From: Bacteroidota bacterium
GTDB taxonomy: Bacteria > Bacteroidota > Bacteroidia > Chitinophagales > Saprospiraceae
Direction of reading: 5' to 3'
NCBI GenBank assembly: GCA_019136675.1
Contig: JAGVTV010000055.1
Location: forward strand, 1-56,349
DNA length: 56,349 nucleotides
Translations under genes and position numbers: made by a program
Shown here: piece by piece, positions 1-56,349 of the stretch
Layout of the letters: each line of letters starts with the position of its first letter
How positions within the stretch are numbered: position 1 is the stretch's first letter
The notes under the pieces: generated by a model
Seen by the model: only the letters and a program-made list of their open reading frames with translations
Databases searched by the model: none
Told to the model about the DNA's origin: nothing

Positions 1-1
1 G

Positions 2-1513
2 GCAATCCCAGCAGCCGAAAACTACGTCTGGAGCACCCCGCTTGGACAAGTTACCACGACTGTGCCCCTGATTACAATTTATCCCGCAAAGGCGGAAAAT
101 TCAGGAGTTTATACAGTCAGTTCTTCATCCAATGGTTGCCAATCAAAAAGTTCTGCATCATTACAAATTGAAATCAGGCCCAAGCCCTCAGCCCCTTTCA
201 TCACCGGTGACTCCCTGGTATGCTTTGGGAGCAGTGCCACTGCGGGCATCACACCTCAGTCCGGTATAACATACCTGTGGTCCGGGCCATTTAATCCGGG
301 AAACACCCATCAGCTGAACATAACTTCGGCCGATAATACCTACAGTGGCACCTACCGGCTCACCCTGCTGTCAAATGGATGCTATTCATCCCCTTCGGCA
401 CCTTTTAATCTAACTGTAAAACCTGAGATCAGGACCCCTCAATTTATAACTTCTTCTATAAGTCTTTGCAAGACAAATGCCCAGGGAGCTGAGATTTGCC
501 TAAATCCGGGAAGCCTGGAACCAAATGCTACCTACCAGATCTTTGATCAGGGGAACAATTCGCTTGTCGCCAATGGAAATACCAACTGTTTTTTTATCAC
601 GGACCTGTCGGGATTCGGAGAAGGGGCTAATTTCCTCATTGCACAAACGACAAAGGACGGGTGTACATCCAGGCCATCAGAAAATCTTGTCCTGAGTCTC
701 AATACTCCGCCACAGATACAGGCAACAGCTGTGGAAGACAATATCACCATCTGTCCAGGTGAAAATGTCAGACTCATATCTGCCTCCGGCCCTCCTCTTG
801 TCAGCGTGGAATGGTCGACTCCTGAGCAGGAAGTGATATTGTCCGACAAAACCGGAATTTCGACGGTTGTTTCCGCATTGGATGAAGGCGAGCACTTCAT
901 TTATCTGGATTACAGCGTTGACGGGTGCCCTGATTTCAGCACGGATACAGTCAGGATTTATGTGGAATTTGCCCCTGTCACAACCGATGACGAGTATAGG
1001 TTGCCTTACGGCGAAAAAGGGATTCTTCCTGTACTGCAAAATGACAACATACCCCAAAACAGCTCCCTGACAATAGTGGACCTACCGGCATTCGGGACTT
1101 TGGCTATAATAAATGGTAAAGTCGAGTATCAGCCTGACCCCAGAAACCTCAAGCCCGTGGAATTTACCTACAGGGTATGTGCTGACCTCTGTTCCGACCT
1201 TTGTTCTGAATCCGTTGTCAGGATCAGTTTTGATGAGAATATCACCTGCCGTGTGCCTAACATCATCACGCCCAATGAAGACGGATACAATGACAGGCTT
1301 GTCATTCCGTGCCTGGATACTGAAAAGTACCCCGCCAACAAATTTTTAGTTTTTAATGAATGGGGGGATGAGGTATTTTACGCAAGTCCGTATAAAAATG
1401 ACTGGGATGGTACCTTTGGCGATAAGCCATTGCCTGCAGGCACTTATTTTTATATCCTGGACACGGGAGACGACCAAAAGCCATTCAATGGATTTTTAAT
1501 CATACAGCGATGA
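2..1513 (+). CDS. T9SS type B (CHU_C) surface adhesin, 5' truncated by the window edge
   Basis: This is the C-terminal part of a large secreted adhesin; the frame stays open to the window edge, so the true start is upstream. What is visible is a chain of Ig/PKD-like beta-sandwich modules with paired cysteines and repeated 'SGTYRLTL'-type strands. A cadherin/VCBS-like module follows ('VLQNDN', then 'VEYQPD'). The last ~90 residues form the gliding-motility-associated CHU_C domain ('NIITPNEDGYNDRLVIPC', 'VFNEWGDEVF', 'LPAGTYFYIL'), the type B signal for type IX secretion and surface attachment. It overlaps the PorP/SprF gene by 4 bases (ATGA), so the two are translationally coupled. That fits the known dependence of type B cargo on SprF-like proteins. 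The ligand is unknown. Confidence 0.88.
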   Translation, partial: AIPAAENYVWSTPLGQVTTTVPLITIYPAKAENSGVYTVSSSSNGCQSKSSASLQIEIRPKPSAPFITGDSLVCFGSSATAGITPQSGITYLWSGPFNPGNTHQLNITSADNTYSGTYRLTLLSNGCYSSPSAPFNLTVKPEIRTPQFITSSISLCKTNAQGAEICLNPGSLEPNATYQIFDQGNNSLVANGNTNCFFITDLSGFGEGANFLIAQTTKDGCTSRPSENLVLSLNTPPQIQATAVEDNITICPGENVRLISASGPPLVSVEWSTPEQEVILSDKTGISTVVSALDEGEHFIYLDYSVDGCPDFSTDTVRIYVEFAPVTTDDEYRLPYGEKGILPVLQNDNIPQNSSLTIVDLPAFGTLAIINGKVEYQPDPRNLKPVEFTYRVCADLCSDLCSESVVRISFDENITCRVPNIITPNEDGYNDRLVIPCLDTEKYPANKFLVFNEWGDEVFYASPYKNDWDGTFGDKPLPAGTYFYILDTGDDQKPFNGFLIIQR

Positions 1514-2463
1514 TGACAAGATATGCCTTACTCCTGTTTTTGATGTCATTAGCCTGTTTTGCACTGGGCCAGCAGCAACAGATGTATACCCAGTTTATGT
1601 ACAACAAGATGGCCCTTAACCCTGCCTATGCCGGCAATGAGACCTACCTGTCGGCCAACCTGCTCTACAGGGATCAGTGGAGTGGATTTCCCGGGGCCCC
1701 AAAGGCACAGGTTTTGACTGTGAGCCTGCCACGTCTCGGCAAGAGGGTTGGCCTGGGTGTCAATTTCGAACGCCAGACTATTGGTATAACTGAGAAACTA
1801 ACCTACGAACTGATGTATGCCTACAAGTTTTTCCTCGGTGAGGGTACACTTAGCATGGGCATGAATATTTCGGGACGGAAATATATACATGATTATACAG
1901 ACAGCAGGCTTTTTGCTATCCAGGATATTACCCTGGACCCTTCCGTACCTGCGATCGTCCAGACGAAAAATCTCATCAATGCCGGTTTTGGCGTGTATTT
2001 TAATACCAACAAATTTTACCTGGGAGCTTCGTTGCCCAGAATGATACGGTCTGACCTTGATTTTGACGACAATAAGTTTTTCAGCACTGAGGTCCGTCAT
2101 TTTCTGTTGATGACAGGCGGCACATTTATTGTAAACAATGATTTCCGTCTCACGCCCCAGATGATGTTCAGGGCTGCCGAAAACAGTCCATGGGGCCTTG
2201 ACCTGAATCTAAGTGGCACCTGGAAAGACAAATATTCCGCAGGTATGACCTACAGGACAGGTGGAGCAAGAGGTGATTTTGGTGAGTCCCTTGACTTTAT
2301 AGTGGCAGCCCAGGTGTCCGAAAGGATCATGGTAGGGTTTGCCTATGACGCCACTCTTTCGCGAATCCGGGCCATAGACAACGGCAGCCTGGAGATGATA
2401 CTTTCGTACAATCTCATACCGAGGAAGATAAAGACCATCATGGTAAACCCAAGATATTTCTGA
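1510..2463 (+). CDS. PorP/SprF family type IX secretion outer-membrane protein
   Basis: 317 residues with a signal peptide (cleavage near 'CFALGQ'). The family signature follows: 'YTQFMYNKMALNPAYAG' and then 'LLYRDQWSGFPGAPK'. The rest is alternating beta-strand sequence, consistent with an outer-membrane barrel of the usual family length (~300). SprF-type members are needed for secretion of SprB-like cargo bearing CHU_C tails. The coupled overlap with the upstream adhesin gene suggests this copy serves that adhesin. A PD40-OmpA gene follows after 2 bases. The family call is firm; the cargo pairing is inferred from gene order. Confidence 0.9.
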   Translation: MMTRYALLLFLMSLACFALGQQQQMYTQFMYNKMALNPAYAGNETYLSANLLYRDQWSGFPGAPKAQVLTVSLPRLGKRVGLGVNFERQTIGITEKLTYELMYAYKFFLGEGTLSMGMNISGRKYIHDYTDSRLFAIQDITLDPSVPAIVQTKNLINAGFGVYFNTNKFYLGASLPRMIRSDLDFDDNKFFSTEVRHFLLMTGGTFIVNNDFRLTPQMMFRAAENSPWGLDLNLSGTWKDKYSAGMTYRTGGARGDFGESLDFIVAAQVSERIMVGFAYDATLSRIRAIDNGSLEMILSYNLIPRKIKTIMVNPRYF

Positions 2464-2465
2464 GC

Positions 2466-4205
2466 ATGAACCGATTTATTATATACAGGAGTGTCTTTCA
2501 GTTTGTATGTTTATTTGTGTCGGTGTCTGTTGCCGGACAGGCAGTGATCAATAAATCAGTGTTGAAATCGGCTCGTCTTTTTTCTGAAGTCAGGATCAAT
2601 ACGGCCAATGAGGAGTCTTCTCCGGCTTTTGTCGGAGATAAGGTTGGTTTTGTTTTTACCAGATCCAATTTTTCAAGCGATGAAGAGGCTAATTATGATG
2701 TGGCATATGCCAGGGTAGAAGCTGACAATTCGCTGTCAGAAAAATCTGAATTCAGTAGCCGGCTAAACTCTTTTTTGCATGAAGGTCCCATGTCATACGA
2801 TGCTTCGACCAATGTACTGTTTTTTACCAGAACACATAAGGAAACCAGGCGAATCCGGGGAGTGGATACCGATACCTTCTACCTGCGGATCATGACTGCT
2901 GATCTGAACGCGGCAAAACCGGTCATTAAACCCATAGACCTCAATGTGGATCGTTACAGCGTTTGCCACCCTTCCCTGTCCTCAGACGGCAAGACCATGG
3001 TATATGCATCCAATCAACCAGGTGGTGCGGGAGGACTGGACCTGTATATAGCCCATCATGATGGTACGGGGTGGACAGCAGCAATAAATGCGGGTGACAG
3101 GATAAATACTCCGTACAATGACGGTTTTCCCTATTTGCTTAACGACACCCTGCTTGTCTTTGCTTCCCAGCGGCCCGGAGGTCACGGAGGCTGGGATATG
3201 TATGCCTGTGCCCTCAGGAATGGGTTCTGGACGTTTCCTGAGATCCTGCCCGAACCGGTAAATTCACCTTTTGATGATCTGGGCCTGATTGTCAGGCCTA
3301 ACGGGCAATCAGGATATTTTGCCAGCAACAGGCCCGGTGGATACGGCGTGGACGATATATACAGGTTTTCGACAGAAAAACCCATCTTCGGCCGTGTGGA
3401 CCAGCCGACTACAGAAGTGACTGTTCATGTGATGGATAAACTCACCCTTGAAGGCTTACCCGGAGCCACTGTAACTTTTGTCCCGCTTGAGGTGGATGTC
3501 AATAGTTTTACCATGTCAGAATTTAACGTCAACGTGCTTTCCGGTAAGGGAACGGGCGATCTGATCTTAAGGCTGACCCCAAAATCCAAGGAAAATATGC
3601 AAAAATCGACGGCGGACGAAACCGGGCTGACATCCATAAAGGTCCTTAGCCAGAAAAAATACCTTGTGTCGGTCTTTGCCGACCATTATCAGCCGATAGA
3701 TCTTATCTATGACCACGCCTCTTTCGGTGACCAGTTTAATGTAGTCCTCGAGCCTGAAGATACAACAGTCAATGAAGAAGAAAACCCACAGCCGACTGCC
3801 GGCATCAATGCACCGGACGCCATCACAATGCCCGAAATACCTACCAGTTCAGGAGCGGTAATTGTATTTGATAACATCTATTACGATTACAACAGTGCAT
3901 CTATACTGCCGGGTGCCGCTGCCGAATTGGATGCCCTTGCCAGGGCAATGCTTGAAAATCCGGATATGAAAGTAAGGCTCGAATCACATACTGACAGCCG
4001 CGGCACCTTCCGCTACAACCTGCAGTTGTCTATCGACAGGGCCAATGCAGCCAGAAAATACCTCAGCGGATTGGGTATAGACGAGGATAGAATCTCCATC
4101 AGGGGCATGGGCGAATCGAAGATCCGAAACCAGTGTGCGGATGGTGTGCCCTGCACAGAAGAAATGCATGCCTACAATCGCCGTACTGAAGTGGTGGTGG
4201 AATAG
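2466..4205 (+). CDS. PD40 beta-propeller / OmpA-domain outer-membrane protein (PorE-like)
   Basis: 579 residues. A signal peptide is followed by PD40 (WD40-like) propeller blades, seen as recurring 'HPSLSSDGKTMVYASN', 'FPYLLNDTLLVFAS' and 'YFASNRPGG' motifs. A carboxypeptidase-regulatory-like segment comes next (~residues 320-430), then a C-terminal OmpA peptidoglycan-binding domain ('YYDYNSASILPGAAAELD', 'LESHTDSRGT', 'NRRTEVVVE'). The D and R residues that bind diaminopimelate are present. This architecture matches proteins that tether T9SS machinery or its PorP/SprF barrel to peptidoglycan. It starts 2 bases after the PorP/SprF gene, so it is very likely in the same operon. It ends 10 bases before a convergent gene. 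Confidence 0.87.
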   Translation: MNRFIIYRSVFQFVCLFVSVSVAGQAVINKSVLKSARLFSEVRINTANEESSPAFVGDKVGFVFTRSNFSSDEEANYDVAYARVEADNSLSEKSEFSSRLNSFLHEGPMSYDASTNVLFFTRTHKETRRIRGVDTDTFYLRIMTADLNAAKPVIKPIDLNVDRYSVCHPSLSSDGKTMVYASNQPGGAGGLDLYIAHHDGTGWTAAINAGDRINTPYNDGFPYLLNDTLLVFASQRPGGHGGWDMYACALRNGFWTFPEILPEPVNSPFDDLGLIVRPNGQSGYFASNRPGGYGVDDIYRFSTEKPIFGRVDQPTTEVTVHVMDKLTLEGLPGATVTFVPLEVDVNSFTMSEFNVNVLSGKGTGDLILRLTPKSKENMQKSTADETGLTSIKVLSQKKYLVSVFADHYQPIDLIYDHASFGDQFNVVLEPEDTTVNEEENPQPTAGINAPDAITMPEIPTSSGAVIVFDNIYYDYNSASILPGAAAELDALARAMLENPDMKVRLESHTDSRGTFRYNLQLSIDRANAARKYLSGLGIDEDRISIRGMGESKIRNQCADGVPCTEEMHAYNRRTEVVVE

Positions 4206-4215
4206 TTAAAATTCA

Positions 4216-5415
4216 TCACTTCTGCAGATAGAACCCTACGCTGCCACCTACCCAGTCCTTGTCTTTGTTGTATTTGACCCCGATCATCTTGCCTTTCGAC
4301 AGCCTTACCAGGTTATTGACTATAAACGGCTTTTTGTGGGTTTCGGGCCATATCATCATCATCCGTATTTCTACCTTGACAGGCTCATTGGGTGATTTTA
4401 GCACAGGCTCATAGTTCACTTTCCGCTGCAGGATGTATCCAGACCTATCGGTGATGGAATCAATATCTTCTTTGGTCACGTCAATCACCACACCTGATCC
4501 CGAAAAAGAATACAGCGGCTTCAACACATAATTTTCAAGGTCTTGTGGCAGTGTCTCCAAAGCATCAAGGAAGTACGTTTCAGGCACATAATTGTTTTTA
4601 ATATATGGCATCAGGTACTTACTGATCCTGTAAAACCAGTTGGGGTGACCTACCCATTTCACATCCAGATCATCCGTAAAACTAAACTGCAAAACAAGGT
4701 CTTTTCTGGCAAAAAGCTCATCAAATATGACCCTGTTGTATATTCTGAGTATGCGTATTTTGTTGCCTTCCTTGTCGAGGTAATAAAGTTTGGTTCCTTC
4801 CTTTAAAACCCTGGTGACACATAATGTCGGAATACCCAGCTCTACGGAAGTGCTCAGCAGATCGATGTAGGTATTTTGTTTTTCAGGCTCAATCTCCAGC
4901 AAAACCACGTTTTTGGGATCGGCATCGCCTACTATGATGTCATACAGCAGTTTCTTGTAGGAATGTTTGTCATATCCGTTAAAAAAACTGGTAAGGCTTT
5001 CAGGTATGTCAAATACCCTATGGTAAAGGTCGCTCACCATATATTGAAAAAAATATACGGAAGGAAATCCCTGTACCTCTATCAGCTGAGGGATGGGATC
5101 ACCCTTTTCGTCCAGGCAAATGCCAAAATCCACCTGCAGGAATGTTGTATGGTCGTCCTCACCCTTAACTATCACTGAAGGACTGTACAAGGCACCCTGT
5201 GTTATTTCCTTGATATCCGGACGTGCCACCACATTACTGATGAGGCCACAGGCTTCCACCAACCTTTCCATCAGAATATCCGGAATAAAAAATGGGGTCT
5301 CTGCTTCCCTGAATGTTGGCCTGTAGCCATACATGCTTTTCAGGGCATCTTTAAATTCCTCATACTTTTCAGCAGTGAATGATGCGTTGAATTTCTGTCT
5401 GAATTCTGGTATCAT
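4216..5415 (-). CDS. ATP-grasp-like ligase (ligase B of a putative peptide-metabolite cassette)
   Basis: 399 residues, no signal peptide, so cytoplasmic. The C-terminal half reads like an ATP-grasp fold: 'YVLKPLYSFSGSGVV' resembles the nucleotide-binding lysine strand and glycine-rich loop, 'GYILQRKV' the hinge strand, and 'VKVEIRMMMIWP' plus the terminal 'KYNKDKDWVGGSVGFY' the metal and phosphate region. The N-terminal half ('PQLIEVQGFPS') is unlike standard RimK or Ddl proteins, and a circularly permuted arrangement is possible. Its start overlaps the amidotransferase stop by 4 bases, so the two proteins are probably made together. Such enzymes join a carboxylate to an amine via an acyl-phosphate. 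The substrate is unknown, and the family call is from weak motifs only. Confidence 0.6.
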   Translation of the reverse strand: MIPEFRQKFNASFTAEKYEEFKDALKSMYGYRPTFREAETPFFIPDILMERLVEACGLISNVVARPDIKEITQGALYSPSVIVKGEDDHTTFLQVDFGICLDEKGDPIPQLIEVQGFPSVYFFQYMVSDLYHRVFDIPESLTSFFNGYDKHSYKKLLYDIIVGDADPKNVVLLEIEPEKQNTYIDLLSTSVELGIPTLCVTRVLKEGTKLYYLDKEGNKIRILRIYNRVIFDELFARKDLVLQFSFTDDLDVKWVGHPNWFYRISKYLMPYIKNNYVPETYFLDALETLPQDLENYVLKPLYSFSGSGVVIDVTKEDIDSITDRSGYILQRKVNYEPVLKSPNEPVKVEIRMMMIWPETHKKPFIVNNLVRLSKGKMIGVKYNKDKDWVGGSVGFYLQK

Positions 5416-6236
5416 GCCATCACCACATTATTGGCAAATATGGAGTCAAGTGCATTTTCGATAAAACGGGGCAGGATGGTGTTATGTGTTAGTTCAATCT
5501 TATCGGGGTCGTCCAGTTTGTCCATCATTGTATCGTATTTTTCCTGACCGAAATTAGCGATTACTTTTGTCCTGATCTCAGGCTTTTCAAAATGGATTTT
5601 CATACCTACCGGGTCAGCTTCAGGATGGAATTGTGTGCCAATAAATTCATCTGAAAAACGCACCGCCATGATCGCCCGCTCATAATCGACATGGGTTCTA
5701 ATCTTTTCCATGGCCAGGATTTTGGCACCGTGAAGCCTGAAGACATCGAGATCGGGCTGAATCAGCTGAAAATCACGGCTGTCAACAGCATGAAACGGAT
5801 CCGGCAATGATGAAAAAATGGGGTCGTCGGAACCGTATCTTGTCTGGTGCACGGGCATCACCCCGAATGAAGTGGACTTCCGTGGAGCCAGTGTGCCGAG
5901 CTCAAAATAAAAGCATGCCATCTGAAACGAATGGCAAATGAAAAACATATATTTTTTTTCAAATTTGTTCTGCAGGTTAAATTCCCACAGATCTCCCACG
6001 AGCTTATACCATGCTTTGTCCCAGACACCGTTGCCTTCCATCGGATTACCGGGGCCTCCGCTTGAGATATAGACATCAAAGGAGGTATCAGGCACTTCGT
6101 TTTTACTTCTTACGTCAAACTCGGTAATATCAAAAACGCTGCTGTACATGGCAGTAATATCCCTGATACAACGCATACCCTGATTGGGTTTGCCTTCGTT
6201 CATATCAAGTATGGCCAATTTTAACCTATTCTCCAT
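5412..6236 (-). CDS. Class I glutamine amidotransferase-like protein
   Basis: 274 residues. The GATase1 fold is seen from an oxyanion glycine segment ('YISSGGPGNP', ~57-65), the nucleophile elbow ('FFICHSFQM', Cys101) and the catalytic pair in 'TQFHPEAD' (His204, Glu206), so the triad is intact. After the core there is an extra C-terminal ~60-residue helical region. Stand-alone GATase1 proteins either release ammonia from glutamine for a partner synthetase or hydrolyse gamma-glutamyl bonds (as PuuD does). Here it lies between two ATP-grasp genes, overlapping the downstream one by 4 bases and following the upstream one by 27 bases. Ammonia supply for amidating a ligase product, or trimming a gamma-glutamyl group, are both possible. 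Confidence 0.8.
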   Translation of the reverse strand: MENRLKLAILDMNEGKPNQGMRCIRDITAMYSSVFDITEFDVRSKNEVPDTSFDVYISSGGPGNPMEGNGVWDKAWYKLVGDLWEFNLQNKFEKKYMFFICHSFQMACFYFELGTLAPRKSTSFGVMPVHQTRYGSDDPIFSSLPDPFHAVDSRDFQLIQPDLDVFRLHGAKILAMEKIRTHVDYERAIMAVRFSDEFIGTQFHPEADPVGMKIHFEKPEIRTKVIANFGQEKYDTMMDKLDDPDKIELTHNTILPRFIENALDSIFANNVVMA

Positions 6237-6263
6237 GTTTGTGACAGCTTTTAAAAAACAAGT

Positions 6264-7229
6264 TTAGCCTGCCTTTGGTTTGGATTTTGAGGAAAATACA
6301 TCACTTATAAACGTACCCCAGGTCAGGTTCATCCCTCCTGCCTTATGACCTTTAGCCTTTTCAATGGCCATCTCGGCGGCATTCTCCACGATCCAGTCAA
6401 AATTGGTCTGGCCTACGGAATTAACATCTGCGTCAGGAGCAGGATTGCAGAAATCTATAGCTATTGGAACACCATCCCTGACGGCAAACTCTACAGTATT
6501 GAAATCATATCCCAAAGCCCTGCAAAGCCTTATCGTATAATCCCTGACGGTTGCCAGCAGTTTGGCATCTTTGGTAGGATTATCCACCACATATCTGAGG
6601 TGATGCGGATTGCGTGGTTCATACGGCATAATATGGACTCTGTCGCCGGCAAGGTAATAACATCTGAAATAATGGTCAAAAACTATCTCTTCCTGAAGCA
6701 TCATTACAAGTTGTCCGGTTTCTGAGTGCTTACGCCAAAGGTCTGAAGCGTCAGACACTTTATATACGTTTTTCCAGCCTCCGCCTGCAAAAGGCTTCAT
6801 GTAGGCGGGAAACTTTATGTAATCAAATATGCGGTCCCAGTCTGTCGGGTACTTAAGGTTTCTGAATGACATCTCACTGGTATCATCGGGCCTGTCAAAA
6901 GATGGAAGCAGGACCGTGTTTGGTACCGGCACCCCGATCTTGGTGGCAAGGCAGTTGTTAAAGAATTTTTCGTCAGCACTCCACCAGAAAGGATTATTGA
7001 GCACGGCAGCCCCATTGAGGGCAGCGTTCTTCAGGTATGCCCGGTAATACGGCACATCCTGTGAGATTCTGTCAATGATCACAGCATATTCTGTGGCTTC
7101 GCCCTGCTCCAGGACATCAATTGAAACCGGTTCGGCCACTATGCCCTTCGCTTTTTTGGAGTTGACCCGGTCAACAAAAGCCCCCGGAAAAGTATTTTCC
7201 TTTCCGAAAAGTATCCCTATCTTCTTCAT
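6264..7229 (-). CDS. ATP-grasp ligase (ligase A of a putative peptide-metabolite cassette)
   Basis: 321 residues, cytoplasmic. The N-terminal region is a small Rossmann-like pre-ATP-grasp domain ('KKIGILFGKENTFPGAF'). The ATP-grasp core has 'YMKPFAGGGWKNVYKV' (Lys strand and glycine-rich loop), the hinge 'MMLQEEI', and the metal-binding segment 'FNTVEFAVRDGVPIAIDFCN', where a Glu and a final Asn would hold magnesium. This resembles RimK/D-Ala-D-Ala-ligase-type enzymes that make peptide or amide bonds. It is the first gene of the packed ligase-amidotransferase-ligase trio, and a -7 promoter box lies ~50 bases upstream. The acceptor and donor cannot be read from the sequence. Confidence 0.78.
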   Translation of the reverse strand: MKKIGILFGKENTFPGAFVDRVNSKKAKGIVAEPVSIDVLEQGEATEYAVIIDRISQDVPYYRAYLKNAALNGAAVLNNPFWWSADEKFFNNCLATKIGVPVPNTVLLPSFDRPDDTSEMSFRNLKYPTDWDRIFDYIKFPAYMKPFAGGGWKNVYKVSDASDLWRKHSETGQLVMMLQEEIVFDHYFRCYYLAGDRVHIMPYEPRNPHHLRYVVDNPTKDAKLLATVRDYTIRLCRALGYDFNTVEFAVRDGVPIAIDFCNPAPDADVNSVGQTNFDWIVENAAEMAIEKAKGHKAGGMNLTWGTFISDVFSSKSKPKAG

Positions 7230-7277
7230 TGATTACTTTAACTGATTTGGTAAAAAAATACTATCAACATCTCAAGG

Positions 7278-7285
7278 CAAAGCTA
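7278..7285 (-). promoter_or_regulatory. Putative Bacteroidota -7 promoter box for the ligase/amidotransferase trio
   Basis: On the minus strand the bases read TAGCTTTG, an exact match to TAnnTTTG. The expected -33 TTG is not seen at 19-22 bases; only a CTG lies ~23 bases away. It sits in the 166-base gap between the dipeptide epimerase and ligase A, ~50 bases before the ligase start. Confidence 0.45.
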
Positions 7286-7395
7286 ACTATTGTCCAATAA
7301 AAATTTATCAGGTGGCTTCATTAATTTATGAAATCCGCGTTTTTCAATATTAAACTCCGCCAAATTGACCCTTATAACATAAAAAAATGCAAAAA

Positions 7396-8517
7396 TTAAT
7401 CCCCTACCTCTATAATCTCAAATCTTTTGAGGAAAGCCGGGTCAAAATCCGCCCCATGTCCCGGCGTGTCGTCTACTGTCACTTCCCAGTCTGCTGAGTA
7501 CTTCAGACCTCCAGTTACAGGATCTTCGGACAACATCAGCGGGCTATCCAGATCGTGGTAAATGATGTGGTCCCAAACCATGTCAAAGTGGACCAGGGCT
7601 GTAATGCCCAGCCGGGACTCGCTGAATGACCCTACCTGACAATACATGTCCGCTGCCTGTGCTATCGCTGCGATCTTCATACTGTTGCAGATACCGCCGG
7701 ACTTGCCCAGTTTAATATTAAAAAGATGAGCTGCCTTGCCGGTTACAATAGTCATGGCATCCCTGGGGCTGAACACCGATTCGTCTGCCATTACCGGAAT
7801 GGGGCTTTCGGCGGTAAGCCTTGCCTGGTCGGTGGTATTTCCCGCCTGCACAGGTTCTTCGCAGTGTTCCAGATTCAGGTCCTTCATGGCATGAAGGGCC
7901 ATTTTGGCATCCAGGTAATTCCATCCCTGGTTGGCATCAATCCTGAGGGGCAAGTCAGGACCTACGGCTGTCCGTATGGCCTCCATCCTGGCTACATCTT
8001 TTTTAAACCCCCGCTCGCCAAGCTTGACCTTAAGTACAGGAAAACCCATCTCCTTGAATTTTACTGCTTTTTCGGCCATCTTATCCTTGTCAAGCAAGCT
8101 GACGGTATTGTCAGTATATATTTTCTTGGCCCTGTCTCCCTGCAAAAACTTATACAGCGGCAATCCGGCAAGCTTCGATACAAGGTCGTAAAGAGCCATA
8201 TCGAAGGCACATTTTACAGAGGCATTGCCCACGATCATCTTGTCCATAAGTGCCACATGACGGTGGATCTCCCTGGGGTCTGATCCTATCAAAGCGGCAG
8301 CAAGGTCTCTGGCAAAGGCCACGGTACCTGTCTGAGTTTCGCCATGAATCGACCTGTACGGACAACACTCTCCCACGCCATAGGTACCGTCGGCATTATA
8401 GATTTTTATGACTGTGTTTCTGGCATGTGTGAGAGCTCCCTTGGATATCACAAACGGTTCATGAAGTTTGATCTGTGTCGGGATAATCTCTATTCTGTCA
8501 ATCTTATAACTTGTCAT
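7396..8517 (-). CDS. Dipeptide epimerase (enolase superfamily)
   Basis: 373 residues. The order of catalytic residues matches the muconate-lactonizing/dipeptide epimerase branch of the enolase superfamily: the KxK base in 'VLKVKLG' (Lys163, Lys165), metal ligands in 'LRIDANQGW' (Asp194), 'EHCEEPV' (Glu220) and 'MADESVF' (Asp245), and the opposite base in 'FNIKLGKSGG' (Lys269). The late 'HDLDSP' supplies the DxD pair (Asp322, Asp324) that in Ala-Glu-type epimerases holds the dipeptide N-terminus. The reaction inverts the C-terminal residue of an L,L-dipeptide to L,D. It starts 19 bases after kynureninase and precedes the ligase trio by 166 bases. Specificity (Ala-Glu or another dipeptide) cannot be told here. 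Confidence 0.85.
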   Translation of the reverse strand: MTSYKIDRIEIIPTQIKLHEPFVISKGALTHARNTVIKIYNADGTYGVGECCPYRSIHGETQTGTVAFARDLAAALIGSDPREIHRHVALMDKMIVGNASVKCAFDMALYDLVSKLAGLPLYKFLQGDRAKKIYTDNTVSLLDKDKMAEKAVKFKEMGFPVLKVKLGERGFKKDVARMEAIRTAVGPDLPLRIDANQGWNYLDAKMALHAMKDLNLEHCEEPVQAGNTTDQARLTAESPIPVMADESVFSPRDAMTIVTGKAAHLFNIKLGKSGGICNSMKIAAIAQAADMYCQVGSFSESRLGITALVHFDMVWDHIIYHDLDSPLMLSEDPVTGGLKYSADWEVTVDDTPGHGADFDPAFLKRFEIIEVGD

Positions 8518-8536
8518 TATGATGATTTTAAAAAAT

Positions 8537-9802
8537 TCAACTTATCCGAAGTCCATCTTCCAAAACGGAAATAAAATTGTACACATCGGTAAATGTATTG
8601 TATAGCGGCACAGGGGCCACCCTGATGACATCCGGCTCACGCCAGTCGGCTATGACTCCCCTGCCAGAGATGTATTCAAAGAGTTTTTTATCAGGTCTGA
8701 GCATACGCAGGGAAATCTGGCACCCTCTCTGTGCCGGGTCGGACGGTGTGATAATGCTTATCCTGTCAGACCCAAGTGAATTAACCATATACTCAAGGTA
8801 AGCGGTCAGTTTTTCAGACTTGGTCCTCAGTGCACCCATACCGGCTTCCTTAAAGATGTCGAGTGATGCCCTGACAGCAGCCATGGAAAGGATGGGTGGA
8901 TTGCTCAGCTGCCATCCTTCAGCAGTCTTTATTGGTATATATTTGTCACCCATCTTAAACCTTACTGATTTGTCGTGTCCCCACCACCCGGCAAACCTGT
9001 GCAGGTTTGGGTCATTATGATGACGCTCATGCACAAAACAACCCGCCAGACTTCCTGGCCCGGAGTTAAGATACTTATAGGTACACCATGCGGCAAAATC
9101 GGGTCCGGCATTATGGAGATCTAGTCTGATATTGCCGGCGGCATGTGCCAGGTCAAAACCTACCATGCAACCCTGTGCGTGGGCATCACGTGTGATGGAT
9201 TTCAGGTCGTATGCCTGTCCGGTATAGTAATTTACCCCGCCAATAAGCACCAAGGCAATCTCATGTCCTTGTTTTTCAAGGACAAAACTGATCTGTTCCT
9301 GAGAGATTATTTCCGTTCCCGGCAAGGGCCTAAGCTCGATCATCCCTTCATCGGGGTCATACCCATGAAACTTTAACTGGCTGTGAATAGCATACCTGTC
9401 TGACGGAAAAGGTGAATAGTCAAAAAGGATCTTAAATCTCTCTCTGGTGGGTCGGTAAAAACTGACCATCATCAGGTGCAGATTGACTGTAAGGCTGTTC
9501 ATGACTACTACCTCTGAAGGCAAAGCACCCACTACAGCGGCCATATTTTCAGTCAGAAATTCATGGTAGGGCATCCAGGGATGTCTTGCATGAAAATGCC
9601 CTTCGACACCGAGATTTTTCCAGTCTTCCAGCTCCTCCATGACACAGGCAGAGGTGGTTAGGGGCATCAGCCCCAGGCTGTTGCCGCATAGATAGATTGA
9701 CTCTCCGCCACTCTGCACCACAGGTATAGAAAATTTATTTCTGAACAGCTTTAAAGGATCCGCCTGATCCTGTTGCCATGCATATTGCTGTGATGTATCC
9801 AT
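8537..9802 (-). CDS. kynU: Kynureninase
   Basis: 421 residues from the chosen ATG; a TTG 17 codons earlier would overlap the upstream stop and is less likely. It is a PLP-dependent fold-type I enzyme that cleaves kynurenine or 3-hydroxykynurenine to (hydroxy)anthranilate and alanine. Evidence: 'IYLCGNSLGLMP' near the N-terminus, 'VMNSLTVNLHLMM', the cofactor Asp in 'VGFDLAHAAGN', and the PLP-lysine motif 'CTYKYLNSGPGSLAG', all hallmark kynureninase segments. Length fits the family (~420). It follows the ACMSD-like gene by 23 bases, so tryptophan/kynurenine breakdown is a coherent reading of this pair. Confidence 0.93.
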   Translation of the reverse strand: MDTSQQYAWQQDQADPLKLFRNKFSIPVVQSGGESIYLCGNSLGLMPLTTSACVMEELEDWKNLGVEGHFHARHPWMPYHEFLTENMAAVVGALPSEVVVMNSLTVNLHLMMVSFYRPTRERFKILFDYSPFPSDRYAIHSQLKFHGYDPDEGMIELRPLPGTEIISQEQISFVLEKQGHEIALVLIGGVNYYTGQAYDLKSITRDAHAQGCMVGFDLAHAAGNIRLDLHNAGPDFAAWCTYKYLNSGPGSLAGCFVHERHHNDPNLHRFAGWWGHDKSVRFKMGDKYIPIKTAEGWQLSNPPILSMAAVRASLDIFKEAGMGALRTKSEKLTAYLEYMVNSLGSDRISIITPSDPAQRGCQISLRMLRPDKKLFEYISGRGVIADWREPDVIRVAPVPLYNTFTDVYNFISVLEDGLRIS

Positions 9803-9825
9803 CGTGGGCCTGTTTGCCGGCAAAA

Positions 9826-10860
9826 TTACATCAAATGTTCGGGATAAAGCCAATTAAGCACATTGGTGTGCCACATTTGGTCCCTTTCGGCGGTGGTAAT
9901 GATGCCAGATTCCACGGCATCATCGATTACCTTGCCGGGATATGAATTGGCCACTGTATCCATTTCTCCCAGTGGATAGGGATCGTCAATACCTGCCACA
10001 ATATGACCGGCTCCCACTCTGCGGAAGATCATCTCAAACGTAAGGACATCATGTACGATGGAGTCAACAAAATAATTTGGCTGTGAGAGTGTTTTGTCAG
10101 GGTCTGCGGCTCCCGGAAAAAGGTCTTGTCTTCCCTTATAGCCCTGCTTTCGCCGGCCGTGTCCCGCAAACCCAAACTGGTTTCCATGTGCAAAACATAC
10201 CCTCATGTCCGGATAACGGGCCCCATAATCTCCCATCGAATAAAAATGCCAGGCGTCAGCCGTCTGTGCACACATCCAGACAAGGTGAAATCGCCAGAAT
10301 TTGTCTTCAAGGGAAATCATTTCTTCAGCGTTGTAGGGGTGGATTTCCACTGCCAGTTTGAAATGGTTTGCCAGTTCAAAAACGGGATCAACATAAGGGT
10401 CAAACACGACCCTCCACTTGCCATCCCCGTCTAAAAAATGTGAAGGCAGGCAAAGCAACGGCATCTTATACTCACGCACACATCTCTCGATCTCGGCGAG
10501 GGCGTCATTCAGAAAAAGTGGTTGCACCACAAAGCCGGAAACAAATCTGTCCGGATACAAATCACTCAGACCTCCGTTAAAGTCATTCTGAAAGCGGATC
10601 ACGTCAAATGTGTCACTCCTGCTGTAACCATTACAATACAACTGAGAAAGGTTAAGCACCACCTCCCTGTCAATCCTGTTTTGGTCCATCCATTCAAGCT
10701 TGCGGTCCAGAAAAAAACTGGGGTGTGTCACAGGCCGTCGCCATGTACCCTGGCACATGCAGGAAAGGTCTTCTTCTACCCAAAAAATGCCCTTGTCCTT
10801 CATGAATGCCGGTATCTGGGACGGGTAGGGCAGCAAATGGCCGTGTGCGTTGATCCTCAC
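9826..10860 (-). CDS. Amidohydrolase, 2-amino-3-carboxymuconate-6-semialdehyde decarboxylase-like (ACMSD)
   Basis: 344 residues with a metal-dependent amidohydrolase (family 2) TIM barrel. The first metal site is 'NAHGHLLP' (HxH after strand 1). A further His is in 'AVEIHPYN', and the late acidic motif 'GIDDPYPLGE' closely matches the 'SDYPFPLGE' of known ACMSD enzymes. ACMSD removes CO2 from the 3-hydroxyanthranilate ring-opening product, steering it away from NAD synthesis toward catabolism. Placement directly before kynureninase supports this role. The ring-opening dioxygenase is not in the window. It is the first gene of the minus-strand run; no clean TAnnTTTG box was found upstream, only near matches. 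Confidence 0.85.
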   Translation of the reverse strand: MRINAHGHLLPYPSQIPAFMKDKGIFWVEEDLSCMCQGTWRRPVTHPSFFLDRKLEWMDQNRIDREVVLNLSQLYCNGYSRSDTFDVIRFQNDFNGGLSDLYPDRFVSGFVVQPLFLNDALAEIERCVREYKMPLLCLPSHFLDGDGKWRVVFDPYVDPVFELANHFKLAVEIHPYNAEEMISLEDKFWRFHLVWMCAQTADAWHFYSMGDYGARYPDMRVCFAHGNQFGFAGHGRRKQGYKGRQDLFPGAADPDKTLSQPNYFVDSIVHDVLTFEMIFRRVGAGHIVAGIDDPYPLGEMDTVANSYPGKVIDDAVESGIITTAERDQMWHTNVLNWLYPEHLM

Positions 10861-10914
10861 TTTAATGCTGGTTTTGAATGCGTAAATTATGCCACAAAAT
10901 ACTGATATAATTTA

Positions 10915-10952
10915 AATAAAAATGGGCATCAATTTTTGTTGACGCCCATTTA
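10915..10952 (-). terminator. Rho-independent terminator after the PorP/SprF gene
   Basis: An inverted repeat pairs AAATGGGC with GCCCATTT, with an inner TCAA/TTGA extension. On the minus strand it is followed by a T-rich run. It lies ~30 bases past the PorP/SprF stop and closes the adhesin-PorP operon. Confidence 0.75.
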
Positions 10953-10980
10953 ATATTCATTTACCGACAGATCAGCGGCA

Positions 10981-11904
10981 TTACGATTTTGTCTTGTTTC
11001 CTCCAAAATTGAACCCAAGCGTTACTTCATGAGAACCGTTATTGTAGTCCTGGATAACATTGGAAGAAGTATTGTATGAATAATAGAAATTCAGGTTTTC
11101 TATCTTGGTGCCTATCAGGAATCCAAGTCTTTTGTCCGCTCCGACGGTATAGGTAACTCCTCCGATGAGTTTGTCCTGCAGAAAACCAAAATTAAGGTTG
11201 AGGTCGATGTGAGTAGGCACGTTTGACAGCTTTTTCATGATGATGCCCGGTGTCATGGAGATGTCTTCCTGGATGTCGAGCCTGTATGCAAGCTGAAGGA
11301 TAAATCCGATCTCCTTGTTGTCATCACTACCATTGTCTATGTCGCTGATCCTGGAACTGACAAGCGAAGGCAGTGACAGGCCATAATAGAATTTTTTAAG
11401 GTAGATGCCATACAAACCGAAAGATGCATCAAAGTATTCTGCTCCGGAAAGAGCCTGACTTATGATCGGGTCATTTGGATTGGCATTGCCATACCCGCCG
11501 ATGGCGTGTTTGATGTAAGCTCCTGACAATCCAAACCCTACCTGGTTGTTATCTGAAACTATGGTATAGCTTAGACCGAGTTCGCCTTTGGTGGTCTCCA
11601 GTTCGCCAAACTTATCACTGAGTACATTGACTCCGACGCCAAGCCTGTTGCCCACAGCACCGTTATAAGACAGTGTAAGTGTCCTGGGGGCTCCGTCAAT
11701 ACCGGACCATTTGTTCCTGTAGTTGACAAATATCTGGTGGTTCAGACCATAGCCTATGGCTCCGGGATTTATCAGTTGCGGATTTAACTGAGATTGTGTG
11801 GAAATGTACCTTTCGTCAAAATACCTAACCTGAGCATCAATCATTGCCATACCAATGAAGAAAGCAATTACCGAAAGAACAATATTTTTTGTTTTCATTT
11901 TCAT
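10981..11904 (-). CDS. PorP/SprF family type IX secretion outer-membrane protein (second copy)
   Basis: 307 residues with a signal peptide ('MKMKTKNIVLSVIAFFIGMA'). The family's N-terminal signature is present: 'LNPQLINPGAIGYG', then 'VNYRNKWSGIDGAPRTLTLS'. Beta-barrel strands follow and end with 'YSYNTSSNVIQDYNNGSHEVTLGFNF'. It begins 19 bases after the stop of the large cohesin/SprB-repeat protein and ends before a terminator, so the two form a closed two-gene operon. This repeats the adhesin-then-PorP/SprF logic of the window's first cassette. It is likely an outer-membrane partner for secretion of its neighbour; that pairing is inferred. Confidence 0.9.
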   Translation of the reverse strand: MKMKTKNIVLSVIAFFIGMAMIDAQVRYFDERYISTQSQLNPQLINPGAIGYGLNHQIFVNYRNKWSGIDGAPRTLTLSYNGAVGNRLGVGVNVLSDKFGELETTKGELGLSYTIVSDNNQVGFGLSGAYIKHAIGGYGNANPNDPIISQALSGAEYFDASFGLYGIYLKKFYYGLSLPSLVSSRISDIDNGSDDNKEIGFILQLAYRLDIQEDISMTPGIIMKKLSNVPTHIDLNLNFGFLQDKLIGGVTYTVGADKRLGFLIGTKIENLNFYYSYNTSSNVIQDYNNGSHEVTLGFNFGGNKTKS

Positions 11905-11923
11905 TTCATTTAAAGCTTGAAAA

Positions 11924-14900
11924 TTAAAGGCCTCTCAACAAAGTGACCGTTCCTTTATGGACTTCCTTCCTTCCCTGCCCAAAGTTGACAGTCAGTACCC
12001 AGATGTAACCTCCTTCCCTGAGGTCCTTGCCGGAATTATCTATTCCCTGCCAGGTATTGTCATAATTGTTTTGGGAATATACCAGTCTGCCCCACCTGTC
12101 ATAGACTGAAAGATCAGAAGAATTGTCCAATACGCAATTGATCAGGAATACATCATTAAAGTTATCGCCGTTTGGTGTGATGACCGTTGTGGCTTCATAA
12201 CACGGTCCCGCAACCGAACATTCCTTGATTTCTATATTGGTGAGCTTCAGTTCGCAGCCGTTGGCATCGGTTACCGTGACATTGTAGAATCCTGTGGCAA
12301 GGTCTTCCACTTTAGAGCTATTGTCAGGTAGCCCAAGCCAGCTGTAGGTATAATTTCCAGCACCGGTATTGTTCATAAGTATTTCGATAGAACCCGTCTC
12401 CTTGTCCTTTTCAGTACAATTTACCCTTTGGGTAGCTGCGAGTTTTGTGGGCTGTTTTATCTCAATAGGCTGAGAGGTGACAGTGCCTTTGTTGTTTGTG
12501 GCTTCTATGGTATAGGTGCCTGCTCCTAATCCCGTAAAGGATATGGCGGGTCCATTGACTACAATACTTTTCACTGTCTGAGATCCTGATTTCAGATTTA
12601 CTGTAACCGGGTACCCTCCTTCTGTTATATTGGCGGTGATTATGCCGTCACTGACTCCAAAACAGGACACTCCAAAACCATTGAAAGACGATGCCACCTT
12701 GACATCTCCGAGTTTAGGAGCTTTGGTGGTGTCTACAGGAGGTCTAACGCCTACCACGATATTGGATCTGACAGCGGTACATCCATTGGCATCGGTCACG
12801 GTGACGCTGTATGTACCTGCCTTGACATTATTGGCATCAATGGCACCTGAAGTATTGCCATCAGGAATACTGGTAGGTCCTGCCCAAATCAGGGTATAGT
12901 TTGGTGTTCCGCCAGAACAGCTAAGAGATATTTTTCCATCACTGGCAGCAGCTGTGGATGCGTCCGTAACTCCTGTCAGAGATACCGCCACAGCATTGGC
13001 TGGTTCTGTGATCGTTACGGAAGCCGTCTTGACATGTGCGGGTGTGGCACTGTCAGATACTGTGATACTGTAAACTCCTGCCTTTAAATTCTGAGGGTTT
13101 TGACCTGACAGATTGCCGCTCCAGGCAAAGATGTACGGGGGACATCCTCCGGATACGGTAACCTGGATGGCTCCGTCACTGCCGTCTTTACATTTTACAT
13201 TGGTACCCGAAGCAGAAACAGTAATATCCGTTTCTGTTGTTCCCACCACAAAAGAAGCGTTAGCAGTACATCCCTTGCTGTCAGTCACTGTGACGCTGTA
13301 TGACCCTGCATCCAGATTGACAGGATTTGGGGTATTACCGAGAGAGGGGATCCAGTTGTACGTGTAACCACCGTTTCCTCCGGATGTAGTACTGATATTA
13401 ATAGATCCTTTCTGGCCGCAGGCGGCATTGGTTACCACACCTACGGTAGGTATTGTGATGACATTGGGCTGTGTTACGGTAGCCTCTCCGGTATTGCATA
13501 TCGTACCATTAAAGCTGATCTCATATACATATGTACCCGCAGGTACACCTGTCAGGTCTGTACCGGATGTAACCGGGGCTGAAGCCTTGACCACAGCTCC
13601 GGTGGCTTTGTTTTTCCACACTATCAGGTGGCTGGCCAGGTTTGATCCGGTCACTGTCAGGGCCACTGAACCGTTGCCCAATCCGTTACAGCTCACACTG
13701 GTAATAGCTCCCAGTGTGGCTGTGGAAGAGCAGCCCGGAGGTGGGTCGGTACATGTCACAGATCCCGGAGTAGCACTGCTTGGCAAAATTATGCTCGGTG
13801 TACCCACTATCTCGGTCGGACCCGAAACATTTACCGGTGTAGTAGGATTGCATTGCAGGATCTTGAAGCAAATCTGGAAAATTTTATGTCCGTCGGCCTT
13901 TGTGACTGCTGTTGGAGAAATCCACAAGAACTTCAACTGGTTGTTTCCTACCAGGTTAAAGGCCGATGAGTTGAGGCCATCCAGGTCATACATGTCTGTC
14001 CTTACAAACTCCAGATGCTGGGGATTCCAGCTAAAGGTCGTACTGGCTCCAACGATAGAGGTGAAATTATCCACGGTTACATTGACACATACGGTTTCAC
14101 CGACCATGCCATTTGCGGTCCCAACATTTATTACCACTGACTCAGCAGGGGGCTGGTTTATGATCTTTACTTTTCCATATCCAAAACACACCGGAACAGG
14201 ACCATTGTCATTTTCCCACTCTGTAGCAAGCGTACCCTGGCCAATGAGGATACACCCTGTCTTGCCAACATCTCCCACGACCTTAAAACACAACTCCATG
14301 ATGACTGTATTGTCTGGTAGTGTAAGTGGCGTAGCAGGATTATCGTTAAACCACAGGTACTTAAATTCGCCATTGGCGGCATTGGCAGCATTAAATCCGC
14401 CGCTAAACCCCGGAATTCCTCCTGTGGCTGGTGTTTTCACCTCTGTATATTGCAGAAGGGTCGGATCCCATTTGATGCTTCCCTGTCCCGACTGCATGAT
14501 TCTGAAGTTTTTGACTGTTATGGACACACAAATGTTGTTTCCCTTTTGGGTCGAATCTATCTTTCCCGAAATCAAAAGACCGTTAGGATCGGAGCAAGCC
14601 GGATTGGGGCAAGGATCGACATTGGATGTGCCCTTGATGGTCACTGTGCCTTTATTGTTTACAAGTGTGATAGGATCAAACGAGGCATTCACCACTTCTA
14701 TCACCCTGGGCACGTTGCTGGTGACCACGTCAGATTTGGACCCTTTGGGACCAATGGCCTTGAAAACAATGGAAAAAAGATTGGTGCCTGCAGGCAGGGA
14801 CTTGCCGTTGCCCTGTGGGTCAAACCATGAAAATGTGATCTGTCCGTTTTTAACTCCGACGCCATTGGGGCCGGAAACTGCGGCGGAAGACAAACCCGGC

Positions 14901-15127
14901 AAAGCCGTCGTAAAATTGGTAGCATTGACGAATTGCAGTACTGTGGAGTCAAAATTCATAGAAAACTGTACTCCCAGCAGATTGGTAAAGCCGTTTACGG
15001 TCACATTTACTGTAGCCTCAGCATTTTGTTCGACCTCCGAACTGGACATCGATACAGTCAACTGACCATTCGCTCCTCCTATGGCAAATGCAAAAACGGT
15101 CAGCAAAGTCAAAAGAATTTTCCTCAT
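11924..15127 (-). CDS. Cohesin-like and SprB-repeat adhesin with CHU_C (T9SS type B) tail
   Basis: 1067 residues from the chosen ATG ('MRKILLTLLTVFAFAIGG', a clear signal peptide); a TTG 12 codons upstream lies within the promoter-proximal leader and is rejected. Order: three cohesin-like beta-sandwiches (~22-165, ~185-325, ~330-460), recognisable from 'VNGFTNLLGVQFSMNFDST', 'VKNFRIMQSGQGSIKWDP' and 'VDNFTSIVGASTTFSWNP'. Six SprB-like repeats follow (~470-975; e.g. 'LDAGSYSVTVTDSKGCTA', 'VKAGTYSVTVTDANGCTA'). The C-terminal CHU_C sorting domain has 'TVITPNGDNFNDVFLINC' and 'VYDRWGRLVY'. It is exported by T9SS to the cell surface. Its promoter and the shared terminator beyond the PorP/SprF gene are visible. 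Confidence 0.88.
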   Translation of the reverse strand: MRKILLTLLTVFAFAIGGANGQLTVSMSSSEVEQNAEATVNVTVNGFTNLLGVQFSMNFDSTVLQFVNATNFTTALPGLSSAAVSGPNGVGVKNGQITFSWFDPQGNGKSLPAGTNLFSIVFKAIGPKGSKSDVVTSNVPRVIEVVNASFDPITLVNNKGTVTIKGTSNVDPCPNPACSDPNGLLISGKIDSTQKGNNICVSITVKNFRIMQSGQGSIKWDPTLLQYTEVKTPATGGIPGFSGGFNAANAANGEFKYLWFNDNPATPLTLPDNTVIMELCFKVVGDVGKTGCILIGQGTLATEWENDNGPVPVCFGYGKVKIINQPPAESVVINVGTANGMVGETVCVNVTVDNFTSIVGASTTFSWNPQHLEFVRTDMYDLDGLNSSAFNLVGNNQLKFLWISPTAVTKADGHKIFQICFKILQCNPTTPVNVSGPTEIVGTPSIILPSSATPGSVTCTDPPPGCSSTATLGAITSVSCNGLGNGSVALTVTGSNLASHLIVWKNKATGAVVKASAPVTSGTDLTGVPAGTYVYEISFNGTICNTGEATVTQPNVITIPTVGVVTNAACGQKGSINISTTSGGNGGYTYNWIPSLGNTPNPVNLDAGSYSVTVTDSKGCTANASFVVGTTETDITVSASGTNVKCKDGSDGAIQVTVSGGCPPYIFAWSGNLSGQNPQNLKAGVYSITVSDSATPAHVKTASVTITEPANAVAVSLTGVTDASTAAASDGKISLSCSGGTPNYTLIWAGPTSIPDGNTSGAIDANNVKAGTYSVTVTDANGCTAVRSNIVVGVRPPVDTTKAPKLGDVKVASSFNGFGVSCFGVSDGIITANITEGGYPVTVNLKSGSQTVKSIVVNGPAISFTGLGAGTYTIEATNNKGTVTSQPIEIKQPTKLAATQRVNCTEKDKETGSIEILMNNTGAGNYTYSWLGLPDNSSKVEDLATGFYNVTVTDANGCELKLTNIEIKECSVAGPCYEATTVITPNGDNFNDVFLINCVLDNSSDLSVYDRWGRLVYSQNNYDNTWQGIDNSGKDLREGGYIWVLTVNFGQGRKEVHKGTVTLLRGL

Positions 15128-15160
15128 ATCGGAAATTTTTAAGATGTTAAAATCAATGTG

Positions 15161-15192
15161 CAAAGTTAAACCTTAATTTATGTATAACTCAA
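15161..15192 (-). promoter_or_regulatory. Bacteroidota promoter for the cohesin/SprB adhesin-PorP operon
   Basis: On the minus strand a TTG (-33) is followed after 21 bases by TAACTTTG, an exact TAnnTTTG -7 box. The chosen ATG lies ~34 bases further on. The position argues against the upstream TTG start. Confidence 0.65.
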
Positions 15193-15389
15193 TTTAATCT
15201 TCATTTATTGGCCCGGACCTCCCGACTGTTTATAATTCTGCCGGGTGTCCTCACCTTTGTTATATGCAAATAGTAAGCCAAAATGAAAAACCCGTAAATA
15301 AAGGCGGGAAACTGTCTGCTTTTTAACAAAAATCTGGTAGCTATTGTTTCTGAATTTGATTAAGACGTAAAATTTTAACTTCTACCAAA

Positions 15390-15420
15390 AGCAAAAAGCC
15401 CGGACATACGCCCGGGCTTC
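15390..15420 (-). terminator. Rho-independent terminator after the 1479-residue T9SS protein
   Basis: AAGCCCGG pairs with CCGGGCTT around a short loop. On the minus strand it is followed by TTTGCTTTT. It lies ~30 bases past the stop codon. Confidence 0.8.
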
Positions 15421-15447
15421 TGAATATTTTTGTTTATCTGGATCAAA

Positions 15448-18400
15448 TTATCTGTTAAGCAGTATCATCTTTCTGGTAGCCTTGTGTCCGTTGCTTTCCA
15501 GCTCGTAAAACATGACTCCCTGTGCATTAAACTCCTCAGCATTGAAGGTGACCTCATTCCTGCCCTTAGGATACTTGCCGGATACTTTTCTGATTACTTT
15601 ACCTGTCACATCATAGATGGTAAGGTTAGCCGTTCCTGCTTCCGGCAGGGTGAATGAAATGGTGGTCTGTGTGCTGAAAGGGTTGGGATTGTTCTGGTCA
15701 AGTGCAAACTCACCTGCTCCTGAAGTCCTTACACCGAATGCTACTCTGATCTCATTAAGGTCTGTTGTGTAAGCTTCGGCCCTGGTGATGTCAGAAGTAA
15801 GGTTGATTGTATTGCTTATTGTATTATTCGTAATTGCTCTGAATTCGAGGGTAAACAGTGTCTCATTGGTTGCGGCAGATACACCATCTACGTCATTCCA
15901 GCTGAAGGCGATTTTACCTTCTGAAGACCTGAGGACGTTGAAGTTATCTGAAGAAACGTTAAGCTTTCCTGCCCTCACACCTGCAAACTCCAGGCTGGAC
16001 GCATCAAAGTCAAATGTCATTTGTGCACCGGCAATTCTGTCAAAGTTATCAGCCTTGATGTTGACATTTACTGTTTCGCCGGCGGTGTAAGCAGCTTCAG
16101 AAGCTACCAGATTCAGCACCTTGGATGTCCTGGAGTCAACAGCAGGATCATTGGCATTGACCGCAGCAGATCCGTTAATGTCTCCGACCTTGATAGCAAG
16201 GAAGTCATTGGCCATCATAGATGTAGAGAAGTTGTTGATCTGAATATACTCGTTCACACCCCATGGGTTTGCTATATCGGCGATCACTACTGACTTGTCA
16301 AGGAATCTCCAGGACTTATTGTTAGGCAGCTTGGCATAGATGCCCAGGATAAGTTTCCTAAGTTCTACGAGGTCAGATGCAGTCACTTTATTATCCTTAT
16401 TGATGTCGGCAGCAATGTACTTGGAGGCAGCATTGAGCTTCTGGATACCAAGGATATGTCTCTGGATCATCACGAGGTCAAGCGTAGATACTCCGTTAAG
16501 AGGATCGGTATCTTTTTCAGGTGTGATCTTGTAAGAAACCTGCTCAGGCATGCTGGCGAATTCGAAGTGTCCCTGAGTATCGGTCATATCGGCTTTTGTC
16601 TCGCCACTGTCCATATTCTCAAGAGATACCTGAACGTCTTTCACTTTGGCATTTTCCTCAGTGGTGATGTCACCCGCCATCCTTGCACCAGAACAAGCAG
16701 TACCATTGGCCTGAACATTGAGGGTTACAGTACAATAATCTGTATTGCCGGCAGCATCCCACACACTGATATCTTCTGAGTTTGGACCCAGGTTGTCGCA
16801 AGTGTACATTTTAGCTGAAGAACAGGTAGAAGGTAACCATCTCTGGTAAGTACCGGCTTCATATCCTGCAAGGAGAGCTGTGTTGGTAGTTGGCCATTGT
16901 CCCACAACTGTTCCGGCACTGTTAAACAGTACTTCTGTGCTAGAAACCGGAGGTTTGAACCCGTCAAAGGTAAATCTGAGGCCACATCCCGTCACAGGGC
17001 AGTTGTCTGTTGACCCTTTGTCAAAGTCTTTTGCCCAGATCTCTATGGAACCGGTGGTCGGCATTACTACTGTGGTCAGTTCGCTCAAGCAATATGGTGT
17101 CGGCTTCTTCTTGTCATTAACTCTGAAGGTATAGGATATCGTGGCTTGATTTCCGCACATGTCTTCCACCGTCCATGTGATCTTGTGGGTGCCCACAGGA
17201 TAAGTTGCTGAAGCATCATTGGTTGTACCTGTAATGAATGGAGCAAGTCCGTCATTATTTGGATCTATGGTATATGTCCATCTCAGCTGGGCTGCAGGTG
17301 TACAGTCAGTAGCACTGTTTTTAAGGTCCACATAACCGTTGCAGTTTTCACCAAATGCATCAGTATCAGCTTTGGAATTATTGGCTATCACCGGCTTAAC
17401 ATTTTCTGTAACCTTAATGATCTGAGTAAAGGACCACATATTTACGCCCGTAGTTGGAACTGACGGATAAGGGTATCCCTGGTTGTCAGTATTTGGTGCA
17501 AACTTACACCAGTCTATTACGGTCCATTTTCTAAGTATCTTGAAACATACTCCATCTACAAACGGGAATACCTGGTCTTCGTATGTGTAGGCTACCTGAC
17601 TACAAGCTCCTGCACCGATGGTAGGTGTACCTGTCTTGCTTGGATCAGTATCCACGTTCATACATCCGGTAACCTCTTTTGGTGATGTTGGCCAAGTTGT
17701 AGGTCCGTTGTATGGTGTATTATTACGTACAGTGATCGTTTGTGTACAAGAAGCCGTTCTGCCACCGTTGTCGGTTACTGTAAATGTTCTTGTTATCACA
17801 CCTTGACCACAGTTATCAATAGTACCTGTGTTTCTCCAACTCATTCTTGGGTTAGGACAGTTATCTGTAAAATATGGAGTGCTGAGAGCTGTCTCTGAAT
17901 AAACCGGCTTGCCCAGTACATTGGCAGATGTATCTGCACCGCAGGCAATGATGACATTACCCGGGCAAGTGATCACTGGTGGCACTTTGTCCTGAACATT
18001 GGCTATCACCATGCAGGTATTGCTGTTGCCAAAATCATCGGTCACCCTGAGCTCTACCATAATCTCTTTACCTACGTCCTCGCAGCAGAACTGTACATAC
18101 TCGCCCCAGGCGGTAGTGCTTGCACCACATCCTGCAGTGGTACGTCTAACTTCAAACTCTACATCTGTACAGTTGTCATGTGAGCCATCGTCAAAAGATT
18201 CAGCAAATACATGAGCCCAGCCGTTGTTTGACAGTGTCACCACGGTAAACTCATCGCATACAGCTACCGGAGGCGTTCTGTCCACCACCCTGATCTCAGT
18301 AAACGCATCTCTACTGTTGCCGCAGGCATCTGTAAGGGTGTACTTCAACCATGAGCATCCCAATGGAAGGCCTGTCAGTTGCCATTTTCCGGCATTGGGT

Positions 18401-19887
18401 CCGCTGGTGATTCTTTCGGATTTGGTATTGCCAAACTGGAAATAGTAAGGGCCATTAACAGGTGGATTTCCGGCCGCATCAGCAAGTGCAAACATGACTG
18501 TATAGGTTACGTTTGCAGCTCCTGAACAGTCAAAAATATTGATGGGAGCATGAGCAATCCAGCTTCCTGTACATGTGTACGGATCAGCAGATATGATCGA
18601 ACTGATGGTAAAATTAGGTGCACATGGGGCAACAGTGATATCAGGATCAGCAGGAATGGTCGCTGAAGGTCCTTTGTCATCTACAACCTTGATAATCTGA
18701 TATTTGGTAGAAATTCCACCTGAACACCAATCAAGCACTGTCCAGTTACGAAGCACCTTGAAGCTATTGGTGCAAATATCTATCCTCTGGTCAGAGAAGG
18801 TTGTGTTGATCTTGCAAATATTGTCAGATCCAATGATAGGATTGTAGAATGTATCGATATAGAAATCGGAAGTTCCGGTATTGTTATCACAACTGGTAAT
18901 CCAGGTTCCTTTAGCCACATCGTAGCCCACAAGGTTTCCAGCAGTACATCCTGAAGGCGTACCCGGAGTGATAGGTGTACCTACTCTATAGCCTCTGATA
19001 AATCCGGTAATATTGGAATTATCCCTTACAAACGGGGCTCCTGTTTCTTCAGGATCAGGGTATTTGTTGTTATTCTTGTCCCAGTTTGAAGTCGGGAAAG
19101 GTACATTTGCATTGGTTTTCCAATCGTTCCATGCCCATCCCCCGTCACACTGCAGATGAGGTCGGTTTCCGACGGTTCCGTCATAATTTTTAGGGAATGC
19201 AACATTAGCCAATGTGATTTTGGAGTAATAGATTACTCTCTCACAAACAGCAGACTGATTACCGCTGGCGTCTTTGGCCTGATAGCGGATGCGCCTCACT
19301 GCCCTGTTCATGTCAGTGCAGGGAAGTTCTGTGGTGACATCTGACAACGTGGTTACAGCAGAATCCGGAAGCTTGACAGTTCCGTTTCCGTTGCAGTTGT
19401 CATAGGCATCAGGTTTGCCAAAAGTAGCAGGATCCCAGCATGCAATGGTTACAGGTGCAGGACAAACAATGGTGGGAGCTAGCTTGTCTTCGATCTTGAT
19501 GGTACCCCAGCAAGAATTGTTTCCAAGCCATACCTTTACCGTAAGGGTAAGTCCTACCTGAGCCGATGTGACCCAGTTCTGGCCTACCCAAGGCAATCCT
19601 GTTTCAGGGTTGTTGCCGGTAAGCTGCAGTGCTTGTCCGTTGGTTCCGAGAACCTGAACAACATAATTACAGCCCGGACTCACGCCCTGACCTTCCAGCA
19701 TCATGTCCGGTGTGATCTGGACGACACAGTTTTCGTCCATCGATACCTGGACCAGGTTGTTGCAGGCCAGCGGACACTGGGCCTCAACCGAAGAGTACCA
19801 GGATGTCAGCAAAACTGACAACATACTCATTTTGATAATACTACCAAAACTCATACGTCTTGTTAGTGTAAATTTCTCCGATTTCAT
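15448..19887 (-). CDS. Giant T9SS type A secreted protein with dockerin and cohesin-like modules
   Basis: 1479 residues. An N-terminal export signal ends near 'SWYSSVEAQC'. A long cysteine-rich array of HYR/Ig-like domains follows, with recurrent 'DKVPPVITCPGNVIIACG' and 'VTDDFGNSNTC' patterns. Near the C-terminus are a carboxypeptidase-regulatory-like module (~1075-1122), a type I dockerin (~1122-1185; loops 'DTDPLNGVSTLDL' and 'ADINKDNKVTASDL', Ca-binding D/N spacing intact) and one cohesin-like domain (~1258-1390). The type A T9SS sorting domain (~1394-1479) has 'LDQNNPNPFSTQTTISF' and 'GVMFYELES'. It is probably anchored on or released from the outer surface. It is terminated separately from the neighbouring cohesin protein. 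A dockerin-cohesin interaction is inferred, not shown. Confidence 0.87.
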   Translation of the reverse strand: MKSEKFTLTRRMSFGSIIKMSMLSVLLTSWYSSVEAQCPLACNNLVQVSMDENCVVQITPDMMLEGQGVSPGCNYVVQVLGTNGQALQLTGNNPETGLPWVGQNWVTSAQVGLTLTVKVWLGNNSCWGTIKIEDKLAPTIVCPAPVTIACWDPATFGKPDAYDNCNGNGTVKLPDSAVTTLSDVTTELPCTDMNRAVRRIRYQAKDASGNQSAVCERVIYYSKITLANVAFPKNYDGTVGNRPHLQCDGGWAWNDWKTNANVPFPTSNWDKNNNKYPDPEETGAPFVRDNSNITGFIRGYRVGTPITPGTPSGCTAGNLVGYDVAKGTWITSCDNNTGTSDFYIDTFYNPIIGSDNICKINTTFSDQRIDICTNSFKVLRNWTVLDWCSGGISTKYQIIKVVDDKGPSATIPADPDITVAPCAPNFTISSIISADPYTCTGSWIAHAPINIFDCSGAANVTYTVMFALADAAGNPPVNGPYYFQFGNTKSERITSGPNAGKWQLTGLPLGCSWLKYTLTDACGNSRDAFTEIRVVDRTPPVAVCDEFTVVTLSNNGWAHVFAESFDDGSHDNCTDVEFEVRRTTAGCGASTTAWGEYVQFCCEDVGKEIMVELRVTDDFGNSNTCMVIANVQDKVPPVITCPGNVIIACGADTSANVLGKPVYSETALSTPYFTDNCPNPRMSWRNTGTIDNCGQGVITRTFTVTDNGGRTASCTQTITVRNNTPYNGPTTWPTSPKEVTGCMNVDTDPSKTGTPTIGAGACSQVAYTYEDQVFPFVDGVCFKILRKWTVIDWCKFAPNTDNQGYPYPSVPTTGVNMWSFTQIIKVTENVKPVIANNSKADTDAFGENCNGYVDLKNSATDCTPAAQLRWTYTIDPNNDGLAPFITGTTNDASATYPVGTHKITWTVEDMCGNQATISYTFRVNDKKKPTPYCLSELTTVVMPTTGSIEIWAKDFDKGSTDNCPVTGCGLRFTFDGFKPPVSSTEVLFNSAGTVVGQWPTTNTALLAGYEAGTYQRWLPSTCSSAKMYTCDNLGPNSEDISVWDAAGNTDYCTVTLNVQANGTACSGARMAGDITTEENAKVKDVQVSLENMDSGETKADMTDTQGHFEFASMPEQVSYKITPEKDTDPLNGVSTLDLVMIQRHILGIQKLNAASKYIAADINKDNKVTASDLVELRKLILGIYAKLPNNKSWRFLDKSVVIADIANPWGVNEYIQINNFSTSMMANDFLAIKVGDINGSAAVNANDPAVDSRTSKVLNLVASEAAYTAGETVNVNIKADNFDRIAGAQMTFDFDASSLEFAGVRAGKLNVSSDNFNVLRSSEGKIAFSWNDVDGVSAATNETLFTLEFRAITNNTISNTINLTSDITRAEAYTTDLNEIRVAFGVRTSGAGEFALDQNNPNPFSTQTTISFTLPEAGTANLTIYDVTGKVIRKVSGKYPKGRNEVTFNAEEFNAQGVMFYELESNGHKATRKMILLNR

Positions 19888-20014
19888 GAGATAATTTGAT
19901 TTAATTATAAACTAAAAATGATTCCAAATTTGTCTCAGAAATAGATAAGGGGATACTGTAGCAAAAAGGCAAGGGGATGCCTGAAAAATGGATTATTTAT
20001 TTTTAATTCAAAAA

Positions 20015-20683
20015 CTATACCAATTCATGTTCCAGTGTAAATTTTATAAGACTCATGGTGTTGCTGACCCCAAACTTTTTCATAATCCGCTTCCTGTGTG
20101 CGGAGACCGTCTGGTCACTTATGAAGAGTTCCTGGGCTATTGCCTTATTGTTTTTCCACTGGATGATCATGGACAGGATCTGCTTTTCACGCTTCGTCAG
20201 CTTTTGCTTGAGCAAAAACCTGTCTTCCATCATCTTTTTCTTTTCGGCCATCACAGCCTTTTTCTTTCTGTCAAAATCAGGTGCAAGCCTCAGGCCTTCG
20301 GCCAGATAGGTCTTGCCTGCAAGCACCGCATCGATGCATTGCAGGATTTCCAGCGAGTGGTTGGATTTTAAAACATATCCGTCCACTCCATTGATAAACG
20401 CCTCCCTGACAATGGCAGGATCATTATATGTACTGAGCACGATGATCCTTGTATCCGGCAAACTCCTGCGAAGGGTTTTAAGATAAGGTAAACCTTCAGC
20501 ATCTGCTATATTAAGTTCAGTAATCAGCAGATCGACCGGCATTTCCATGAAATTTTCCAGCTCTTCCTTTGAATATGCCATCCCCACAATCTTTATGGCA
20601 GGGAGCTTCATATCTTTTAGTATGGCCTGAATACCTTCAACAAACATTTTTTGCTGGTCGGCTAAAACGGTTTTGACGGGCAT
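20015..20683 (-). CDS. LuxR/NarL-type regulator with a degenerate receiver domain
   Basis: 222 residues from 'MPVKTVLADQ'; the longer frame adds an unlikely 32-residue leader. Order: receiver-like domain (~1-120), linker helix, then LuxR helix-turn-helix ('LTKREKQILSMI', 'IAQELFISDQTVSAHRKRI'). The receiver has lost its phosphorylation site: the usual 'DD' after strand 1 is 'DQ', and the acceptor Asp at the end of strand 3 is Glu ('DLLITELNI'). The switch Ser/Thr ('VLST') and Lys ('GYVLKS') remain. It probably works without, or differently from, histidine-kinase phosphotransfer. No sensor kinase is adjacent. Target genes are unknown. Confidence 0.85.
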   Translation of the reverse strand: MPVKTVLADQQKMFVEGIQAILKDMKLPAIKIVGMAYSKEELENFMEMPVDLLITELNIADAEGLPYLKTLRRSLPDTRIIVLSTYNDPAIVREAFINGVDGYVLKSNHSLEILQCIDAVLAGKTYLAEGLRLAPDFDRKKKAVMAEKKKMMEDRFLLKQKLTKREKQILSMIIQWKNNKAIAQELFISDQTVSAHRKRIMKKFGVSNTMSLIKFTLEHELV

Positions 20684-20995
20684 ATAACCAATGTTTTTTT
20701 GTGTATTAAAAAATGTAAAACTCGTGTGTACAATAATCCACAGGTGTAAATGACAATTTATATGCCAATTTTGAACCACTTCCCGAAGGCTGTTGGCGAG
20801 ACGGATAGAACTAAAAGTAAATTATTATATATATTTATGTCAATAAGGACATAATATATGATCTTTATTTATAATGTGTATATAAATATTTTTTGGCCAA
20901 AGGTAATTGGCTGTCAACTTCTATTTGATAAACAAAGATGAATGAAAAATTCCGGTGCAGGGTCGTATGGTAAGAATGTGAGCGGGGCTCAGGAA
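20684..20995. other. AT-rich gene-free interval upstream of the LuxR-type regulator
   Basis: This 312-base region has long A/T tracts. On the minus strand a TAnnTTTG match (TACCTTTG at 20898-20905) lies next to a TTGGCCAA palindrome, ~215 bases before the regulator's start. If used, it would give a long leader. No TTG is seen at the proper -33 distance. No other gene was found. Confidence 0.35.
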
Positions 20996-22228
20996 TCAGG
21001 AATGGTAGGCATCCCTGCTATACACAGGATTGCTTCTCAGGCTCCTGTATTTTTCAAGCAGACGCATGGCATTAACACCATGGTCGTAGTAGTTTTCAAC
21101 AAATGCTCTTGCTGCTTCTCCGATTGCCTTTTTGTCGGCTTTGCCCGAAACAACCTCGGAAATACGGTCCACAAATGCCTGAGGGGTATCGGCTTCCAGT
21201 AAATGAACGCCGTCTTCGGCATGAATACCTTCCTTGCCAAGGGCCGTGGTTATGACCACCTTACCCAATGCCATACCTTCAAGTATCTTGACACGCATGC
21301 CGCTGCCCGAAAACAAAGGTACGATCATCATACTGTGCCTGTCGACAAAGTCAATACCATCTGTTACTTCACCATGTACGATAACATTGGGAATATTTAG
21401 GTTTTTCAGCGTATCCGGTGTATTTCTGCCTGCAATGTGAAACTTAATGCCGGGATGACTCTGGTGGACCAATGGCCACACTTTTTCGAGAAACCACATC
21501 AGGCCCTCCATATTGGGTATCCAATCCAGGGCACCTATAAAACAAATGTCATTTCCGGTTTCACGTCTTGTCACCTTGGTATAGTTTTTCATGTCCAGCC
21601 CGATGGGCGAGGCCATGGCCCCGTTTTTATACCCGAGTGTCTTGAATTGCTTCAGGTCGCGTTCGGATACCGCTACCAGGTAGTCGTACTTGTTAAGGTG
21701 CTCGAGCTCATACTTCTTGAGCTTCCGGGTGAGGTACTTGAGGTACCACTTTTTGGGCAGAAACCGGGTATTGGATGAAATCCTCTCCCATATTTCAAAT
21801 TCTACGTTGTGGGCCCTCATAGTAATGATCGCATTGGAATGCTCCTTGATCACATCCACATAGGGTGCGAGGTACAATGTCTCCAGTTGCACCACATCAT
21901 AATGGTTATTACGGAGCAGTTCGACCAGCTTATTTCTGAAATCCGGGCAAACAAACCTACTCACATGGTAAGAGTCACTGCTAAAAAGATTTTTGAAGGC
22001 ATCTATGGCCCGAATGGAATTATCCAGGGCTGTGACATGAATTTCGCGGTAGTGGTTAAACTCTGCAGGTAATTCGCTGAGATCCATGTAGTGCTTGGAT
22101 GTATTCATACTAAGCAATGAGATCTCACAACCCAGGTTATGGAGAGCATTGCTAAGGTATGTTACGGCTATCGATTCTCCATCCTTGAGGGGATAGGGAA
22201 ATTTCTTGCACAACTGGAGGATCTTCAT
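20996..22228 (-). CDS. Glycosyltransferase, GT4/GT-B family
   Basis: 410 residues with the two-domain GT-B pattern. The N-terminal nucleotide fold starts 'MKILQLCKKFPYPLKDGESI' and the middle has 'ICFIGALDWIPNMEGLMWFL'. The C-terminal donor domain has 'IKFHIAGRNTP', 'VIVHGEVTDGID', 'VPLFSGSGMRVKILEGMALG' (the E of the EX7E-type element) and 'VVITTALGKEG'. It likely transfers a sugar from a nucleotide donor in envelope or exopolysaccharide synthesis. It stands alone here, so the acceptor is unknown. A -7 box lies ~40 bases upstream of its ATG. Confidence 0.87.
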   Translation of the reverse strand: MKILQLCKKFPYPLKDGESIAVTYLSNALHNLGCEISLLSMNTSKHYMDLSELPAEFNHYREIHVTALDNSIRAIDAFKNLFSSDSYHVSRFVCPDFRNKLVELLRNNHYDVVQLETLYLAPYVDVIKEHSNAIITMRAHNVEFEIWERISSNTRFLPKKWYLKYLTRKLKKYELEHLNKYDYLVAVSERDLKQFKTLGYKNGAMASPIGLDMKNYTKVTRRETGNDICFIGALDWIPNMEGLMWFLEKVWPLVHQSHPGIKFHIAGRNTPDTLKNLNIPNVIVHGEVTDGIDFVDRHSMMIVPLFSGSGMRVKILEGMALGKVVITTALGKEGIHAEDGVHLLEADTPQAFVDRISEVVSGKADKKAIGEAARAFVENYYDHGVNAMRLLEKYRSLRSNPVYSRDAYHS

Positions 22229-22265
22229 AAAAACGTAAGGTATCGGTTCTTATTTAATCGGTCGA

Positions 22266-22273
22266 CAAAGGTA
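22266..22273 (-). promoter_or_regulatory. Putative -7 promoter box for the GT4 glycosyltransferase
   Basis: The minus strand reads TACCTTTG, matching TAnnTTTG. A CTG, not the expected TTG, lies 20 bases upstream. The gene start is ~40 bases downstream. Confidence 0.4.
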
Positions 22274-22513
22274 ATTATTAATCCCAAATAAACCAGCATT
22301 ACAATTTTTATTTTTGGCTGCTCCGGGACATCCTGATCTTCCGACTTGAATAATATTTTTGTTTCGAATCTTAAACTTGGGTCAGTTTAAAAATATTGCC
22401 TGATTTATTAACAATTTGTTAAAAAATTATTATATGAATATTTTATATATTTTAAATACTATTTTACAATTGTTTATATATTATAAAATATCAAAATTTT
22501 ATAGTCGTGTCTT

Positions 22514-23440
22514 TTAGATCTTCTTTTGAAGGATGTCCTTAAGTGCCATTGAAACATCCGGATAGCCAAAATCAAAACCTTCACTTTGTAACTTCTCAGG
22601 CACCACACGATCCGAATTAAGGAGAACAGTGGACATCTCGCCCATTAAAAGTCTCATGATAAAAGCCGGGACCCCCAACAAAACACCAAACCTGCCGGTG
22701 GCTTTGCTAACCGCATCTGTAAGTTGTCTGCAAGTCGTCTCAGCAGGGCTCACGGCATTGTATATACCTGAGGCGTGCCGGTTTTCCATGCACCATATGA
22801 TCATCCTGCAAAGATCTGTGATGTGAATCCAGGGGTAGTACTGGCTTCCGTCTCCAAAATACCCGAAAATCCGTAAAAAGCGTGTCATCAGAAATTTAGG
22901 CAAGGCCCCTCCCCTGCTGCTCAATACAATGCCAATCCTGAGGATGCAGGTTCTGTCGCAAGTCGCACCCGCTGCCTTAGACGCATTTTCCCACAGATGA
23001 CACGAATCTGCTAAAAATCCGGTACCCCTATCGGTTTTTTCTGTCAGTTTCTCCGTACCGCGGTCGCCGTAGTATCCCACCGCAGAAGCGGCAATATAGC
23101 AATCCGGGCGGCAGTTATTTTCAGACAACCACTTTTGCAATGTGGCCGCACTGTCTACCCTGCTAGAAATAATAGCCCTTTTCCTGGATTCTGTCCACAA
23201 CCCATCGGCTATACCTTCTCCTGCCAGATTAATAACGATTTCCGGTGCGGGCACGTCGCCTGATATCTCACGGGTTGTTACATTCCAGGGTACAACGACA
23301 CCCTGACTACCGGTTTTTCCGGAAGCACTTCTGCTTAGCAGATAAACGTCATAACGCTCCTTGTCCAGCATACCCGTGAGGTGGCGGCCTACAAGTCCTG
23401 TCCCTCCGGCGATAAGAACCCTGATTTTATTTTCTGCCAT
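22514..23440 (-). CDS. TIGR01777 family NAD(P)-dependent epimerase (YfcH-like)
   Basis: 308 residues, an extended SDR-like protein. The Rossmann motif is 'VLIAGGTGLVGRHLTGML'. 'VINLAGEGIADGLWTESRKR' is the family-specific segment, and 'YIAASAVGYYGDRG' carries the active-site tyrosine. 'ILRIGIVLSSRGGALPKF' and 'PWIHITDLCRMI' follow, and the DUF1731 tail ('LNSDRVVPEKLQSEGFDFGY') ends the protein, all in family order. The biochemical role of the family is poorly defined; in several bacteria it is linked to cell-division or envelope phenotypes. It is divergent from the ABC importer genes and probably monocistronic. Confidence 0.9.
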   Translation of the reverse strand: MAENKIRVLIAGGTGLVGRHLTGMLDKERYDVYLLSRSASGKTGSQGVVVPWNVTTREISGDVPAPEIVINLAGEGIADGLWTESRKRAIISSRVDSAATLQKWLSENNCRPDCYIAASAVGYYGDRGTEKLTEKTDRGTGFLADSCHLWENASKAAGATCDRTCILRIGIVLSSRGGALPKFLMTRFLRIFGYFGDGSQYYPWIHITDLCRMIIWCMENRHASGIYNAVSPAETTCRQLTDAVSKATGRFGVLLGVPAFIMRLLMGEMSTVLLNSDRVVPEKLQSEGFDFGYPDVSMALKDILQKKI

Positions 23441-23600
23441 ACATCTTTGACTTTAAGATTAGAGATACAACAAACAATGTATCCAGAATCTGGTTTTCTA
23501 ATCAGTCTTTTTTAGCTGAGACGGCCGACAATTCTGCGGAAGCGGTAGAGAATTTTATAAGCCATTTATATAATGTTCTGAACTATATCGTTAATTATCC

Positions 23601-23608
23601 TATTTTTG
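23601..23608 (+). promoter_or_regulatory. Putative -7 promoter box for the peptide ABC importer operon
   Basis: TATTTTTG matches TAnnTTTG. A weak -33 (CTG) lies 20 bases upstream. The chosen ATG of the solute-binding lipoprotein is 69 bases beyond. Confidence 0.45.
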
Positions 23609-23676
23609 CATAATAGCAGATCACAGGCTTTAAATGGCCCTAGCACCCTTAAAATTTGCATCAATTGACAGGAACC

Positions 23677-25437
23677 ATGACATCACCCCGAATTATTTAT
23701 TTGGCCATCATTGGCTTTTTGCTGTTGCTGACCTCATGCAGGCCCGAAAAACAGGAAGATCTCGACACTGTGCACATAAGGCTAAAGAAAGACCCGGAAA
23801 GAATCAATCCGCTTGTATTCCCTAATCCAGTGGCCAGGGAAGTGTACCAGTACCTGCACCTGCCCCTGGCAGATTATGACCCGCAAAGTCTCCAGCTCAC
23901 CCCTCTGCTGATAGATAGGATACCGGCTGAAATGCCCATTGATACAGGTAAATACAAAGGCGGAATCTACTTTGATATCAACATAAGCCAACAGGCAAAG
24001 TGGGACAATGGTACCCCGGTCACTGCAGCTGATTATGCCTTTACCTTGAAGGCCATCAATCTTCCGCTGACCAATGCAGGTAAATACAGAGAGATTACTC
24101 AGAACATAGCAGATATAGTAACTTATCCTGAGGACCCAAAAAAATTACGGGTGATTTTTGCCCGGGACTATATCAATGCCCTCGAAACTGCAGTCAATAC
24201 TGAGATTTACCCCAAATATTTTTATGACAGTCTGGGTCTCCTGGACAAATATGCCTTTGGCCAGTTTACGGCTGAAAATGAGGACATTCTGAGACAGGAT
24301 AGCACCATTGTCAGATTTGCACGGGCATTTAACGGGGTGGAATTTTCATCATCAAGAATCTCCGGGTGTGGTCCCTACCGCTTTGTCTCCTGGCAACCCA
24401 ATCAGACAGTTGTTCTGGAGAAAAAACCACAATATTGGGCCGCCGGAAGCATGGTACCTTCCCTCATGCAAGGTCCTGGGAAGATAGTTTTTCATATCAT
24501 CCCTGACGAGGTCACTGCCGTGTCCCAGCTCAAGGCCGGCAACGTCGATGTCATAAACGAGATATCTGCCGAAAGTTATGTAGCCATGCAGGAAGATGCA
24601 ACGATGAAAGACAAATTCAGCTTTTTTCACCCGTCCCTTATAAAGCAATATTATATCAATATCAACAACCGGGACAAAATTTTAAAAGATAAAAATGTGA
24701 GAATGGCACTTGCCCGCCTCACTGACGTGGATAATATCCTCAAAAACATCGAAAACGGAATGGGAATACGTGCCACAGGACCTATCCATCCCCTTAAGAA
24801 AACGTACAATGAAAAAGTGACTGCGGTAGCATACGACCCTGAAAAGGCCAAACCTCTGCTGACAGAAACAGGATGGAAAGATACTGACAACGACGGTATC
24901 CTGGATAAAGTCATCGATGGTAAAAAGCAGGCCCTTGAACTTGAGATCCTTATCTCCGGCCAGGAACTGGGCCGCAAATTATCGTTAATGCTGCAGGAAA
25001 ACGCCAGGAAAGCAGGCATTAAGATCAATATCAAGGAAAAGGACTTCAAACTCATACGCACCGAAAACCTGAAGCCAAGGAATTTTCAGCTTGTGCCATC
25101 AGTATTGTCGCAAGACATTATTGCCTGGGATGATCTGAGCAGGTGGCATTCGGAAAATAATACGCCTGACGGGTCCAATGATATGTCCTACAGCAACAGC
25201 CGGGTAGACGATATGATTGACAGAATCCTCACCACCAAATCCGATACGGCACGCATCACTTTGTACAAAAAGATACAGGAAGAAATAGCCGGTGATCAGC
25301 CCGTTATTTTTCTTTACTGCCCTGAAGAAAAGATTGTTATAAGCAGGAAATGGGCAGCCACGGCTTCGGCCAAACGTCCCGGCTATATGGCCAACACATT
25401 TGCTAAAGCCGGCGAAAAGGCAACAACAAACAAATAA
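23677..25437 (+). CDS. ABC importer solute-binding lipoprotein, family 5 (OppA/DppA-like)
   Basis: 586 residues from 'MTSPRIIYLAIIGFLLLLTSC', a signal peptide with a lipobox ending in the lipidated Cys; an earlier TTG lacks support. The mature part shows the SBP_bac_5 pattern: 'NISQQAKWDNGTPVTAADYA', 'GCGPYRFVSWQPNQTVVLE', 'QLKAGNVDVINE', 'NVRMALARLTDVDNILKNI' and 'LLTETGWKDTDNDGILDKV'. Family 5 proteins bind peptides, nickel or similar solutes and deliver them to a DppBC-type permease. Two permease genes follow at once (7-base gap, then a 4-base overlap), so this is a three-gene operon. No ATPase gene accompanies it. Confidence 0.9.
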   Translation: MTSPRIIYLAIIGFLLLLTSCRPEKQEDLDTVHIRLKKDPERINPLVFPNPVAREVYQYLHLPLADYDPQSLQLTPLLIDRIPAEMPIDTGKYKGGIYFDINISQQAKWDNGTPVTAADYAFTLKAINLPLTNAGKYREITQNIADIVTYPEDPKKLRVIFARDYINALETAVNTEIYPKYFYDSLGLLDKYAFGQFTAENEDILRQDSTIVRFARAFNGVEFSSSRISGCGPYRFVSWQPNQTVVLEKKPQYWAAGSMVPSLMQGPGKIVFHIIPDEVTAVSQLKAGNVDVINEISAESYVAMQEDATMKDKFSFFHPSLIKQYYININNRDKILKDKNVRMALARLTDVDNILKNIENGMGIRATGPIHPLKKTYNEKVTAVAYDPEKAKPLLTETGWKDTDNDGILDKVIDGKKQALELEILISGQELGRKLSLMLQENARKAGIKINIKEKDFKLIRTENLKPRNFQLVPSVLSQDIIAWDDLSRWHSENNTPDGSNDMSYSNSRVDDMIDRILTTKSDTARITLYKKIQEEIAGDQPVIFLYCPEEKIVISRKWAATASAKRPGYMANTFAKAGEKATTNK

Positions 25438-25444
25438 GACCATC

Positions 25445-26812
25445 GTGGGCAGATACCTCATCAACAGGATCATTTTAATATTGCCCACTCTGTTACTGGT
25501 AATGTTGGCGGCATTTGCCATCAGCAGGTTTATCCCCGGAGACAAGGCCGAGTCCATGATGGCTCTTCAAGGCATCAATCCTGACAGTCCTGTCGCAGAC
25601 AAGGAATACAAACGCCTTTATACCGAACTTGGGCTTGACCTGCCAACATTTTACTTTTCCATTGTTCCGGAATTTTATCCTGACAATGCCAATGCCATAC
25701 ATAACCTGAAGCTGAAAAACCAAATCCGAGAACTCCTCCAACAAAAATGCAGGTATGATGACATCCAAAAATTTCTGGCTGCAAAGGAGACCCTGGTCAG
25801 TGAACTAAAAGGAAGCAGCGACAGCCTGACATATAAACTGCTTAATACGGTCATGTACGAACCCAATGTAGCTGCCCTCAACACCTTTGTTGAAAACTAT
25901 AAAAATACTACTGCACTCACGTCATTGGCATCCTGGCCGTCATACATCACAGGCTTTGAACAGATGAAGAGCAATATTGCCGGATGTTATCGTCCGAAGT
26001 GGGTCTGGCATGGAGTTAAAAACCAGTTTCACCGCTGGTTTTCCGGGGCCATAATGGGCGATTTTGGTATATCGATCAAAGACGGGCGGCCTGCCTTGCA
26101 AAAGATATCTGCGGCACTTGGCTGGACATCCGTCCTCGTTTTTCTTAACATCCTGCTCACCGTGCTTATTGCAGTACCATCGGGTCTTCTTGCCGGCTAC
26201 CGGGCTGGAGGTGCTTTTGACAGGTGGTCAGGCATTTTATGGCTTGCATTGTATTCTGTACCAGTATTCTGGCTGGCATCTATGCTGATCGTATTTTTTA
26301 CGCTGGAGACCGGCACTGAGTGGTACAGGATTTTTCCGGTCCCGGGTACCTGGCACACCGCCGATGGTGCAGGCCTGATCGCATTTTTATTTCAAAATGC
26401 CGGACAGCTGGCCCTACCTGTGATTTGCCTTGTGGCCAATGACATAGCTCAGCTAAGCCGGATGGTAAGAGACAATGTAGTAAACCAGATCTTCAGGCCG
26501 TACGTCCTGCAGGCAAAATCAAAAGGGTTGAGTTCAGGCGAAGTATTGATAAAACATATCCTGCCTAATGCTCTCACTCCGGTCATCACCTCAATAGGGG
26601 GCAGAATTCCCGCCAGTCTTTCCGGTGCTTTGGTTGTAGAAATCATTTTTAACATCCCGGGAATGGGAAGACTGTTATATGACAGCATCCGGTCAGCAGA
26701 CTGGAATGTGGTGTTTGGAGTGGTAGTAGTTATTTGTTTGTTTACCATAGTATTTCTGCTGATTACCGATATGGTCTACGCCCTCGTCAACCCCAGGATC
26801 AGGCTATCATGA
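25445..26812 (+). CDS. ABC importer permease, DppB/OppB type
   Basis: 455 residues from a GTG placed 7 bases after the lipoprotein stop; the longer TTG frame overlaps it. TM1 is 'IILILPTLLLVMLAAFAI', with the DppB-type 'RFIPGDKAESMM' after it. A ~150-residue insertion precedes TM2, making the protein longer than the usual 310-340. The C-terminal BPD_transp_1 core holds 'GDFGISIKDGRP', the EAA-type loop 'YVLQAKSKGLSSGEVLIKHI' and 'LSGALVVEIIFNIPGMGRLL'. It forms half of the membrane channel. Its stop overlaps the next start by 4 bases, indicating coupled translation. Confidence 0.9.
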   Translation: MGRYLINRIILILPTLLLVMLAAFAISRFIPGDKAESMMALQGINPDSPVADKEYKRLYTELGLDLPTFYFSIVPEFYPDNANAIHNLKLKNQIRELLQQKCRYDDIQKFLAAKETLVSELKGSSDSLTYKLLNTVMYEPNVAALNTFVENYKNTTALTSLASWPSYITGFEQMKSNIAGCYRPKWVWHGVKNQFHRWFSGAIMGDFGISIKDGRPALQKISAALGWTSVLVFLNILLTVLIAVPSGLLAGYRAGGAFDRWSGILWLALYSVPVFWLASMLIVFFTLETGTEWYRIFPVPGTWHTADGAGLIAFLFQNAGQLALPVICLVANDIAQLSRMVRDNVVNQIFRPYVLQAKSKGLSSGEVLIKHILPNALTPVITSIGGRIPASLSGALVVEIIFNIPGMGRLLYDSIRSADWNVVFGVVVVICLFTIVFLLITDMVYALVNPRIRLS

Positions 26813-27975
26813 TAAAAAAAAGGAAATACGGTCCCGTGTTTTTTGCCAAATTAACGATAGCCATATTTTGCTTTGTGGCTGCATTTGCCCCATTTATGGC
26901 CGGAGACAGCCCCATAGTATGCCTGAGTCAAGGAAGTTTATCTTTTCCCGCACTGTCCAAAGCTGAATCGGACCGGGAGTCATCAGGCATAATCTCACAT
27001 TGCCTCATCCCGCTCATCCCCTACCACCCTCAAAACATAGACAAACAAAATCAATCCGGCACGGGACCATTTTCAAAACAAAATGTGGCATCACTGAGGC
27101 AAAGGCATTGGCTGGGTACTGACAACTTAGGCAGAGATGTAGCCTCCGGCCTGATTCACGGCACTTCGACAGCCATGAAGATAGGCCTGCTGTCTGTCTT
27201 TGTATCTCTTTTACTGGGAATACCGGCAGGTATGGCTGCGGGTTATTACAAAAACCATCGGATAAGATTTAATATCCCGGGCCTGCTGACAGCCAGCTTT
27301 TTACTGCTTACGGCAGGGTTTTATCTGATTTACGAATTATTGATTTTCAGGAATTTACCCGCTTTGTTTTGCTTCGTTTTTATTCTCCTGATAACTGTAT
27401 GTGCCGGAATCAGCAAGATATTCCTAAGAAAGAGAGGCTTTCGCACGTTTTACTTTCCCCTTGATACCCTGTTGGTCAAAATCATTGAACTCAGAAAATC
27501 ATTACCGGGATTATTTATACTGCTGGCTATGACGTGCATTTTTACAGTACCGTCCGTGTGGAATGTTGTCCTGATTATATCGCTTCTAAGCTGGACAGAA
27601 TTTGCCCGTTACGCACGTGCCGAGACACTGGCTGTGAGCGAGGAAAACTATATTAAGAGTGCGGCCATGCTTGGGATATCCGATGCCGTGATCCTATTCA
27701 GGCACATCCTGCCCAATATACTTCCTACTATAGCGGTCATTGCCTGCTTTGGCATGGCCGGAGCAGTAATGACGGAGTCTGCACTTTCATTTCTAGGTAT
27801 CGGGCTGCCTGTAGAAGAGGTAACCTGGGGCAAAATGATGGCAGAAGGCCGCAATATGAGGTCATGGTGGCTGGTCGTATTTCCGGGACTGGCCATATTT
27901 ATACTCATTCTCTGCCTCAGCATACTGGCAGACCATTATAGCAGGACAATAAGGACATTACCTGCAGCAAACTGA
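26809..27975 (+). CDS. ABC importer permease, DppC/OppC type
   Basis: 388 residues from 'MIKKRKYGPVFFAKLTIAIF'; this start overlaps the DppB-type stop (ATGA). The N-terminal TM and a long loop lead to the family motif 'HWLGTDNLGRDVASGLIHGT'. Two extra hydrophobic stretches (around 'LLTASFLLLTAGFYLIYELL') sit inside the core. The EAA loop is 'YIKSAAMLGISDAVILFRHI', and the tail is 'ESALSFLGIGLPVEEVTWGK', as expected for DppC. It pairs with the preceding permease. The core's extra membrane segments and the missing ATPase genes are the unusual points. Confidence 0.88.
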   Translation: MIKKRKYGPVFFAKLTIAIFCFVAAFAPFMAGDSPIVCLSQGSLSFPALSKAESDRESSGIISHCLIPLIPYHPQNIDKQNQSGTGPFSKQNVASLRQRHWLGTDNLGRDVASGLIHGTSTAMKIGLLSVFVSLLLGIPAGMAAGYYKNHRIRFNIPGLLTASFLLLTAGFYLIYELLIFRNLPALFCFVFILLITVCAGISKIFLRKRGFRTFYFPLDTLLVKIIELRKSLPGLFILLAMTCIFTVPSVWNVVLIISLLSWTEFARYARAETLAVSEENYIKSAAMLGISDAVILFRHILPNILPTIAVIACFGMAGAVMTESALSFLGIGLPVEEVTWGKMMAEGRNMRSWWLVVFPGLAIFILILCLSILADHYSRTIRTLPAAN

Positions 27976-27989
27976 CCGACAGACATGCT

Positions 27990-28190
27990 TCAGGACTTGG
28001 CCTGAGACTTCATCTTCTTTTTCTGCTTATTGGACCAGAGTGAAGATTTCCCCCTCTTGGTAGATTCCATATCGGGATTGTTGTACTTCTCTTCAAGGCC
28101 GCACCCTTCCTTTGTCTTACAGGATTCCAGAGGTGTAATACTGCCCCATACTATAAAAACCCAAAACAATATTCTTACTTTACTTTTCAA
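27990..28190 (-). CDS. Small predicted lipoprotein, unknown function
   Basis: 66 residues from a TTG start. A perfect -7 box lies 20 bases upstream, so the longer frame (81 codons) would begin before transcription starts. The N-terminus is positively charged, then hydrophobic ('VRILFWVFIVWGSI'), and ends in 'LESC', a plausible lipobox. The mature ~40 residues are small, Cys- and Lys-rich ('KTKEGCGLEEKY', 'KRGKSSLWSNKQKKKMK'). I recall short Bacteroidota proteins with a similar basic 'RGKS.L' tail but know no function. It is convergent with the permease operon, 14 bases apart. Confidence 0.55.
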   Translation of the reverse strand: MKSKVRILFWVFIVWGSITPLESCKTKEGCGLEEKYNNPDMESTKRGKSSLWSNKQKKKMKSQAKS

Positions 28191-28209
28191 AATGATAGAT
28201 TTGATTGGC

Positions 28210-28217
28210 CAAATATA
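28210..28217 (-). promoter_or_regulatory. Putative -7 promoter box for the small lipoprotein
   Basis: The minus strand reads TATATTTG, an exact TAnnTTTG match, 20 bases before the proposed TTG start. No clear -33 at standard spacing. Confidence 0.45.
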
Positions 28218-28329
28218 GAAATTTCTGATAAACAAGTCAGCAGACTCAAAAGATTTGAAAATTTAAATATATAACTAAAATCAATTATGCACCGATATGT
28301 TAGCAAAAAGATAGCGTCATAAATTTTTG

Positions 28330-28354
28330 AATTAAAAATTATAAATTAAAAATT
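28330..28354. repeat. Short AT-rich direct repeat upstream of HU
   Basis: The 11-mer AATTAAAAATT occurs twice, 14 bases apart start to start, just upstream of and touching the HU -33 element. It may act as an UP-like element or a curved-DNA site. It could also be chance in an AT-rich stretch. Confidence 0.5.
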
Positions 28355-28385
28355 GCACATATATGACTCAAATTGCTTAGATTTG
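28353..28385 (+). promoter_or_regulatory. Bacteroidota promoter for HU
   Basis: TTG (-33) and TAGATTTG (-7) are separated by 22 bases. The HU ATG is ~39 bases downstream. Confidence 0.6.
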
Positions 28386-28423
28386 TGGCTCTAAAATTAA
28401 TTAATTAAATTAAACATTACAAA

Positions 28424-28696
28424 ATGAACAAAGGAGATCTAATCAATTCAGTTGCGGATGCTGCTGGTATCTCTAAGGCACAGGCAGGCAACGCCATTGA
28501 CGCAGTTTTCAATGGCATAGAGAAGGCCCTTAAGGGAGGCGACAAAGCATCATTTATTGGATTCGGTACTTTTTCTACTTCACACAAGCCAGCCAGGGAA
28601 GGAAGGAACCCATCTACCGGAAAAACCATCAAGATAGCAGCCAAGACTTCTGTTAAATTCAAAGCAGGAAAATCACTGACTGACTCAGTCAACTAA
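28424..28696 (+). CDS. HU family DNA-binding protein
   Basis: 90 residues, exactly the family length. The helical dimerisation half starts 'MNKGDLINSVADAAGISKAQ'. Next come 'FIGFGTFSTSHKPAREGRNP' and the DNA-binding arm 'GRNPSTGKTIKIAAK', including the Pro that intercalates at the arm tip. It ends 'VKFKAGKSLTDSVN'. It bends and compacts DNA as a homodimer on the nucleoid. It is monocistronic, with its own promoter and a strong terminator on either side. Confidence 0.97.
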   Translation: MNKGDLINSVADAAGISKAQAGNAIDAVFNGIEKALKGGDKASFIGFGTFSTSHKPAREGRNPSTGKTIKIAAKTSVKFKAGKSLTDSVN

Positions 28697-28734
28697 TCTT
28701 TCTGAACTTAATTCTGTTTTCAATATTTTAGCAT

Positions 28735-28773
28735 AAAAGGCGGTTTTCAGCAATGAGAGCCGCCTTTTTTTTT
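28735..28773 (+). terminator. Rho-independent terminator after HU
   Basis: AAAGGCGG pairs with CCGCCTTT across a 16-base loop, followed by a run of T residues. It reaches the end of the convergent glycosyltransferase gene. Confidence 0.85.
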
Positions 28774-29885
28774 CATTTAACCTGTCTTCCCTTCCATTGG
28801 TATTCTGAGGGAAACAAAGCCATGGTCCCGGCGTACAGGATGTAACCCGTGTATATAAAGAAAGCCGGGAAAAACGACCTCAATACCCCTGAATGGCCGT
28901 AATAACCGGCAAGGGCCCTGAGCATAAAGTAATCTGCCGCTGCCTTTAGCACGATGAAACAAAGGGCATATATTCCAAAATCCGAGGGCTTAGCAATTCC
29001 TGCCACAAGTATTATTACCAAAAGGAGGTTGACAAAAAAGACAAAGGCCTGAATAGTCTTGACGTACAAATCAGAGGTCATAAGTGACTTTGTGGCCCAC
29101 CTTGTCCGCTGTCTTAAAAAATCTGCCCAGGATTTTTCTGCTTTTGTGGTCACCAAAGCCTGTTTATCCTTGATGAAACCTATGCTTCCGGAAAACTTCC
29201 CAGCCATAGCCTGAACAAGGAAAATGTCATCACCTGATGCATATTCCTGATCCCGGGAGTCTTTTAGTCCAGCTGCCACAGAGGGTTTATAGGACATATT
29301 GGCACCGTTGGCGAGGAAAAACAAATCCCGGCTGATGCCGCAAGAGGTTACCGCCATGGTCATGGCAAAATCCATCCATTGAAAATCGGCCAATATGCTG
29401 CCGTCCGTCTCTGGCAAAACCGTGGCTGTATTCAGGTACTTTCGTGAATCGTAATAATTTGAAGCATGGCTTTTAATCCACTGACTGCCAGCCCTGCAGT
29501 CTCCGTCCGTGCAAAGCACAAAGTCAAATCCCGCCATGGAAAGCCCTTCGGAAATAGCTGCTTTTTTCCCGGTTTTATTGGCCGGAAGGCTAATAATTTT
29601 CAGGTTACTTATACTACAGTCTATCGCTTTCAGTACCGTGCTGTCCGTACTGTGATCGTCTATAAGCAGGATTTCGTATTTGTCCTTAGGGTAATCATTG
29701 TCCTTTATGGATTGCAGGCAGGTTAATATGTTATCTTCTTCATTTCGTACCGGTATTAGGATGCTTACCCCCGGCAGCGGATCTGCGACATGACTCAGCA
29801 CCTCTTTGGTACCTTTCCATCCGGCATATACCCAGCGAATAAGCAGTAAATAGCATGCTGCAACAAGAAATACCGGCCAGACCAA
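28773..29885 (-). CDS. Glycosyltransferase family 2, membrane-associated
   Basis: 370 residues from a TTG; no ATG is available between the preceding stop and the first conserved residues. It has an N-terminal TM anchor. The GT-A core follows: 'GVSILIPVRNEEDNI', 'YEILLIDDHSTDSTV', the DxD-like 'VLCTDGDCRAGSQWI', and the acceptor motif 'LRQRTRWATKS' (the (Q/R)xxRW element of processive GT2 enzymes). About three C-terminal TM segments end the protein. It likely builds or extends an envelope polysaccharide or glycolipid at the inner membrane. It follows a small membrane-protein gene by 11 bases, so they are probably co-expressed. Confidence 0.88.
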   Translation of the reverse strand: MVWPVFLVAACYLLLIRWVYAGWKGTKEVLSHVADPLPGVSILIPVRNEEDNILTCLQSIKDNDYPKDKYEILLIDDHSTDSTVLKAIDCSISNLKIISLPANKTGKKAAISEGLSMAGFDFVLCTDGDCRAGSQWIKSHASNYYDSRKYLNTATVLPETDGSILADFQWMDFAMTMAVTSCGISRDLFFLANGANMSYKPSVAAGLKDSRDQEYASGDDIFLVQAMAGKFSGSIGFIKDKQALVTTKAEKSWADFLRQRTRWATKSLMTSDLYVKTIQAFVFFVNLLLVIILVAGIAKPSDFGIYALCFIVLKAAADYFMLRALAGYYGHSGVLRSFFPAFFIYTGYILYAGTMALFPSEYQWKGRQVK

Positions 29886-29896
29886 AATGATGTCAG

Positions 29897-30382
29897 TTAT
29901 TTAAACATTTCATCGTAGTCATTGGACTGGGGTTGCCTCACTGGTTCCTTCTTTTTGTTTACAGGGGGCAGCTCCAGAAAACTGTCATCCTCTTCTGTTA
30001 CTTCCTCGTATTCTGTATAGGTATTGCGTTCCTTTTCCATTTTGTTGAGGGCATTTTTGACAGACCTTTTTCCAATGGCTTTGACAAAAAGAAATCCCGC
30101 AACGACCGGATAGCCAAAAAATATGAGCAGCAGGGCTGCGATACCCATGAGCGGGTTTTCCTGCAGTAGCTTCCAGACAAACTTAAGAAAGTCAGTCACT
30201 ACCCTGTGGTCAATGATGAGCGTGGCTATGAGCAGCACAGGTGCCACCCATGAAAGCAGCCAAAAGACCCCTTTGGCCACAAAAAAAAGAATAGTAAAAA
30301 AGACTGCAAGAATCAATAATGGCCCAAGAAAACCAAAAGGTCCGTTTGAACCCCCTACCCTGAATTCTTTATATTCCGTCAT
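29897..30382 (-). CDS. Conserved-looking small membrane protein, unknown function
   Basis: 161 residues from 'MTEYKEFRVGGSNGPFGFLG'; the longer frame adds an improbable 25-residue leader. About three TM segments are visible ('LLILAVFFTILFFVA', 'LLSWVAPVLLIATLII', 'GIAALLLIFFGYPVVAGFLF'). A charged cytoplasmic tail follows, rich in E, K and P and ending 'SNDYDEMFK'. I do not recognise the family. Its stop lies 11 bases before the GT2 gene, suggesting one transcript; an accessory role in the same envelope process is an inference only. Confidence 0.7.
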   Translation of the reverse strand: MTEYKEFRVGGSNGPFGFLGPLLILAVFFTILFFVAKGVFWLLSWVAPVLLIATLIIDHRVVTDFLKFVWKLLQENPLMGIAALLLIFFGYPVVAGFLFVKAIGKRSVKNALNKMEKERNTYTEYEEVTEEDDSFLELPPVNKKKEPVRQPQSNDYDEMFK

Positions 30383-30556
30383 ATCTGTTATGCTAAAATT
30401 GTTGAACAGATTAATAACACATGTAGTTCTGTTTAAGTTCTTTTTACAAAATAACAATCCTTAATTTTTGAAATATCCAACCGGACGAAAACAAAAATTG
30501 AAAAAATTAACTAGATTTCGGAATATTTCAAATACCAGCTAATTAGATCTGCGATC

Positions 30557-32563
30557 ATGTATAAACATATGTTAAGTCCGCTGGACCTGGGATGGGTGAC
30601 CTTAAAAAACCGGGTTCTTATGGGCTCAATGCACACAAACCTGGAGGAAATACCCGGAGGTTTTGAAAGGGCCGCCGTCTATTATGCCGAGAGGGCAAAA
30701 GGACGGGCAGGACTTATCGTGACAGGCGGGATATCGCCCAATACAGAAGGCTGCGTGGGTCCTGGAAGTGCAATGCTTACGGATACCACACAAGTGGCAC
30801 ATCACCGACTCATTACAGATGCTGTACACCGCGAAGACGGACTCGTATGTATGCAGATCCTTCATGCTGGCAGGTACGGATATCATCCCAAAATCGTCGC
30901 ACCTTCTGAGCTGCAGGCGCCTATAAGCTACTTTAAGCCGAGGGCAATGACCGAAGAGGATATACAAAGGACCATTGCAGATTTTGTAAACTGCACTCTG
31001 CTGGCTAAGGAAGCAGGTTATGACGGAGTGGAGATCATGGGATCAGAAGGATACCTTATTAACCAGTTTATCGCTCCACGCACCAACCAGCGGCAAGACA
31101 ACTGGGGAGGCAGCTTTGAAAACAGAATAAGGTTTGCCGTCGAAACAGTGCAAAAATGCCGCGAGGCTGCAGGTAAGGAGTTTATCATCATATACAGGCT
31201 GTCCATGCTTGACCTGGTGGAGGGCGGCAGCACATGGCAGGAAGTAGCAGAGCTCGGCCGGCAAATAAGCAGAGGAGGGGCCACCATGATCAATACCGGC
31301 ATCGGCTGGCATGAAGCCCGGATACCCACCATAGGCAGCATGGTACCAAGAAAGGCCTTTGCCTGGGTTACAGCCAAGCTTAAAAAAGAACTGGATATAC
31401 CCCTTATTGCTGTCAACAGAATCAATTCGCCGGCTGTTGCTGAAGAAATCCTGGCCAACGGTGACGCCGACATGGTTTCTATGGCACGGCCGTTTCTGGC
31501 AGATCCTGATATAGTACTCAAAGCCATTGAGGGCCGGCCAGATGAGATCAATACCTGTATAGCCTGTAATCAGGCCTGTCTGGATCATACCTTCCAGATG
31601 AAGATCTCCTCCTGCCTCGTCAATCCCCGTGCCTGTCATGAAACGGAATTGAACTACCTGCCCGCAGCAGAGGTAAAACGTCTGGCAGTAGTAGGTGCCG
31701 GACCTGCGGGCCTGGCATTCAGCCATGTGGCAGCCATGAGAGGCCACAGGGTCACTCTTTTTGAAGCCGATGACAAAATAGGCGGACAATTTAATCTGGC
31801 CAAAATGGTCCCCGGCAAAGAAGAGTATGCAGAAACCATCCGGTATTTTTCGGCCATGTTAAGCAAGTACAATGTAGAAGTGCAGCTGCGTACAAGGGCT
31901 GATGCTGCCATGCTCAGTTCAGGTGACTTTGATGAAGTCATCCTGGCCAACGGCATCATACCGCGGGTGCCTGACATAAACGGGATAAATCATCATTCGG
32001 TTATTTCCTATGTCGACCTGTTAAGCGGTAAAAAAGAGGCGGGGAAAAGAGTTGCCATCATTGGTGCCGGGGGTATAGGTTTTGACGTGGCCGAATACCT
32101 GTTGGGCCGCCATGAAGACGAGGACATAAGTGCGTTTTGTGCCGAATGGGGCATCGATCTTTCATTCAGCGAAAGAGGAGGGATCACCACTCCGGCCCAA
32201 AAACCAGTCAGGGAAATCTACCTTCTGAAAAGATCAGCAGGGAAACACGGTGCTACTTTGGGCAAGACAACGGGTTGGATCCACAAGGCAAGTCTGGCTG
32301 CCGCCGGCGTCACCATGCTGAGCGAGGTCAGTTATGTGCGTGCAGATGACGAAGGATTGCATATTGAGGTAAAAGGGGTAACTCAGCTTCTACCGGTTGA
32401 TACTATTGTAGTTTGTGCAGGCCAGGATCCTGACCGTACGCTGTTTGATATGTTAAGTGGTTCCGGAAAAACCTGCCTTCTGCTGGGAGGTGCAAAAATC
32501 GCTGAAGAGCTTGATGCAAAAAGGGCCATTGATGAGGCTTGCCGGCTGGCAGCAGTAATTTGA
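30557..32563 (+). CDS. fadH: FadH-like 2,4-dienoyl-CoA reductase / NADH:flavin oxidoreductase
   Basis: 668 residues, the normal length for the FMN/4Fe-4S/FAD family. The N-terminal Old-Yellow-Enzyme barrel has 'MLSPLDLGWVTLKNRVLMGS', 'VCMQILHAGRYGYHP' and 'GYDGVEIMGSEGYLINQFIA'. A cluster motif 'CIACNQACLDHTF' with a following Cys ('SSCLVNPRAC') holds the 4Fe-4S. Two Rossmann motifs ('LAVVGAGPAGLAFSH', 'VAIIGAGGIGFDVAEYL') bind FAD and NAD(P)H. It would reduce 2,4-dienoyl-CoA in beta-oxidation of unsaturated fatty acids. Related enoate reductases share this layout, so the substrate is not certain. It has a terminator after it. Confidence 0.88.
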   Translation: MYKHMLSPLDLGWVTLKNRVLMGSMHTNLEEIPGGFERAAVYYAERAKGRAGLIVTGGISPNTEGCVGPGSAMLTDTTQVAHHRLITDAVHREDGLVCMQILHAGRYGYHPKIVAPSELQAPISYFKPRAMTEEDIQRTIADFVNCTLLAKEAGYDGVEIMGSEGYLINQFIAPRTNQRQDNWGGSFENRIRFAVETVQKCREAAGKEFIIIYRLSMLDLVEGGSTWQEVAELGRQISRGGATMINTGIGWHEARIPTIGSMVPRKAFAWVTAKLKKELDIPLIAVNRINSPAVAEEILANGDADMVSMARPFLADPDIVLKAIEGRPDEINTCIACNQACLDHTFQMKISSCLVNPRACHETELNYLPAAEVKRLAVVGAGPAGLAFSHVAAMRGHRVTLFEADDKIGGQFNLAKMVPGKEEYAETIRYFSAMLSKYNVEVQLRTRADAAMLSSGDFDEVILANGIIPRVPDINGINHHSVISYVDLLSGKKEAGKRVAIIGAGGIGFDVAEYLLGRHEDEDISAFCAEWGIDLSFSERGGITTPAQKPVREIYLLKRSAGKHGATLGKTTGWIHKASLAAAGVTMLSEVSYVRADDEGLHIEVKGVTQLLPVDTIVVCAGQDPDRTLFDMLSGSGKTCLLLGGAKIAEELDAKRAIDEACRLAAVI

Positions 32564-32630
32564 CTCCTGCGTTCGAAAGCAGCAAACGTCACCGTTATTG
32601 GCTTATGCTTCCGATATGGGCTAAAAAGCA

Positions 32631-32665
32631 AAAAGGGCAGTGAACTGTATGTCCGCCGCCCTTTT
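32631..32665. terminator. Bidirectional terminator between fadH and rplI
   Basis: AAAAGGGC pairs perfectly with GCCCTTTT. A/T-rich flanks on both sides would allow it to end both convergent transcripts. Confidence 0.75.
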
Positions 32666-32687
32666 ATATCTGAATTGACTGCTGAAA

Positions 32688-33134
32688 TTATTCCTGAATT
32701 AGTTCAAAGTTAACTTTGGCAGTGAGTTCCTTATGGAGGTGGAGGTCAGCTGTATAAGTACCGAGTTCCTTTACCTCTTCCGGCAGGTGAATCTTTTTAC
32801 GCTCGATATCAAGATCGAACTGCTCCTTCAGTGCCTGTGCCAACTGAACATTGGTCACACTACCGAAGATCTTACCTGTAGTACCGGCCTTAACACCTAT
32901 TCGCAGTGTCTGACCTTCGAGCTTGGCAGCCATAGCCTTGTATTCGTCAAGCCTTACTGCTTCTCTGGCCTCTTCATCAGCAATGATCTGGTCCCTCTTT
33001 GTCCTGTTGACAGCGTTGGCATTGACAGCAAGTCCCTGTGGTATCAGGTAATTCCTGCCATATCCGGGCTTAACTTTTACTATCTCGTGCTTATCGCCCA
33101 GCTTATCTATATCCTTTAAAAGTATTACTTCCAT
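32688..33134 (-). CDS. rplI: Ribosomal protein bL9
   Basis: 148 residues, the standard length. The N-terminal signature 'MEVILLKDIDKLGDKHEIV' is followed by the L9 motif 'VKPGYGRNYLIPQGLAV'. A long central helix and the C-terminal domain 'GKIFGSVTNVQLAQAL' complete it. It binds 23S rRNA near the L1 stalk. It is last in the rpsF-rpsR-rplI operon, 18 bases after rpsR. Confidence 0.97.
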   Translation of the reverse strand: MEVILLKDIDKLGDKHEIVKVKPGYGRNYLIPQGLAVNANAVNRTKRDQIIADEEAREAVRLDEYKAMAAKLEGQTLRIGVKAGTTGKIFGSVTNVQLAQALKEQFDLDIERKKIHLPEEVKELGTYTADLHLHKELTAKVNFELIQE

Positions 33135-33152
33135 TTTTCTAGATTTTGAAGA

Positions 33153-33419
33153 TTATTTTAAAAGGTCGGTTACATATGGAAGGATGGCCAGATGCCTTGC
33201 CCTCTTGACAGCCACAGCTACCAGCTTCTGGTATTTCAGTGAGTTGCCGGTAATCCTCCTGGGAAGAAGTTTTCCTTGTTCGTTAACAAACTGGAGCAGA
33301 AATTCCTGATCCTTGTAATCAATGTATTTGATACCGTACTTCTTAAATCTGCAGTACTTTTTTCTTTGCTGACCCAGTGTAGGATTGCTAAGAAATTTTA
33401 TATCGTCTCTGGTTGCCAT
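33153..33419 (-). CDS. rpsR: Ribosomal protein bS18
   Basis: 88 residues. The central motif 'CRFKKYGIKYIDYKDQEFLL' is followed by 'LLPRRITGNSLKYQKLVAVA' and 'KRARHLAILPYV', all diagnostic for bS18. It binds the 30S platform as a heterodimer with bS6. It is the middle gene of the operon. I see only one Cys in the N-terminal part, so a zinc-binding form is not indicated. Confidence 0.97.
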   Translation of the reverse strand: MATRDDIKFLSNPTLGQQRKKYCRFKKYGIKYIDYKDQEFLLQFVNEQGKLLPRRITGNSLKYQKLVAVAVKRARHLAILPYVTDLLK

Positions 33420-33454
33420 TTTCTGATCTTTTTAATTGTTATTCAAGCTTTTAT

Positions 33455-33940
33455 TTATTCTTCCTCACTGTGGGCCATTACAACTGGTGCTTCGATGACG
33501 GGCTCAGGCTGTATAATCTCTACAGGGGGAGCTACAGGTGCAGCAGCTGCAACCTCGGAACCTGAAGCATCTGAGGGTTTTTTCTTGGATTCCTTTTTCT
33601 TGTAGGCACTGATCTTGCCGGTTCTTCTGTCCTCGTTGTACTTGATGCCATACTTGTCCAGTTTTACAGTAAGGAATCTCATGATCCTCTCGTCCCTCCT
33701 GAGGGCTAGTTCGGCCTTGCCGATCACAGAGCCTACAGGTGAGGTAAACTCGATACAATAATAAACTCCTGAAGATTTTTTGTTGAGAGGGTAAGCAAGC
33801 TGCCTGAGTCCCATCTCATTTACGTGCACGATATCGCAACCCTGATCCTTGAGCAGGGACTGGTATGTGCTCGCTGTCGTTTTGATTTCGTCACCTGACA
33901 GAACGGGATCGATGACGAAAGTAACTTCATAATGATTCAT
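33455..33940 (-). CDS. rpsF: Ribosomal protein bS6 with an acidic, Ala/Pro-rich tail
   Basis: 161 residues. The conserved bS6 fold covers ~1-115 ('NHYEVTFVIDPVLSGDEI', 'GLRQLAYPLNKKSSGVYYCI', 'LRRDERIMRFLTVKL'). After a lysine-rich linker, a ~45-residue low-complexity tail rich in A, P, V and E ends 'HSEEE', longer than the classic ~100-130-residue protein. Acidic tails occur in some bS6 proteins, where Glu residues may also be added by RimK; whether that happens here is unknown. It is first in the operon, with a promoter and a 5' hairpin upstream. Confidence 0.95.
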   Translation of the reverse strand: MNHYEVTFVIDPVLSGDEIKTTASTYQSLLKDQGCDIVHVNEMGLRQLAYPLNKKSSGVYYCIEFTSPVGSVIGKAELALRRDERIMRFLTVKLDKYGIKYNEDRRTGKISAYKKKESKKKPSDASGSEVAAAAPVAPPVEIIQPEPVIEAPVVMAHSEEE

Positions 33941-33984
33941 AAAAAATTTGAAGTAATTTGATGGATTAATAAATGATAAAAACT

Positions 33985-34001
33985 CCGAAACTGAATTTCG
34001 G
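33985..34001 (-). promoter_or_regulatory. Hairpin at the 5' end of the rpsF mRNA
   Basis: CCGAAA pairs with TTTCGG around a 5-base loop. It begins at or within a few bases of the expected transcription start. S6:S18-binding leader structures that carry a CCG element are known upstream of rpsF in many bacteria. This hairpin is much simpler than those, so autoregulation is only a suggestion. Confidence 0.35.
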
Positions 34002-34005
34002 GCTG

Positions 34006-34034
34006 CAAAAGTAAGACAATACTTTGATATACAA
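34006..34034 (-). promoter_or_regulatory. Bacteroidota promoter for the rpsF-rpsR-rplI operon
   Basis: Minus-strand TTG (-33) and TACTTTTG (-7) are separated by 18 bases, just upstream of the leader hairpin. Confidence 0.65.
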
Positions 34035-34058
34035 AAATATGCGGATCCTTTTTTCCTT

Positions 34059-35501
34059 TTAAATTACAGGGAGTTCCCAACCTTTGCGGTTATCCCGGCC
34101 TACAAACTGATTTGCTTCATCAAAGTTGGTGATCTTCATGGAGGAACCGTCCCAGGTAAGCTTCTTTCTACCCGGATAGTCGTATCCGCCGTCTTTTCTC
34201 TTATGCCTCAGATTGTAACTTCTGATGGCAAGGTTGCCCATCAGCACTGTCTCTGTCATAGGGCCGGCGTAATCAAAGGACGAAGTGAGGGCCTTATGCT
34301 GCGGACTGTCAAAACCGGCTTTGCAGGCCTCTGTCCAGGCGTAGTTATGCCCGTATTCGGGAAGATTGGCGGGTGTCTTATCATCCTGGGTCATCTCAAT
34401 CTTAGCTCCGGCATTGGTATATACCCTTGGGTTGGTACCGTAAGTGCCGCAGGTCATTACACCCTTGCTGCCGACGATAATTACACCGTTTGACCCGTCT
34501 GAGTCGCCGGCATATTCGCCGGCAGGGATGAGATCGGGCTGAAAAGGCCTTATACCTCCGTCAGACCAGGTCATGTTAACCCGTGATTTGTTTTTAGCCG
34601 AGGGGCCAAACTTAAGTTTCACAATGGATGAAGGCGGGCAACCCTCAGGTATCCACTCCGGCGTCCAGTCTCTCGTATATACCGCACCTACGCTGCATTC
34701 CACCTCGGTGGGGTAGCCCAGGCCAAGGACTCTGTACGGGGCGTCAATAAGATGGCAGCCCATATCTCCCAGGGCACCTGTTCCGAAATTCCACCATCCC
34801 CGCCATTTGAAGGGGTGGTACGCCGGATTATAATCCACCCATTCGGCAGGGCCAATCCAGGATTCCCAGTCGATGTCCTGGGGTACGGTGTGTAAACCGG
34901 TGGGTACCGGGATACCCTGCGGCCAGACAGGCCTATTGGTCCATACGTGCACTTCGGCCACTTTGCCTATAAGTCCCTTGTCAAACCATTCTACCATCTT
35001 GTGTACTCCGGGATTTGAGGCTCCCTGATTTCCCATCTGAGTGACCACCCTGAATTTTTTTGCGGCAAGGGTCATCATCCTGGCTTCCCTGATATTGTGC
35101 GTAAGCGGCTTCTGTACATATACATGCTTGCCCAGCTGCATAGCTGTGATGGCCGCGACTGCGTGGGTATGGTCAGGTGTGGACACAGTAACTGCATCTA
35201 TGCCTTTTTCCTTTTCGAGCATCACCCTGAAGTCGGTATATTTTGTTGCCTTGGGGAATTTACTGACTACTCCCTCCATCCTTTTAAATTCGATATCACA
35301 CAATGCGACCACATTGTTTGTCCCGTTGTTCCATGCATTGATTATGTCTGAATGGCCTTTGCCCCCGCCTCCTATGGCTGCAATATTGAGTTTGTCGCTG
35401 GGTGGAATAAATCCCCTGCCAAGTACGTGTCTGGGCAGAATGTAAAAGGCTGTAGCTGCAATAGCTGACTTTTTGATAAATTCACGACGGTGCACAGGCA
35501 T
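34059..35501 (-). CDS. Tat-exported Gfo/Idh/MocA family oxidoreductase
   Basis: 480 residues. A twin-arginine signal starts the protein ('HRREFIKKSAIAATAF'). The Rossmann domain follows with 'KLNIAAIGGGGKGHSDI', 'VVALCDIE', 'GIDAVTVSTPDHTHAVAAI', and the catalytic-type 'GKHVYVQKPLTHNIREARMM' (EKP-like motif with Q for E). The C-terminal domain is rich in Trp and Gly ('WRGWWNFGTGALGDMGCHLI'). Such secreted, folded NAD(P)-binding oxidoreductases are common in Bacteroidota and Planctomycetes and act on sugars or their derivatives in the periplasm. The substrate is unknown. It appears monocistronic with a -7 box upstream. Confidence 0.9.
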   Translation of the reverse strand: MPVHRREFIKKSAIAATAFYILPRHVLGRGFIPPSDKLNIAAIGGGGKGHSDIINAWNNGTNNVVALCDIEFKRMEGVVSKFPKATKYTDFRVMLEKEKGIDAVTVSTPDHTHAVAAITAMQLGKHVYVQKPLTHNIREARMMTLAAKKFRVVTQMGNQGASNPGVHKMVEWFDKGLIGKVAEVHVWTNRPVWPQGIPVPTGLHTVPQDIDWESWIGPAEWVDYNPAYHPFKWRGWWNFGTGALGDMGCHLIDAPYRVLGLGYPTEVECSVGAVYTRDWTPEWIPEGCPPSSIVKLKFGPSAKNKSRVNMTWSDGGIRPFQPDLIPAGEYAGDSDGSNGVIIVGSKGVMTCGTYGTNPRVYTNAGAKIEMTQDDKTPANLPEYGHNYAWTEACKAGFDSPQHKALTSSFDYAGPMTETVLMGNLAIRSYNLRHKRKDGGYDYPGRKKLTWDGSSMKITNFDEANQFVGRDNRKGWELPVI

Positions 35502-35543
35502 GGTCTCTATGTTTTTAGGTTAATGTGGCAAACGTATACTTGG

Positions 35544-35551
35544 CAAATCTA
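35544..35551 (-). promoter_or_regulatory. Putative -7 promoter box for the Gfo/Idh/MocA gene
   Basis: The minus strand reads TAGATTTG (TAnnTTTG). A TTG is 25 bases upstream, slightly beyond the usual spacing. The gene's ATG is ~43 bases downstream. Confidence 0.4.
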
Positions 35552-35750
35552 AAAAAATATAATCATTCAGTTACATCAATTTTTAAATATCATGGATCTC
35601 AGCCTGTCTCAAGTTACAAATCGGTCCGGTTTTTGTACTTTTCTTACAGGACCAAAGGGATTTTATAACCATAGTTTTGGGCAACGAACAATCAAAACTC
35701 AATAGCAAATAACCACAAAAACAAAGATGGCCTAACCCAATTAATTGAAA

Positions 35751-36095
35751 ATGTCTGAATATCATGTATATGTCATAGAACTGAACAAGAGAGTATTTTC
35801 GGAAAACCGAAAATTCAGGGATGCCAATCCCCAGTTCAACGGAGTGCAGGAATGTCTTTACGTAGGTATGACAAGTAAAAACCCCAGGGAGCGTTTGGAA
35901 CAACACATGGGCACGGTTCTGAGTAAAAAAGGGGTAGACCTATCATCAGCTATTGTCAAAAAGTACGGCACTTTTCTGAGGCCAAGCCTTTACAGCCACA
36001 TAGAACCCCTGAGATCCAGGGAAGATGCCATGGCCGCAGAAAAAAAACTGGCCCTCCAGCTAAGAAGACAGAGGTATGCGGTATGGTTTGGCTAA
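35751..36095 (+). CDS. GIY-YIG-like domain protein, unknown role
   Basis: 114 residues from the ATG six bases inside a longer TTG frame. It opens 'YHVYVIELN' and later has 'ECLYVGMTSKNPRERLEQHM', which resembles the 'YVG.T...R...H' half of GIY-YIG nucleases. 'AEKKLALQLRRQ' could provide the catalytic Glu. The canonical first 'GIY' is replaced by 'VYV', and about 25 residues separate the two strands. It may be a small nuclease or an inactive relative. It lies 17 bases from the convergent caspase gene. Confidence 0.6.
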   Translation: MSEYHVYVIELNKRVFSENRKFRDANPQFNGVQECLYVGMTSKNPRERLEQHMGTVLSKKGVDLSSAIVKKYGTFLRPSLYSHIEPLRSREDAMAAEKKLALQLRRQRYAVWFG

Positions 36096-36112
36096 TACTG
36101 CCTTAATAATAA

Positions 36113-37825
36113 TTACCTGACCCACCCAACAGGCATATTGCGGTCAAAATCCCCTATGATAGATGGGTTTTGTGTATTGGCCGTGTATTCCCTGACATTG
36201 TTGTAGATATATTGGTACAATTCTTCAATGGTCAAAAGTTTGTCTCCACTGCTGTCGGCATATCCTTTTAGACCTTTAATCAGGAAATGTGAAAAGACGC
36301 CCTGCCTCAGACCGCCGTATTCAAGCGACACTTCCTCCTGTTTTGAAGATGTCATGATGGCCGTACCGCCATTGGCTGTATTGTAGGCGTTGTAAAAATT
36401 CTGGATCGCCACAGTCAGAGGAGTCCGTGCCGCTGCAATCATCGACCCGGAATGGCATGCATCAGTGATAAACAGCTTGTGTCTGGCCAGGGAGCGGTCC
36501 AGTTCGTCCAGGATTGTGCTGTAGGGAAGCTGATGATTACTTCCGTCAAAATCACTCGGCACATACGCTCCGTCAAGACCGTGACCTGAAAGGTATAGTA
36601 TGACCACATCATCAGCATCTGCACGGGATGACAGGCTTTCAAGCTCATCCAGGATGGTCCTTTTGGTGGCAGCATCATCTATCAGGATCTTGATGTTATC
36701 GTCCCTCAGTGCTCCTCCCTCCGGACTCTTGAAAAAGGCATAGAGCTGATAGGCATCATCGTCTGTATATTTGAGGGAAGGCATATGGTTGTAAGTAGCG
36801 ATTCCTACTATCAGGGCATAGATTTGGACCTTACCGTCAGCATCGCCCCTGGATGAAGTCTTTGTCTGGGTGGAGGCAGTCACGGGTGGGCTGCTCTCTT
36901 TTGCCACTGTGGTTTCAATGGCAACCTTCTTGACAGGTACTCCGTTGTCCCACACAGCTGCATATACCCTGCCAGAAGCAAAATGCATGGTGCCCCGACC
37001 ATGTGGAGAGTGGTTTTTCCATCCTCCTTCGTAATAGGATCCGTCAGCATAGTTACACCTTCCTGTTCCTGAGCCTTCGCCATCCACAAACTGGCCCGTA
37101 TAAACTGACCCGTCCAGATACCGGTAGGTTCCTGTTTCATTGTGACAATACAAGCTTGTACAATCCTTGAGATTACTACCAGCAGGTTTTATTTTTTCCT
37201 TGCTTTCTGCGACAGCAGTATGGTCGTTTTCACGATTAATATCCTTTTCGCTTGTGAGGATATTCATATCATAGGTGTGAACGGATTTCCTCCCGTTTTG
37301 AAACACCACTCCCTGGCCGTGTTTTTTATTTCTGACCCATGCACCGTCATAATAAGAGCCGTCCATCCTCAGGATCTTACCCCGGCCGTTAAACTGACCA
37401 TCCAGAAACTCACCGGTATACACATCACCATCAGAAAAACTATACACTCCGTAACCCGATGGTTTTCCATTGTTCCAGGAGCCTTCATAACGGTCCCCTT
37501 TCCGATAGGTCATGATGCCTTTACCGGATAATGTACCGTGCTCAAAATGGCCTGTGTATTCATCACCTCCGGCAAACCTGATATATCCCTCCCCGTTTTT
37601 CTCACCATTATGGAATTCACCGGTATAAACACTGCCGTCCCTGTGCAAATAAGTGCCTTGTCCGTGCGGTTTACCCTTGAAGAAGGTTCCGGTATATTTC
37701 GATCCGTCGGAGTACTTAAATGTCCCTTTACCATTGTAGCAGTTGCCTGAAATACACCCACCGTACACCGATGCTGACAGCAACAAAAAAAAGAATGAAA
37801 ATATTGCAACGACTCTACGATTCAT
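36113..37825 (-). CDS. Secreted MORN-repeat / caspase-like (C14) fusion protein
   Basis: 570 residues with a signal peptide ('RRVVAIFSFFFLLLSASVYG'). Eight MORN repeats follow: six in a row (~30-190; e.g. 'VYTGEFHNGEKNGEGYI', 'RYEGSWNNGKPSGYGVYSF') and two more after a spacer (~235-290). The C-terminal caspase domain (~332-570) starts 'YALIVGIATYNHMPSLKYTD' and has catalytic His415 in 'YLSGHGLDGAY' and Cys457 in 'ITDACHSGSM', so the dyad is intact. Caspase-family proteins cleave proteins after basic or acidic residues; the specificity here is unknown. Exported placement suggests work in the periplasm or outside the cell. Confidence 0.9.
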   Translation of the reverse strand: MNRRVVAIFSFFFLLLSASVYGGCISGNCYNGKGTFKYSDGSKYTGTFFKGKPHGQGTYLHRDGSVYTGEFHNGEKNGEGYIRFAGGDEYTGHFEHGTLSGKGIMTYRKGDRYEGSWNNGKPSGYGVYSFSDGDVYTGEFLDGQFNGRGKILRMDGSYYDGAWVRNKKHGQGVVFQNGRKSVHTYDMNILTSEKDINRENDHTAVAESKEKIKPAGSNLKDCTSLYCHNETGTYRYLDGSVYTGQFVDGEGSGTGRCNYADGSYYEGGWKNHSPHGRGTMHFASGRVYAAVWDNGVPVKKVAIETTVAKESSPPVTASTQTKTSSRGDADGKVQIYALIVGIATYNHMPSLKYTDDDAYQLYAFFKSPEGGALRDDNIKILIDDAATKRTILDELESLSSRADADDVVILYLSGHGLDGAYVPSDFDGSNHQLPYSTILDELDRSLARHKLFITDACHSGSMIAAARTPLTVAIQNFYNAYNTANGGTAIMTSSKQEEVSLEYGGLRQGVFSHFLIKGLKGYADSSGDKLLTIEELYQYIYNNVREYTANTQNPSIIGDFDRNMPVGWVR

Positions 37826-37890
37826 GCTTCGTATATTAAATATTTCAAATATTAAAGGGTAAAGATATACGGATTGACTTCATGGATGGT

Positions 37891-37898
37891 TACTTTTG
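37891..37898 (+). promoter_or_regulatory. Putative -7 promoter box for the DUF4920 lipoprotein
   Basis: TACTTTTG matches TAnnTTTG, 46 bases before the ATG. The nearest TTG upstream is only 14 bases away, so the -33 is poor. Confidence 0.4.
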
Positions 37899-37944
37899 CA
37901 TTAACTTTTTTATGACCTGATTTATTACCCAAACACACAAATTT

Positions 37945-38433
37945 ATGAACAAATTAACTTTACTCTTTTTTTCTTTGGCTATTGTATGGCTATCCTGTAA
38001 AAATGCCGGCACCTCAGCGGCTGATGCCAAAAATGACGGAATTCACTTTGGTGAAGTGATCGATACAGTCGGCATGATTCCTTACACTCAGCTACTGTCC
38101 AGGATGGCGGAAGCCGACTCTGTGGTGACTAAAGTTTATGGCAAAGTCTCCGGTGTCTGCCAGGCCAAAGGGTGCTGGATGAATATAGTGTCTGACGCTG
38201 ACACTTCAAAAACAGAAATGTTTGTCCAGTTTAAGGACTACGGATTTTTTATGCCCAAGGACCTGGCCGGCAAGGAAGTGGTCATGCAGGGCAAAGCATA
38301 CCGTGAAGTCACTTCGGTAGAAGATCTGAGACATTTTGCTGAAGATGAAGGTCTGAGCAAAGAGGAAATAGAAAAAATCACAGAGCCTAAAACCGAGTTA
38401 AAGTTTATGGCATCCGGAGTAATGATCAAATAG
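37945..38433 (+). CDS. DUF4920 domain lipoprotein
   Basis: 162 residues. The signal peptide 'MNKLTLLFFSLAIVWLSC' ends in a lipobox Cys. The domain carries 'HFGEVIDTVGMIPYTQLL', then 'VYGKVSGVCQAKGCWMNI' with the two conserved cysteines, and 'MFVQFKDYGFFMPKDLAGKE', which I recognise as DUF4920. The fold is OB-like and may bind a metal or small ligand through the Cys pair; function is not established. It ends 11 bases from the convergent galM gene. Confidence 0.85.
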   Translation: MNKLTLLFFSLAIVWLSCKNAGTSAADAKNDGIHFGEVIDTVGMIPYTQLLSRMAEADSVVTKVYGKVSGVCQAKGCWMNIVSDADTSKTEMFVQFKDYGFFMPKDLAGKEVVMQGKAYREVTSVEDLRHFAEDEGLSKEEIEKITEPKTELKFMASGVMIK

Positions 38434-38444
38434 ATCTCCTTCTG

Positions 38445-39500
38445 TCACATTGTTTCTGAGACATCCATACGGTAAATGGTTTTGCTCTTAAAAACATCTC
38501 CGGGTCTGAGCAGGGTGGATGGAAATCCGGGCTGGTTGGGGCTGTCAGGAAAATGCTGTGTCTCCAGACAAAAACCGGCATAGTCGTGGTAAGAGCCGTA
38601 CTTGCCTTGCACTCCGTTTAGCCAGTTGCCAGTGTAAAACTGTATGGCTGGCTGATCAGTGTACACCTGCAGTCTTCTCCCGCTACCAGGATGGTAAGCG
38701 GATGCAACGGGCGTTTCAAATTTATGCTCAGGAAGTACATAATTATGGTCAAACCCGTGTGCTACATTAAAGCAATCAGCCCCTGATTTCAGGCATTCAC
38801 CTATGATCCTGGCATGACTAACGTCAAGTGCAGTGCCTGCGACCGGACTTATTTTTCCGATAGGAATGAGGTCAGTGTCAGATTCGGTAACCGAGTCAGA
38901 AAGGATCCTGACCTCATGATCCAGAATGGTGCTGCCAATGACTCCGGACAGATTGAAATAGCAATGGTTGGTCAGATTGATGTGGGTGGCACGGTCCGTT
39001 CGGGCTTCATACTCTATGTGCAGATTTCCGGCTTCATCAAACGTATAATGTACTTTAATCCTGAGACTGCCGGGAAAGCCTTCCTCCATATGCGGACTTT
39101 CAGTGGTGAGTGTGAGGATGCCGAGATCATTTTCTTTTCTGGCGTCATACTGCCATACCTTGCGGTCCAGCCCTTCATTACCACCATGCAGATGGTGGGG
39201 AGGCAAGTTTGTATTAAGTTGATATTCGACCCCATCCAGGGTAAATTTGCCGTAAGCGATCCTGTTGGCATATCTGCCTACGATGGCCCCAAAGTACGGA
39301 TGACGCAACCTGTAGCCTGCCAGGTCCCTGCAACCGAGGAGCACGTCTTCCGCCACTCCCTTCCTGTCCGGGACCAGCCACTTGTGAATGATTCCCCCGT
39401 AATTTGTGATCTGAACCTCCTGCCCACCTTTGGACTGCATGACGATCAAAGCTACATTCGCACCACCCGCAGAGTCAAACTCCTGCACTGACAATTTCAT
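38445..39500 (-). CDS. galM: Aldose 1-epimerase (mutarotase)
   Basis: 351 residues, the standard length. Motifs in order: 'ITNYGGIIHKWLVPDRKG', 'GAIVGRYANRIAYGKF', 'HHLHGGNEGLDRKVW', the active-site 'INLTNHCYFNLSG' (His acid), and the late 'FCLETQHFPDSPNQP' with the catalytic Glu. It interconverts alpha and beta anomers of glucose and galactose. There is no obvious export signal, so it is probably cytoplasmic. No sugar-utilisation genes are adjacent. Confidence 0.95.
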   Translation of the reverse strand: MKLSVQEFDSAGGANVALIVMQSKGGQEVQITNYGGIIHKWLVPDRKGVAEDVLLGCRDLAGYRLRHPYFGAIVGRYANRIAYGKFTLDGVEYQLNTNLPPHHLHGGNEGLDRKVWQYDARKENDLGILTLTTESPHMEEGFPGSLRIKVHYTFDEAGNLHIEYEARTDRATHINLTNHCYFNLSGVIGSTILDHEVRILSDSVTESDTDLIPIGKISPVAGTALDVSHARIIGECLKSGADCFNVAHGFDHNYVLPEHKFETPVASAYHPGSGRRLQVYTDQPAIQFYTGNWLNGVQGKYGSYHDYAGFCLETQHFPDSPNQPGFPSTLLRPGDVFKSKTIYRMDVSETM

Positions 39501-39615
39501 ACAAAAAATATATTGTAAAATTTTTATATATATAAAAACGATTCATCCAGAGAACTCCGCTTTTAAACAACGTGTAAAAATATTGCCGAATGTATAAATT
39601 TTAACATTTTTTTAG

Positions 39616-39646
39616 TTGCTTTTCAACAATAATATTTTTATATTTG
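39616..39646 (+). promoter_or_regulatory. Bacteroidota promoter for the small T9SS protein
   Basis: TTG and TATATTTG are separated by 20 bases. The ATG lies 20 bases beyond the -7 box. Confidence 0.65.
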
Positions 39647-39665
39647 CAGCATTAAATTGAGTCTA

Positions 39666-40361
39666 ATGGTAAGAGGTTTACTTTTTTCATTGTTGTTGAT
39701 TTTTGCGGTAAGTGTCTCGGCACAGTTTGCCAGCAATCCTTCACCTGTTAATATCAGCACTCAACCCAATGGAGGTGAGGTAATTACAGATTTAGCTTTT
39801 AGTAAATCGGGGGATTCTACCTACACTATTTTCTGGAAACTGGATAAAAATCCGGCTACTTTTGACCCTGCCTGGGAGCTTTCCATCTGCGACCTGATCC
39901 AGTGTTATCTTCCGTTTGTCAATAGTTGCCCACCCAGTAAACCCAATTTGGTCAGTGCAAACAATTTTATGTTTCAGATCCATTTTAAAGCCAATGGTGC
40001 AGCCGGAAGTTCAGTTGTAGGCCTGAAGTTGTACGGGGACAAGAATTTTACGCAGGAATTGTACAGCACATCCATCAACATCAGCAGTTCACTTTCTTCC
40101 ACAAAAGATCCAAATATTGCCAATATAAAATTGTATCCAAACCCCGTGACCGACTATTTTCAGGTCACCAATGGCTACAATGTCAAGAAAGTGGTTATCT
40201 ACAATATCTTTGGCAAGGAAGTAAAGTCACTGTTCCATTACAACAATGCCCAGCATGAAGTCGCTGACCTTAAACCTGGCATGTACGTGATCAAGCTTCT
40301 TGACGACAAAAACAAGGTGATTAAATCCCTAAAACTCAACAAAGCCACAGGAGGAGCCTGA
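39666..40361 (+). CDS. Small T9SS type A cargo protein, unknown function
   Basis: 231 residues from 'MVRGLLFSLLLIFAVSVSAQ', a clear signal peptide; the preceding TTG is only 20 bases from the box and is not preferred. The middle ~120 residues form a beta-rich domain with paired Cys ('SICDLIQCYLPFVNSCPP') that I do not recognise. The last ~75 residues are a type A T9SS sorting domain ('IKLYPNPVTDYFQVTNGY', 'VVIYNIFGKEVKSL', 'LKPGMYVIKLLDDKNKVIKS'). It is exported across both membranes. It is monocistronic, with its own promoter and a strong terminator. Confidence 0.87.
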   Translation: MVRGLLFSLLLIFAVSVSAQFASNPSPVNISTQPNGGEVITDLAFSKSGDSTYTIFWKLDKNPATFDPAWELSICDLIQCYLPFVNSCPPSKPNLVSANNFMFQIHFKANGAAGSSVVGLKLYGDKNFTQELYSTSINISSSLSSTKDPNIANIKLYPNPVTDYFQVTNGYNVKKVVIYNIFGKEVKSLFHYNNAQHEVADLKPGMYVIKLLDDKNKVIKSLKLNKATGGA

Positions 40362-40377
40362 TCAGGCTTGCCTTAAC

Positions 40378-40420
40378 AAAAAAGGCTTTGTCTCTCAAGC
40401 GTGACAAAGCCTTTTTTTTT
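40378..40420 (+). terminator. Strong Rho-independent terminator (probably bidirectional)
   Basis: A 15-base stem (AAAAAAGGCTTTGTC with GACAAAGCCTTTTTT) has a 10-base loop and a long T tract. It separates the small T9SS protein from the convergent queD. Confidence 0.92.
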
Positions 40421-40432
40421 GTATGTATCTGC

Positions 40433-40840
40433 TCAGGCAGGATATTCGACAAAATTCCGGGGGGTCTCCCACAATCTTACCCGCACGTCATATCCGGCAG
40501 GAATTTTATTGCGGAGTAATCCATAAATGACGATGACAAGGTTTTCAGTGCTGGGAATCGTATTTCTGAATTCAATGGTGTCCAGATTCAGGTTTTTATG
40601 GTCAAAGCGATCTTCCACTTCCTCTTTTATAAGGTCTGCGAGTTTCTTCATATCGTAAACATATCCGGTCTCAGGATCTACCTCACCGGTAATCTTTACT
40701 TCCAGCTCGTAGTTGTGGCCATGATAGTTTGGATTATTGCACAGACCAAAAACTTCCCTGTTCCTTTCGTCAGACCATGAAGGGTTGTGCAATCTGTGGG
40801 CTGCATTGAAATGACCTTTTCTGAATACCGATACTCTCAT
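40433..40840 (-). CDS. queD: 6-carboxytetrahydropterin synthase / PTPS-family protein
   Basis: 135 residues. Zinc ligands are visible in 'KGHFNAAHRL' and 'YHGHNYELEV'. The catalytic Cys sits in 'VFGLCNNPNYHGH', a second His in 'DRFDHKNLNL', and the Glu in 'LWETPRNFVEY'. This fits QueD, which turns dihydroneopterin triphosphate into 6-carboxytetrahydropterin for queuosine, or the closely related 6-pyruvoyl-tetrahydropterin synthase. The other queuosine genes are not in the window, so the choice between these two is not settled. It is divergent from the glutathione peroxidase gene. Confidence 0.9.
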   Translation of the reverse strand: MRVSVFRKGHFNAAHRLHNPSWSDERNREVFGLCNNPNYHGHNYELEVKITGEVDPETGYVYDMKKLADLIKEEVEDRFDHKNLNLDTIEFRNTIPSTENLVIVIYGLLRNKIPAGYDVRVRLWETPRNFVEYPA

Positions 40841-40888
40841 GGTTTACCTTTACACGTAAACTGCGTAACAAATAGACGGAAGATATTG

Positions 40889-40919
40889 TTGTCCCACTGA
40901 TTTTTAAAAAGTAACTTTG
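40889..40919 (+). promoter_or_regulatory. Bacteroidota promoter for the glutathione peroxidase-holB operon
   Basis: TTG and TAACTTTG are separated by 20 bases. The GTG start is 20 bases past the -7 box, which supports that start. Confidence 0.65.
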
Positions 40920-40938
40920 TCACCACAAGAGAAATTAG

Positions 40939-41418
40939 GTGGCGGATTCAATTTACGATATCAGGATCAAAGGCATCAATGGCAAGGAGATCAGTATGCC
41001 GGACTTTAAGGGCAAAAAGCTCATGGTGGTCAATGTCGCCTCAGAATGCGGGCTGACCCCCCAATATGCAGCCCTTCAGGAACTCTATGATACTTATAAG
41101 GACACGATGGCTATTTTGGCATGCCCATGCAATGACTTCGGAGGCCAGGAACCTGATTCTGAAGAAAACATAGAAAAGTTTTGTTCTGTCAATTACGGAG
41201 TGACATTTACCGTGACACAAAAAGCAGGAGTAATCAATGACCCTCATCCCCTCTATCAATGGTTGACCCAAAAGGCAAAAAACGGGGTGGCTGATACGGA
41301 GGTCACATGGAATTTCCAGAAGTTTCTGATCGAGCCGGATGGTACATGGTTTAAGAGCATATCTCCTGTCAAATCTCCTGACTGTGATGATATCCTCCAA
41401 TGGCTTTCGCTACAGTAA
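40939..41418 (+). CDS. Glutathione peroxidase family (thiol peroxidase)
   Basis: 159 residues from a GTG. The peroxidatic Cys is in 'VVNVASECGLTPQY', the Gln in 'CNDFGGQEPDSEE', and the Trp-Asn pair in 'VTWNFQKFLIEPDG', completing the Cys-Gln-Trp-Asn tetrad. A Cys in 'LACPCNDFGG' replaces the usual Phe of 'FPCNQF'. It is a Cys (not selenocysteine) enzyme that most likely uses thioredoxin to reduce peroxides in the cytoplasm. It is followed 24 bases later by holB, probably on one transcript. Confidence 0.93.
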   Translation: MADSIYDIRIKGINGKEISMPDFKGKKLMVVNVASECGLTPQYAALQELYDTYKDTMAILACPCNDFGGQEPDSEENIEKFCSVNYGVTFTVTQKAGVINDPHPLYQWLTQKAKNGVADTEVTWNFQKFLIEPDGTWFKSISPVKSPDCDDILQWLSLQ

Positions 41419-41442
41419 GTAATCCAGCTTTAAATTTAACAA

Positions 41443-42570
41443 ATGCTGTTCAAAGACATTGAAGGAAAAGCTGAGGCAAAAAAAAGGCTTGTCAATCAGG
41501 TAGCCCGACAGAGGATACCCCACGCCCAGTTGTTTCTGGGAAGAGAGGGTGCGGGTGCTCTTCCTATGGCTCTTGCATTTGCATCGTATATACTATGCGA
41601 AAACAGGCAGGATGAGGATGCTTGCGGCCAATGCAATTCATGTCTCAAAACACATAAATTCATACATCCCGATCTCCATTTTTCCTTTCCTGTGGTTACT
41701 GCCCAAAACAAAAAGAGGTCAGATACTACTTCAGATGACTTCCTGCCTCTTTGGAGAAAAGCACTGGAGAACAACCCTTATTTTTCGCTCGGCGAGTGGC
41801 TGGTAGCTATGGATGCGGACAAGAGCCTTCCCAATATAAATGTGAAGGAAATAAACGAGATCATGCAAAGGCTCAATATGATGTCCTATGAGTCAGAATA
41901 TAAGATCCTTATCATGTGGCTGCCAGAATACCTCGGTGTGGAAGGCAACAGGCTGCTCAAACTTATTGAAGAACCCACAGACAATACCTTTTTGGTCCTC
42001 GTGGCCGAAAACCAGGATATGATTCTGCAGACTATACTCAGCAGGTGTCAGCTTACCGTCATACCCGCATTTGAAAGCCATGAGATTGCAAGTTACCTCA
42101 TCAACCATCTTAGCATGGGACAGGACCAGGCTATACAAATAGCCAATATGGCGGATGGCAACCTGAGTCTCGCCCTGAGCATAGGCAACAATGAAGCATC
42201 AGATTTTTCCGACATGTTTATTTCGTGGCTGCGGGTCGCTTTTAAGTCCGATCCGGTAGAGATCAATGCATGGATCAATGGCGTTGCCGAGCTTACAAAA
42301 GATGACCTGAAAAACTTTTTTGAATATGGCCTGCACTTCCTGCGGCAATTGATGCTTAGCAGCCTGTCTGATGACATACCACTGCAGCTAACCTCCAAGG
42401 AAAAAGAAGTAGCACAAAAGATGACTGCTCTGATAGATATGGAAAAAATGGAGATTATGGCAGGCATTCTGAATGACGCCATAGACATGGTAAACCGCAA
42501 CATCAATACCCGGATCATGCTGTTTTCTGACACACTGACCATAGGTGAGATGCTGCGTAATAAAACCTGA
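41443..42570 (+). CDS. holB: DNA polymerase III delta' subunit (clamp loader)
   Basis: 375 residues. The opening 'KRLVNQVARQRIPHAQLFLG' leads to a degenerate Walker A ('GREGAGALPMAL'). The zinc-binding loop has Cys in 'YILCENRQ' and 'ACGQCNSC'. The helicase-like 'LLKLIEEPTDNTFLVLVAEN' is followed by the clamp-loader SRC motif in 'TILSRCQLTVIP'. This is the delta' pattern (non-ATP-hydrolysing). It completes the clamp-loader ring that places the sliding clamp on DNA. Confidence 0.9.
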   Translation: MLFKDIEGKAEAKKRLVNQVARQRIPHAQLFLGREGAGALPMALAFASYILCENRQDEDACGQCNSCLKTHKFIHPDLHFSFPVVTAQNKKRSDTTSDDFLPLWRKALENNPYFSLGEWLVAMDADKSLPNINVKEINEIMQRLNMMSYESEYKILIMWLPEYLGVEGNRLLKLIEEPTDNTFLVLVAENQDMILQTILSRCQLTVIPAFESHEIASYLINHLSMGQDQAIQIANMADGNLSLALSIGNNEASDFSDMFISWLRVAFKSDPVEINAWINGVAELTKDDLKNFFEYGLHFLRQLMLSSLSDDIPLQLTSKEKEVAQKMTALIDMEKMEIMAGILNDAIDMVNRNINTRIMLFSDTLTIGEMLRNKT

Positions 42571-42604
42571 CGGCTGTTTTTTCGATTTTTACATCAGATA
42601 CAAT

Positions 42605-43750
42605 TCACTTTTCAAACAGCCACTTGTATGCCGAGGGAAATTCCCTTGCCCAGAATGCTTCGTAATGGCCATCATCGGCAAAAATGGCACATTTGAGATG
42701 TGAGGGACCGATGCCAGTTTGCTTTAAAAGAGAACACATTTTGTCCATATCAGCTGTCTGAGTTTCTCCTTCCTTGCCACCGGCAATCAGAAAATATCTC
42801 ATCTGCTTTTTGTGGCATTCGCCGAAAGGCAGTAAAAAAATCTGATCTGAAAACCAGTATGAAGTAGAAAATGCCCCCACCCTGCCAAAAACTTCCGGGT
42901 ACGTCATAGCGGTATACATAGAAATCAGACCACCCATGGATGAACCAATAATGGCCGTATTTTTCCTGTCCCGGCGGGTTCGAAAATGTTTGTCCACAAA
43001 GGGTTTGAGGGTATTGACTATAAATGAGGCATATGCTGTACCTACGCCTCCACCGTATTTGCTGTGGACCCATGGCGAATATTCATCCAGCCTTTTGTCA
43101 CCTCCATTGTCAATGGCTACGACGATGCAACCCTTGTCGCCGTTGCTGAATAAACTGTCCAGGGATTCGTCCACCCGCCATTCGCCCGCATAGCTTGTCG
43201 CTTCATCAAAGGCATTTTGGCCGTCATGCATATAAATTACCGGGTACTTCTTTTTTGACCTGGTGTAATCCGGGGGGATATAGACCCGTATTTTTCTGTA
43301 GCGACTCAGCTCCGGCATATAAAAACTGTCCGCAAAGATATGGACACCCGGCCCTGCGGTAGATCTCCGTCTCAAGCCTGAAATATCATGCCAGGCTTCA
43401 ATATTTATTTCTGTGATACGGCTTTCGCCCATGTACACCCTGTCACCGATGTTGCTCCCATCGGAACGGCACTCCACCGATGACCAGGATCCCCTGGTAA
43501 CTTTAAATTTTCCTGAAGCTGCGGGTTGAGGAATATTAAGCTCAAACAGGCCGGTAAGAGGATTCTTCCGGAACATAAAATCCGGATCATGGGGATTCCA
43601 TCCGTTGATACTGCCGGCAAAAAACAAGGTGTCACCCTCAGGTGTAGAATAAGGAAGACCAGTTATCAATATCTTAAATTGGGCGTCAAGCCCGAAACAA
43701 ATAAAAAGAAGAAAGACGACCAACAGTCGACTGAATATCGCACCTATCAC
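42605..43750 (-). CDS. Secreted esterase with N-terminal CBM20/48-like domain
   Basis: 381 residues from a GTG that overlaps the fbp stop by 4 bases (GTGA). A signal peptide is present ('VVFLLFICFGLDAQ'). The N-terminal ~100 residues look like a starch-binding/E-set module ('FFAGSINGWNPHDPDF', 'KFKVTRGSWSSVECRSDG'). The C-terminal alpha/beta hydrolase (esterase D/Fes-like) has 'YPVIYMHDGQNAFDEA', the nucleophile elbow 'TAIIGSSMGGLISMYTA' and a terminal 'DDGHYEAFWARE' with the catalytic His. It likely cleaves an ester on a polysaccharide or siderophore outside the cytoplasm. The substrate is unknown. Confidence 0.85.
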   Translation of the reverse strand: MIGAIFSRLLVVFLLFICFGLDAQFKILITGLPYSTPEGDTLFFAGSINGWNPHDPDFMFRKNPLTGLFELNIPQPAASGKFKVTRGSWSSVECRSDGSNIGDRVYMGESRITEINIEAWHDISGLRRRSTAGPGVHIFADSFYMPELSRYRKIRVYIPPDYTRSKKKYPVIYMHDGQNAFDEATSYAGEWRVDESLDSLFSNGDKGCIVVAIDNGGDKRLDEYSPWVHSKYGGGVGTAYASFIVNTLKPFVDKHFRTRRDRKNTAIIGSSMGGLISMYTAMTYPEVFGRVGAFSTSYWFSDQIFLLPFGECHKKQMRYFLIAGGKEGETQTADMDKMCSLLKQTGIGPSHLKCAIFADDGHYEAFWAREFPSAYKWLFEK

Positions 43751-44751
43751 TGTATGACGGCCCCGTATTTTTCCACAAATTCCTTCATGTCCTTAACCAT
43801 ATCCCTGGAACCCATCGCAACGGAGGAGGTTTGATGCAATTCTGTGATTTCCATGTCCATCACCCTTTCCAGCTTGCAGGTGAGAGCCGTACCGCCGGCC
43901 TGTTCGATAAGGTAGGCCATGGGATAGCATTCGTAGAGCAGCCTCAATTTGCCTTTGGGGTATTTCCTGGTGTTCGGATACAGGAAAATCCCTCCCTGAA
44001 ACATGATCCTGTGGATGTCAGACACCATACTTCCTATATATCTCAGTCTGTAATTGAGGTCAGAACAGTGGTCTATATACCTCCGCATTTCAAGGTCGAA
44101 CTTAAGATAATACCCCTGATTTACGGAGTAATAATTGCCCGCCACCGGCATCTGGATGTTTTTGTGCGAAAGACAGAACTCTCCTATACTGGGATCCAGG
44201 GTAAATCCATTGACACCGTTGCCTGTACTGTACACCATCAGCGTGGAAGTACCATACAATACATATCCCGCTGCAACCAGCTCTGTGCCTTTTTGCAGGA
44301 AGTCCTCCAGCTGGCACGGCCCGTCCGCAGGGCTTTTTCTCCTGTAAATGCCAAAGATGGTGCCCACAGATACATTCACGTCGATATTGGACGATCCGTC
44401 GAGCGGGTCCATGACCACGACATACTGAGCCGGTTTGCCTTTGTCGGCAGGCACCTCGATAAAGGTTTGGTTTTCTTCAGAACCGATGCCGCAGACTTCA
44501 CCGCTGTATGACAGGGTTTCGATAAATTTTTCATTGGCAAATACATCCAGCTTCTGGACATCATCGCCCGTCGAATTGGTGCTGCCTTCCACGCCGAGGA
44601 TGTTTACAAGCCCGGCCTTATTTACTTCCCGGTTGACGATCTTGGCAGCTATTCCTATATCTCGCAAAAGCCTGCTGAAACTTCCTGATGAGTGAGGTTT
44701 TTCCTTTTCGGTGCGAATGACAAACTCGTCAAGCGAAACAATCCTGTTCAT
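43747..44751 (-). CDS. fbp: Fructose-1,6-bisphosphatase, class 1
   Basis: 334 residues, normal length. The metal and phosphate motif is 'VVMDPLDGSSNIDVNVSVGT' and the substrate region is 'GGIFLYPNTRKYPKGKLRLL'. 'YSGEVCGIGSEENQTFIEVP' and 'PMAYLIEQAGGTAL' also match the family. It hydrolyses fructose 1,6-bisphosphate to fructose 6-phosphate in gluconeogenesis. A secreted esterase gene overlaps its stop by 4 bases, so the two seem translationally linked, which is odd for a cytoplasmic housekeeping enzyme. Confidence 0.97.
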   Translation of the reverse strand: MNRIVSLDEFVIRTEKEKPHSSGSFSRLLRDIGIAAKIVNREVNKAGLVNILGVEGSTNSTGDDVQKLDVFANEKFIETLSYSGEVCGIGSEENQTFIEVPADKGKPAQYVVVMDPLDGSSNIDVNVSVGTIFGIYRRKSPADGPCQLEDFLQKGTELVAAGYVLYGTSTLMVYSTGNGVNGFTLDPSIGEFCLSHKNIQMPVAGNYYSVNQGYYLKFDLEMRRYIDHCSDLNYRLRYIGSMVSDIHRIMFQGGIFLYPNTRKYPKGKLRLLYECYPMAYLIEQAGGTALTCKLERVMDMEITELHQTSSVAMGSRDMVKDMKEFVEKYGAVIQ

Positions 44752-45000
44752 GATAAATTAGTTGGTTAGGTGACGTAAAATTATAAAATAAGTCTAAAAA
44801 ACAGAAATTAAGTCTGAAAGGAAGACCTGGCACATTAAAAAAGAAAAATTTCTCTGTTTTTATAAGGCTAATGGTATAATTACTCAATAATATTTTACAT
44901 TTTTAACAGATTAAGCATTTAAACCACTATAAAAATACCTTTTACGTTATAAATATTTATCTTTAACCTTTAGAATTTTTCACTTTAAACCAACTTTTAT

Positions 45001-45792
45001 ATGAGATCATTACTAATAGCTTTATTGGTGTTGTTATGGCTCATATTGGGGTGGCTTTATTACAAGGATTACAACAAGTGCTGTGGTACAAAGAGTGTAG
45101 TGCCTGCTGCGGCTCCGGTGATGGAGAAGACAGGTCCTATTCTGTTTAAATGGGGAGATTGTATGCCTGTCCTTGGTGATGGATGGCCCCGTATGAGAGA
45201 TTCATTGGCTGCATTGGCAGTTGAAAACACCGTTTTTGAAATATCCGGCTGGTACTGTCAGAACGGAAGCCCTTCTGAAGCAGATACGATGGGTATGTGT
45301 CGTGCCCGTCAGATCAGAAAACTTTTCCCCGAGATTCCGGATGATAGGATTCTGTTGTCCTCAAAAGGCATGGATTGCGACAGCTCATACCGTACAGGAA
45401 AATTTGAATCGGCTGCCTTTGCTATCCGCAAACAGACAGAAAACATCAAAGAAACGGCTGACGGTACAGACATCTACTTCCCTTTCAATTCCACCAGGAA
45501 ACTCAACAATGCTGAAGTGGAGGGATACCTGAATGATGTAGCCGAAAGGGTAAAGAAATCAGGTGAAAAGGTAGTGCTCACAGGACATACCGATGCCATA
45601 GGTTCTGACGAATCCAATATTCGACTCGGACAATCCAGGGCAGATATTGTCAGGGATTACCTTTTGTCAAAGGGAGTGCCCGCCGCACAGATTCAAGCCA
45701 CATCCAAAGGCGAATCTGATCCGATAGGTGACAACAATACTGAAGCCGGAAGGGCTAAAAACAGAAGAACCCATTTACAAATCATTAAATAA
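45001..45792 (+). CDS. Membrane-anchored protein with tandem OmpA domains, the first degenerate
   Basis: 263 residues. A single N-terminal TM (~3-20, 'LLIALLVLLWLILGWLYY') replaces a cleavable signal. A second-half OmpA domain (~157-260) is canonical ('YFPFNSTRKLNNAEVEG', 'VLTGHTDAIGSDESN', 'GRAKNRRTHLQ'). The first half (~48-123) repeats its layout ('ILFKWGDC', 'FEISGWYCQNGSPSEADT', 'CRARQIRKLFPEIPDDRILL') but has lost the diaminopimelate-contact Asp. The protein probably ties the inner membrane to peptidoglycan. The next gene follows after 20 bases. The operon is closed by a terminator. Confidence 0.82.
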   Translation: MRSLLIALLVLLWLILGWLYYKDYNKCCGTKSVVPAAAPVMEKTGPILFKWGDCMPVLGDGWPRMRDSLAALAVENTVFEISGWYCQNGSPSEADTMGMCRARQIRKLFPEIPDDRILLSSKGMDCDSSYRTGKFESAAFAIRKQTENIKETADGTDIYFPFNSTRKLNNAEVEGYLNDVAERVKKSGEKVVLTGHTDAIGSDESNIRLGQSRADIVRDYLLSKGVPAAQIQATSKGESDPIGDNNTEAGRAKNRRTHLQIIK

Positions 45793-45812
45793 CCTATAAA
45801 ACAATATAAATC

Positions 45813-46784
45813 ATGATAGCTCTATTTGATTTTTGCTCTTTACACTGGATCCTCCCCTGGTTACTTCCTTTTTTGCTGGGTCTGGGTCTTGGTTGGCTTC
45901 TTTGGGGTAAATTCAAGTCCATGGTGGCCGACCTTGAAAGTGAGATAAACAACCTTAAAGTAAGAATACGTGGCCTCGAAGGTGACCTGGAGGCATGTAA
46001 ATCAGCACGACTTGAAGCCGAAGGAAATGTATCCCTCCTCAAAGGCAGGATCAGAGAAATGGAAGCAAGCATTGCTGCTCAGGGTGATAAAGGTACAGTC
46101 TCTGTATCCAATACTGAAAAAGCATCATTTACTGCACCTGTGGCACCGTCTGTTTCAGTTGCGACAGGAGCTTCTTCCGGTGATGACAAGTGGTTGGCCG
46201 CAATTGGCGATAACAAACTCCAGATCGTGGAAGGTATCGGTCCAAAGATGGAAGAGGTGCTCCATGCCAATGGTATCAAAACATTCAGTGCACTTGCGGC
46301 AGCAACTCCCTCCTCTCTCAGAGACATTCTGAACAAATACGGTGACAAATACAAGATCATAGACCCGGCTACCTGGCCCGCCCAGGCAAAACTTGCCGGT
46401 GACAGGAAATGGAACGACCTTATCCAATTGCAAAAAACCCTTGATACTGGCAGGAGTGACACAGCTACTGACGGCAATACTGATTCCAAGCTGGAAAAAT
46501 GGCTGATCAAAGCAGGTGTGATAAGAAGATGGGCACAGGATGACCTGAAAGCAGTAGAAGGCATCGGGCCTAAGATCGAGGAGTTGCTCCACAATGCAGG
46601 GATTAAAACCTGGAGGGCACTCTCAGAAACACCGGTGAGCAGAATCCAGCAGATCCTTGATGCCGCAGGTTCCAAGTATGCCCTGGCAGTACCAGGCACA
46701 TGGCCGCAGCAGGCAGGTCTTGCTGCTGATGGCAAGTGGGACGAACTCCAGGCATTGCAGGACAGCCTCAATGCAGGCAAATAA
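45813..46784 (+). CDS. Inner-membrane protein with coiled coil and duplicated helix-hairpin-helix-like domain
   Basis: 323 residues. TM ~12-31 is followed by a coiled coil (~33-90, Leu/Glu/Arg heptads), a flexible Ser/Thr/Val linker, then two ~78-residue repeats (136-213 and 245-322). Each repeat has a 'VEGIGPKxEExLxxxGIKT' helix-hairpin-helix-like element, a helical middle, and a 'PxTWPxQAxLAxxxKWxxL' tail. The 'GIGPK' hairpins resemble those in DUF4332/HhH DNA-binding folds, but a membrane anchor makes DNA binding uncertain. It is co-transcribed with the tandem-OmpA gene, so a shared envelope role is inferred. Confidence 0.75.
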   Translation: MIALFDFCSLHWILPWLLPFLLGLGLGWLLWGKFKSMVADLESEINNLKVRIRGLEGDLEACKSARLEAEGNVSLLKGRIREMEASIAAQGDKGTVSVSNTEKASFTAPVAPSVSVATGASSGDDKWLAAIGDNKLQIVEGIGPKMEEVLHANGIKTFSALAAATPSSLRDILNKYGDKYKIIDPATWPAQAKLAGDRKWNDLIQLQKTLDTGRSDTATDGNTDSKLEKWLIKAGVIRRWAQDDLKAVEGIGPKIEELLHNAGIKTWRALSETPVSRIQQILDAAGSKYALAVPGTWPQQAGLAADGKWDELQALQDSLNAGK

Positions 46785-46825
46785 TTCCAAGGTAAATACC
46801 TCAGGGTAAATCCAGGTTATAATTA

Positions 46826-46864
46826 AAAAGAGCCGGCCCCACCAGGACCGGCTCTTTTATTTTT
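46826..46864 (+). terminator. Rho-independent terminator after the OmpA/HhH operon
   Basis: AAAAGAGCCGG pairs with CCGGCTCTTTT around an 11-base loop, followed by TTTTT-rich sequence. It lies ~42 bases after the stop. Confidence 0.9.
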
Positions 46865-46921
46865 AGTACGGTACGCATTTGACAAATATCGGTAAGGGAA
46901 GTGCTTTAGCAGCTAATTTCT

Positions 46922-46929
46922 TATCTTTG
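46922..46929 (+). promoter_or_regulatory. Putative -7 promoter box for ftsE
   Basis: TATCTTTG matches TAnnTTTG, 16 bases before the proposed TTG start. No good -33 was found at standard spacing. Confidence 0.4.
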
Positions 46930-46945
46930 CCTAAACTCCCAAAGT

Positions 46946-47623
46946 TTGGATACGCCCTATGTGATTTCATTGGAAAATCTTGATATCTGGCAGGAGGACA
47001 AACTTGTCCTTTCCGGTGTTAATTTCCGTCTGGCTCCCGCAGAAACATGCTATATCATCGGCAAATCAGGCAGCGGCAAAACCAGCCTGCTCAAAACCAT
47101 CTACGGAAGCCTGCCCGTACGGTCAGGACAAGCGTCCGTCTGCTGTTTTGACCTTACCCGGATGGACGACCGTGATATCCCGAAGCTCCGACGTAAACTT
47201 GGCATGGTCTTCCAGGACTTTATCCTTTTTGAGGACTGGACCGTGGGACGGAATCTCTACTATATCCTGCAGGCAACAGGCTGGAAAGACAAGGCCCAGA
47301 TGACAGCAAGGGTCCTGAAAGTGTTAGATATGGTGGGACTAACCGGCTCAGAAAAAAAACCTGTCACTTCACTCTCAGGTGGCGAGCAGCAAAGAGTGGT
47401 CATTGCCAGGGCACTGCTAAACAATCCTCCTGTCATCATTGCTGACGAACCCACCGGAAACCTCGATCCTGACACAAGCGATGAAATCCTTTACCTGCTT
47501 AACAGGCTCTCAGCCGAATTTGGCACTTCCATTATCATAGCAACGCATGATTACCGCCTGATTCAGAAATTTCCCGCAAGGGTTTACAAATGTGACGGAG
47601 ACAAGTTGTCAGAGATCACCTGA
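46946..47623 (+). CDS. ftsE: Cell-division ABC ATPase FtsE
   Basis: 225 residues from a TTG (a GTG five codons later is possible). Walker A is 'IGKSGSGKTSLLKTIYG', the Q-loop 'GMVFQDFILFEDWTVGRNL', the signature 'SLSGGEQQRVVIARALL', Walker B 'VIIADEPTGNLDP' and the H-loop 'IIATHDY'. 'IPKLRRKLGMVFQDF' and the overall length match Bacteroidota FtsE. With FtsX it would control peptidoglycan hydrolases at the division site. ftsX is not adjacent. Its 3' end overlaps the convergent ccoI by 15 bases, so there is no room for a terminator between them. Confidence 0.87.
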   Translation: MDTPYVISLENLDIWQEDKLVLSGVNFRLAPAETCYIIGKSGSGKTSLLKTIYGSLPVRSGQASVCCFDLTRMDDRDIPKLRRKLGMVFQDFILFEDWTVGRNLYYILQATGWKDKAQMTARVLKVLDMVGLTGSEKKPVTSLSGGEQQRVVIARALLNNPPVIIADEPTGNLDPDTSDEILYLLNRLSAEFGTSIIIATHDYRLIQKFPARVYKCDGDKLSEIT

Positions 47624-50020
47624 TTTTTTACCGGTGAAATAGCCGAAAGCCAGGGTGCTTGCCACAAGTCCGTACACCATTACCGTTATTGAGCTCATAG
47701 GCATCAGGATGGCGGCGACTACGGGTGTCAGTTTGCCGTTGACCGCAAAAACCAGTCCTGTCAGATTATACATCACTGAAAGTAAAAACGCACCAGAAAC
47801 GATCCACTTAGCTCGTATGATAAGATTTAGAAAATTCAGGAAGCTGGGAAATTCTGAAGCTCCAAGAATAGCATCACATGCCGGGGTGAAATTGTTGTTG
47901 TCTTCTGATATCACAATACCCACATCACTTTGCATAAGTGCACCGGCATCATTTAACCCGTCACCGATCATGACAACCCGGTGGCCTTCAAGCTGGCAAT
48001 CCTTCACAAAATTGAGTTTGTCTGCCGGGGTTTGATGAAATATCATTTTGGCATGAGCCGGAAAAAAAGCCTTGAGTCTCTGCTCCTCCCGGTCATTGTC
48101 ACCGGAAAGAATAATAACATCGTACTTCCTGCCTAGGGTATTGACCAGGGTGTCTACCCCTTCGCGGAGCCGATGTTCTATATCAAATCTGGCCACCACC
48201 TGACCATTGCAACTTACAAAAACTCCTGGTTTACTTCTCGTTTCCGGCATGTTATTCACAAAAGCTTCAGAACCAACCCTTAATACTTCCTGCCCAAACG
48301 AAGCCTCAATGCCTGATCCGGGATACTCGTGGAAGGTATCCGGGTCTCTGAGGGTCCCCGGGCCGAGCGAAGAAAATATGGCTTTACTGGCTGGGTGTCC
48401 GGATAAGAAAACCGTACTTCTCAACAAATCCGTCTGCCGGTCATCAAGGTTGTGGTCGGGGTTGGTGACCTTCATATTTCTGTGGTCAGTAATCGTACCT
48501 GTCTTGTCAAAAATAATCATGTCTGTCTGCTGTATCCTGTCGATGACCTTGACATTCTTGAGATAAAAAGATCTCTTGCCCAGCAATCGCAACAGGTTCC
48601 CATAACTGAAAGGCAGAGCCAGGGCCAGAGCACAAGGGCACGCCACAATAAGGACTGCGGTAAAGGCATTGAAAGCCATCGACTTATCTACTGACAGCCA
48701 GTAAAAAAGTGTGATCACAGCCACTGTCATAATGGTCATGGTAAAATACTTTCCTACCCTGTCGATTATCGTCTGAGTGCCTGATTCCTTATCTATCCTG
48801 AAGGTATCTTCGTCCCACAACCTCGTGAGATATGATTGGTCTACCTTTTTAGACAACATAATCTGGACAGCGGCACCGGTATTTTTACCACCCGAAAACA
48901 CCTTTTCGCCCTCTCTCTTCCTTATCACCTCTGATTCGCCGGTAACAAAGCTGTAATCCACCGCCGCGTCACCCTTAACTACTAGTCCATCACCCGGGAT
49001 GATCTCCTCATTTCTCACAAGGATGACATCTCCGGCCTCCAGTTTATCAAGCGTGCGGGATATCCACTCATTGCCAGAGCGGACCATGGCCGAAATCGGG
49101 AAGTAGGACCTGTAATTCCTGTCAAAGGCTATGGAATCAAACGTATATTGCTGAAACCACCTGCCTATAAGCAGGAAAAAGACAAATCCGGCCAGACTGT
49201 CAAGATATCCCTCGCCGGTAGCCGATAAAATCTCATATACACTCCTGAAAAACAGGGTAAGCATGCCGACGGCTATAGGTATGTCGATATTTATCTTCCT
49301 GAATTTAAGTGTCCAATAGGCCGATCTCAGGTAATCATACCCACTGTAGAGCAGAACGGGAAGAGAAAGCCCTATATTAATGTATCCCAGGTAAAATTTT
49401 ACCGAGGCCTGCCTGAAGCCCAGATATTCGGGAAAACTGAGCAGCATGATGTTGCCAAAAGCAAATCCGGCCACCCCTAGTTTATAAATGAGAGTTCTGT
49501 CTCTCAGTACGTTTTTGGCTTCGTTAAGTTTTTGAAGATTTAACTCAGGAGGATAACCAATCAGTGCAAGCTGTTCAACGACCTGCCTCAGGCTGACCAT
49601 TGCAGGATTATACGTAATGGTCGCCGACCTCGACAGGAAATTTACCCTGGATCCGAGAATTCCGGGATTAAGCTTCCCGATGTTTTCAAGAAGCCAGATG
49701 CAGGAAGCACAGTGGATCTGCGGCAAGGTAAATGTGATACGGCATATATGGTCCTCTGCAAACTCCAGAAGATGAGAAACCACCTCTGCATCCTCAAGAA
49801 AGGAATAGTCCCTGTCTTTGCCAGATCTTTGGCTAGCTCCGGGTGCTGTACCATAGACATAATAGTCCCCGAGCCCGTTTTCGCTCAGAACACTGTACAC
49901 TACCTTGCAGCCGTTGCAACAAAAATCTTTCCCGTCATGTACTATGTGGTCATCTTCGCATGCATCTCCGCAATGCGTACAGGAGATTTTTGTTTCAGGA
50001 GTTTGCCTCAATTTAAACAT
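47609..50020 (-). CDS. ccoI: Copper-translocating P1B-type ATPase, CcoI/FixI type
   Basis: 803 residues. The N-terminal Cys-rich domain ('SCTHCGDACEDDHIVHDGKD', 'FCCNGCKVVYSVL') is typical of CcoI-like pumps. An HMA domain follows with 'IHCASCIWLLENIG'. The membrane metal motif is 'ACPCALALALPF', the phosphorylation site 'IIFDKTGTITDH', the HP locus 'FLSGHPASKAIF' and the hinge 'MIGDGLNDAGALMQSDVGI'. It exports copper toward the periplasm for cytochrome cbb3 oxidase assembly. The cbb3 structural genes are not in the window. A -7 box lies just upstream. Confidence 0.93.
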   Translation of the reverse strand: MFKLRQTPETKISCTHCGDACEDDHIVHDGKDFCCNGCKVVYSVLSENGLGDYYVYGTAPGASQRSGKDRDYSFLEDAEVVSHLLEFAEDHICRITFTLPQIHCASCIWLLENIGKLNPGILGSRVNFLSRSATITYNPAMVSLRQVVEQLALIGYPPELNLQKLNEAKNVLRDRTLIYKLGVAGFAFGNIMLLSFPEYLGFRQASVKFYLGYINIGLSLPVLLYSGYDYLRSAYWTLKFRKINIDIPIAVGMLTLFFRSVYEILSATGEGYLDSLAGFVFFLLIGRWFQQYTFDSIAFDRNYRSYFPISAMVRSGNEWISRTLDKLEAGDVILVRNEEIIPGDGLVVKGDAAVDYSFVTGESEVIRKREGEKVFSGGKNTGAAVQIMLSKKVDQSYLTRLWDEDTFRIDKESGTQTIIDRVGKYFTMTIMTVAVITLFYWLSVDKSMAFNAFTAVLIVACPCALALALPFSYGNLLRLLGKRSFYLKNVKVIDRIQQTDMIIFDKTGTITDHRNMKVTNPDHNLDDRQTDLLRSTVFLSGHPASKAIFSSLGPGTLRDPDTFHEYPGSGIEASFGQEVLRVGSEAFVNNMPETRSKPGVFVSCNGQVVARFDIEHRLREGVDTLVNTLGRKYDVIILSGDNDREEQRLKAFFPAHAKMIFHQTPADKLNFVKDCQLEGHRVVMIGDGLNDAGALMQSDVGIVISEDNNNFTPACDAILGASEFPSFLNFLNLIIRAKWIVSGAFLLSVMYNLTGLVFAVNGKLTPVVAAILMPMSSITVMVYGLVASTLAFGYFTGKKSGDL

Positions 50021-50046
50021 ATTGCTGACCTGTCTGATTTAAGGGT

Positions 50047-50054
50047 CAAAATTA
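50047..50054 (-). promoter_or_regulatory. Putative -7 promoter box for ccoI
   Basis: The minus strand reads TAATTTTG (TAnnTTTG), ~27 bases before the ATG. No -33 at normal spacing was found. Confidence 0.4.
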
Positions 50055-50108
50055 ACGCACTGCCCTTCCTTGCCCTGTGATAAAACTCAAGACACAAAAT
50101 GACTTCCA

Positions 50109-51503
50109 TCATGCCTTGTTGATGCTGGTAAAGGCATTAGTAAGACGGTCTCCCAGCCACAGACCCGCAATGCCCGCCAGTAAACCAGGCACCAGAGGAT
50201 TGATCTCTGTAATATCCCAGATCCTGAATACGGCATAAACCATAGATCCGCTCACCATGGAGACTACAGCCCCGCCGCTGTTGGTATGGTGTAAAAACAA
50301 GCTGGCAACAAAAGGCACAAATATGCTTACAAGTCCGATGACACTGGCTTCGCCGACAAGGTGGAAGATATTCTGGCTGCTCTGGGCAATGATCAATGCC
50401 GCACTCCCCACCATCACCACTGATATTCTTGTGAGCAGTAAAAATCTGGCGTCATTCATGCTGCCCGAGAATAGTGGTTTGATCAGGTTTTCTGAAAGAA
50501 GACTTGCAGGAGCCAGCAAAGCACCGGAGCAGGTGCTCATAACCGCACTGAGTACAGATCCAAAAAACAATATCTGCAGCCATACCGGCATGTGGGTCAT
50601 TACCATCCTCGGAAGCATCATCTGCATGTCACCTTCCAGCAGAGACGGATCTAAGACTTTAACTGCAAGAACCAGGTATAGAGGAACCATGGAAAAAACC
50701 AGATATATCGCTGCTCCGGCTATTGTACTGTTGTAGGCTGCCCCGTCACTTCTGGCAGAATTTATCCTCTGGAAAACATCCTGAGATGCAATACTACCGA
50801 AACCAAGCACCATCCAGGCAGCAAACCAGTTGACCCATTCAGTGCCGGTATTTTCAGGGAAAAACTTCCTGTGCTCCGGGGTCAGAGCCGACATGACCTT
50901 GGTGGATCCGCCCGCCATATCTGTCACATACCAGGCTATAGCCAATAGTCCGCTTACAATTAATATGCTCTGTAAAAAATCTGTGAGGGAAACCGCCCAC
51001 ATCCCCCCTGTAAATGTGTATACAACCACAATGGTTGCTCCTAAAAACATACTTGCTGAAAGGGGAAAACCGGTCAAAGTCTGTGTAATCAGCCCCAGGG
51101 CTACTATTTGTCCGGCAGCATAGCCAATAAAACTGATGATCATAAGCACAGCACTCAGGGCTTCAACTTTGGAGCCATACCTTTGTCTGAAAAGGTCTCC
51201 GATGGTGTACACATTGAGGCTGTAAAGCTTCCGCGAAAAAAATATTCCCACTAAAAGCAGGCAAAGTACTCCCCCAAGTGGGTCTTCAATAATGCCCCTG
51301 ATCCCATGAGTGGCAAATTCCGAACTTGCTCCGAATACGGTCTCACTTCCAAACCACAGGGCAAATAGGGCTGCAGTGTTGATGGCAGGGTGCAGGTTTC
51401 TGCCGGCATTGATAAAGTCACCTGCCTGATGGACCTTTTTGGAGGCATATAAACCCAGGAGCAGCGTTACCAGAAAATAGATGATGACCGCAATGACCAG
51501 CAT
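50109..51503 (-). CDS. Sodium:solute symporter (SSS family)
   Basis: 464 residues with ~13 hydrophobic segments. It has the SSS openings 'GLYASKKVHQAGDFINAGRN' and 'WFGSETVFGASSEFATHGI', then 'YTFTGGMWAVSLTDFLQSIL' (the family signature after TM5) and 'FGSVLSAVMSTCSGALLAPA' (TM8 region, Na2-site Ser/Thr). It imports an organic solute coupled to sodium. The substrate cannot be told, as no catabolic gene is alongside. It is not co-transcribed with ccoI as far as can be seen; ccoI has its own -7 box. Confidence 0.9.
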   Translation of the reverse strand: MLVIAVIIYFLVTLLLGLYASKKVHQAGDFINAGRNLHPAINTAALFALWFGSETVFGASSEFATHGIRGIIEDPLGGVLCLLLVGIFFSRKLYSLNVYTIGDLFRQRYGSKVEALSAVLMIISFIGYAAGQIVALGLITQTLTGFPLSASMFLGATIVVVYTFTGGMWAVSLTDFLQSILIVSGLLAIAWYVTDMAGGSTKVMSALTPEHRKFFPENTGTEWVNWFAAWMVLGFGSIASQDVFQRINSARSDGAAYNSTIAGAAIYLVFSMVPLYLVLAVKVLDPSLLEGDMQMMLPRMVMTHMPVWLQILFFGSVLSAVMSTCSGALLAPASLLSENLIKPLFSGSMNDARFLLLTRISVVMVGSAALIIAQSSQNIFHLVGEASVIGLVSIFVPFVASLFLHHTNSGGAVVSMVSGSMVYAVFRIWDITEINPLVPGLLAGIAGLWLGDRLTNAFTSINKA

Positions 51504-51621
51504 AGTTCGCTTTTAAAAACATCACAAACTAATAAATAATCAGTGGATCATCTTCCAATTTTTTCAAAATATTTTGTGGCTGTTATTGCAAACTTATAAA
51601 ATCAGATTTAATGCCTATGGT

Positions 51622-51629
51622 TAACTTTG
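51622..51629 (+). promoter_or_regulatory. Putative -7 promoter box for the HAD hydrolase
   Basis: TAACTTTG matches TAnnTTTG, 20 bases before the chosen ATG; a longer frame would start upstream of it. The nearest TTG is 33 bases upstream, too far for a standard -33. Confidence 0.45.
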
Positions 51630-51649
51630 GGCAAAAATATAAGCTGTCG

Positions 51650-52360
51650 ATGATCGATTTTAAAGATGTTAAAGCCCTGACATTTGACTGTTACGGCACG
51701 CTAATAGACTGGGAGTCAGGCATCATTTCCACCTTGAGAGGACTGCACAGTGACCTGGAGCCGGATGATGAGCACCTATTGTCAATGTTTGCAACCCATG
51801 AGTACAAGGTGCAGGAATTAAATCCCTCCTTGTTGTACACCGGGGTACTGGAAGAAGTTTACTGCAACATAATGAATGACCTATATCTGCCCACTGCAAA
51901 GGAAAAAGCAAAAATTTTTGCTTCATCTGCAGGCACCTGGCCTCCTTTTACAGATACGGTGGAAGCACTGCAGAGACTGTCAGGCAGGTTCAGGCTCGTG
52001 ATCGTATCCAATATCGACCTTACATCTGTCAGCCGTACACTTACTCTTCTGAATGTGCCCTTCCATAGGGTCTATACCGCTCAGGAAATGGGCTTTTACA
52101 AGCCGGATCCCGGGGTTTTTGAGTATGTACTGCAGTCGATGCATTCTGAGGGAATCAGCAGAGATGAAGTCGTACATGTGGCTCAGAGTCTTTACCATGA
52201 CCATATACCTGCCGCAGCTATTGGCTTGAAACGGGTATGGATTAACAGAAGATGGAATAAAAAAGGACAGGGAGCCACGCCGGCTGTAAGCGATGAGTTT
52301 ATCCCTCACGACATCTACCCGGACCTGAGTACTTTTGCGACTTCTGCTTGCCGCCAATAA
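51650..52360 (+). CDS. HAD-family hydrolase, haloacid dehalogenase type II-like
   Basis: 236 residues from 'MIDFKDVKALTFDCYG'; the earlier start lies before the -7 box. Motif I is 'LTFDCYGTLIDWESG' (nucleophile Asp, second residue Cys as in type II dehalogenases). Motif II is 'LVIVSNIDLTSV', motif III 'GFYKPDPGVFEYVL', motif IV is near 'VVHVAQSLYHDHIPAAAIG'. It removes a phosphate or halide from a small molecule; many such proteins act on phosphate esters. It ends 5 bases from the convergent ruvC. Confidence 0.88.
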   Translation: MIDFKDVKALTFDCYGTLIDWESGIISTLRGLHSDLEPDDEHLLSMFATHEYKVQELNPSLLYTGVLEEVYCNIMNDLYLPTAKEKAKIFASSAGTWPPFTDTVEALQRLSGRFRLVIVSNIDLTSVSRTLTLLNVPFHRVYTAQEMGFYKPDPGVFEYVLQSMHSEGISRDEVVHVAQSLYHDHIPAAAIGLKRVWINRRWNKKGQGATPAVSDEFIPHDIYPDLSTFATSACRQ

Positions 52361-52365
52361 AGGTT

Positions 52366-52932
52366 CTATTTAGTTACCTTGTCGGGGTTATTTTTGACAA
52401 AGGAGGCCCAGCCGGAGTGTTTTTTACTGCCACCGTTGATACCCGATGACTGATTGAAGTGGGTGACTGCCACACCAAGGGCATCAGTAGCATCAAAATG
52501 TTTTGAGGTGATCTTGATCTTGAGTATGCTTTCGAGCATGGCAGCAACCTGCTCTTTGGAAGCATTGCCATTTCCTGTGATGGACTGTTTGATTTTTTTT
52601 GGAGCATATTCCGTAATCTCTAACCCCATGGTCATGGCAGCTGCCATAGCCACACCCTGTGCACGGCCCAGCTTAAGCATAGACTGTACATTTTTACCAT
52701 AAAAAGGTGCTTCGATGGCCAGTTGGGATGGAAGATAGGTTTCGATCATTTCCTGCAATTGCAAAAATATCTCCTTTAGCTTTTCATGGTGGTCTTCAAA
52801 TTTTTCCAGATGGAACACCCCAAAATTGATGACCTTCAGTTGCCGGCTCCTGACTTCTAAGACAGCATATCCCAGGATATTGGTACCTGGGTCCACGCCA
52901 AGGATCTTATAGGCATCTGGTTTTTCCTGCAC
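52366..52932 (-). CDS. ruvC: Holliday junction resolvase RuvC
   Basis: 188 residues from a GTG. The catalytic acidic residues are placed as expected: 'ILGVDPGTNILGYAV' (Asp), 'LAIEAPFYGKNVQSMLKLG' (Glu), and 'FDATDALGVAVTH' (late Asp pair). 'EITEYAPKKIKQSITGNGNA' is also diagnostic. It cuts four-way junctions in recombination repair. ruvA and ruvB are not adjacent, common in this phylum. A one-mismatch -7 box (CATATTTG) lies ~16 bases upstream. There is a ~20-residue Ser/Gly/Lys-rich C-terminal tail. Confidence 0.95.
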   Translation of the reverse strand: MQEKPDAYKILGVDPGTNILGYAVLEVRSRQLKVINFGVFHLEKFEDHHEKLKEIFLQLQEMIETYLPSQLAIEAPFYGKNVQSMLKLGRAQGVAMAAAMTMGLEITEYAPKKIKQSITGNGNASKEQVAAMLESILKIKITSKHFDATDALGVAVTHFNQSSGINGGSKKHSGWASFVKNNPDKVTK

Positions 52933-52999
52933 TTAAACTATTTACCGCAAATATGCACCAAAAATTCATATAATGACAATATTTAATACATAAAGTATA

Positions 53000-53032
53000 T
53001 TGCTTCCGTAATTTGCTTTTATTGTATTTTTG
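53000..53032 (+). promoter_or_regulatory. Bacteroidota promoter for the DtxR/MntR-type regulator
   Basis: TTG and TATTTTTG are separated by 22 bases. It lies inside the longest open frame of the regulator, ruling out that frame's first start codon. Confidence 0.55.
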
Positions 53033-53081
53033 TCTCCTGAGCATAACCAGATTAGTACTCTGTCCACTAAAAAAGTCAAAA

Positions 53082-53762
53082 TTGCCCGTTACTGAAAAAC
53101 CTGAACTCACTCCTGCTGAAGAGGATTACCTCAAAGCTATATTTACCATCTCAGAGTGGGAGGTCAGGCCGGTAAGCACCGGGGCAATATCCCGCCAACT
53201 GAATACGGCTCCTGCATCTGTCACCGACATGCTGCACAAACTGGCACTAAAACAACTCATTTCTTACCAAAAGTACAGGGGTGTTTCTCTTACATCATCC
53301 GGCATCAAGGCCGCTACGAGCCTGATCCGCAGGAACCGCCTTTGGAGGGTTTTTCTTGTGCAAAAGCTAAGATTCGCCTGGCACCAGGTGGATGAGATAG
53401 CAGGTTCACTGGAACATCTGTATTCACCAGAGCTCATCAGCAGGCTGGATGCTTTTCTTGACTACCCGAGGTTTGACCCTTTTGGTGATCCTATTCCTAA
53501 TGCTGAAGGCAAATTTACCATCCGCACCCAGACAACACTGCTGGAAATGCCCCTCTACCAGGCAGGTACAGTACTCGGCGTGAAAGACCAAAGTCCTGAT
53601 TTTTTGGTCCACCTTTCAAAGTCAAATATCAAACCCGGAGCGGAGATTAAAATAATCGAAAAATCGGATTTTGACCAGGCCATGAAGGTTGTAATTGACT
53701 CAAAACACGAAGCTATCCTGGGCAAAGCTGTTTCACAACTCATACTAATGAAAAAAAACTGA
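53082..53762 (+). CDS. Metal-dependent transcriptional regulator, DtxR/MntR family
   Basis: 226 residues from a TTG just before the conserved 'LTPAEEDYLKAIFTISE'; upstream codons lie in the promoter region. The winged HTH has 'TGAISRQLNTAPASVTDMLH' and 'LISYQKYRGVSLTSSGI'. The dimerisation/metal domain has 'RRNRLWRVFLVQKLRFAW', 'HQVDEIAGSLEHLYSPELI' and 'LDYPRFDPFGDPIP'. A C-terminal FeoA/SH3-like domain (~150-226) is present. In this family Mn or Fe binding turns on repression. A PqiA-like membrane gene follows 55 bases later. No operator palindrome was clear. Confidence 0.88.
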   Translation: MPVTEKPELTPAEEDYLKAIFTISEWEVRPVSTGAISRQLNTAPASVTDMLHKLALKQLISYQKYRGVSLTSSGIKAATSLIRRNRLWRVFLVQKLRFAWHQVDEIAGSLEHLYSPELISRLDAFLDYPRFDPFGDPIPNAEGKFTIRTQTTLLEMPLYQAGTVLGVKDQSPDFLVHLSKSNIKPGAEIKIIEKSDFDQAMKVVIDSKHEAILGKAVSQLILMKKN

Positions 53763-53817
53763 AACAATTGGATAACCCTCCACGTCATCTTAATCCAGTA
53801 ATGCAAAGTCAAATATC

Positions 53818-55101
53818 ATGACAAAGTATCTGATCTTGGCCCTGTCGGGCATCGCCCTCCTGTATTCCGGATGGTTGGCCACCGGACTATTAAGTGGCTA
53901 CAGTGACCTCAAGGGATATAAAGAAGACCTTGCTGAGATTCATAAGGTCAACTACGGACTTTTTAACCTTCAGATATGGAAAAAAGAAGCTCTCAGGGTT
54001 TTTGAAAACAGGATCGGAGAATTTGAGATCTCGCCCTCGGCATACAGGCAGGTGGAAAAAGAACTTGAAAAATATCTCCATGGCATTAACAGGGAGTATC
54101 TGGAGAGCGGTAAGATCTTTGAAAATATTTTTGCCGAAGCCGAAAAATCAGAAAAGGTAAATAAGGTCTTTCTCAAGCTGGTTAAAGACAATGCTGTGCC
54201 TCAGATCCAAAAACTCGATATCCCCAGGTTTATCCCCGGCATGGCAGTTCAACTTGCTAAAGAACTCAAAAAACAGGAGCCTCAACTGAGAGACGTCATG
54301 CGGGCTGAACTCATCAAGATCCTGGACAAAGCTGACATGGATTCTTACCTTGACCCCAGAATTTCATTATACAACAAATATGGTACCTCCGACCTGATCT
54401 CTGCCAGCTCTGAGATAAATAATAGAATTAACCTGATTCAATCCGGCATAGAGCAGCGTGTGAGACTGGTCTTCGGCATATTGGCCGCTTGCTTTTTGAT
54501 TGCCTGGGCACTATCAGGCTGGACCGGACAGCTGGCATCGGTGATCACCATGACCCTGGCATCTGTTCTGATGCTGATCCTTGGCGTCAGTCTGCCCATG
54601 ATAGATATTGAGGCACTGCTCAACTCTTTTACACTAAAAGTTATGGGCACCGAAATTAACTTTGACAGACAATACATTTATTACCAAAGCAAATCCATCC
54701 TGGATGTGACAAGAACATTACTTGAGGGACGGGGCCTAGACCTGAAGATCGTGGGTCTAATGGTCCTGTGTTTTAGCGTAGTCTTTCCCTTTATCAAGTT
54801 GATTCTCACAGCAATTTTTGTACTTAGCGAAAAAGCAGGTAACTCTTCTGCAATTAAAAACATCATATTTTACCTGGGCAAATGGAGTATGGCAGATGTC
54901 TTTGTAGTGGCATTATTTATGGCTTATATTGGTTTTTACGGCATTGTAAATGCCCAACTTGACCAGATCGAACATAACCGTACGGGTTTTGCTGTAGAAA
55001 CCGTAAACCAATCCCATCTCTCGCCCGGAGCACTTTTCTTTACTTCCTATTGTGTCATGTCGATCATTTTAGGAATGATCTTTAATAAAAAAGCTGCTTA
55101 A
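53818..55101 (+). CDS. Membrane protein with PqiA-like C-terminal half
   Basis: 427 residues. An N-terminal TM (~2-22) is followed by a ~190-residue helical, charged soluble domain I do not recognise. At least four TM segments follow ('LVFGILAACFLIAWALSG', 'VITMTLASVLMLILGVSL', and others). The C-terminal part contains 'DLKIVGLMVLCFSVVFPFIK' and 'LGKWSMADVFVVALFMAYIG', which matches the paraquat-inducible protein A membrane core. PqiA-type proteins act in lipid or envelope transport with MCE proteins; none is adjacent. It lies just after the metal regulator and may be under its control. Confidence 0.75.
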   Translation: MTKYLILALSGIALLYSGWLATGLLSGYSDLKGYKEDLAEIHKVNYGLFNLQIWKKEALRVFENRIGEFEISPSAYRQVEKELEKYLHGINREYLESGKIFENIFAEAEKSEKVNKVFLKLVKDNAVPQIQKLDIPRFIPGMAVQLAKELKKQEPQLRDVMRAELIKILDKADMDSYLDPRISLYNKYGTSDLISASSEINNRINLIQSGIEQRVRLVFGILAACFLIAWALSGWTGQLASVITMTLASVLMLILGVSLPMIDIEALLNSFTLKVMGTEINFDRQYIYYQSKSILDVTRTLLEGRGLDLKIVGLMVLCFSVVFPFIKLILTAIFVLSEKAGNSSAIKNIIFYLGKWSMADVFVVALFMAYIGFYGIVNAQLDQIEHNRTGFAVETVNQSHLSPGALFFTSYCVMSIILGMIFNKKAA

Positions 55102-55137
55102 AAAACCTTTTCTTCATTACGCATATTTGCTAAATAA

Positions 55138-55178
55138 AAAAGCCGGACCGCTCATGAAGCAACCCGGCTTTGTATTTT
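55138..55178. terminator. Rho-independent terminator between convergent genes
   Basis: AAAGCCGG pairs with CCGGCTTT across a 17-base loop, with A/T-rich flanks on both sides. It likely serves both transcripts. Confidence 0.75.
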
Positions 55179-55193
55179 GAGAGAAATTTTCTA

Positions 55194-56348
55194 TTAAAGC
55201 TTGGTGAACTTATGTGCAAACACACCATCTTTTGTCCTCACATTAAGGAAGTACATACCGCCTGAGAGATCAGACACATTGATAAAGTTTGTGTTTTTAG
55301 TAATCCTTGAGACTGTAGCTCCCATAACATTGGTTACAAACACCTCATATTCAGTACCTGCTTTGATGTTCATCTCCACGTTGAGAATATCGGTGACAGG
55401 ATTTGGAAATACGTTTAGATTTTCAACAAACTCCTGGTCTTCAAGTCCTGAGCTGATACTTGCTGCCGCAAAAACTTTAACAGTTGAAGGTGATGACCCT
55501 ACATTTGCACTAAGGAAGTTATACTCATTTCTAAGCTTTCCTTTAAGAAGGTTGCCTTTTGAGTCATAAAATTCTACCCCAGGCACAGGATGATTGGCCG
55601 GATTAAAAGCAGTCATACCGTCACCGTAAGCGTCTGTTATAGTCAGAGTAAGACAATTAATATCGATATTTGTAATATCAACCTCATATTCATGAGTTGT
55701 AACTGCATCGGGTCCGCCACCGCCAAACTGATCCTCATTGCCTTCCTGGTAAGTTACAGTCAGAAGGGTCCTGTTCTTGTTGTCCTTTAGGTTCCATGAA
55801 GTCTCACCGGGATAAAAGTCAGTGGTAAATTTGACCACAAGTTTCTTTTCCTCTACGATTGGCTTGTAATAATTGGCCGACAGAGTACTCAGCTCATCCG
55901 GCTCGTCAGCTTGTCCGTCTACACCTGTGATATTGACTTCCACCTCCGTGGGTTCAGTCAGGGTTTTGTTTCCAAAACTTAACTCCACCTCCTTAAAGAT
56001 ACCTACTGCTTTGGCAAATGTAGCCAGAGTAGGTGTACCGTTAAGAACCAATTCGGCATCAATGGAAGCTACAGGTGTAGTACCCATATTGATTACCTTA
56101 GGCTTTTGGTTAAATATAGCTGATGAGCAGAAGGTCTTGTCATCAAATGAATTGCTGAAAATAAGGTCCTTTTGTGCCGTCGGAATCATGGCTTTTGCCC
56201 AGATTTCATCATTGTACCTGTAGTCTCCCATTTCCATCACTGTCCTGTCCGGCCTTATTACATACAACGTAGGGTAATAGGCAATGTTAAGTGTGGTGTT
56301 AAAACCATGGTCGTTAATGATGCTGTATTCCACTCCTTCCGTCCAGTC
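55194..56348 (-). CDS. T9SS type A cargo protein, 5' truncated by the window edge
   Basis: About 384 residues are visible and the frame is open to the edge, so the start is missing. The first ~55 residues ('YSIINDHGFNTTLNIAYYPT', then 'LYVIRPDRTVMEMGDYRYN') look like the C-terminal part of a thioredoxin-like fold with its cis-Pro. A beta-rich middle follows, with 'TDFYPGETSWNLKDNKNRTL' and 'ITDAYGDGMTAFNPANHP'. The last ~75 residues are a type A sorting domain ('LNVFPNPVTDILNVEMNI', 'VFVTNVMGATVSRI', 'LSGGMYFLNVRTKDGVFAHK'). It is exported by T9SS. The function is unknown. Confidence 0.85.
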   Translation of the reverse strand, partial: DWTEGVEYSIINDHGFNTTLNIAYYPTLYVIRPDRTVMEMGDYRYNDEIWAKAMIPTAQKDLIFSNSFDDKTFCSSAIFNQKPKVINMGTTPVASIDAELVLNGTPTLATFAKAVGIFKEVELSFGNKTLTEPTEVEVNITGVDGQADEPDELSTLSANYYKPIVEEKKLVVKFTTDFYPGETSWNLKDNKNRTLLTVTYQEGNEDQFGGGGPDAVTTHEYEVDITNIDINCLTLTITDAYGDGMTAFNPANHPVPGVEFYDSKGNLLKGKLRNEYNFLSANVGSSPSTVKVFAAASISSGLEDQEFVENLNVFPNPVTDILNVEMNIKAGTEYEVFVTNVMGATVSRITKNTNFINVSDLSGGMYFLNVRTKDGVFAHKFTKL

Positions 56349-56349
56349 T

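Follow-up and report, generated by a model that had tools for sequence, protein, structure and literature searches.

A group of three genes encoding two putative ATP-grasp ligases (A and B) and a putative class I glutamine amidotransferase (GATase) constitutes a real and widespread amide-ligase gene set, one copy of which is present in the window, i.e. the whole stretch of 56,349 nucleotides analysed here. In our view, these genes probably lie at the heart of a non-ribosomal pathway of amide ligases that extends across Bacteroidota, and whose product would be a small peptide, either amidated or of the gamma-glutamyl type, with the dipeptide epimerase gene that adjoins them in the window being a separate gene. 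The features of the locus are as follows:

4216..5415, minus strand: ATP-grasp ligase B, 399 aa, predicted to be of the YgiC/GspS/glutathione-synthetase type
5412..6236, minus strand: putative class I glutamine amidotransferase (GATase), 274 aa, PF00117
6264..7229, minus strand: ATP-grasp ligase A, 321 aa, predicted to fold like RimK/LysX/Ddl; the hub of the set
7278..7285, minus strand: promoter-like box TAGCTTTG, matching TAnnTTTG
7396..8517, minus strand: dipeptide epimerase, 373 aa, adjoining the trio and judged to lie outside the set
8537-9853: kynureninase (TIGR01814, 458 bits vs. a cut-off of 246)

The open reading frames of the epimerase, A, GATase and B are all intact (4/4) and follow each other in this order on the minus strand, at the places described in an earlier note on this DNA, and the tight packing that the note had reported for the last three agrees with the coordinates, with a gap of 27 bases between A and GATase and an overlap of 4 bases between GATase and B. 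The epimerase gene, located upstream of A, is separated from it by 166 bases vs. 19 bases from the kynureninase gene, which is found upstream of the epimerase and is itself preceded by a gene encoding an Amidohydro_2 protein. The box TAGCTTTG lies 48 bases ahead of the start codon of A. The -7 promoter box of Bacteroidota is TAnnTTTG, a motif that appears 71 times across the window vs. 42.5 occurrences expected, and this single site is only suggestive of a promoter of its own for the trio.

In a sample of 247 Bacteroidota genomes, A was detected in 86, B in 73 and GATase in 59, as a rule in single copy, and 45 genomes carry all three. A is present in 58 of the 59 genomes bearing GATase and in 70 of the 73 bearing B (Fisher p=9e-42 for A and B, p=1e-33 for A and GATase; these values, as those of all gene pairs below, ignore shared ancestry). 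Adjacency on the same strand was observed for A and GATase in 41 of 58 genomes, for GATase and B in 33 of 46, and for A and B in 42 of 70, and the window keeps the order A-GATase-B as in its relatives. This co-occurrence and adjacency exclude chance for the grouping of A, GATase and B, whereas the position of the epimerase could still be due to chance. The homologues of A across the 86 genomes are mostly 50-70% identical. The three genes are scattered in several lineages. A and B occur without GATase in 25 genomes, and A and GATase without B in 13. Since the members of the set are separable, GATase need not be an obligate supplier of ammonia to B. Among the matches listed in a scan of named genomes, close relatives of GATase appeared almost only in Bacteroidota, and a search of plasmids with A rendered no match. 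An apparent second copy of B in the window (50109-51503) was discarded; it encodes a sodium:solute symporter, and its only link to B is a protein of another genome in which symporter and B are fused.

In its usual order, the operon starts with an alpha/beta-hydrolase gene, followed by A, a gene for a YbdK/GCS2 carboxylate-amine ligase, GATase and B, and this order recurs in many lineages, including Flavobacterium, Gelidibacter, Chryseobacterium, Chitinophaga, Mucilaginibacter and Maribacter. The alpha/beta-hydrolase gene is often located ahead of A. The distance from A to GATase is 1.1-1.6 kb in most genomes, and this interval is usually occupied by a gene for a YbdK-type carboxylate-amine ligase (PF04107; PRK13515, 543 bits) or, in some lineages, for a circularly permuted ATP-grasp protein (CP_ATPgrasp_2). 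YbdK was found in 78 of the 247 genomes, 69 of which also bear A and 67 B (p=1.5e-34 and p=3e-41, respectively, ignoring shared ancestry), and it directly adjoins A in 44 of the 69. The YbdK/GCS2 ligase gene is an operon partner in most relatives. YbdK was not found in the window genome or in any of the other four members of its family in the sample that carry A (G000, G037, G064, G158 and G178 in all), and together they make up five of the six genomes that bear B but lack YbdK. A search with PF04107 rendered only a distant 635-aa GCS2-CBS protein, and no match to a replacement of the CP_ATPgrasp_2 type was found in the five genomes of the family. As YbdK is missing there, the window carries a reduced, lineage-specific version of the operon, and the earlier note had no means of seeing the missing gene. 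Peptidases of families M17, M29 and M42 recur beside the set: an M29 peptidase takes the position of GATase in two genomes (G093 and G055), and an M42 peptidase gene directly precedes GATase in Sediminibacterium and relatives. This recurrence would suit a product of peptide nature undergoing trimming or recycling.

Ligase B had been ascribed to the ATP-grasp enzymes with uncertainty from its sequence, and structure prediction with fold comparison now bears out this assignment. The AlphaFold model, a confident one (pLDDT 93.7, pTM 0.91), superimposes on YgiC with a Z of 25.9 (rmsd 3.5 over 343 residues), and on YjfC also with a Z of 25.9, followed by GspS (24.6), homoglutathione synthetase (24.4), human glutathione synthetase (23.8) and Cp1B of the E-64 pathway (22.9), so that the predicted fold is shared near full length with these enzymes at Z 23-26. 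All 23 Foldseek matches with E<=0.001 are of the YgiC/YjfC, glutathione-synthetase, GspS, trypanothione-synthetase or Cp1B type. By its predicted structure, B is an ATP-grasp enzyme like YgiC, glutathionylspermidine synthetase and glutathione synthetase. Residues D96, E113, Q115, K299, P300, E349 and R351 are invariant in 25 sequences, among them the candidate Mg/ATP-site residues D96, E113, K299 and E349, and the Lys-Pro of the ATP loop is shared with YgiC. YgiC and YjfC have been termed peptidylpolyamine synthetases, and Cp1B couples epoxysuccinate to L-amino acids, for which the residues at its metal site E163-x-N165 are needed (PMC12568646). At this site B has E113-x-Q115, that is, E-x-Q with a conserved Q instead of E-x-N. 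B further differs from these known enzymes in its low identity to them (about 8-15%), in its GATase partner, and in its score against GSP_synth (PF03738), which at 13.9 bits falls below the curated cut-off of 29.3.

The product of the second gene scores 31.3 bits against PF00117 (cut-off 22.8), and the Cys101/His204/Glu206 triad that had been read as intact is indeed present, C101, H204 and E206 being invariant in 23 aligned sequences together with Q105 and the S58-x-GGPG-x-P65 loop. By family match and triad it would be a class I glutamine amidotransferase, and it looks catalytically competent. Alternatively, GATase could act as an amide hydrolase, so that the ligases would make and GATase would break a gamma-glutamyl or polyamine conjugate, in the style of GspS/amidase or PuuA/PuuD, as a reversible storage or stress system. 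The fold of B, closest to YgiC/YjfC, GspS and trypanothione synthetase, would be in line with such a function, as would the genomes that have A and B and lack GATase. The recurrence of peptidases nearby would fit a hydrolytic role as well, and so would the M29 peptidases that stand in its place in G093 and G055. However, the protein matches PF00117 and has no match to the gamma-glutamyl-hydrolase family of Pfam (Peptidase_C26), and two motifs of glutaminase type, SGGPG and CxxxQ, are present in it. We consider a hydrolytic GATase unlikely, and favour an ammonia-supplying one.

Ligase A is predicted to have the ATP-grasp fold of RimK, LysX and Ddl. Its AlphaFold model, likewise confident (pLDDT 88.3), gives a Z of 22.0 to RimK over 264 residues, of about 21 to LysX/ArgX and of 19-20 to Ddl, and the 539 Foldseek matches with E<=0.001 are, among the matches listed, of the Ddl, RimK, LysX or graspetide-ligase type. 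K145, D259 and N262, invariant in the A homologues aligned, match in profile alignments the Lys that binds ATP in biotin carboxylase and Ddl and, allowing for one inserted residue, the metal motif E-x-N of these enzymes. A would share with RimK, LysX, ArgX and D-Ala-D-Ala ligase the fold (Z 19-22), the ATP-binding Lys and the acidic and Asn positions of the metal site, but it carries a conserved D-x-x-N instead of E-x-N, no S6 or LysW-like partner of A was seen, and its score against the RimK model TIGR00768 (23.6 bits) is far from the curated cut-off of 143.4. As the respective curated cut-offs were missed, A was not filed in the RimK family, nor B in GSP_synth. The substrate of RimK is ribosomal protein S6, and the RimK-like fold of A could suggest that it adds residues to a protein terminus, the other members of the set editing this tag. 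Nevertheless, no substrate protein gene is constant in the operons compared, the other ligases resemble small-molecule enzymes, and A itself stays below the RimK cut-off, all of which makes protein modification very improbable.

The epimerase is an ordinary member of the enolase superfamily, 43% identical to PDB 3q45. Alignment with 3q45 and 1jpm locates all the expected residues, including the metal ligands D194/E220/D245, the lysines K163/K165 and K269, and the D322-x-D324 motif, which we take to hold the amino group of the dipeptide, and by these residues the enzyme appears catalytically intact. The earlier note had proposed that the four genes work together on a small peptide with a D-residue. 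A conserved set is supported for A, GATase and B, which co-occur and are often adjacent in the 247 genomes, but not for the epimerase, and hence the reading of a D-residue or L,D-dipeptide is not supported either: 17 genomes carry both A and an epimerase orthologue (at least 39% identity), and in just one of these, the window genome, are the two genes within 20 kb of each other (1/17). The two best orthologues (66% and 63%) have unrelated neighbours, namely coiled-coil and DnaB-helicase genes, and are located on other contigs. In Chitinophagales UW1SPNA035 (L132), which among the matches listed is the closest relative of the trio (GATase 74% identical), the genes upstream of A are Sua5 and a HpaII restriction-modification pair, with no epimerase there. 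Across the 247 genomes, the epimerase is found together with A more often than chance would give (p=5e-7, ignoring shared ancestry), which also fits shared ancestry. The epimerase was left out of the pathway on this synteny evidence, and is probably an unrelated neighbour of the trio. A single pathway in which all four genes build or recycle a molecule with an L,D-dipeptide in it, for which their adjacency on one strand in the window, the apparently intact active site and the co-occurrence with A might speak, is very improbable against this lack of synteny, the 166 bases and promoter-like box that separate the epimerase from A, and the closeness of the kynureninase gene.

The pairing of an amidotransferase with an ATP-grasp ligase has precedents. 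In carbamoyl-phosphate synthetase, the class I amidotransferase CarA supplies ammonia to the ATP-grasp enzyme CarB, a pairing like that of the set with different ligase families. The system of the dipeptide-amide osmoprotectant NAGGN comprises an asparagine-synthetase-like amidotransferase and an M42 peptidase; it resembles the set in the amidotransferase-ligase pairing and in the M42 peptidase, but differs in the ligase families and in the type of amidotransferase, and the M42 neighbours of the set reach only 36-43 bits vs. the 398 of the NAGGN model. Iyer et al. in 2009 reportedly predicted many clusters for peptide synthesis that combine ATP-grasp ligases with peptidases and further amidoligases. 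The earlier note knew of no described pathway with these genes, and none was found in the literature searched: no paper there characterises the function of the set, although it may have been mentioned among those predictions, and none joins an ATP-grasp enzyme with a dipeptide epimerase, or with a carboxylate-amine ligase and a GATase. A RimK-type protein of Maribacter retrieved from the literature belongs to a polysaccharide locus and was not counted as A.

In the pathway that we propose, A would activate a carboxylate to an acyl-phosphate and then couple an amino acid to it, following the chemistry of RimK, LysX and Ddl, and B would likewise activate a second carboxylate and join it to an amine or an amino acid, as YgiC, GspS and glutathione synthetase do. 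YbdK, where present, would form a further amide bond. Glutamine hydrolysis by GATase could provide ammonia for one of the ligases, most simply its overlapping neighbour B, to yield a terminal amide. The hydrolases and the aminopeptidases (M17, M29, M42) beside the set might trim or recycle the product, which could serve as a solute, a cofactor or a signal, and the lineage of the window would run a YbdK-independent version of the pathway. We infer all of these catalytic steps from the chemistry of the respective families.

The picture of a four-gene pathway is corrected in that a reconstruction should omit the epimerase and include YbdK and the alpha/beta-hydrolase. More tentatively, and with somewhat less than even confidence, we suggest that between a quarter and a third of the Bacteroidota may make an undescribed small metabolite, amidated or pseudo-peptide, by means of a dedicated ligase set (the RimK-like A, YbdK, GATase and the glutathione-synthetase-like B), that the conservation of this set is strong enough for the metabolite to have a core function as solute, cofactor or signal, and that the lineage of the window may have evolved a version without YbdK. 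If this is right, the set would represent a metabolic pathway whose product nobody has named, widespread and well conserved in a major environmental phylum.

The tighter genomic neighbour of the dipeptide epimerase is a kynureninase/Amidohydro_2 pair directly upstream of it, probably involved in tryptophan/kynurenine breakdown, the kynureninase being assigned by a profile match in the window (TIGR01814, 458 bits).

8537-10860, minus strand: kynureninase gene and adjoining Amidohydro_2 protein gene

Type IX secretion and gliding-type protein genes lie on both flanks of the region and encode two PorP/SprF proteins, CHU_C/SprB-repeat and cohesin-domain proteins, and an OmpA-PD40 protein. The combination of cohesin, dockerin and type IX sorting tail in a single protein is unusual. 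The Bacteroidota -7 promoter box, TAnnTTTG, was counted 71 times in the whole window (1-56349), versus 42.5 expected.

1-4205, plus strand, and 10981-19887, minus strand: type IX secretion and gliding-type protein genes
15448-19887, minus strand: 1479-aa protein with cohesin and dockerin domains and a type IX sorting tail

Outside the window, two gene arrangements may bear on the substrates of the ATP-grasp ligases A and B. The in-frame fusion of B behind a sodium:solute symporter (SSF), found in one genome only (G125), hints that B's substrate may be imported, and the overlap of A with an aromatic amino acid lyase gene in some genomes is a possible further hint.

L100:2637-5240, plus strand: SSF-B fusion, genome G125
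L061:4703-7185, plus strand: overlap of A with the gene for a HAL/PAL-family aromatic amino acid lyase

A GCS2-CBS protein of the window genome, with a similar match in three other members of its family, might replace YbdK, the usual operon partner.

L156:928-2835, plus strand: 635-aa protein combining CBS domains with a distantly related GCS2 ligase domain
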